DNA of 37,541 nt from contig CAIMXI010000432.1 of assembly GCA_903845365.1 (NCBI GenBank), positions 1-37,541 on the forward strand, given 5' to 3'. The notes under the pieces are model-generated. The model saw only the letters and a program-made list of their open reading frames with translations. It did not search any database and was not told the origin of the DNA. Source of the stretch: an uncultured Geobacteraceae bacterium. Its GTDB lineage: Bacteria > Desulfobacterota > Desulfuromonadia > Geobacterales > Pseudopelobacteraceae. Below are positions 1 to 37,541 of the stretch, piece after piece (position 1 is the first letter of the stretch; every line of letters begins with the position of its first letter). Position numbers and translations under genes: made by a program.

Positions 1-1223
1 ACTTGCGAAATCAGCGACAGCGCCAGAGGCGTAAGTTCCTTTGGTTCCGCCAGAAAACGGTTGGTGGCACGTACCGTTTCAAACAGAACTCCCAGCACCT
101 GGGCTGCATTAAAGTCATCGTCCATCGCTTCGACAAAACGTGAAACGAACTGGTTTACCTTTTCCTGGAGCTCCAACCCGACAGGAGTCAGGTTTTCCTG
201 CACGGCAATTTCAGCCGAAGGAGAGAGTCCATTCAGTATTTCGTCAAGCGCCGCAAGACAGCCGTATATCCGTTCCAGTCCCGATTGAGCATCATCCAGA
301 TTCTTGTCGGAAAAATCGATCGGTGACCGGTAGTGTGCCGAAAGAAGGAAAAAACGGAGCGTTTCCGGATCATACTTTTTCAACACCTCACGGATGGTAA
401 AAAAGTTACCCAGTGATTTACTCATCTTCTCCGCGTTGATGTTGATGAAGCCATTATGCAGCCAGTAACGGACAAACTGGCAACCGTTTGCAGCTTCCGA
501 CTGGGCGATTTCATTTTCATGGTGGGGAAATACCAGATCTTTGCCACCTCCATGAATATCAAAGGTTTTACCAAGAAATTCCATACTCATGGCTGAACAT
601 TCGATATGCCAGCCGGGGCGTCCATTGCCCCAGGGGGACGGCCACCACGGCTCTCCCGGTTTTGAAGCCTTCCAAAGGGCAAAATCCATCGGATGCCGTT
701 TTTTGTCTCCCACTTCAACCCTGGCCCCAGCCTGCATCTCTTCAAGGTTGCGCCCGGAAAGTTTCAGATAGTCGGGAAATGTCTCAACTGCATAATAGAC
801 GTCGCCATCTGAGGCGTATGCGTGCCCCTTGGTAATCAAAGTTTCGACAATGCTGATGATCCCTCCGATATGATCGGTGGCCTTTGGCTCAATTGTCGGC
901 CTGGCGAGGCCAAGACGACCCATATCGTCATCAAACGCCTTGATATAGCGGTCGGCGATTGTACGGTAATCGGTTCCTTCCTGGTTAGCACGATTGATAA
1001 TTTTGTCATCGATATCGGTATAGTTACGGACGTAGTTAACATCATAACCGGCATATTTCAGGTAGCGAAAAATGATGTCGAACGCCACGCCAGCGCGGGC
1101 ATGGCCAATATGACAATAATCATAAACGGTTACCCCGCAGACATACATCCCTACCTTGCCGGGAGTCAGCGGAACGAAACTCTCTTTTTCACCAGTCATG
1201 GTATTATAAACGCGTAATGCCAT
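1..1223 (-). CDS. cysS: Cysteinyl-tRNA synthetase (partial, C-terminus beyond the left edge)
   Basis: Class I aminoacyl-tRNA synthetase that charges tRNA-Cys in the cytoplasm. About 407 codons are present with no stop before the window edge. The family is usually about 460-490 residues, so only the tRNA-binding tail is missing. Visible motifs are the N-terminal [13 protein letters not shown] block, with a candidate zinc-ligand Cys29 and the HIGH signature at residues 38-41, then [16 protein letters not shown] and HHENE, which supply the other zinc-site residues, and KMSKS with its lysine near residue 266. The ATG at 1223 was chosen because GGAGAG lies 8 bases upstream and the N-terminal MALRVYNT is typical. 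It lies 41 bp downstream of gmd on the same strand, so it may be read partly from the polysaccharide genes, although the functions are unrelated. The identification is secure. Confidence 0.97.
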
Positions 1224-1264
1224 CCGATAAACTCTCCAAGAGCAAAATGAGCGGTTTTATAAAA

Positions 1265-2389
1265 TCAGTGCTCCGTGCAGACCGCAACGCTGAAGCCGTG
1301 AGATTTCAGCAGTGCATGACGCTGAGCCTCTTCCAGGTCGTGCGCGACCATTTCAGCGCACATCTCCTGCACAGTTATCTCCGGAACCCAGCCGAGCTTT
1401 TCTTTTGCCTTTGAGGGGTCACCCAAAAGGGTTTCAACTTCTGTGGGACGGAAGTAGCGCGGGTCTATGCGAACGATCACGTCTCCTCTTTTTACCGCAG
1501 GGACTTTGTTGCCGACTACTTCGGCAACCGTGGCAATCTCGTCTACTCCATGACCTTCAAACTGTAGCGTCATGCCTAACTCTGCAGCCGCCCAGATAAT
1601 AAACTGGCGCACTGTATGTTGCACACCGGTAGCGATGACAAAATCCTCTGGGTGATCCTGCTGCAGCATCAGCCACTGCATCTTGACGTAATCCCTGGCA
1701 TGCCCCCAGTCGCGCAGGGAATCGATGTTCCCCATATAGAGGCACTGTTCCAGACCCTGGGAAATATTGGCAAGACCACGGGTTATCTTACGAGTTACGA
1801 AGGTTTCTCCCCGACGGGGCGATTCGTGGTTGAAAAGGATGCCGTTGCAGGCGTACATGCCGTACGCTTCACGATAGTTGACCGTAATCCAGTAGGCATA
1901 CATCTTGGCAACCGCGTAGGGAGAGCGCGGATAGAAGGGAGTTGTCTCTTTCTGGGGGGTTTCCTGAACAAGTCCGAACAGTTCGGATGTCGACGCCTGA
2001 TAGATGCGGGTTTTTTTTTCCAGACCCAGCAAGCGTATCGCCTCAAGGATACGGAGTGTGCCGGTAGCATCAACGTCACAGGTATATTCCGGAGATTCAA
2101 AGCTGACGGCGACATGAGACTGGGCGCCCAGGTTGTAAACTTCATCAGGCTGAACTTCCTGGATGATGCGGGTTAAATTTGACGAGTCGGTCAGGTCTCC
2201 GTAATGAAGCCTGAAGTGAGCGTCTTTTATATGGGGATCTTGATAGATGTGGTCAACCCGCTGGGTGTTCAACGATGAAGCGCGGCGCTTGATGCCGTGT
2301 ACTTCATATCCTTTTTCCAGAAGCAATTCCGCAAGGTATGAACCGTCTTGACCGGTGATGCCGGTGATAAGTGCTTTTTTTATTTGCAT
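1265..2389 (-). CDS. gmd: GDP-mannose 4,6-dehydratase
   Basis: Converts GDP-D-mannose to GDP-4-keto-6-deoxy-D-mannose, the precursor of GDP-fucose, GDP-rhamnose and related sugars for surface polysaccharide. The protein is a 374-residue extended short-chain dehydrogenase. The NADP-binding glycine motif GITGQDG is at residues 10-16. The STSE segment (Thr134, Glu136) and Tyr158-x3-Lys162 supply the catalytic residues, and the [15 protein letters not shown] block is typical of Gmd. An in-frame upstream start would add 12 residues, but the ATG at 2389 has AGGAG about 10 bases upstream and starts directly at the Rossmann strand. It lies 42 bp downstream of the wzz-like gene, consistent with a polysaccharide operon. 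No GDP-fucose synthase (fcl) or glycosyltransferase is visible, so the final sugar is unknown. Confidence 0.96.
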
Positions 2390-2431
2390 ATAAATGTTTC
2401 TCCTAACCCGGACGAGCCGGAACATGATATT

Positions 2432-3655
2432 TTAATAACGACTTCGCCTGAAATGCGGCAGGACGCTCCGCAATTCCTGCCAGCGCTTACGATCCTCATC
2501 ATTCATCTTAGAGGCATATTCACGAATAAAGGCCAAAAATATCATCAGAAAACCGCTGGTAACAGTCGCCAATATCACCATAATGCTCCTCTTCGGCTTG
2601 CTTTTCAACTCCGGCACCCTGGCCGTCTGAAACACCTGAAAAGGCACAACGTCTTTGGCTTCATTAAGTTTAGTCATTTCATACTGTTTGGTCAGCAGCT
2701 CCACCAGAGATTCCTGGATCTTGAACTCACGCATCAAGCGCATATATTCCTGACCCAGTTGCGGCATGGCTCCTACACCCGGCATGGAACCTTCTGAAGC
2801 GCTACCTTCCATCCGGGCTATCTGGCTGCGGAGATTGGCAATTGTGGCGCTGGCTCTTTTGACATCCTGACTCTCCTCGGTAAACTGCCGCTTCAATACC
2901 GCCAACTGCACCTCCTGAGCAACTAATTCAGCCCGCAGACGTGCAACGCCTTCCAAGGTCGCTTTTGCCTGATCAGTAACAGCCATCGCCTTATTTTTCG
3001 TTTGAAAAGATTTCAGCGTATTTTCAGCAGCAGCTAGATCAACCTTGGCTTTGACGAGACGCTCTTCCAGAAAGACCCGGTTCATACCGGCACCCGTCAT
3101 ACCCAACTTAATTGCCCGCTTACCCAGTTCCTCAACGTAGGCGTTGGCTATCTCTGCGGCCAGCTTTGGATCTTTATCGGACACCGCAATGGTGATAATC
3201 CCGTCTTTTTTTCCAGAGCTGATAACCGATTTGCCATCCAATGCGTTATAAACTGATGTTCGCAATTTGGCTTTATACAGCTCCATCAACTTAAAGCGGT
3301 CAATTAGGGAGTCTTTGACTGTTTCACTTTTCATTATAGCGATATACAAATCAGCTTTAGTTGCTCCACCCATACCACCAGCGAGTGAGGCCAGTCCTCC
3401 CATCTGGGCCAGCATCGTACTCATCATGCCGCCACCCTCATCATTCGACAGAATCATAGCCTTGGCAGTATAAATATTCGGCAGGAGCAATGAATATATA
3501 GCCGTAATGATCGCTACGACAATTGGAACACCAACAATCATTCTCCAGTTTCTGGCAAGAACAAGGAGAAGCTCAAGAAGATTTATTTCTTCTTCAGCCC
3601 CCGTTTCAAGGGACGATGCCTTTGGATCAGTGGTTTTCATTTCAGATTGAGACAT
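2432..3655 (-). CDS. Wzz/GumC-type polysaccharide chain-length determinant protein
   Basis: An inner-membrane polysaccharide co-polymerase that sets the chain length of O-antigen or capsular polymers. The 407-residue protein has the classic plan: a short acidic cytoplasmic N-terminus, a membrane helix at about 36-59, a large periplasmic region with long helices (about 190-330), and a second membrane helix at about 358-378 preceded by the Pro-Lys-Arg motif of this family. A short basic cytoplasmic tail follows. There is no Walker motif, so it lacks the tyrosine-kinase domain of the Wzc type. An unusual Gly/Met-rich stretch lies at about residues 73-100. The ATG at 3655 has GGAG about 7 bases upstream. 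It is first in an apparent operon with gmd. The family is secure; the specific polymer is not known. Confidence 0.88.
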   Translation of the reverse strand: MSQSEMKTTDPKASSLETGAEEEINLLELLLVLARNWRMIVGVPIVVAIITAIYSLLLPNIYTAKAMILSNDEGGGMMSTMLAQMGGLASLAGGMGGATKADLYIAIMKSETVKDSLIDRFKLMELYKAKLRTSVYNALDGKSVISSGKKDGIITIAVSDKDPKLAAEIANAYVEELGKRAIKLGMTGAGMNRVFLEERLVKAKVDLAAAENTLKSFQTKNKAMAVTDQAKATLEGVARLRAELVAQEVQLAVLKRQFTEESQDVKRASATIANLRSQIARMEGSASEGSMPGVGAMPQLGQEYMRLMREFKIQESLVELLTKQYEMTKLNEAKDVVPFQVFQTARVPELKSKPKRSIMVILATVTSGFLMIFLAFIREYASKMNDEDRKRWQELRSVLPHFRRSRY

Positions 3656-3871
3656 TATGATTCTCCATAAAATATTTTTCAGCTTATTCGGGCGACTACC
3701 AGTCTGGTTTTACATAACCAGTTCTGTTCAATAACATATTTTTTGCGTTGCTGTCTCCAAATTTGTTAACAAACAATGAATAGTAATGGGAGACCAGGTG
3801 AATTCAGGATGATATGTAATGCGAAGTATTGCAAAGAGCGTCAGAAAGCAGGTGGAGTGGTAAAATAATCC
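3656..3871. other. Intergenic region between divergent wzz-like and FlaG-like genes
   Basis: This is an AT-rich spacer that must carry the minus-strand promoter for the wzz-gmd block. I could not assign a convincing -35/-10 pair by eye. A 30-codon frame starting near 3775 lacks a ribosome-binding site, and I do not regard it as a gene. Confidence 0.4.
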
Positions 3872-3898
3872 TAAAGTTCGTTTCTCTAATGCCGATGG
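3872..3898 (+). promoter_or_regulatory. Sigma-28 (FliA) promoter
   Basis: TAAAGTTC (3872-3879), an 11-base spacer and GCCGATGG (3891-3898) match the flagellar sigma-28 consensus TAAAGTTT-N11-GCCGATAA at 7 of 8 and 6 of 8 positions with exact spacing. It lies about 43 bases before the ATG of a gene whose product resembles FlaG, which independently supports the call. Confidence 0.8.
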
Positions 3899-3940
3899 AG
3901 TTTCTAGTGAGAGTTATTTAGAATATAGAAGGAGTAGGTA

Positions 3941-4261
3941 ATGAGCGTGAATTTGATAACAGATACGTTCAAGCAGTCCATTTTTAAGGTGCCCGCCCAG
4001 TTCAAGCAGCCTGTAAAGGAAACCGGTGTGCCAGTTCAAGAGGAACCACCAAAGACTGCCGATGCTCCGCTTGGCGTCGCTGAGAAGAGTCCTGTTCGGC
4101 GAATGAATCATATTTCAGACTCATATGATGCCAAAGGTAATGTTATTACAAAATATATGGATAGCAGCAACGAGGTAATCTATCAAACGCCTTCTGAGTC
4201 TGTACTTAGAGAACAGGAACTTATGAGTAAGGTTCAAAAGGCAACAAGCACTAAAGCATAA
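3941..4261 (+). CDS. Small FlaG-like flagellar protein
   Basis: A 106-residue soluble protein with no signal peptide or membrane segment. The first ~60 residues are low-complexity and rich in Pro, Lys and Glu. The C-terminal part, about residues 65-100, reads SYDAKGNVITKY, then NEVIYQTPSE, then a helix (VLREQELMSKV). This has the layout of the FlaG family: a beta hairpin with a V-I-x-Q-x-P-x-E turn followed by a helix. FlaG proteins are small flagellar accessory proteins linked to filament length or assembly. AGAAGGAGTAGGT lies just before the ATG, and a sigma-28 promoter sits upstream. A strong hairpin terminator follows, so the gene is a single-gene transcript. No other flagellar gene is in the window. 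The match to FlaG is by motif only, and the exact role is unproven. Confidence 0.7.
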   Translation: MSVNLITDTFKQSIFKVPAQFKQPVKETGVPVQEEPPKTADAPLGVAEKSPVRRMNHISDSYDAKGNVITKYMDSSNEVIYQTPSESVLREQELMSKVQKATSTKA

Positions 4262-4280
4262 TTTCGGTGCTGATAAATAA

Positions 4281-4320
4281 ACAAAAGGGATACTCGCTTA
4301 ACTGCAAGTATCCCTTTTGT
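4281..4320. terminator. Bidirectional intrinsic terminator (FlaG-like gene / gyrA)
   Basis: A perfect 14-bp inverted repeat (4281-4294 and 4307-4320) encloses a 12-base loop. The arms read ACAAAAGGGATACT and its exact complement, giving U-rich tracts on both strands. It lies between the convergent stop codons of the FlaG-like gene and gyrA, so it probably ends both transcripts. Confidence 0.88.
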
Positions 4321-4369
4321 TTGCCTTGTAGGTGCTGAATGAAGAATCCCTTTCGAAGTGAGAGTTTGA

Positions 4370-6937
4370 CTAAGCCAGCGCTTCCGGTTCCCCCGCATCT
4401 CCTTCCTCACCGTCAAATTCTTCTTCGTCTTTCTCAGCCAGACGGGCAACAGCAACCACCTTCTCATTTTCCTCGGTATTCATCAGGGTGACACCCTGAG
4501 TGTTGCGGCCGATGACGGAGAAACCGGAGACCGGCACCCGCAGGATTTTGCCCTGGTCGGTAATCACCATGAGGTCGTGATCATCTGCCACCTGCATAAC
4601 GTTAACGACGGAACCATTGCGCTCGGTTGTTTTAATTGTGATAATGCCTTTACCACCACGCGACTGATCGCGATATTCCTCCAGGTCGGTGCGTTTGCCG
4701 AAACCGTTTTCGCAGACGGTGAAGATAGTCGAACCTACAGCGGTGTTGTCAACGATCTCCATGCCGATCACCCGATCATCCTTGGCCAGATTCATGCCGC
4801 GCACCCCGCGGGTGGCTCGTCCCGTCGGACGAACATCCTCTTCGTTGAAGCGAATAGCCTTACCGTTTCTGGAAGCGAGGAAAATATCCTTGGTGCCATC
4901 CGTCAGAGCAACTGAAATCAACTTGTCGCCATCATCAAGATTGACGGAGATGATGCCACCAACGCGAACGTTGGAGTAATCAACGAGAGAGGTCTTTTTG
5001 ACGACACCACTCTGTGTGGCCATAAAGAGGAAGGTATTCTCGCTGAACTCTTTGACAGGCAGAATAGTGGTGATCTTTTCTCCGTCAGAGACGTTGACCA
5101 GATTGACAACCGCTTTCCCTTTCGTGGTACGATTTCCTTCCGGAATTTCGTAGACTTTAAGCCAGTACATCCGGCCGGCGTCAGTGAAACAGAGCAGGTA
5201 ATCTTTGGTTGAGGCGATGAAGAGCTGCTCGACGAAATCCTCCTCTTTGGTCTTCATGCCGGTCTTCCCTTTGCCACCGCGGCGCTGCGAGCGGTAGAGG
5301 TCAACGGCACTCCGCTTTATGTAGCCGGTATGCGAAATCGTCACTACCATCTCTTCATCTTCGATGGTGTCCTCTCGCGATATATCTGCGCTCTTGTCGG
5401 CGATCTCGGAGCGGCGCTTATCGCCGAAGCGTTCGCGAATTTCGGTCAATTCGCCGACTATGATCTTGAGAATTTCAGTATCTGACGAAAGAATTTCGCG
5501 CAGACGGGCGATCAGTTTCGTAATTTCATCATATTCAGCGATGATCTTGTCGCGTTCAAGCCCGGTCAGGCGCTGCAGACGCATCTCAAGAATGGCCTGA
5601 GCCTGAATATCGGAGAGCTGTACCGAATTTTCAAAGCCGACAGGACGAGGCAGATTGAGCCGCGTCAGAAATTGAGGATCGGCAAACTTCCCCTCCATCA
5701 GGCCGATTTTTGCTTCGGGTGGAGTTTTTGACTCACGGATCAACTCAATTACCGCATCTAGCCAGTCAAGTGCGATCTTGAGACCTTCGAGGATATGAGC
5801 CCGGGCCAGTGCCTTCTTCAGCTCAAAGTTGGTACGGCGGGTAACGACTTCGCAGCGATGCTCAACAAAACAGTCCATCATCTCGCGCAGCGTCAGCACA
5901 CGGGGACGGTTATGGACTATTGCAAGCATGATAATGCCGAAGGAGACCTGTAGCTGTGACTGCTTGTAAAGCTGATTGAGCAGGATCTCGGCATTTTCGT
6001 CCCGTTTGACCTCAATAACGATCCGCATCCCCTGACGGTCCGACTCATCGCGAATCTCGGTAATCCCTTCGACCTTCTTCTCCTTAACCAGCTCAGCAAT
6101 TTTTTCGATCAGTTTTGCTTTATTGACCTGATAAGGAAGCTCGGTGACGATAATCGCCTGGCGCTCTGAACGCTTTGATGCTTCAACATGAGCCTTGGCT
6201 CGGATCTGGATGATGCCGCGCCCGGTGCTGTAGGCATCCCTGATCCCCTGACGACCGTAGATGGTTGCACCGGTTGGGAAGTCCGGTCCAGGAATCATTT
6301 CCAACAGCTCCTCAAAGCCGATTTCCGGATTCTGGATCACCGCGATGATACCGCCGATTATCTCGCTGATGTTGTGGGGCGGTATGTTGGTGGCCATGCC
6401 TACCGCAATGCCGGTAGAACCGTTAATCAGCAAGTTCGGAAACTTGGCCGGCAGCACCGTAGGCTCCAGCATCTCCTCGTTGTAGTTCGGCACCATGTTG
6501 ACTGTTTCTTTGTCCAGATCGGCCAGCAGTTCATGGGAAAGCTGACGCAGGCGTATTTCAGTGTAACGCATCGCAGCCGGGCGGTCGCCGTCAACCGAAC
6601 CGAAGTTGCCCTGGCCATCCACAAGCATGTAGCGGAGGGAAAAGTCCTGAGCCATACGCACGATGGTGTCGTACGCGGCGGTATCACCGTGCGGGTGGTA
6701 TTTACCGATAACATCACCAACCACACGAGCCGATTTCTTGTATGGTTTGTTGTAGTCGTTGCTCATATCGTACATGGCGTACAGGCAGCGGCGGTGCACC
6801 GGTTTCAGACCGTCGCGCACGTCAGGCAGCGCACGACCGATTATAACCGACATGGCGTAATCCATGTAGGAGCGTTTCATCTCATCTTCAATATTTACCG
6901 ATATCTTGTTGATTGGGATTTCTGTTGGGGTCTGCAT
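4370..6937 (-). CDS. gyrA: DNA gyrase subunit A
   Basis: The breakage-reunion subunit of DNA gyrase, which introduces negative supercoils with GyrB. It is 855 residues long, normal for the family. The catalytic tyrosine is Tyr125 in AAMRYTEIR. The quinolone-determining region reads [11 protein letters not shown], with Thr86 and Asp90 at the positions of E. coli Ser83 and Asp87. Threonine is a common natural residue there and does not by itself indicate resistance. The GyrA-box QRRGGKG, needed for DNA wrapping, is present at the start of the C-terminal beta-pinwheel repeats. The protein ends in an acidic Glu/Asp tail. The start at 6937 has GAGGT five bases upstream. It lies 56 bp downstream of gyrB on the same strand. 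Confidence 0.98.
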
Positions 6938-6993
6938 TGGTACCTCGTATCTGCTGTTCTCACCTGACCGATTGAGAAGGTTATTGTAGTAAT

Positions 6994-10501
<3,508 letters not shown>

Positions 10502-10509
10502 CAGTAGTT

Positions 10510-11631
10510 TTACAGCCTCATCGGCATAATTACTGCGAGAAAGCTGTCACTGTTTTCGGGAACAATAATCGAGGGGGATAATTCGTCCTTGAATTTCATT
10601 TCGACACGCTCTGTTTCGGCTATAGCAAGGACATCGAGTAGGTAGCGGGCATTGAATCGTACAGAAATAGGATCTCCGCTATAGATTACGTCCAACTCTT
10701 CCATTGCGTCTCCCAACTCTGGATTACTGGAAGAAATTCTGACGTTTCCCGATGTAATTTCCAGCATGATGCCCTTGAATTTTTCACTTGAAAGTATCGC
10801 CATACGCCTTACTGAATGACTGAAATCTTCTTTATTTACTGTCACAATCTGCGTATTTGATGTCGGAATTACTCGATTATAATCGGGGAAATCGCCATCA
10901 ACAAGACGCATAACCATGTATGAGTCCCCCTTTTTTATAACTGCGCTGTTGTCCATAAAACCAAACAGCAGTGTACCCCCCTCTTCATCGGTGATCTTCT
11001 TCATTTCGAAAACACCTTTTTTGGGGAGAATAACTCCCTTTAAAAGTTCCGGTCCGGCAGTACCATTGAGATTTCCTGATGCAATTGAAAGGCGATGACC
11101 ATCTGTGGAAACCATTTTAAGTCCATTACTGCCATCATCACGAACCTCCACTTTGATAAAAATACCGTTGAGGTTATATTTTTGTTCATCTGTACAGATG
11201 GCATACGAGGTTCTGTCAATCATTCCGCGCAAAAGCGACGTTTCAATTTCAAAGAGATTTTCTTCTTTTACATCCGGAAAATATGGAAACTCATCGGATG
11301 AAAGACCAACAATGTTGAATTGAACCTTTCCGCACTTTATTTCTACCCAGTCGTTATCTCTCTTAGAAAACATAATAGGTTGATTAGGAAGTTCCTTGAC
11401 AATTTCGTATAATTTTTTTGCAGAAACAGTGATTTTTCCAGGAGATATAATTTCAGCGGAATAACTGCTTTTCATTCCAACTTCGAGGTCTGTTGCAGTG
11501 ACAACAAGAGACGTTTCAGTAGCTTCAAGAAGAACATTTGATAAGATTGGCATTGAAGTTCTTTTTTCAACTATGCCTTGTATCTTTTGCAGCGATTTAA
11601 GGAATTGTTCTTTGTCAATTTTGAATTCCAT
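10510..11631 (-). CDS. dnaN: DNA polymerase III sliding clamp (beta subunit)
   Basis: The ring-shaped processivity factor that tethers DNA polymerase III to DNA. It is 373 residues, the usual length, with three topologically equivalent clamp domains. It starts MEFKIDKEQFLKSLQKIQGIV and ends in the typical VIMPMRL tail. The ATG at 11631 is preceded by an unusual GGGGGGT Shine-Dalgarno run five bases upstream. It lies between dnaA and recF on the same strand, the conserved origin gene order. Confidence 0.97.
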   Translation of the reverse strand: MEFKIDKEQFLKSLQKIQGIVEKRTSMPILSNVLLEATETSLVVTATDLEVGMKSSYSAEIISPGKITVSAKKLYEIVKELPNQPIMFSKRDNDWVEIKCGKVQFNIVGLSSDEFPYFPDVKEENLFEIETSLLRGMIDRTSYAICTDEQKYNLNGIFIKVEVRDDGSNGLKMVSTDGHRLSIASGNLNGTAGPELLKGVILPKKGVFEMKKITDEEGGTLLFGFMDNSAVIKKGDSYMVMRLVDGDFPDYNRVIPTSNTQIVTVNKEDFSHSVRRMAILSSEKFKGIMLEITSGNVRISSSNPELGDAMEELDVIYSGDPISVRFNARYLLDVLAIAETERVEMKFKDELSPSIIVPENSDSFLAVIMPMRL

Positions 11632-11853
11632 TATGTACCCCCCATAGTATTACCAGATATTATGTTTATATAAAGATTTAAAACCTAGTAGTAGATTGTT
11701 GGTTCTGTGGAAACATAGTAAAACCTTGTAACAAACCTAAATTACAATGAATAATATGAATTCATGCCTGTGTATATCATGGAAAAAACTAACGACTTTT
11801 GCACACGGTAAAAAACTATCAACAGTTATTCACACTGAATAAACAGGTTTTGC
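11632..11853. promoter_or_regulatory. dnaA-dnaN spacer with DnaA-box-like sites
   Basis: An AT-rich 222-bp spacer. TTATTCACA at 11826-11834 fits the TTATNCACA DnaA-box pattern, and TGTGGAAAC at 11706-11714 is a 7 of 9 match on the other strand. In several bacteria oriC is split around dnaA, so this spacer may carry accessory DnaA sites or the dnaN promoter. I found no terminator after dnaA. Confidence 0.45.
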
Positions 11854-13203
11854 TTACTTGAGAAGGATACGTCGTATTTCTTCAATAATTTTAGACAGTT
11901 TTGGCTCATCAGTGACAGATTTTCCAATTTTTTTGTACGAGTGAATAACAGTTGAGTGATCTTTACCACCGAACTTATGTCCAATATCAGGATAGGATGA
12001 TTTCGTCATTTCTCTGCAAAACCAGATTGCTATCTGCCTTGCATGTACAATATTTTTTACCCGTTTATCAGACTTCAGATCAATTAATTTCAAATCAAAA
12101 TAGTCGGCAACCGTTTTTTGAATCTGTTCCACTGTTATTTCTTTGTGCTTGTCACCCAAAATATCCTTAAGATTTTCCTTAGCCATTTCAAGCGTAACCG
12201 GAATGCTCTGCAGACTGCTGAAGGCGGCAAGCCGTATAAGCATTCCTTCAAGTTCACGGATGTTTCTGGTATCACTGGAAGCAAGAAAATAATAGACGTC
12301 TTCTGGAAAATAAACCCGTGTTATTTCGGACTTTTTTTTCAGTATTGCAATTTTTGTTTCAACATCAGGCGGCTGAATATCAGCAATAAGTCCCCATTCG
12401 AAGCGTGATCTTAATCGCTCTTCCAAATCTGAAATTTCCCGAGGAAATTTATCAGACGTTATAACTATTTGCTTGCGAGCGTCGTGCAATGCGTTAAATG
12501 TGTGAAAAAACTCTTCCTGTGTTCCGATTTTACCGGAGATAAACTGGATATCGTCAACCAATAGTACATCAACGGTTCTAAAACGATTTCTAAAAATATC
12601 CATTTTTTTATTACGAATATGATTTACCATTTCATACATGAACTTTTCGGCAGAACAGTAGCATACATTCAGTTCAGGTGAATTTTCACGAATAGTGTGG
12701 CCAATAGAGTTCAATAAATGACTTTTCCCCAGTCCGACACCGCCATAAATGAAAAGAGGATTGTAGGTATCAGCCGGATTATTTGCAACGGCCATTGCTG
12801 CAGCGTGAGCAAACTGATTTCCGGTGCCGCTCACAAAAAGATCAAACGTATACTTTTGATTAAGTGGTGTAAATACTTGTTCAAGGTGGGTGCTTTTTAA
12901 GGTGGCTGGGTCGAGGTCGTTTTTTATAACAAAATCTTCCGAAATGTATGGTTGGTGTTCCTCATCACTCCGGATGACAAAATTAAGTGAAACAGCACGT
13001 CCTGAAGTAGCTGTGAGTGCTCCGGTCAATACCTTGAGATAATGATCCTCCAGCCACTCTTTAGTAAAAGAGTTAGGAACCGTCAAAAAAACGGCGGAAC
13101 CCTCATTGTGGCTGTAGTAAACCGGTTTTATCCAGTTGCTGAAATCAGCTTCCGACATGACTTTTTCTATATTTTCTGTTGCCTGTTGCCACGCATCTAA
13201 CAT
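11854..13203 (-). CDS. dnaA: Chromosomal replication initiator protein DnaA
   Basis: The AAA+ initiator that binds DnaA boxes, melts oriC and loads DnaB. It is 449 residues with all four domains. Domain I begins LDAWQQATENIEKVMSEADFS. Domain II is a short linker (about 85-112). Domain III has Walker A GGVGLGKS at 154-161 and Walker B VLLVDDIQFI. Domain IV ends with the box-binding signature DHSTVIHSYKKIG. The ATG at 13203 gives the canonical N-terminus but has no clear Shine-Dalgarno sequence, so translation may be weak. It reads away from the candidate oriC at 13204-13557 and is followed by dnaN. Confidence 0.98.
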   Translation of the reverse strand: MLDAWQQATENIEKVMSEADFSNWIKPVYYSHNEGSAVFLTVPNSFTKEWLEDHYLKVLTGALTATSGRAVSLNFVIRSDEEHQPYISEDFVIKNDLDPATLKSTHLEQVFTPLNQKYTFDLFVSGTGNQFAHAAAMAVANNPADTYNPLFIYGGVGLGKSHLLNSIGHTIRENSPELNVCYCSAEKFMYEMVNHIRNKKMDIFRNRFRTVDVLLVDDIQFISGKIGTQEEFFHTFNALHDARKQIVITSDKFPREISDLEERLRSRFEWGLIADIQPPDVETKIAILKKKSEITRVYFPEDVYYFLASSDTRNIRELEGMLIRLAAFSSLQSIPVTLEMAKENLKDILGDKHKEITVEQIQKTVADYFDLKLIDLKSDKRVKNIVHARQIAIWFCREMTKSSYPDIGHKFGGKDHSTVIHSYKKIGKSVTDEPKLSKIIEEIRRILLK

Positions 13204-13557
13204 CGGTAATAATCACAATTCATATTATATATTGGTTATCAACATTGAATGCCGATATGTAACTGCTAAAAGAGTAAGCATATTATTGCAGCAGTGTTCT
13301 GCTTGTTGAGAGAGTTTTCAACAATATTGTCAACAGTTGTTGATAACTATTTAAATGAACAAAAACATCATGTTAAAGTATATTTTAGATAGTGTCAGGC
13401 TCATTGAAGGAGCAGGAGGATAGCAGAGCCAACCCTCTTTTTCAAGGCAAATCAATGGGGAGAGTGGTATGTATGGATAATATATAACTTGACATGCGTG
13501 GGGACCTATGCTTAATAAGCCGTTTCCTGAAAAATAATTTTGTAGAGGTAAATTAAT
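13204..13557. other. Candidate replication origin (oriC) between dnaA and rpmH
   Basis: A 354-bp AT-rich region between divergent dnaA and rpmH, a usual place for bacterial oriC. DnaA-box-like sites are TTATCAACA at 13236-13244, its exact reverse complement TGTTGATAA at 13338-13346, and the weaker TTTTCAACA (13315-13323) and TTGTCAACA (13327-13335). No exact TTATCCACA box was seen. AT-rich tracts that could serve for unwinding flank the cluster. The rest holds the rpmH leader. The strict box count is modest, so this is supported mostly by gene order. Confidence 0.6.
13489..13518 (+). promoter_or_regulatory. Probable rpmH promoter
   Basis: A perfect -35 hexamer TTGACA at 13489-13494 lies upstream of rpmH. 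The -10 is ambiguous: TAATAA at 13513-13518 with an 18-base spacer is the best positioned but is a weak match. The ATG is about 40 bases further on, preceded by AGAGGT. Confidence 0.45.
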
Positions 13558-13707
13558 ATGAAAAGAACATATCAGCCAAGTAATATATCCCGCAAGCGCA
13601 CCCATGGTTTCCTTGTAAGAATGGCCACAAAAAATGGCCGTCTGGTAATTAAGCGCAGAAGAGCAAAAGGGCGAAAAAATCTGGCAGTAAGAGTTTCTGC
13701 AAAGTAA
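13558..13707 (+). CDS. rpmH: 50S ribosomal protein L34
   Basis: A 49-residue, very basic ribosomal protein of the large subunit. The sequence starts [18 protein letters not shown] and continues [20 protein letters not shown], the highly conserved L34 pattern, ending VRVSAK. AGAGGT lies eight bases before the ATG. It is the first gene of the divergent plus-strand cluster and sits directly upstream of rnpA, as in most bacteria. Confidence 0.97.
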
Positions 13708-13717
13708 TTTATTCGAC

Positions 13718-14098
13718 GTGACTGTTGTTTCGACCGCCAAATTTCCCAAGAGCGCACGTTTGCGGAAGCGGGCTGAATTTCTTCAGCTTACTCCCGCTCA
13801 GCATAAATCAGTAGTTCGTGGTTTCCTGGTCGTGTGGCGTGAAAATAACTTACAAACGGCTCGTCTCGGTATTACTGCGAGCAAAAAAATAGGCTGTGCC
13901 GCTGTTCGTAACAGGGTTAAACGGTGTCTGCGTGAAATTTTCAGGCACAATCGCCTGGAGATGTCGGCAGTTGATCTTAATGTTATCGCCCGTCGAGAAT
14001 CGGCACTTATGACGTTTCCGGATATTGAGCGGGAACTCAAGAAGGTTCTTCATATAATAGGCTTGTCCCCATGTTCAAGAGCGGTTTGCTCCTCGTAA
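13718..14098 (+). CDS. rnpA: Ribonuclease P protein component
   Basis: The protein subunit that assists the RNase P ribozyme in maturing the 5' end of tRNAs. It is 126 residues. The N-terminal [13 protein letters not shown] and the RNR-type motif [15 protein letters not shown] are diagnostic. The chosen start is a GTG only 10 bp after rpmH, with no visible Shine-Dalgarno sequence, so it may be translationally coupled to rpmH; the exact start is uncertain. Its 3' end overlaps yidD by 28 bp. Confidence 0.94.
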
Positions 14099-14283
14099 TC
14101 AGGTTTTACCAGAAGGCGGTTTCACCACTTCTCCCTCAGACCTGCCGTTTTTATCCCTCCTGTTCCGAGTATTCCCGTGAGTCTTTAATTCGGCATGGTG
14201 TCGTCAGGGGTCTGAATCTTTCTGTGGGCAGAATATGTAAGTGTCATCCGTTTCATCCGGGCGGTCACGACCCGGTACCTTAA
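14071..14283 (+). CDS. yidD: Membrane protein insertion efficiency factor YidD
   Basis: A 70-residue member of the YidD family, thought to help YidC-dependent membrane protein insertion. It has the amphipathic N-terminal helix ([16 protein letters not shown]) and the conserved cysteine-rich core [11 protein letters not shown], followed by the GGHDPVP end. It overlaps the end of rnpA in another frame and is followed 34 bp later by yidC, the standard arrangement. Confidence 0.94.
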
Positions 14284-14317
14284 CAGATAAAGATCAAGTA
14301 GCACTCCGGGAGTTTAG

Positions 14318-15925
14318 ATGGAAAAGCGCGCTTTTATAGCAGTAGGTCTTTCAATAGCAGTTTTTTATCTGTTTTCCATGCTGTTTGGCCCGGATAAGCA
14401 GACAGTCGCACCCCCTGCCCCTCAGAGCGCTTCTTCAGTCACTAATAGTTCTGTTGTACCGAGTCAACCGCCGCCAGTATTCCAGACTCCTGTGCCAGAT
14501 AGCAGCAAATCTCTCCCCACAAACGTCGTGCAAAAAGTCATTACTGTGGAAACCGATCTTTACACAGCCCGAATTTCTTCTCGTGGAGCTAGTCTAAAGA
14601 GCCTGACACTCAAAAAATACCGCGAGGAAAACTCACCAGAATCGAAAAATGTAACTCTGGGAAACGACTCAGACCCCAATATTTATTCTTTTTCGACGCG
14701 CGCTTCCGGCTTTAATCTCCCCGATAACACGGACTTCATGGTTGATGCCAACAGCATTACAATTGAAAATGGTGGTACACGTCAACTAACGTTCAATTAT
14801 ATTTCCGGCCAGGGGTATACGGTTCGCAAAATATATACTTTTTCGGCCGGTGCGTACGGAATCAAACTTGAAACCCAAGTTTTTAACAACTCTGCTGCGC
14901 CCATTGTCGGGGCAATTCAGCACGTTATGACCTACCCGGCTGAGCCGAAAGTTAAAGACAACCGCTTTGACACCGCCGGAGCGTACCTCTTTTCTGATAA
15001 CAGCCTGCAAACGAATAAAATTAATGATGTTTCCTCTGCCTCAAAGCGCTACGAAAAGAGCATTCAGTGGTCCGGTTTTGCGGATAAGTATTTTTTGAAT
15101 GCAATTCTCGCAGAGAATAACAGTATTGCTTCTGTTGAGCTGAAAAAAAACAGCGCCGGTTTTTTTGAATCTATCGTTTCATCACCACAGTTGACCATCA
15201 ATCCTGGTCAGTCAGTCACTACTTCAAGCCGCCTGTTTGTTGGTCCCAAAGATCTTGATATACTCAAGGCTCAGGGCAATTCACTAGAGCAGTCACTTGA
15301 TTTGGGCTGGTTTACTGTAATAGCCAAGCCGCTGCTTTACTCACTGAAGTTTTTTTACGGCTATGTTGGTAACTACGGCGTTGCGATCATAATCATAACA
15401 ATTATTCTTAAAGCGTTCTTTTTCCCGCTCACCCACAAGAGCTACAAGTCTATGAAGGGTATGCAGAAAATTCAGCCTGAAATGGGAAAGTTGCGTGAGA
15501 AATATAAAGATGACAGAGATTCCATGAACAAGGCGGTTATGGAGCTGTATCGTGAGCATAAGGTAAACCCGATGGGGGGGTGCCTGCCGATGGTTGTTCA
15601 GATTCCGGTGTTTTTTGCGCTCTACAAGTCGCTGATGTTTTCTATAGAGCTTCGCCATGCCCCTTTCTTTTTGTGGGTTACCGACCTTGCGGATAAAGAC
15701 CCCTATTATGTTACTCCGGTTATTATGGGTATCACGATGTTCGTCCAGCAGAAAATGACACCTTCTCAAATGGATCCGATGCAACAGAAGATGATGTTGG
15801 CGCTGCCGGTGGTTTTTACCTTCATGTTTCTTAGCTTTCCTTCCGGTCTGGTACTCTACTGGCTGGTTAATAACGTGCTCACTATTGGCCAGCAGATGTA
15901 CATAAACAAGCTTGTAAAAGATTGA
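14318..15925 (+). CDS. yidC: Membrane protein insertase YidC
   Basis: The inner-membrane insertase and chaperone for membrane proteins, acting alone or with SecYEG. The 535 residues show the Gram-negative layout. An N-terminal membrane helix lies at about 5-24. A large periplasmic domain follows (about 60-330), beginning with a Pro/Ser/Gln-rich linker. The conserved C-terminal insertase domain from about 345 has several membrane helices and the cytoplasmic loop [20 protein letters not shown]. The NPMGGCLP motif and the [11 protein letters not shown] segment are typical. GGGAG lies about six bases before the ATG. No jag gene follows; mnmE begins about 23 bp downstream. Confidence 0.97.
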
Positions 15926-15948
15926 TTTCAGCCGGGAGTATTTTGTGT

Positions 15949-17316
15949 ATGTATATTCGTGACACGATAGCGGCTGTCAGCACCCCTCCCGGAAATGGCG
16001 GTATCGGCATAATCCGGGTCAGTGGAGACCAGGCATCCGTTGTCAGAAATACTGTTTTTAACTCTGTATCAGACGGTGGCCTTGTGAGCCACCGTTTTTA
16101 TTTTGGTATGATCTGCGATGCGGCGACCGGTGAAAAGGTAGACGAAGCGATGGCGGTATTTATGCGCTCTCCCCGCTCTTACACGCGTGAAGATGTTCTG
16201 GAGTTACACTGTCATGGCGGCTGGCTGGTCGTTGAACGTGTTTTGGCGTTAGTCCTCGCGTGTGGGGTTCGTCTGGCCGATCCTGGTGAATTTACGCGTC
16301 GTGCGTTTCTTAACGGGCGTATTGATTTGATACAGGCAGAAGCGGTAATGGATATCATTTCTTCAAAGAGTGAAGCTGCTCTTCATTTGGCGCAGAGTCA
16401 GCGGGAAGGAGCGCTTTCGAGGCGTATTGATGAGGTGAGGATGCACCTGCTTCAGGCTCTTGCGCTTGTTGAAACTTATATAGACTTTCCCGACGATGAT
16501 CTTGGCCAGACTGATGTTGTTGCTATTGCCGCTGCCGTTGAGACCGCTCAGGGCATGCTGTCCGTTCTTCTATCCACCTTTGAGGAGGGGCGAATAATTC
16601 GGGACGGGATCTCCGTGCTGATTGTCGGTAAGCCGAATGCCGGAAAATCGAGCCTGCTTAATCGTCTCCTCAACGAGAATCGCGCTATTGTCACCCATAT
16701 TCCCGGCACAACCCGGGATATAATTGAGGAAACAATCACTATTGAAGGGTTGGCCGTCCGGTTCCTGGATACAGCGGGTGTTCGCCATACCGAGGATCTG
16801 GTGGAACAGGAGGGGATCAATAGAACTCTGCAAAAAGTGACTCAGGCAGATCTTATCATTGCGCTGTTTGATGGCTCCAGTACATTTAGCCAGGAAGATC
16901 AGATGCTGTTGGATGCTATTTCCGGGCGGAAGATACTGGCCGTGATTAACAAGTCTGACCTTCCTCAGATCCTGACCATTCCCGATGAGAGCTGTTTTTT
17001 GGCCACTGTTGTTATATCGGCGCTATCAGGGTTTGGAGTCGATCAGCTTAAACATGTTATATGTCGGCTGTTTCTGCATTCTGCGACAGTTGATTCCCGT
17101 GAATTTATTGCTTTGTCCCGGGCCAGGCACAGGGATGCTCTTGTTTCTGCCGAAAGCCATATACGGCAATTTTCAGCCGGTCTTCAGGAGCGTAACCTGG
17201 AACTGCTTGCCTTAGACCTGCGTGCTGCACTGGATTCTGTTGCTGCAGTCACCGGCCAGACCGCTACGGACGAACTCCTTGACCTCATATTTTCTTCGTT
17301 TTGCATCGGCAAATAG
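15949..17316 (+). CDS. mnmE: tRNA modification GTPase MnmE
   Basis: A GTPase that, with MnmG, installs the carboxymethylaminomethyl group at wobble U34 of certain tRNAs. It is 455 residues. The N-terminal tetrahydrofolate-binding domain starts [19 protein letters not shown]. The inserted G domain has P-loop GKPNAGKS (227-234), GTTRD, DTAG and NKSD. The C-terminus is the catalytic CIGK. An in-frame upstream start overlapping yidC exists, but the ATG at 15949 has GGGAG about 10 bases upstream and gives the normal N-terminus. Its partner mnmG follows 45 bp later. Confidence 0.97.
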
Positions 17317-17361
17317 TGGTATTTTTCTCGTAGAACATTCTCTCTCCATCGGATTCTATAT

Positions 17362-19248
17362 ATGACTAGCTCTGATAGTATATACGATGTAATTGTCGTT
17401 GGCGCGGGGCACGCCGGTTGCGAAGCGGCACTGGCCTCTGCTCGTATGGGGTGTCGGACGATGCTGCTGACAATCAATTTAGACGCAATTGCCCTCATGT
17501 CGTGTAACCCTTCAATTGGAGGTTTGGCAAAAGGGCATTTAGTAAAGGAAATTGATGCCCTGGGCGGGGAAATGGCGAAAAATATTGATGCAACCGGCAT
17601 TCAGTTCCGCACTCTCAATATAAAGAAGGGACCTGCTGTGAGGGCTTCTCGCGCCCAGGCTGATAAGCAGCTTTATCGGCTTCGCATGAAAAGAGTGCTT
17701 GAGCAGCAGAAAAATCTTGACCTTAAACAGGGTGAGGTTACGTCTTTACTTCTGAATGACGCGGAGGTTCATGGTGTCAAGTTGCGATCCGGGATCAGTT
17801 ATCTCTCAAAAACGGTAGTTGTTACTACTGGAACATTCATGCGTGGTCTTATCCATGTCGGACTGAATAATTATCCTGGTGGCCGTGCTGGTGATCAGGC
17901 TTCCGTTGGTCTTTCAGATCAGTTGCGGGAATATGGCTTTCAAGTTGGTCGTTTGAAAACAGGAACACCAGCACGACTTGATGGCCGATCAATTGATTTT
18001 TCAAAACTTGAAACCCAGTTTGGCGATGACCCGCCGCGCCCTTTTTCATTTTCTACTGCGCGAATTACCATGCCGCAGTTACCATGCCATATTGCCTACA
18101 CGAACCTGCGCTCACATGATATCATTCGATCCGGCCTTGATCGTTCCCCTCTGTATTCAGGGGTAATAGAAGGTATTGGCCCTCGTTACTGTCCCTCAAT
18201 CGAGGATAAGGTTGTGCGCTTTCCAGATAAAGATCGTCACCAGACTTTTATCGAGCCTGAAGGTCTTGACACAATTGAAGTCTATCCTAGCGGGATGTCA
18301 ACATCGTTGCCGATTGATATTCAGATCGCTTTCTACCGTTCAATTGAAGGACTTGAACGTGTCGAAATAATGCGCCCGGCGTACGCAATCGAATATGATT
18401 ACGTTGATCCGATTCAACTTCACAGCTCGCTCGAAACAAAAAGAGTTAAAAATCTTTTTCACGCCGGTCAGATTAATGGAACTTCCGGTTATGAAGAAGC
18501 CGCTGGGCAGGGGCTTATTGCCGGCATCAATGCCGCTCATAAGGTGATGGGTAATGAACCTCTCGTGCTCTTGCGGAGTCAAGCATACATCGGCGTAATG
18601 ATCGATGATCTTGTGACTCTCGGCACTAAAGAGCCGTATCGCATGTTTACATCCCGAGCTGAATACCGGCTGTTATTGCGTGAAGATAATGCCGATCTGC
18701 GTCTGCGTGAGATAGGTTACCAGCTCGGCCTTGTTTCCGAACAGGAATACCTTCAGTTTGTTGAAAAGCGCTTCAAAATTGCAGCGGAGTTGGAGCGCAT
18801 CTCCATTACCCGTCTGCATCACAATCCAGAACAGGTTGAGATACTTGCCCGGCATGGTCTTAATGATATTCAGAAAGGTACAACTCTTGAGCAGCTACTC
18901 AAACGACCGGAAGTTTCGTACACAGATTTGGCTGATCTTGATTCTGTTTCACGTGAAACATCAGAAGTAATTCGTGATCAGGTTGAAATTCAGACCAAGT
19001 ATAAGGGCTATATTGATCGGCAACTAGAGCAGATAGAACAGTCAAAAAAACTCGAATCTACCCGCATTCCGGAAGAGCTTGATTACGCATCGATAAAGAG
19101 CCTGACTACGGAAGTTTATGAAAAATTGTCAAAATACAGACCAGATACTCTTGGTCAGGCATCAAGGATTCCCGGAGTTACGCCTGCGGCCATTTCTATT
19201 TTATCAATTGCTCTAAAATCCTCGTCGTGGAAGGATACTCGTGAATAA
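17362..19248 (+). CDS. mnmG: tRNA uridine-5-carboxymethylaminomethyl(34) synthesis enzyme MnmG
   Basis: The FAD-dependent partner of MnmE in tRNA wobble uridine modification. It is 628 residues, the normal length. The FAD-binding motif VIVVGAGHAGCEAA is at residues 10-23. The family blocks SCNPSIGGLAKGHLVKEIDALGG and the later QINGTSGYEEAAGQGL are present. The start at 17362 has only a weak ribosome-binding site, so translation may depend on upstream transcription and leader context. Its stop codon overlaps the start of rsmG by one base (TAATG), indicating translational coupling. Confidence 0.97.
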   Translation: MTSSDSIYDVIVVGAGHAGCEAALASARMGCRTMLLTINLDAIALMSCNPSIGGLAKGHLVKEIDALGGEMAKNIDATGIQFRTLNIKKGPAVRASRAQADKQLYRLRMKRVLEQQKNLDLKQGEVTSLLLNDAEVHGVKLRSGISYLSKTVVVTTGTFMRGLIHVGLNNYPGGRAGDQASVGLSDQLREYGFQVGRLKTGTPARLDGRSIDFSKLETQFGDDPPRPFSFSTARITMPQLPCHIAYTNLRSHDIIRSGLDRSPLYSGVIEGIGPRYCPSIEDKVVRFPDKDRHQTFIEPEGLDTIEVYPSGMSTSLPIDIQIAFYRSIEGLERVEIMRPAYAIEYDYVDPIQLHSSLETKRVKNLFHAGQINGTSGYEEAAGQGLIAGINAAHKVMGNEPLVLLRSQAYIGVMIDDLVTLGTKEPYRMFTSRAEYRLLLREDNADLRLREIGYQLGLVSEQEYLQFVEKRFKIAAELERISITRLHHNPEQVEILARHGLNDIQKGTTLEQLLKRPEVSYTDLADLDSVSRETSEVIRDQVEIQTKYKGYIDRQLEQIEQSKKLESTRIPEELDYASIKSLTTEVYEKLSKYRPDTLGQASRIPGVTPAAISILSIALKSSSWKDTRE

Positions 19249-19910
19249 TGAGTTTATCTATCGGTGACATAGTTGCGCAGGAGTCGCAATTAATCGGGCT
19301 ACCACTTACAGCTTCCGCAATAGAGGCGTTTGAGCGCTATGCTGCTGAACTAAAAAAATGGAACCTCAAGTTTAATCTGACTGCCATCACAAACGACAGA
19401 GAGATTGCAATAAAACACTTCCTTGATTCACTCATTATTGCTCCGCATCTAACTGTTGATGATCGTCTGCTTGATATAGGATCCGGTGCAGGGTTTCCGA
19501 TTATTCCGTTAAAAATAGTCAGGCCGGATGTATCTATGGTTTCCGTTGATGCCGTTGAAAAAAAAATCCATTTCCAACGACACATTATTCGACTTCTTGA
19601 TTTAAAAAAAATTGAAGCGGTTCATACACGCATTGAAGAGCTTCATAAAACTAAACTCAATTCATTTACTGTTATTACCTCACGTGCGTTTACCAGACTG
19701 GATCGTTTCGTTGCCCTGGCTGCTCCACTGCTTGCTGAAGGAGGAGTGCTGATTGCAATGAAAGGTGAGGAGGTGGAGTGTGAAGTTTCGGCTAGTGATA
19801 ATAGTCTGAAGGCCAGCGGCTTTACCGTTGCCTCGATTCAGCGCTATACACTGCCTGAAAACATGGGTGAACGGGTACTGACGTTCCTAAAGTCGAGCAA
19901 AGCCGCATAA
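19248..19910 (+). CDS. rsmG: 16S rRNA (guanine-N7) methyltransferase RsmG
   Basis: Methylates G527 (E. coli numbering) of 16S rRNA at N7, using S-adenosylmethionine. It is 220 residues. The SAM-binding motif LLDIGSGAGFPIIPLKI is at about 74-90, and the FNLTAI motif near residue 42 and the TSRAF block are typical of the GidB family. It is coupled to mnmG by a one-base overlap. In many bacteria parA and parB follow; here they do not. Confidence 0.96.
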   Translation: MSLSIGDIVAQESQLIGLPLTASAIEAFERYAAELKKWNLKFNLTAITNDREIAIKHFLDSLIIAPHLTVDDRLLDIGSGAGFPIIPLKIVRPDVSMVSVDAVEKKIHFQRHIIRLLDLKKIEAVHTRIEELHKTKLNSFTVITSRAFTRLDRFVALAAPLLAEGGVLIAMKGEEVECEVSASDNSLKASGFTVASIQRYTLPENMGERVLTFLKSSKAA

Positions 19911-20021
19911 AATAAGGGATAAGAGAGGCTTGCTCCAAAAACAGCTCTTACGGCATTTTCAGACAATTTAAATAGAGAGGTATGGGTATTTCCTGTTTTT
20001 CTGTTATGACGCGTTTTAGAG

Positions 20022-20049
20022 CCGCTGAGCGAAGCGGAGATGTTTTTGT
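20022..20049 (+). terminator. Weak hairpin and T-run in the rsmG-hsp20 spacer
   Basis: CCGCT (20022-20026) and AGCGG (20033-20037) form a short stem with a six-base loop, followed by a T-rich stretch (TGTTTTTGTTT). It could be a weak terminator for rsmG or a structured leader of the heat-shock gene. The stem is only five pairs. Confidence 0.3.
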
Positions 20050-20093
20050 TTAAAAGCACCGGAAAAAATAGTAGATAAAAGGAGTAAATAGCC

Positions 20094-20540
20094 ATGGCAC
20101 TTGTAAAGTACAACCCGCTACGAGAGTTGCGCACTATGCAGGATCAGATGAACAGGCTCCTTAATCTTTCCTGGAATCATGATCTACCCAGCGAAGATAT
20201 TAAAGAGGGGCTCTGGCAGCCCGCAGTAGACATTTATGAAACAGCCGACTCTATTGTCATAAAAGCTGAGCTCCCGGATGTGGATCAGAAAGATATTGAG
20301 GTGCGTATTGAGGAGAGTACGCTCATTCTGAAAGGTGAGCGTAAGCATGAAGATGAGGTTAAAAAAGAAAATTATCACCGTATTGAAAGGTACTTCGGTA
20401 CCTTCCAAAGGAGTTTCAGTTTGCCGACGTCGGTAGATCAGGAAAAGGTAGAAGCAAATTGTGAGAGAGGAATTTTGACAATTACACTTCCTAAAAAGGA
20501 AGAAACTAAACTTAAGTCGATCAACATTCAAGTGAAGTAG
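20094..20540 (+). CDS. Small heat-shock protein, Hsp20/alpha-crystallin family
   Basis: A 148-residue ATP-independent holdase that binds unfolding proteins in large oligomers. The short N-terminal arm (MALVKYNPLRELRTMQDQMNRL) is typical of bacterial class A small heat-shock proteins. The alpha-crystallin domain spans about 40-135, with VDIYETADSIVIKAELPDV, ILKGERKHE and the conserved GILTITLPKKEE near the C-terminus; the C-terminal IQV resembles the I-x-V/I assembly motif. AAAGGAG precedes the ATG. The 183-bp leader has no sigma-32 promoter that I could identify confidently. It is a single-gene unit between rsmG and sucC. Confidence 0.94.
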   Translation: MALVKYNPLRELRTMQDQMNRLLNLSWNHDLPSEDIKEGLWQPAVDIYETADSIVIKAELPDVDQKDIEVRIEESTLILKGERKHEDEVKKENYHRIERYFGTFQRSFSLPTSVDQEKVEANCERGILTITLPKKEETKLKSINIQVK

Positions 20541-20552
20541 AGCCAGTAAACT

Positions 20553-20578
20553 ATTTACCAAAGGTAAATATATTTACC
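20553..20578. promoter_or_regulatory. TTTACC palindrome upstream of sucC (candidate operator)
   Basis: ATTTACC-AAA-GGTAAAT (20553-20569) is a perfect 7-bp inverted repeat, and a third TTTACC half-site follows at 20573-20578. It lies just upstream of the sucC promoter and downstream of hsp20. It may be a repressor or activator site; the stem is AT-rich and lacks a clean T-run, so a terminator is less likely. Confidence 0.4.
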
Positions 20579-20595
20579 ATTATTAAATATTCCGT

Positions 20596-20623
20596 TTGAC
20601 TTTTCTCCGAAATCAACTATTTT
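20596..20623 (+). promoter_or_regulatory. Probable sigma-70-type promoter of sucCD
   Basis: TTGACT (20596-20601), a 16-base spacer and TATTTT (20618-20623) fit the housekeeping consensus at 5 of 6 and 4 of 6 positions. It is followed after about 57 bases by the sucC ATG, which has AAGGAGAG before it. Confidence 0.5.
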
Positions 20624-20680
20624 ATTCAGATGTGACAATTTGTTGTTTAGCTACAACTCAAACTTACCAAGGAGAGCTTC

Positions 20681-21847
20681 ATGAACATTCACGAGTACCA
20701 GGCAAAAGCGATATTACGAAAATTCGGCGTCCCGGTTCCTGACGGCCATGTCGCCTACAACAGCGCCGGCGCGCGCGAATGGGCGAAGCGCTTGGGTGAC
20801 GGGCCATGGGTCATCAAGGCACAGATACACGCCGGTGGCAGAGGTAAAGGTGGCGGTGTCAAGCTGGCCCATACACCGGATGAAGTCCGCAACATCTCAC
20901 GCGAGATGCTAGGCATGATTCTGCACACGCACCAGACCGGTCCAGAGGGGAAACTTGTTACCCGTGTTTTAGTGGAAAAAGGGTGTAATATTGCCAACGA
21001 ACTCTACGTCAGCCTGCTCGTTGATCGCGCCACATCCAAGGTGACGGTGATGGCCTCCACCGAGGGGGGTATGGACATCGAAGAGGTCGCCAGCAGCACT
21101 CCGGAAAAAATATTTGTTGAAACGGTTGACCCACTGGTTGGCCTGACAGCATTCCAATGCCGCAACATCGCCTCCAAACTCGGCCTCACCGGCAAACTGG
21201 TCGGTAAGGCCTCTGCAGTACTGCTCGGTCTCTACAGAACCTTCATGGATTGCGACTGTTCAATGCTCGAGATAAACCCGCTCGTTGTCACCGATGAAGG
21301 GAATCTGCTCGCTATTGATGCTAAATTCGGCTTCGATGATAACGCGATGTTCCGCCATCCCAAAATTGCAGACATGCGCGACTACGATGAAGAAGATCCG
21401 AAAGAGATCGAAGCTTCCCAATTTGAACTATCCTACATCTCTCTCGCCGGTAACATCGGCTGTCTTGTCAACGGCGCCGGTCTAGCCATGGCGACTATGG
21501 ACATTATCAAGCATTACAGCGGTGATCCGGCCAACTTTCTCGACGTTGGCGGCGGCGCCACCATCGAACGCGTCACAGAAGCCTTCAAGATCATTCTCTC
21601 CGACAAGAAAGTTAAAGGCATTCTCGTCAATATCTTCGGCGGCATTATGAAATGCGACATCATTGCAACCGGCGTTGTTGCCGCAGCCCGCCAGGTATCT
21701 CTCGACGTCCCGCTAGTTGTACGTCTCGAAGGCACCAATGTCGAACAGGGGAAACAGATTCTGGCCGAAAGTGGTCTTGATATAGTCGCTGCAGACGGTA
21801 TGGCTGACGCAGCTCAAAAAATTGTCCAGGCTGTAGCAGCCTGCTAA
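20681..21847 (+). CDS. sucC: Succinyl-CoA synthetase beta subunit
   Basis: The ADP-forming succinate-CoA ligase beta subunit, which makes ATP (or GTP) from succinyl-CoA in the TCA cycle. It is 388 residues, as expected. It begins [20 protein letters not shown]. The ATP-grasp domain contains [27 protein letters not shown] and [12 protein letters not shown]. The C-terminal CoA-ligase domain has FLDVGGGA and [18 protein letters not shown] lies about seven bases upstream. sucD follows after 15 bp. Compared with the mnmE-rsmG block, codons end more often in C, which fits high expression. Confidence 0.97.
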
Positions 21848-21862
21848 AGGAGAAACGTTCAC

Positions 21863-22735
21863 ATGAGTATTTTGATAGACAAAAACACCAAGGTAATTAC
21901 ACAAGGGATAACCGGAGCGACCGGGCTCTTTCATGCACAGGGTGCCCGAGACTACGGCACCCAGATGGTCGGCGGTGTCACCCCCGGCAAAGGTGGCACT
22001 GTCATTGACGGCTTCCCGGTCTTCGATACGGTCAAGGAGGCCGCGGAAAAAACCGGTGCCACTGCATCAGTTATCTATGTTCCCCCACCATTTGCTGCAG
22101 ATTCTATCATGGAGGCGGTAGATGCCGGCCTAGATCTGGTCTGCTGTATCACCGAAGGCATCCCGGTCCTCGACATGGTTAAGGTCAAACATTTCATGCG
22201 AGGTAAGAAAACCCGCCTGATTGGTCCGAACTGTCCCGGCATTATTACTCCAGGAGGATGCAAGATAGGCATAATGCCGGGCTACATTCACAAGCCTGGT
22301 CGTGTCGGTGTTGTATCCCGCTCCGGAACATTAACCTATGAAGCGGTCTGGCAGCTCACCTGCCTTGGCATGGGGCAATCAACGTGCGTTGGTATTGGTG
22401 GCGACCCGGTCAACGGCACCAACCATCTTGATGTCCTCCGTCTGTTCCAGGCCGATCCCAACACAGATGCGGTAGTCATGATCGGTGAGATTGGCGGTAC
22501 CTCTGAGGAAGTGGCAGCCCGCTTTGTCAAGGATTACATGACAAAACCGGTCGCAGCCTACATCGCAGGTATAACTGCTCCTCCCGGCAAGCGTATGGGG
22601 CATGCCGGCGCTATTATCTCTGGCGGCAAGGGGACGGCTACGGAAAAAGTAGCAATTTTAAGAGAGTGCGGTATCAGTGTCGCCGACAGTCCTGCCGAAA
22701 TGGCTCAGGCACTGTTGAAAGTATATAAACCGTAG
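21863..22735 (+). CDS. sucD: Succinyl-CoA synthetase alpha subunit
   Basis: The alpha subunit of succinate-CoA ligase, which binds CoA and carries the phosphohistidine. It is 290 residues. The CoA-binding Rossmann part starts [31 protein letters not shown] is present, and the phospho-acceptor histidine lies in the [15 protein letters not shown] motif near the C-terminus. AAAGGAG precedes the ATG by about 10 bases. It forms an operon with sucC, and maeB follows 97 bp later across a hairpin repeat. Confidence 0.97.
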
Positions 22736-22746
22736 AAAGGAAAGGC

Positions 22747-22800
22747 AGGTTGAAGGTTGAAGTCTGTCAGAAAAGCCTTTTAAACTTCAACCTTCAACCT
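22747..22800. repeat. Inverted repeat of TTCAACC units between sucD and maeB
   Basis: A perfect 17-bp inverted repeat (22747-22763 and 22784-22800) encloses a 20-base loop. Each arm is built from short direct repeats of TTCAACC or its complement, with a further partial copy beyond the right arm. It lies in the sucD-maeB spacer. It could attenuate or stabilise the transcript, or be a dispersed intergenic repeat. Confidence 0.75.
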
Positions 22801-22832
22801 TCAACCAACCTAATAAAAGGAGAAATGAGAAT

Positions 22833-25082
22833 ATGAGTAAGAAAATGGACGCACTCGAATATCACTCAATGGGGCGCAAAGGAAAGATTGAAGTTATATC
22901 CACCAAGCCATGTCAGACCGCAGCAGATCTGTCGCTGGCCTATTCGCCCGGCGTTGCCGAGCCATGTCTGGCGATACAGAAAAACCCTGAAGATGCCTAC
23001 AAATACACAGCCAAAGGGAACCTTGTTGCTGTTGTTTCCAACGGTACTGCCGTATTAGGACTAGGCAACCTCGGTGCCCTTGCCGGTAAACCGGTCATGG
23101 AGGGGAAAGGGATCCTCTTCAAGCGCTTTGCCGACATTGATGTTTTTGACATCGAACTTGACACCGAAGATCCAGATGAAATCATCAAAGCGTGCCAACT
23201 GCTTGAGCCGACCTTCGGTGGCATCAACCTTGAAGACATCAAGGCGCCAGAGTGCTTCTACATTGAAGAAACGCTCAAAAAAACCATGAGCATCCCGGTC
23301 TTTCACGATGACCAGCACGGTACCGCCATCATCTCTTCCGCTGCTCTTATCAACGCTCTGTACCTGGTCAACAAAAAGATCGAAGACATCCGTATCGTCG
23401 TTAACGGCGCCGGCGCCTCCGCCAACTCCTGCGCCAAACTCGCCATCTCACTCGGAGTAAAGCCGAACAACATGATCATGTGCGACACCAAAGGGGTAAT
23501 CTACAAAGGGAGAGTTGAGGGGATGAACCCTTACAAGGAACTCTTCGCTGCTGACACCCATTTCCGCACCCTGGAAGAAGCGGCTAACGGCGCAGATGTC
23601 CTCTTCGGTCTCTCCGTCAAAGGCGCCTTCACGAAAGAGATGATTGCGAGCATGGCTCCCAACCCGGTCATCTTTGCCATGGCCAATCCTGATCCTGAAA
23701 TCACCCCGGAAGATGCCCACTCTGTCAGGAATGACGTCATTATGGCCACAGGTCGCTCAGACTACCCGAACCAGGTCAACAACGTCCTCGGCTTCCCATT
23801 CATCTTCCGTGGCGCCCTCGACTGCCGCGCCACCTGTATAAACGAAGAGATGAAGCTCGCCGCCGTCAAAGCCCTGGCACAACTGGCTCGAGAAGAGGTA
23901 CCCGATTCAGTCAGCAAAGCCTACGGCAACGTTAAGTTCGCCTTTGGCCGCGACTATATTATTCCCAAGCCGTTTGACTCGCGTGTTCTGCTTCACGTCG
24001 CCCCGGCCATCGCCCGTGCCGCCATGGAAACCGGCGTGGCTCGTCAGCCGATTGAAGATATGGCCAAATACATCGAACACCTGGAATCTACACAGGGTAA
24101 ATCAAAAGAGATCATGCGAATGATCATAAACAAAGCAAAAAGTGATCCGAAAAAAGTCGTCTTCCCTGAAGGTGAACATGAAAAGACTCTCAGAGCGGCA
24201 CAAATACTGGTAGAAGAAGGCATCGCTAAGCCGATTCTGATCGGTGACAAAAAGAAAATTGAACAGAAAATGGCGGAGCTTAATATCGAGATCGACTTGC
24301 CGATCATCGATCCCGCCGAATCGGAGCTGACTGAAAAATATGTCGAGGAGCTCTACCTTCTCCGTCAGCGCAAAGGGTTGACCCTCTCCGAATCCCAGCG
24401 CCTCCTGCGCCGCAAATCACGCACCCACTTTGGTGCCATGATGGTTCACATGGGTGACGCCGATGCTCTGCTTGGTGGCATCGATACCCATTATCCGGAG
24501 ACCATCCGTCCCGCCCTGGAAGTCGTCGGCAAACAAAAAGGGCTCTCCAGCGTCCATGGCCTCTACATGATGGTTTTCAAAAACGACGTCTACTTCCTGG
24601 CCGATACCACCGTAACCATCGATCCGACCGCCGAAGAACTTGCCGAGACCGCCATCCTCGCTGCGGAGAAAGTCCGCATGCTCGACATAGAGCCACGGGT
24701 TGCCATGCTCTCCTTCTCCAACTTCGGCTCCGTTAATCACCCGCAGTGTAAAAAAGTCAAACGCGCTGGCGAGATCGTCAAAGAGCGCGCACCAGACCTG
24801 ATAGTAGAGGGCGAAATGCAGGCCGACACCGCTGTCACCCCTGAACTGCTTGAAGGTTTCACCTTCTCGAAACTCAAGACAAAAGCCAACATCCTGATCT
24901 TCCCCGATCTGAGCTCCGGTAACATCTGCTACAAGTTGCTCCACCATCTGGGTGGTGCCGAAGCAATCGGCCCGATCCTGATGGGCATGAACAAACCGGT
25001 GCATGTTCTGCAGCGAGGCGATAGTGTTGATGATATCGTCAAGATGGCGGCAATTGCCGTGGTAGATGTACAGAATATTTAG
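22833..25082 (+). CDS. maeB: NADP-type malic enzyme fused to a phosphotransacetylase-like domain
   Basis: Oxidative decarboxylation of malate to pyruvate, with a C-terminal domain related to phosphate acetyltransferase that is usually regulatory in this family. The 749 residues split into a malic enzyme domain (about 1-425) and a PTA-like domain (about 430-749). The first shows [24 protein letters not shown] and the Rossmann-type [16 protein letters not shown]. The second starts [32 protein letters not shown] and contains the [14 protein letters not shown] block. AAAAGGAG lies upstream of the ATG. It shares a transcription direction with sucCD and links the TCA cycle to pyruvate. Length and domain order match MaeB. 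Whether the PTA part is catalytic cannot be told from sequence alone. Confidence 0.96.
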
Positions 25083-25104
25083 AATCAATCATGCCGGACA
25101 ATAC

Positions 25105-25139
25105 GTAAAGTGGGGATGTCAAAAGCATCCCCACTTTAC
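25105..25139. terminator. Bidirectional intrinsic terminator (maeB / ATPase gene)
   Basis: A perfect 14-bp inverted repeat (25105-25118 and 25126-25139) with a seven-base loop sits between the convergent stops of maeB and the ATPase gene. The GGGGATG core makes it very stable, and the right-hand edge abuts the ATPase stop codon. Confidence 0.85.
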
Positions 25140-26735
25140 TCACATACCCCACAAAAAAACTTTCCTGCCATCCACCGTTTTCTCCAGCTCCCAGATTCTG
25201 TCATCCCACACCTTTTCACCATCGCGGTCAAAAATAAGAAGGTGCGCCTCGTCCGCGCCGCAGGTGGCGGCGTAGGATGCGGTTTGTACCACACCACTGG
25301 CGATGGTGGCTTCCAGTCCTTTGCGCTGGATCTTCAACTCCAGCACAATCCGCTGCATCGATCCGCGAAAAAGCAAAACAGGGTCAAGAGGCCATTCGAG
25401 ATAAAGATCCATTCGCTTCATGCCAAGGCCGTATTCGCGGGTAATGCGACCACCACCATTGATAATCCGCTGCAAAAAAGCCTGTAACAACAGTTGCGGC
25501 CCCGCCTCCTTGTACTGGAATTTTTCGATCCAGGCATCGGCATTCTCTCTGAAAAACTGCTGAAACGCCCGCAACAGTTTCGGCATGTCAAGACGGTTAT
25601 CGGCGGTGGTGTACCAGGGGAGGTCGTGGACTATGCTTTTCTGGGTCGCCCAGGTCAGTTCGCGCGGAATGACTTCCTGATAAATCGCGTTGCTGATGCG
25701 TATCTGCTTGTCAAGAGTTATCAGCCCCATGTCCTGAACGTATTGCAGATCATCGAGCGGAGTGTTTATCGCGTCCCCTTCACCAGCCAGAACTTCGGAG
25801 ATAACACGGTGAACACGAGGTTCCTGAAGTTTATCGGTTAGCTGTTCCAGGTGGGTGGCCCGGCTCAGTATTAGACGTTCGCGCGCCTCCCTGTACAACT
25901 CTACATCGATGGTGCGTGTACGATCTTTGCCGGCTTCCATATAAAAACATGCTTCCTGTCCCAGAGCATTGACCAGCCAGGGTTGACCTGCGGTATCTTT
26001 CCAGAGCAGCTCGAATACTTCCTCGTCAAAGCGTTGCCCGGTTTCAGTCGTGTGCTGTTCAAAAAGTTTGCGACAGTCGGCCTGGCTGAAATTACCCAGA
26101 CGCAGAGATTTTGCCTTGACATTGAAGGCGGAGCCGCCGGTTATGATCTCGCCGCCACCGGTGTGGATACGATAGTCTCTAACGTCACGAACACCGCAGA
26201 GAATAACGGATGTTGGGAAATTGTCGGGGCGGTCATTGTAGCCGGAGCGGAGCTGGCGCAGCACCGATATGAGAGTATCACCCACCAGAGCGTCGATCTC
26301 GTCGAGAAAAAGTACGGTGGGTCTGGCAGGGTCATTTTGCGTCCATCTACGGAGAAGTTCCAGAAGAGCCGCATTGTGGCCGTTCTCATTGAAAATTCCA
26401 AGCCAGGCATCCGCAGTTGTCGCGTCGCGAAGATGCATGCGAAGCGAGGAGGCGACGCTGCTGCAGACCGTCCGTATTCCCTGTGACACATCGTTTCTTG
26501 CCGTCTGAGCTGTTTCAATGTTGGCGTAAATGGCTCGATAGCGCCCCTGTGTGTTAAGATACTTCATCAATGAGATGAGGCAGGTGGTTTTACCGGTCTG
26601 GCGGGGGGCATGCAGGACAAAATATCTTTTCGCCTCTATCAGCGATAATATTTCAGCAAGATTTATTCGGGTCAGAGGATCAACACGATAATGATCGCCC
26701 GCAACGCTTGGTCCTGCCGTATTGAATTGTAGCAT
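25140..26735 (-). CDS. AAA-type ATPase with C-terminal PD-(D/E)XK nuclease-like domain
   Basis: A 531-residue protein of unknown biological role. The N-terminal part resembles the AAA-like ATPases often seen in accessory regions. The P-loop APRQTGKTT is at 43-51 and Walker B VLFLDEID at 141-148, followed by a typical winged-helix-like middle region. The C-terminal 100 residues look like a PD-(D/E)XK nuclease fold: Asp443 in MKRMDLYLEW, then Glu466-Leu-Lys468 in RIVLELKIQRKG, then a Gln484-containing helix. No transposase, toxin or restriction partner is adjacent, so it is an orphan. A GTG start five codons upstream is possible, but the ATG at 26735 has GGTGGAG nine bases upstream. It is convergent with maeB. 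A defence or DNA-processing role is only a guess. Confidence 0.8.
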   Translation of the reverse strand: MLQFNTAGPSVAGDHYRVDPLTRINLAEILSLIEAKRYFVLHAPRQTGKTTCLISLMKYLNTQGRYRAIYANIETAQTARNDVSQGIRTVCSSVASSLRMHLRDATTADAWLGIFNENGHNAALLELLRRWTQNDPARPTVLFLDEIDALVGDTLISVLRQLRSGYNDRPDNFPTSVILCGVRDVRDYRIHTGGGEIITGGSAFNVKAKSLRLGNFSQADCRKLFEQHTTETGQRFDEEVFELLWKDTAGQPWLVNALGQEACFYMEAGKDRTRTIDVELYREARERLILSRATHLEQLTDKLQEPRVHRVISEVLAGEGDAINTPLDDLQYVQDMGLITLDKQIRISNAIYQEVIPRELTWATQKSIVHDLPWYTTADNRLDMPKLLRAFQQFFRENADAWIEKFQYKEAGPQLLLQAFLQRIINGGGRITREYGLGMKRMDLYLEWPLDPVLLFRGSMQRIVLELKIQRKGLEATIASGVVQTASYAATCGADEAHLLIFDRDGEKVWDDRIWELEKTVDGRKVFLWGM

Positions 26736-26977
26736 TTTTATTTTCTCCACCGTTCACGTAACCTTGCCTGTTCTCGAAGGAATTTGCTTTTTTTAGAGAG
26801 GTAGAAAGTACACCCGCCACAAGGTACTGTCAATGCAATTTGACACGATTTGAGAGGGTTCAGGTTGATCAAATAGCTGGATTCATGGCAAGCCGAATGG
26901 TATACGTACACTTTCCGTTGATCCTAAAGAAACAGTTTCACTCAACGACGCAACGTAACTTTAAAGTGGAGATGTAA

Positions 26978-27994
26978 ATGTTAAACTGGATTTTACTGCT
27001 GATAGCTCTCGGGATCATACTTCTGGGAGCAACTGTTTTTACCAACGGCCTCGAATGGTTCGGCAAGAAGATGAAGCTTTCGGACGGGGCGGTTGGAAGT
27101 ATCTTTGCGGCGGTCGGCACTGCCCTCCCCGAAACCTTGGTGCCGATTGTGGCCATCATGTTCGGCACGCCGGAAGCCGGTCATAAAATAGGCGTGGGAG
27201 CCATCATCGGAGCCCCGTTCATGCTCGGCACACTGGCTCTCTTCATCAGCGGCCTGGCGGTGATATTGAACCGGAAAAAACGAGATGATTACCCGATCAT
27301 GCGGGTTGATACGACCGTCATGCGCCGAGACATGGAATATTTCCTGATTCTCTACACCATAGCTATCGCCGCTTCATTTCTGGGTGGCCATCCGGTTATC
27401 AAGACGTTCATCGCCATGTCGCTTATATTGGCCTACGGCGCCTATGTACTGAAGACTCTCAAAGGGGGGGGCGAACCGGAAGCGCACGAAATTGAGGAGT
27501 CGGAAATCGATCCCTGCTACTTCGCCCCCAAATCCCATGACCCGAAGATGTTTATCATCGCTTCTCAGGTTTTCAGCGCACTGCTGCTGATCGTGTGGGG
27601 GTCGTACATCTTCGTGGAGAAGGTGCAGATAATTTCGCTGCAGATGGGGTTATCACCGTTCATTCTGGCTATGATAATCGCCCCTATTGCAACCGAGCTG
27701 CCGGAGAAATTCAACAGTGTGATCTGGATCGGTAAAGGCAAGGATACCCTGGCGATCGGCAATATCACCGGCGCCATGGTCTTTCAGGGCTCGATCATCA
27801 CCGCAATCGGCATCATGATGACCGAATGGCAGCTTAATACGGCCGCCCTGCTGACTGTAGCGTTGACGTTTGCCTCTGTTGGGTTGGCGTACCTGCAGAT
27901 TCGGATTAAAAACCGTCTTACCCCAGGGACATTACTGGCGGGAGGGGTTTTTTACGCCGCGTTTCTGGTATTGATTTTTACCGGTAAAATTTGA
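26978..27994 (+). CDS. CaCA-family sodium/calcium exchanger-like membrane protein
   Basis: An integral membrane cation antiporter of the Ca2+/cation antiporter superfamily. The 338 residues form two homologous halves joined by a hydrophilic loop (about 160-190) rich in acidic residues. The alpha-1 repeat, GSIFAAVGTALPETLVPIVAI (about 40-60), carries Glu52. The alpha-2 repeat, IIAPIATELPEKFNSVIW (about 233-250), carries Glu240. These acidic residues bind the cation in the family. About ten membrane helices can be counted. GTGGAG lies seven bases before the ATG. The 242-bp spacer to the divergent ATPase gene shows no clear promoter by eye. The transported ion (Ca2+ or another) is not determined by the sequence. 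Confidence 0.85.
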   Translation: MLNWILLLIALGIILLGATVFTNGLEWFGKKMKLSDGAVGSIFAAVGTALPETLVPIVAIMFGTPEAGHKIGVGAIIGAPFMLGTLALFISGLAVILNRKKRDDYPIMRVDTTVMRRDMEYFLILYTIAIAASFLGGHPVIKTFIAMSLILAYGAYVLKTLKGGGEPEAHEIEESEIDPCYFAPKSHDPKMFIIASQVFSALLLIVWGSYIFVEKVQIISLQMGLSPFILAMIIAPIATELPEKFNSVIWIGKGKDTLAIGNITGAMVFQGSIITAIGIMMTEWQLNTAALLTVALTFASVGLAYLQIRIKNRLTPGTLLAGGVFYAAFLVLIFTGKI

Positions 27995-28023
27995 GTGTCA
28001 GAAACGACGGTACCCGCATGACG

Positions 28024-29328
28024 TCAGTTCAATCTTCCTCTCTGCGTACCGCGCTTCTCGAATATCCGCAGGATGACAAATGTCACCCAGGCCACAATCA
28101 CCAGGCCGACAGTAAAGATAGTATATGACAAGGGCCACGGGATGTCCTTGGTCATCATCGAAAACTCGGACATGCCACCGATGCCGGCAATCACGTTGAG
28201 CGGCATGAAAATGACGCTGAGCACCGTCAGGCGGTAGATAACCCGGTTCTGGTTGATATTGATGAAACCGACCGTGGCATCCATCAGGAAGTTGATCTTG
28301 TCGAACAAAAAGGCGGTATGTCCATCCAGCGATTCGATATCGCGCAGAATCTGCTGGGCATCTTCAAGCTGATCGGCAGAAAGAAGCTTCCTACGGATCA
28401 GGAAGGTAAGCGCTCTCCTGGTATCAAGCACGTTCCTGCGGATGCGGCCGTTCAAATCCTCTTCTTCGGCGATGCCCGCCAGAATTCTGGCCGCATCCTC
28501 GTCGCTCATGGCTTTGTTGAGTACCTGTTTGCCGACTTTGCCGAGGGAAGAATAAATCTCTTCCAGAGAATCTGCAGAATATTCCACGTCGGCAGCGTAC
28601 AAGTCCAGCAGCATACCCATGCCGTCAGAAACATACCCGGCTTGAATACGAGCGCGCAGTCGCTGTAGACGGAAGACCGGCAACTCTTCCGCGCGCACCG
28701 AAAAGAGGATTTCATGGAACAGGATAAACGCAACAGGAACGTTGCGGGAGTCCCCTTCGCGATCGAGCAGAAAGTCTGAATGCAGGTGAATTTCGTCGTT
28801 TTCTTCCACGTAGAAACGGGCGCTCGATTCAATATCGGTAAGGTCTTCCGGGTCTGGGAGCTCCAGCCCAAAATATTGTCCGATTTTGCGACGATCCGCT
28901 TTGGTCGCCCCGACCAGATCGACCCAGATCGGTTTTATCCCTTCCAGATCTTCAACCGATTCGATGGTGATCTGGGTCAAGCGCCCCTGCGCCAGCTCGA
29001 AGGCGTTCACCACGCATGCGGAGCCAAGGTAGCTGCTGCGACTGGCGAGAGTATCCCTGGTCGCATCCGACACGTCATCAAGGATTGCATCCACTCGATT
29101 TTCATCGATTTGCCCCCAGACAAGAAAAAGATCCTCTGGGGAAAGACCATCAAGAATCTCAGCGATTTCGGAGGATTCAAGCCTGGCAAACAGCAGGCGC
29201 AGCTCGACAAGATGCTGCTTCTGCACCATGTTTTCCACCAGATCGTGGCGCGGCATTGCCTGCCTGTTAACCATCTCCTCAACAAGCCTATGTTTTGACA
29301 ACAAATCCTGAACGGTTTTTAGTGGCAT
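28024..29328 (-). CDS. CorA-family divalent cation transporter with MgtE-like N-terminal domain
   Basis: A 434-residue predicted Mg2+/Co2+-type transporter. Residues about 20-95 (HLVELRLLFARLESSEIAEILDGLSPEDL and on) resemble the superhelical N domain of MgtE channels. The middle is a CorA-like soluble domain (PIWVDLVGATKAD, then the EDLTDIESSARFYVEEND block). The C-terminus has two membrane helices at about 362-381 and 399-421, preceded by the long CorA stalk helix. The CorA signature Gly-Met-Asn is replaced by Gly-Met-Ser (GIGGMSEF, residues 385-387). The ATG at 29328 was preferred to a TTG seven codons upstream. It converges on the exchanger gene with only 29 bp between stops and no terminator visible. 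Confidence 0.85.
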   Translation of the reverse strand: MPLKTVQDLLSKHRLVEEMVNRQAMPRHDLVENMVQKQHLVELRLLFARLESSEIAEILDGLSPEDLFLVWGQIDENRVDAILDDVSDATRDTLASRSSYLGSACVVNAFELAQGRLTQITIESVEDLEGIKPIWVDLVGATKADRRKIGQYFGLELPDPEDLTDIESSARFYVEENDEIHLHSDFLLDREGDSRNVPVAFILFHEILFSVRAEELPVFRLQRLRARIQAGYVSDGMGMLLDLYAADVEYSADSLEEIYSSLGKVGKQVLNKAMSDEDAARILAGIAEEEDLNGRIRRNVLDTRRALTFLIRRKLLSADQLEDAQQILRDIESLDGHTAFLFDKINFLMDATVGFININQNRVIYRLTVLSVIFMPLNVIAGIGGMSEFSMMTKDIPWPLSYTIFTVGLVIVAWVTFVILRIFEKRGTQRGRLN

Positions 29329-29703
29329 GACAGCACATCCCTTGCACAAAAACTCTCGTGAAGCAATTGATCAGCTACACGCTGAATGAATACCTGAGAT
29401 ATCAGAGAAAAACAAGTCTGCAGTCATCAGGGGGCAGGTTAAACTTAGATTAAGCTTCCAGATTTCTGTTGATTGGGGGGGACAATTATTTTTTTTGGAG
29501 TATGCAGCTCATATATTGACGCGGCCGTAACAATGTGAGATTGTGCATTTTTGCATAACTTCAAAATCATCCCTCATCCGCCCTATCGGGCACCTTCTCA
29601 CTAAAGGAGAAGGGACAAGACAGGGTTTTGGTATCGCCACAATCAGCTAACTGGACAACACTTTAAATAGTCGTAATAACTCACTGTCAGAGGATACTTC
29701 TTT
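29329..29703. other. Intergenic region upstream of the giant receiver/kinase gene
   Basis: A 375-bp spacer between divergent genes. It contains a G-run and T-run (29474-29496), a dispersed-repeat-like hairpin element (29571-29615) and a possible but weak promoter, TTGACG at 29516-29521 with a poor -10. No protein-coding frame is convincing. Confidence 0.5.
29571..29615. repeat. REP-like intergenic hairpin element
   Basis: The sequence CCCTCATCCG-CCC...GGGCACCTTCTC...GAGAAGGG forms two small stems (GCCC/GGGC at 29580-29591 and CCTTCTC/GAGAAGG at 29593-29613). It resembles dispersed intergenic repeats of the CCCTCATCC...GAGAAGGG type found in many proteobacterial genomes. Only one copy is seen in this window. 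Confidence 0.55.
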
Positions 29704-32700
29704 ATGGGAAAATCAGATCAGGGCATGGACACGCTTCATCCGCACATACTGGTTGTCGATGACGAATTGGATATGTGTTGCATGATGGCGAACTATCTAA
29801 AGAGGAGCGGTTATAAAGTGGACATGGCCTGTAATGCGGCTGATGCCTACAGTATGGTTGAAGACGGGCAGTATCAAGCCGTCGTGAGCGATATAAAAAT
29901 GCCGGGTGAAGACGGCATTTCGCTCCTCACCCGTATCCTAAAAAACTGGCCGGAGACTCCGGTCGTCCTGATGGCCGACCAGAACGATAGCCAGTTGATG
30001 CAGGCCGCCATAAAGCATGGTGCATTCGATTCCATCCAAAAGCCCCCCGATTTTGTACATCTGGAAAAAATAATTGAACGCGCGGTCAAGTACAGCAGGC
30101 TGCAGCGTCTGGAAAAAAATTACCATGCCGAGATTGAAGAGGCCGTTGTCGAGCGGGCGCTTGAGTCGGAGAGGGCCGCTGCGCGGTTACGGACAGAACT
30201 TGCCGAGCGCAACAGTGCCGAAGAGCGGTTACGGGCTGAATATGCCGAGCGGCAGAAGTTGGAAAGCAGCCAGCAACAGGCTGCGGCAGAGCGTGCATCA
30301 GAATTGCAGAGTGCCATTGAGCAGCTTTCGGCTGAGATTGCCGAGCGCAAGGCTGCTGAAGAGAAACTGATGCAGGAGAGGGCTGCCGCTGAAGCGGTTA
30401 ATGAACAGCTCCAGGCTGAACTGGCTGCCGAGCGGAAACAGGCCGAAGCCGGTGTTGCGCAGCTTCAGGCTGAGATTGCCGAGCGGTTGCAGTTGGAGGA
30501 GAGCCTGCAGCAGAGCTCTTCAGAGCGTGCGTTGCAGTTGCAGGCAACCATTGAGCAGTTGCGGACTGAACTTGTTGAGCGCAAAGAAGTTGAAAAACAA
30601 CTTGAGCAGGTCTGGAATGCCGCCGAGGCTGCCAATGAACAGATGAGGATTAAGCTTGCGGAGCGGAAGCAGGAATCTCAGACGATCACAGAACAGTTGC
30701 AGATTGAATTTGCCGAGCGCCAGGCGGCCGAAGAACGGATGATGCAGGCAGAGATAGCTGCCGAAGCGGCCAACAGGCAGTTACAGGCCGAGATTGGCGA
30801 GCGGCAGCAGTTGGAAACCAGCCTGCAGCAGACAGCAGCAGAACGCATGTCGGAATTGCAAACGGTTGTTGAAAACTTAAAAGCGGAACTTGCCGCCGAG
30901 CGGACTCAAGCAGAAGAGCAACTGAAACAGACTCGTTTAACTGCGGAAGCTGCCATTGAACAGTTGGAGGTGCAGCATGCCGAGCGGAAGCAGGAATGGC
31001 AAAATGTCACCGAACAGTTGCAGGTTGAATTTACCGAGCGCCAATCTGCCGAAGAGAAGTTGAAGCAGGCTGAGACAACTATCGAAGCACTCAACAAGCA
31101 GCTGCAGGCTGAGATAGAGCGGTTGCAGAGTGAACGTGCTGCCGAGCAAAAAGCGGTCGAGGAGCTGTTGGAGCAGACACAAGTGGCCGCTGAAGATGCC
31201 GTTAAGCAGATGGAGGCGAAGAATGCCGAGCTGAAGAGGGAGTGGCAGACCGTTGCCGAACAGTTACAGACCGAATTTACCGAGCGCCAGTTAGCCGAAG
31301 AGAAGCTGGAACTGGCCAGGAAAGCCGCCGAAGCGGCAGATGTAGAGATGCAGGCCAGGCTTGCCGGGCGGCAGCAAGAATTACAGACGGTCTCTGAGCA
31401 GTTGCAGACTGAATTTGCCGAGCGCAAGGCCGCCGAGGAGCGACTGGAGCGGGCCAGGCTGGACGCCGAAACGACCATTGAACATCTGCATGAAGAACTT
31501 GCCGATCACAAACGATCCGAAGAGAGCCTGGAGAAGGCGAGACTCGCCGCTGAAGCTGTCATTGAACAGTTGCGGTCGGGCCTTGATGGTGAACGTAACC
31601 AGCGAAGCCAGGTGGAATTCAGGCTGGAAGCGACCGCTACCGAGCGCAGGCAGGTAGAGAGCAGACTTGCGCAAACCGTTGCAAAACGTACTGAGGAGTT
31701 GGCGAAAGTCAACGAAGAGCTGCAGGCCAAACGTGAGGAGCAGAAACAGACTGAAGAGGTACTGGAAAAGGCGAGAGTTGAGGCCAAAGCAGCCCTTGAA
31801 CAGGTGCATTCTGAGCTTGCCGAGCAGAAGCTGGCGGAGAGTCGACTGGAACAGACAGTTGCAGAACGGACCGAGGAGTTGGCGAATGCCAACGAACAGC
31901 TCCAGGCCGCACGCAAAGAGCAGAAGCAGACTGAAGAAAGATTGGAACAGGCCAGAGTGGAAGCCAAAGCCGCGCTTGACAAGATACAGTCTGAGCTTGC
32001 TGCCGGACGCACTCAACTCGAAATTGCCAACGAGCAGTTGCAGGCTGAGCGTATCGGGCGCAAAGATACCGCCGAGCGGATGGAACAGGCCAAGTTGGCC
32101 GCAGAGGCAGCAGCTAAGGCCGCCGCTGAAAAGTTCCAGGCTGAGCTTGCCAAGCGGAAGAAGGCGGAGGATCGACTTGAGCAGGCGGTTGCAGAACGAA
32201 CCGAAGAGTTGGAAGCCGTAAGCGAACAGCTTCAGGCTAAACGTGACGAGCAAAAACAGACTGAAGAGCGGATGGAAAATGCCCTGTTAGCCGCAGAAGC
32301 CGCCGCTGAAAAGTTCCAGGCTGAGCTTGCTGAGCGGAGGGAGGCGGAGAGCGGTCTTGAGCAGACAGTCGCGGAGCGGACGCAGGAATTGGCCAGTATG
32401 AATGAACGGCTGGAGTCGGAACGTGCTAAGAACAGTGAGGCATTAGAAGAGCTGACTCAGTCCTGGATGGCTGTAGAAGCAACCAATGAACGGCTGCAGG
32501 CCGAACTTGCTGCAGAGCGCGAGGATGCCGAAAAACGGCTGGAAAATGCCCGGTTGGCCGCAGAAGCCGCCGCTGAAAGGTTTGAGGCTCAGCTTGCCGA
32601 GCGGAGAGAAGCAGAAAGTCGCCTTGAGCAGACCGTCTCAGAGCGTACCGAAGAGTTGGCAGTCGTCAACGGACAGTTGCAGGATAAACGTGATGCGCTT

Positions 32701-35700
32701 AAACAGATTCAAGAGCAGATGGAGCAGGCCAGATTGGCCGCTGAGGCCGCTGCTGAAAGGTTCCAGGCTCAGCTTGCCGAGCGGAGAGAAGCGGAAAGTC
32801 GTCTGGAACAGACCGTTGAAAAACGTACTCAAGAATTGGAGAGTGCCTACGAAGAGTTGCAGAGCGAGCGTGACGAGCGGAATCGAGTGGAGTTCAGGCT
32901 GGAAACAACAGCGACAGAACTGACTCAGGAGCTGACGACAGTCAACGATAGGTTGCAGGCTACGCGTGACGAGCTTAAACAGACCGGAGAGCGGATGGAA
33001 GAGGCCAGGTTGGCCGCTGAGGCCGCCGCTAAAGCCGCCGCTGAAAAGTTCGCGTCTGAACTTGCCGATTGGAGGAAGGCGGAAAGTCGCCTTGAGCAAA
33101 CCGTCGCAGAGCGGAACGAGGAGTTGGCAACCGTCAACGGACAGTTGCAAGCTGAACGTGACGCGCTTAAACAGACTCAAGAGCAGATGGAACAGGACTG
33201 GTTGGCCGCTGAGGCTGCCGCTGAGATGTTTGAGGCTCAGCTTGCCGAGCGTAGAGAAGCGGAAAATCGCCTTGAGCAGACAGTAGCAGAACGGACGGAG
33301 GAGTTGGCAACCGTCAACGAACAGTTGCAAGCAAATCGTGACGAGCTTAAACAGACTGAAGAGCGGATGGAGCAGGCCAGGTTGGCTGCTGATGCCGCTG
33401 CTAAAGCCGCCTCTGAGAAGTTCGAGGCGGAGCTTGCCGAGCGGAGAAAGGCGGAAAGTACTCTTGAGCAGACTGTTGCAGAACGGACTCGGGAATTATC
33501 GACCGTCACCGGGCAACTTCAGTTCGAAACCATCTTGCGCAAAGATACTGAAGCACGGCTGGAAAAAAACAGGTTGGCCGCTGAAGCCGCCTCTGAAAAA
33601 TTCAAGGCGGAGCTTGCCGAGCGTAAGCAGGCGGAAGGCAGGCTTGAGCAGACAGTAGCAGAACGGACCGCGGAGTTGGCGACAGTCAACGGCCAGTTGC
33701 AGGCCAAACGTGACGAGCTTAAACAGACAGAAGAGCGGATGGAAGAGGCAAGGCTGGCTGCTGAGGCCGCAGCTAGCGCCGCCGCTGAAAAGTTTGCTTC
33801 TGAGCTTGCCGAGCGGAGAGAGGCAGAAAGTCGCCTTGAGCAGACGGTTGTAGAGCGAACCGAGGATCTGGCGACAGTCAACGGACAGTTGCAGGCCAAG
33901 CGTGATGAGCTTAAACAGAGTGAAGAGCGAATGGAAGAAGCAAGGTTGGCTGCAGAGGCTGCAGCTTCAGCCGCTGCTGAAAAGTTCGCGGCTGAGCTTG
34001 CCGAGCGGAGAGAGGCGGAAAGTCGCCTTGAGCAGACCGTTACTGAGCGGACTGAAGAGTTGGCTTCAGTTAACGGCCAGTTGCAAGCTGAGCGTGACGG
34101 GCATAAGCAGACTCAAGAGCGGATGGAAGAGGCCAGGTTGGCTGCAGAGGCCGCAGCTTCAGCCGCCGCTGAAAAGTTTGCGTCTGAGCTTGCCGAGCGG
34201 AGAGCGGCAGAAAGTCGCCTTGAGCAGACGGTTGTAGAGCGTACAGGGGAGTTGGCGACAGTCAACGGACAGTTGCAGGCTAAGCGTGATGAGCTTAAAC
34301 AGAGTGAAGAGCGGATGGAAGAGGCAAGGTTGGCTGCAGAGGCTGCAGCTTCAGCCGCCGCAGAAAAGTTTGCGGCTGAGCTTGCCGAGCGGAGAGAGGC
34401 GGAAAGTCGCCTTGATCAGACCGTTGCAGAGCGTACCGGGGAGCTGGCTACCGTCAACGATAAGTTGCAGGCTACGCGTGATGAGCTTAAGCAGACCGAA
34501 GAGCGGATGGAAGAGGCAAGGCTGGCCGCAGAGGCCGCCGCTAAAGCCGCCGCTGAAAAGTTCGCATCTGAGCTTGCCGAGCGGAGGGAAGCGGAAAGTC
34601 GCCTTGAGCAGACAGTCGCAGAGCGTACCGGGGAGTTGGCGTCAGTCAACGAACAGTTGCAGGCCAAACGTGACGAGCTTAAACAGACCGAAGAGCGGAT
34701 GGAGCAGGCCAGACTGGCAGCAGAGGCCGCCGCCAAAGCCGCCGCTGAAAAGTTCGCATCTGAACTTGCCGAGCGGAGGGAGGCAGAAAGTCGTCTTGAG
34801 CAGACCGTCGCAGAACGGACCGGGGAGTTGGCAACGGTCAACGAACAGTTGCAGGCCAAACGTGACGAACTTAAACAGACTGAAGAGCGGATGGAGCAGG
34901 CCAGACTGGCTGCAGAAGCCGCAGCAAAAGCCGCCGCTGAGAAGTTTGCGTCTGAGCTGGCCGAGCGGAGAGATGCGGAAAGTCGCCTTGAGCAGACCGT
35001 CGCAGAGCGTACCGAGGAGTTGGCTACAGTCAACGGTCAGTTGCAGGCCAAGCGTGACGAACTTAAACAGACTCAAGAGCGGATGGAGCAGGCTAGACTG
35101 ACTGCAGAGGCCGCAGCTAAAGCCGCTGCTGAAAAGTTTGAGTCAGAACTTGCCGAGCGAAGAAAGGTGGAAAGCGCTCTTGAGCAGACAGTCGCTGAGC
35201 GTACCGGTGAGTTGGCAACAGTCAACGAGCAGTTGCAGGCCAAGCGTAACGAGCTTAAACAGACTGAAGAGCGGATGGAACAGGCAAGGTTGTCTGCTGA
35301 GGCTGCCGCAAAAGTCGCCGCTGAAAAGTTTGCGGCTGAGCTTGCCGAGCGCAGGGATGCAGAGAGTCGTCTTGAGCAGACGGTTGCAATACGTACTCAG
35401 GAATTGGCTGCAGCCAACGAACAGTTGCAGAACGAGCGTGACGAGCGGAATCGAGTGGAATTCAGACTGGAAACGACTGCCGCAGAGCGGAAGCAGGAGT
35501 TCGAGACGGTAGTTGCTCAACTCAATAAAGAGCTTGCCGAGCATAAGGAAGCGGAAAGCCGCCTTGAACAGAGAGTTGCGGAGCGCACTGAGGAGTTGGC
35601 GACCGTCAACGGGCAGTTGCAGGCTAAACGTGACGAGCATAAACAGACTGAAGAGATATTGGAACAGGTTCGACTTGCCGCCAAAGCAGCTCTCGAAAAG

Positions 35701-37541
35701 ATACAGTCCGAGCTTGCCGCAGAACAGGCGGAGCTCGAATCTATCAACGGCAAGTTGCAGGCCGAAACCACCTTGCGCAAATATACTGAAGAACGGCTGG
35801 AGCAGGCCAGGCTGGCTGCTGAAGCTGCCGCTGAAAAGTTCCGGGTTGAGATTGCCGAGCGGAGAGAGGCGGAAGGCAGGCTTGAGCAGACAGTTGCAGA
35901 GCGGATACAGGAGCTGGCAACAGTCAACGGCCAGTTGCAGGCCGAAACCAGCTTGCGCAAAAATACTGAAGAGCGACTGGAACAAGCAAGGCTGGCCGCA
36001 GAAGCCGCTGCAGATAAGTTCAGGACTGAGCTTGCTGAGCGGAGAGAGGCGGAAAGCAGGCTTGAACAGTCGGTTGCAGAACGGACTCAGGATTTGGCCG
36101 CCGTCAACCTGCAGTTGCAGGCCAAACGTGACGAGCTTAAGCAGACTGAAGAGCGGATGGAGCAGGCCAGACTGGCCGCCGAGGCTGCAGCCAAAGCCAC
36201 AGCCGAAAGTTTCGAGACTCAGCTTGCCGAGCGTAGGCAGGCGGAGAGAGCCCTGGAACAGAGGGCTGCGGAACGGAATCAGGAATTGGCATCCGTAAAG
36301 GAACAACTGCAGACCGAAATCATTGGACGCAGAGATACCGAAGAGCGTCTGGAACATACCAGAGATCTGATGGAAGAAGCCAGGGTGACCGCCGAAGCCG
36401 CTGCCAAAGTGGCCGCTGAAAAGTTCCAGGCTGAGCTTGCCGAACGGAGACTGGCGGAGCGCCTCCTTGAAGAGAAGGTTGCAGAACGGACTAAGGAGCT
36501 TGAGAGTCTAAACGTACAGTTGCGAGTTGAAACCACCAGGCGCAGAAACAGTGAAGAGGCGCTGGAACAGGCCAAGCTGGCCTCTGAAGCCGCCGCTGAA
36601 AAGTTCCAGACTGAGCTTGCCGAACGGAGGCAGGCAGAAAGCATCCTTGAACAGAAAGTTACTGAACAGAGCGAGGAACTGGCGACGGTCAGCGGGCAGT
36701 TGCAGGCCGAAACCACCAAGCGCAAAAACACCGAAGAGATGCTGGAACAGGCCATGAAAGCCACTGAAGCAGTTGTTCAGCAGTTGCAGGACGAACTTGC
36801 CGAACATAAAGCCGCAGAAGAGCAACTTGCTCAGTCTAGACTGGAAGCAGCAGCCATCAGCGAAAAGTTGAAGGCGGAACTTGCCGAGCGGAGAGAGATA
36901 GAAAGCAATCTGGAGCAGACGAAGGCCTTCTCCGACAGATTGTTTAATGCATCACCAGATACGCTGCTGCTGTTCGATCCGGAGACAGGCAAACCGATCA
37001 GATGGAACAAGAGCTTTGCCGAAGTGAGCGGATACGATGACAAAGAGATTCCTCTTATGAAAGCTCCGAAAGATTTTTATGAGGAGGTCCTTCCCAACGG
37101 CACAATGCCGGCATTGCTTGATGTCTCCACCGGAAAGAAAAAGTTTGCCGAACTGATAATGCACACCAAGAACGGTACGCGTATTCCGTACGAGTGTGGT
37201 GTCACGGTTATTAAAACCAGAGAGGGTAAACCTCTGCTCATGCCGGTGGGAAGGGACGTCACCGGCCGCAGGACCAAGAGCGCAATACTTGCCAATATGA
37301 GCCGAGAAATACGTACGGAAACGAACGGCATCATCAACATGAACGCGTTTCTGCTTGAGACCGCTCTGTCCAATGAACAGCGCAATTATGCCCAGATAGC
37401 TCACAGAAGCGGCGAGAGCCTTCTCGAATACATAAACGATATCGTCAGTTTCTCGAATATCGAGGCGGGTATTCTGGAGATTGTGAAACAGGACTTTGAT
37501 TTTAAAGACCTGCTGGATGAAGCCACCGAAATTCTAAACGC
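29704..37541 (+). CDS. Giant receiver - coiled-coil - PAS - HisKA-like signalling protein (partial, 3' end beyond the window)
   Basis: One frame of 2,612 complete codons with no stop before the edge. AGAGGA lies nine bases before the ATG. Residues 14-130 are a response-regulator receiver: Asp19-Asp20, phospho-acceptor Asp63 in SDIKMPGEDG and Lys113 in QKP are present, but the conserved Thr/Ser is Ala91 (VVLMADQ). Residues about 135-2405 are an apparently proline-free, Glu/Ala/Gln/Arg-rich coiled coil made of variants of ELAERRxAESRLEQTV, AERTEELATVNxQLQ and AxRDELKQTEERMEQARLAAEAA. Residues about 2408-2525 form a PAS domain (LFNASPDTLLLFD, WNKSFAEVSGY, PVGRDVTGR). A HisKA-type helix pair follows (ILANMSREIRTETNGII, then SLLEYINDIVSFSNIEAG); Arg2534 replaces the phospho-acceptor His. 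Any ATPase domain lies beyond the window. It is probably a signalling scaffold, function unknown. Confidence 0.85.
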   Translation, partial: MGKSDQGMDTLHPHILVVDDELDMCCMMANYLKRSGYKVDMACNAADAYSMVEDGQYQAVVSDIKMPGEDGISLLTRILKNWPETPVVLMADQNDSQLMQAAIKHGAFDSIQKPPDFVHLEKIIERAVKYSRLQRLEKNYHAEIEEAVVERALESERAAARLRTELAERNSAEERLRAEYAERQKLESSQQQAAAERASELQSAIEQLSAEIAERKAAEEKLMQERAAAEAVNEQLQAELAAERKQAEAGVAQLQAEIAERLQLEESLQQSSSERALQLQATIEQLRTELVERKEVEKQLEQVWNAAEAANEQMRIKLAERKQESQTITEQLQIEFAERQAAEERMMQAEIAAEAANRQLQAEIGERQQLETSLQQTAAERMSELQTVVENLKAELAAERTQAEEQLKQTRLTAEAAIEQLEVQHAERKQEWQNVTEQLQVEFTERQSAEEKLKQAETTIEALNKQLQAEIERLQSERAAEQKAVEELLEQTQVAAEDAVKQMEAKNAELKREWQTVAEQLQTEFTERQLAEEKLELARKAAEAADVEMQARLAGRQQELQTVSEQLQTEFAERKAAEERLERARLDAETTIEHLHEELADHKRSEESLEKARLAAEAVIEQLRSGLDGERNQRSQVEFRLEATATERRQVESRLAQTVAKRTEELAKVNEELQAKREEQKQTEEVLEKARVEAKAALEQVHSELAEQKLAESRLEQTVAERTEELANANEQLQAARKEQKQTEERLEQARVEAKAALDKIQSELAAGRTQLEIANEQLQAERIGRKDTAERMEQAKLAAEAAAKAAAEKFQAELAKRKKAEDRLEQAVAERTEELEAVSEQLQAKRDEQKQTEERMENALLAAEAAAEKFQAELAERREAESGLEQTVAERTQELASMNERLESERAKNSEALEELTQSWMAVEATNERLQAELAAEREDAEKRLENARLAAEAAAERFEAQLAERREAESRLEQTVSERTEELAVVNGQLQDKRDALKQIQEQMEQARLAAEAAAERFQAQLAERREAESRLEQTVEKRTQELESAYEELQSERDERNRVEFRLETTATELTQELTTVNDRLQATRDELKQTGERMEEARLAAEAAAKAAAEKFASELADWRKAESRLEQTVAERNEELATVNGQLQAERDALKQTQEQMEQDWLAAEAAAEMFEAQLAERREAENRLEQTVAERTEELATVNEQLQANRDELKQTEERMEQARLAADAAAKAASEKFEAELAERRKAESTLEQTVAERTRELSTVTGQLQFETILRKDTEARLEKNRLAAEAASEKFKAELAERKQAEGRLEQTVAERTAELATVNGQLQAKRDELKQTEERMEEARLAAEAAASAAAEKFASELAERREAESRLEQTVVERTEDLATVNGQLQAKRDELKQSEERMEEARLAAEAAASAAAEKFAAELAERREAESRLEQTVTERTEELASVNGQLQAERDGHKQTQERMEEARLAAEAAASAAAEKFASELAERRAAESRLEQTVVERTGELATVNGQLQAKRDELKQSEERMEEARLAAEAAASAAAEKFAAELAERREAESRLDQTVAERTGELATVNDKLQATRDELKQTEERMEEARLAAEAAAKAAAEKFASELAERREAESRLEQTVAERTGELASVNEQLQAKRDELKQTEERMEQARLAAEAAAKAAAEKFASELAERREAESRLEQTVAERTGELATVNEQLQAKRDELKQTEERMEQARLAAEAAAKAAAEKFASELAERRDAESRLEQTVAERTEELATVNGQLQAKRDELKQTQERMEQARLTAEAAAKAAAEKFESELAERRKVESALEQTVAERTGELATVNEQLQAKRNELKQTEERMEQARLSAEAAAKVAAEKFAAELAERRDAESRLEQTVAIRTQELAAANEQLQNERDERNRVEFRLETTAAERKQEFETVVAQLNKELAEHKEAESRLEQRVAERTEELATVNGQLQAKRDEHKQTEEILEQVRLAAKAALEKIQSELAAEQAELESINGKLQAETTLRKYTEERLEQARLAAEAAAEKFRVEIAERREAEGRLEQTVAERIQELATVNGQLQAETSLRKNTEERLEQARLAAEAAADKFRTELAERREAESRLEQSVAERTQDLAAVNLQLQAKRDELKQTEERMEQARLAAEAAAKATAESFETQLAERRQAERALEQRAAERNQELASVKEQLQTEIIGRRDTEERLEHTRDLMEEARVTAEAAAKVAAEKFQAELAERRLAERLLEEKVAERTKELESLNVQLRVETTRRRNSEEALEQAKLASEAAAEKFQTELAERRQAESILEQKVTEQSEELATVSGQLQAETTKRKNTEEMLEQAMKATEAVVQQLQDELAEHKAAEEQLAQSRLEAAAISEKLKAELAERREIESNLEQTKAFSDRLFNASPDTLLLFDPETGKPIRWNKSFAEVSGYDDKEIPLMKAPKDFYEEVLPNGTMPALLDVSTGKKKFAELIMHTKNGTRIPYECGVTVIKTREGKPLLMPVGRDVTGRRTKSAILANMSREIRTETNGIINMNAFLLETALSNEQRNYAQIAHRSGESLLEYINDIVSFSNIEAGILEIVKQDFDFKDLLDEATEILN
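33601..35430 (+). repeat. 192-bp in-frame tandem repeat array inside the giant coiled-coil gene
   Basis: Using the phenylalanine codon of the A-x-E-K-F motif as anchor, copies start at 33601, 33793, 33985, 34177, 34369, 34561, 34753, 34945, 35137 and 35329. This gives nine successive steps of exactly 192 bp (64 codons). Upstream and downstream copies are 180 bp (60 codons) or irregular; in the cases compared, the 12-bp difference is a missing A-A-(K/S)-A tetrapeptide. Copies are very similar in DNA sequence, implying recent duplication or gene conversion. Confidence 0.9.

Follow-up and report, generated by a model that had tools for sequence, protein, structure and literature searches.

Near the end of a contig from an uncultured Geobacteraceae bacterium, one open reading frame joins a receiver domain to PAS and kinase-like domains through more than two thousand residues of predicted coiled coil, which raises the question of whether such a gene is real and, if so, whether its product is a signalling enzyme with an inflated linker or a rod that holds two ends apart. 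The window (the whole stretch of DNA analysed, 37,541 bp) is an entire contig (C432) of a 5.5-Mb draft genome (G000) in 511 contigs; window coordinates refer to the forward strand unless stated otherwise. The frame, at 29704-37539, is open for 2,612 codons and leaves the contig at its end. Its start at 29704 is supported by similarity, lining up with orthologues cut at the matching Met. The upstream neighbour is a divergent gene for a CorA-like Mg2+ transporter (28024..29349, reverse strand), which lies outside the system and marks its 5' boundary; promoter and terminator scans of 29300-29800 found none.

The remainder of the gene was located by a search of the same genome, in which contig C189 matches the last 30 residues of the window product at 100% identity. 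The end of the window and the end of C189 share an exact overlap of 93 bp (37449..37541), and C189 extends the frame by 449 residues, counted from codon 2583, up to a stop codon. The giant gene thus comprises codons 1-2612 in the window (29704..37541) and a 3' part on C189 (L021, reverse strand, 4757 down to 3408), and its completed product has 3,031 aa, a mass of about 341 kDa and a pI of 4.8. The original prediction of an uninterrupted frame of more than 2,612 codons is hence borne out, at 3,031 aa once C189 is added, and the stop, HATPase and receiver that it proposed to seek downstream are all found on C189, together with an Hpt-like region. An assembly artefact, whether a repeat array wrongly extended or two genes joined, is a reading to which the draft state of the genome lends something, as does the fact that four of the five orthologues described below end at contig ends within the spacer. 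However, the longest exact DNA repeat within the gene is 44 bp, and it is the sole repeat of 40 bp or more, so that a collapsed or inflated array is unlikely, since short-read assembly should keep such units apart; furthermore, the frame continues in phase through the exact 93-bp overlap, and one orthologue (G023) has a single uninterrupted frame of like kind inside a 198-kb contig. Mis-assembly of the repeat, the danger named with the original prediction, is therefore unlikely, and we regard an artefact of either kind as scarcely credible.

The domain order of the completed protein is a first receiver (REC1), a proline-free coil of 2,278 residues, PAS, HisKA, HATPase, a second receiver (REC2) and the Hpt-like region. 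REC1 occupies residues 15-124 (29746..30075; Pfam Response_reg, 5.5e-24), with its phospho-accepting Asp and Lys present and Ala in place of the conserved Thr/Ser. The coil follows at residues 128-2405 (30085..36918), and then a PAS domain at residues 2412-2520 (36937..37263), where PAS_9 (2420-2520, 8.6e-6) and PAS_8 (2412-2451) each score 0.6 bit below the gathering score. HisKA is matched at residues 2525-2589 (37276..37470; 1e-8, 35.5 bits), and the part on C189 adds HATPase_c (3.5e-18), REC2 (2.4e-25) and the Hpt-like region, which at 22.2 bits falls just below the Pfam cut-off of 24.6. The receiver, PAS and HisKA-like domains originally proposed accordingly find support in Pfam, for PAS from models just short of their cut-offs.

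Residues 128-2405 contain no proline at all, all 16 prolines of the window frame being at residues 13-115 or 2418-2514. Fourier analysis of hydrophobicity over the 2,278 positions gives a peak at a period of 3.548 with a power of 116, where the maximum of 30 shuffles is 8.9. Along the coil the local phase departs from its mean by no more than about 80 degrees, so that one hydrophobic phase runs from end to end; the prediction of a coil of some 2,270 residues was close. The repeat units are mostly 64 and 60 residues long, and landmark motifs are spaced mostly at 64, 60 and 46 aa; by simple arithmetic, 64 residues equal 6 heptads plus 2 hendecads and 60 residues equal 7 heptads plus 1 hendecad. 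Measured against the helical period, the 27 distances that separate 28 landmark motifs have an rms deviation of 32 degrees; in a null of 2,000 draws, each with random shifts of at most 5 residues, the mean is 106 and the lowest value 73. Part of this phase coherence is a consequence of the compatible lengths of the tandem units. An AF2 model of a 300-aa piece of coil, made without an alignment, is helical (mean pLDDT 84.9) and forms two helices with a break at residues 167-175; given this break and the 29 Gly within residues 301-2400, the rod may have joints. With a rise of 0.15 nm per residue, arithmetic predicts a length of up to about 0.34 micrometre for the coil.

The position of the coil suggests how it arose. 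Paralogues in the same genome have 46-50% identity in REC1 and share the first residues of the linker (LQR.E.NYH.E), after which PAS begins within some 40 residues. One of them (L023) has REC followed by PAS; another (L024) has REC at 43-152 and PAS from 189, keeps its HisKA and HATPase motifs intact, and contains additional receivers as well as an HD domain. Since the paralogues have a short REC-PAS linker with the same beginning, the giant coil occupies the place of an ordinary linker. Within the coil is a recently amplified array of 64-aa units (192 bp; 384 bp) at 32938..35446. Across residues 1088-1900, 22 of 26 windows of 96 bp have a counterpart elsewhere in the same coil at 85-95% identity, and none of the 26 exceeds 75% identity to the coil of G030 or G023. 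This difference between self-identity and identity to relatives indicates that the middle of the coil was amplified recently in this lineage; the N-terminal part often resembles G023 at least as closely as it resembles itself. As read from these genes, the comparison shows a REC-PAS linker, short in the paralogues, that has reached 2,278 residues via in-register tandem duplication. Among described linkers the nearest is the S-helix, a dimeric element of histidine kinases that likewise joins signalling domains and is reported to have around 40 residues, mostly 5 heptads (PMC1592074). The giant coil, beginning in a REC-PAS linker also present in paralogues, has some 57 times that length.

Using the C-terminal part as query, five orthologues from the same genus stand out at 56-74% identity, all in records of metagenome-assembled genomes labelled Geobacteraceae or Desulfuromonadales. 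The only one with a single uninterrupted frame is that of G023, with 2,502 codons (2,490 aa when counted from the Met equivalent to the start at 29704); its product has REC1 and the same C-terminal head, and two additional PAS domains lie within its coil. The other four end at contig ends, and N-terminal halves that start with REC1 are located at other contig ends of the same genomes. On the assumption that these halves belong together and do not overlap, they would give proteins of about 3,000 (G030), 2,940 (G013), 3,740 (G004) and 1,450 (G020) residues, or more; no exact end overlap of at least 12 bp was found between the halves, and those of G030 share 24 bp a few bases in from their ends. 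Stretches of spacer that pass the PAS_9 threshold on their own number six in L029 and three in L030 (the C-terminal halves from G013 and G004), the conserved PAS possibly included, and the C-terminal half from G030 has one spacer PAS besides the conserved one.

Within the genus, 25 of 39 genomes have a match at E <= 1e-120, and a match reaching from PAS to Hpt is present in five only, in addition to the split gene of the window's genome; across 141 genomes of the order no other genus passed 1e-160. A scan of an 84,980-species collection with two short peptide patterns, which is not exhaustive, returned 35 loci, five of which are these orthologues. Of the 35 loci, the analysis drew on the five that are nearly full length, at 59-100% identity to the first row of the query, and on the ORF of L058; the latter lies on a contig titled Methanoregula and encodes a multi-PAS protein of other architecture. 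The H boxes of the remaining 29 are not part of the counts below. Long predicted spacers between the same heads recur, and among the genomes seen only that of the window has a pure predicted coil of 2,278 residues. The idea of a physical spacer therefore stands in part: the uninterrupted, register-preserving coil fits it, as do long spacers between the same end domains in the orthologues, but the orthologue coils are interrupted by PAS domains.

Evidence on the nature of the protein is found in its head. In the alignment of the six orthologues (this gene included), the PAS domain is conserved throughout and the phospho-accepting His of HisKA is Arg in every case; in the giant the codon for Arg2534, its position counted by hand, is at 37303..37305, and the H box reads ANMSREIRTETN where close paralogues have A.MSHEIRTPMN. 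Across the orthologues the box is ANMSREIRT(E/Q)TN, against the same A.MSHEIRTPMN in ordinary kinases. The G2 box is likewise YGDASLGLAM in 6/6 compared with YGGTGLGL in ordinary kinases, two glycines being gone. The Hpt His is replaced in four of the six (Asn in G000 and G023, Glu in G030, Thr in G020); G013 and G004 keep it, with the following Lys absent, and their Hpt passes the Pfam cut-off. Sister kinases retain these residues wherever they are covered: in nine loci picked among the highest-ranked matches, rather than every match, His and GGTGLGL are present in 10/10 HisKA segments and the Hpt His in all 8 that reach Hpt, while one sister locus (L066) has a stop codon within the H box. 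A pattern scan of the loci found 22 H boxes, all with His, some of them from overlapping loci of one gene; the pattern is blind to the giant itself, whose box starts TKS.

Other features of the head have been kept. The N box and the Asp and glycines of G1 are retained, so that ATP binding is possible; the active-site motifs of REC2 are intact in 6/6, and in REC1 the Asp is present in 5/6 (Asn in G020), the Lys in 6/6 and the Thr in 3/6, being gone in G000, G023 and G030. For the HATPase-REC-Hpt part, dN/dS (Nei-Gojobori) between this gene and the five orthologues is 0.16-0.21, the larger values being rough because dS is high (0.85-2.2); PAS-HisKA gives 0.17 in comparison with G030, and the pair G013 and G004 gives 0.04. 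AF2 modelled the PAS and pseudo-HisKA pair poorly (mean pLDDT 50); the best solved sequence match of the head is a hybrid kinase, 6qrj, and DivL (4q20) is also among the matches.

With Arg in place of His and a broken G2 box in six genomes, the kinase module very probably cannot phosphorylate anything. Sequence features that distinguish a pseudo-histidine kinase are present, namely a recognisable fold (HisKA 1e-8, HATPase 3.5e-18) and a replaced His whose replacement is conserved, and of the parts of an active hybrid kinase the receiver is there, the catalytic His is absent and the HATPase boxes are broken at G2. It could be argued that the protein is nonetheless an active hybrid kinase working in an ordinary REC-PAS-HK-REC-Hpt phosphorelay, its coil the product of neutral repeat growth. 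The domain order is that of such a kinase, the coil derives from recent duplication and varies in length, the N box and G1 Asp are kept, and G013 and G004 have an Hpt His. We nevertheless judge this very unlikely, because His has given way to Arg and the G2 box is broken in every orthologue, the Hpt His has gone from most of them, and the sister segments preserve precisely these residues. More improbable still, in our estimation, is a decaying gene, whose kinase has died and whose repeat is drifting before loss. The lost catalytic residues and the substitutions at the REC1 Asp (G020) and Thr (G000, G023, G030) are what decay would produce; one open frame of 3,031 codons and the low dN/dS ratios speak against it, as do the same dead motifs maintained in six genomes alongside an intact REC2. 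Judged from its motifs, the giant's kinase is apparently dead yet conserved under purifying selection, and the protein is most likely a binding rod rather than an enzyme. The original prediction, which tied a phosphorylation input to a distant sensor and had missed the loss of the HisKA histidine, needs correction on this point. A standalone Hpt gene downstream in G000 was considered as a substitute for the lost Hpt His and set aside, as a motif scan of the orthologue loci (L026-L030) found none; there is another Hpt-like gene at L080 of G023.

We know of no receivers and no giant coil in DivL of Caulobacter, and the giant, with two receivers and its coil, differs from it in both respects. The likeness is in the head: DivL is described as combining PAS with a DHp/CA core that has a non-phosphorylatable residue at the histidine position, and this core, under PAS control, can read a phosphorylated response regulator (PMC4211667). 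The residue there is given as Tyr, or Ala in Magnetospirillum (PMC4211667), whereas the giant has Arg in 6/6 and a broken G2 box besides; with neither Tyr nor Ala at the site it is not a DivL orthologue. Hybrid kinases have the same HisKA-HATPase-REC module order, from which the giant departs by lacking the catalytic His and G2 glycines, and in 4/6 the Hpt His.

On balance we consider that the giant is probably a DivL-like pseudo-histidine kinase borne on a coiled-coil rod, with a role as scaffold or tether. Parallel coils would dimerise into a rod of up to about 0.34 micrometre that separates two terminal binding heads, one made of REC1 and one of PAS, pseudo-kinase and REC2, each of which would bind its own partners. 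The dead kinase core may, as in DivL, dock or read a phosphorylated response regulator, and REC2 could be phosphorylated in trans by an intact kinase of the same genome. Against a scaffold it must be counted that coil length varies, that PAS domains interrupt the spacers of relatives and that the recent amplification could be neutral.

For the opposite end of the protein the closest comparison is with FrzS and AglZ, which to our knowledge have no C-terminal PAS or kinase head. Like the giant, both are described as having an atypical N-terminal receiver followed by a coiled coil; FrzS of Myxococcus xanthus moves between the poles, an example of polar placement governed by an atypical receiver attached to a coil (PMC1974792). 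The coil reported for FrzS has 258 residues (PMC1974792), against 2,278 in the giant, and the FrzS receiver lacks the Asp that REC1 keeps in 5/6. The giant ends in HATPase, REC and an Hpt-like region, and so does not belong with proteins defined by an Asp-less receiver and a C-terminal coil.

These comparisons bear on another reading, that the giant forms filaments, its dimers lying side by side in bundles of intermediate-filament type with the receivers regulating assembly, as in FilP or AglZ. AglZ itself forms filaments; FilP and crescentin are not known to have signalling heads and are far shorter than the giant. A very long and nearly continuous heptad/hendecad rod would suit such a role, FilP and crescentin are bacterial coiled-coil rods described as forming filaments (PMC2680258), and the domain structure of AglZ is described as like that of FrzS (PMC1974792). 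Yet the coils of the orthologues are broken by PAS domains, which a jointed tether accommodates better than a bundle, and we consider filament formation unlikely. A narrow search of open-licence literature found no paper on a giant coiled-coil histidine kinase, or on a pseudo-histidine kinase with a coiled coil and a receiver; the architecture is new and its modules are known. A linker of normally some 40 residues here makes up the bulk of the protein, and the kinase that it served is apparently switched off yet conserved. Hence, the giant offers a natural test of how a signalling helix may be lengthened without loss of register, and of whether pseudo-histidine kinases can act as binding heads in long-range cell scaffolds.

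The tether may have a partner. A ParA-type ATPase (ParA1, AAA_31) is found at 78% identity or more in exactly the six of 39 congeneric genomes that have the giant, and at a threshold of 1e-60 three other genomes have ParA matches at just 45-46%. In G023, G030 and G020 the genes for FeoB, DtxR-FeoA and the giant stand in a row on one strand, and ParA1 is divergent, adjoining FeoB about 3 kb from the start of the giant; in G000, G013 and G004 the two genes are not neighbours. Where the genes after ParA1 are visible, in five genomes, they encode first an uncharacterised protein and next a protein with a receiver, a spacer and a transmembrane segment (REC-spacer-TM), whose closest relatives (46-64% identity) are in these six genomes; relatives at 27-40% are more widespread, 33/39 genomes having some match at 1e-8. 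On a GidA tree that includes 37 of those 39 genomes, the six giant-bearing ones occupy three separate positions; branches with good support require no more than two changes. The label is clustered, a value as low arising in 1 of 500 shuffles, and a single clade for the six is disfavoured at p-AU 0.041, a value from one gene with unsettled bootstrap. The co-occurrence of the giant with ParA1 therefore represents at most three independent events, and the ParA link is a lead, which supplies a concrete candidate partner.

On a more tentative extension of the scaffold reading, the rod would belong to a cell-positioning apparatus with the ParA-type ATPase and the membrane-anchored REC-spacer-TM protein. 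The specific form of this proposal, a molecular ruler or tether of about 0.3 micrometre, capped at each end by two-component modules of which the kinase is dead, that positions something in the cell together with these two proteins, is possible, though we hold it as doubtful. Were it true, a single polypeptide would reach physically across a large fraction of the cell as part of a bacterial positioning apparatus, and its length would evolve by in-register duplication.

Several observations were made on the surroundings of these genes. The ParA cluster of G023 (contig C3; L079:7971-11257 and L079:1804-3532) contains the ParA-type ATPase, the uncharacterised protein and the REC-spacer-TM protein, and in G000 and G023 there are additionally a second ParA-like ATPase and a DUF697 protein. 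A magnetosome context, considered because FeoB is nearby, was rejected, the HtrA-type protein at L079 scoring 204.6 bits against a MamE cut-off of 800. A second long-coil protein, on contig C503 of G000, was rejected as a partner rod in all six genomes, its orthologue in G004 and G013 being Pro-rich and having no long coil. This C503 protein (L022:2096-7045, reverse strand; L082:3092-7996, reverse strand) has about 1,634 aa with 990 proline-free residues, and a hydrophobic helix near the C terminus together with a C-terminal domain; the phospho-accepting Asp of its receiver is Glu (MERLMP) in G000 only and Asp in the four orthologues read, the G020 copy being excluded.

The window also contains a replication-origin neighbourhood at 6994-19910 (gyrB, recF, dnaN, dnaA, yidC, gidA and rsmG/gidB), with one perfect parS-like 16-mer within gidA (18945-18960; 0.03 matches expected at up to 2 mismatches); parA is absent among the genes scanned after gidB in the window. 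An AAA_35-type ATPase gene is located at 25140-26750 on the reverse strand, with a malic enzyme/PTA gene on one side and a Na/Ca exchanger on the other. Directly after the giant in G000, G023 and G030 is a gene for a protein of 231-236 aa (L021:2533-3243, reverse strand; L027:9008-9703; L026:5403-6107), the G030 and G000 copies having 49-55% identity to that of G023; no Pfam family was found in the G023 copy, and the G000 copy has only matches below cut-off. Finally, the 5.5-Mb genome G000 has at least 150 receiver-domain matches, 150 of 306 candidates having been scored.
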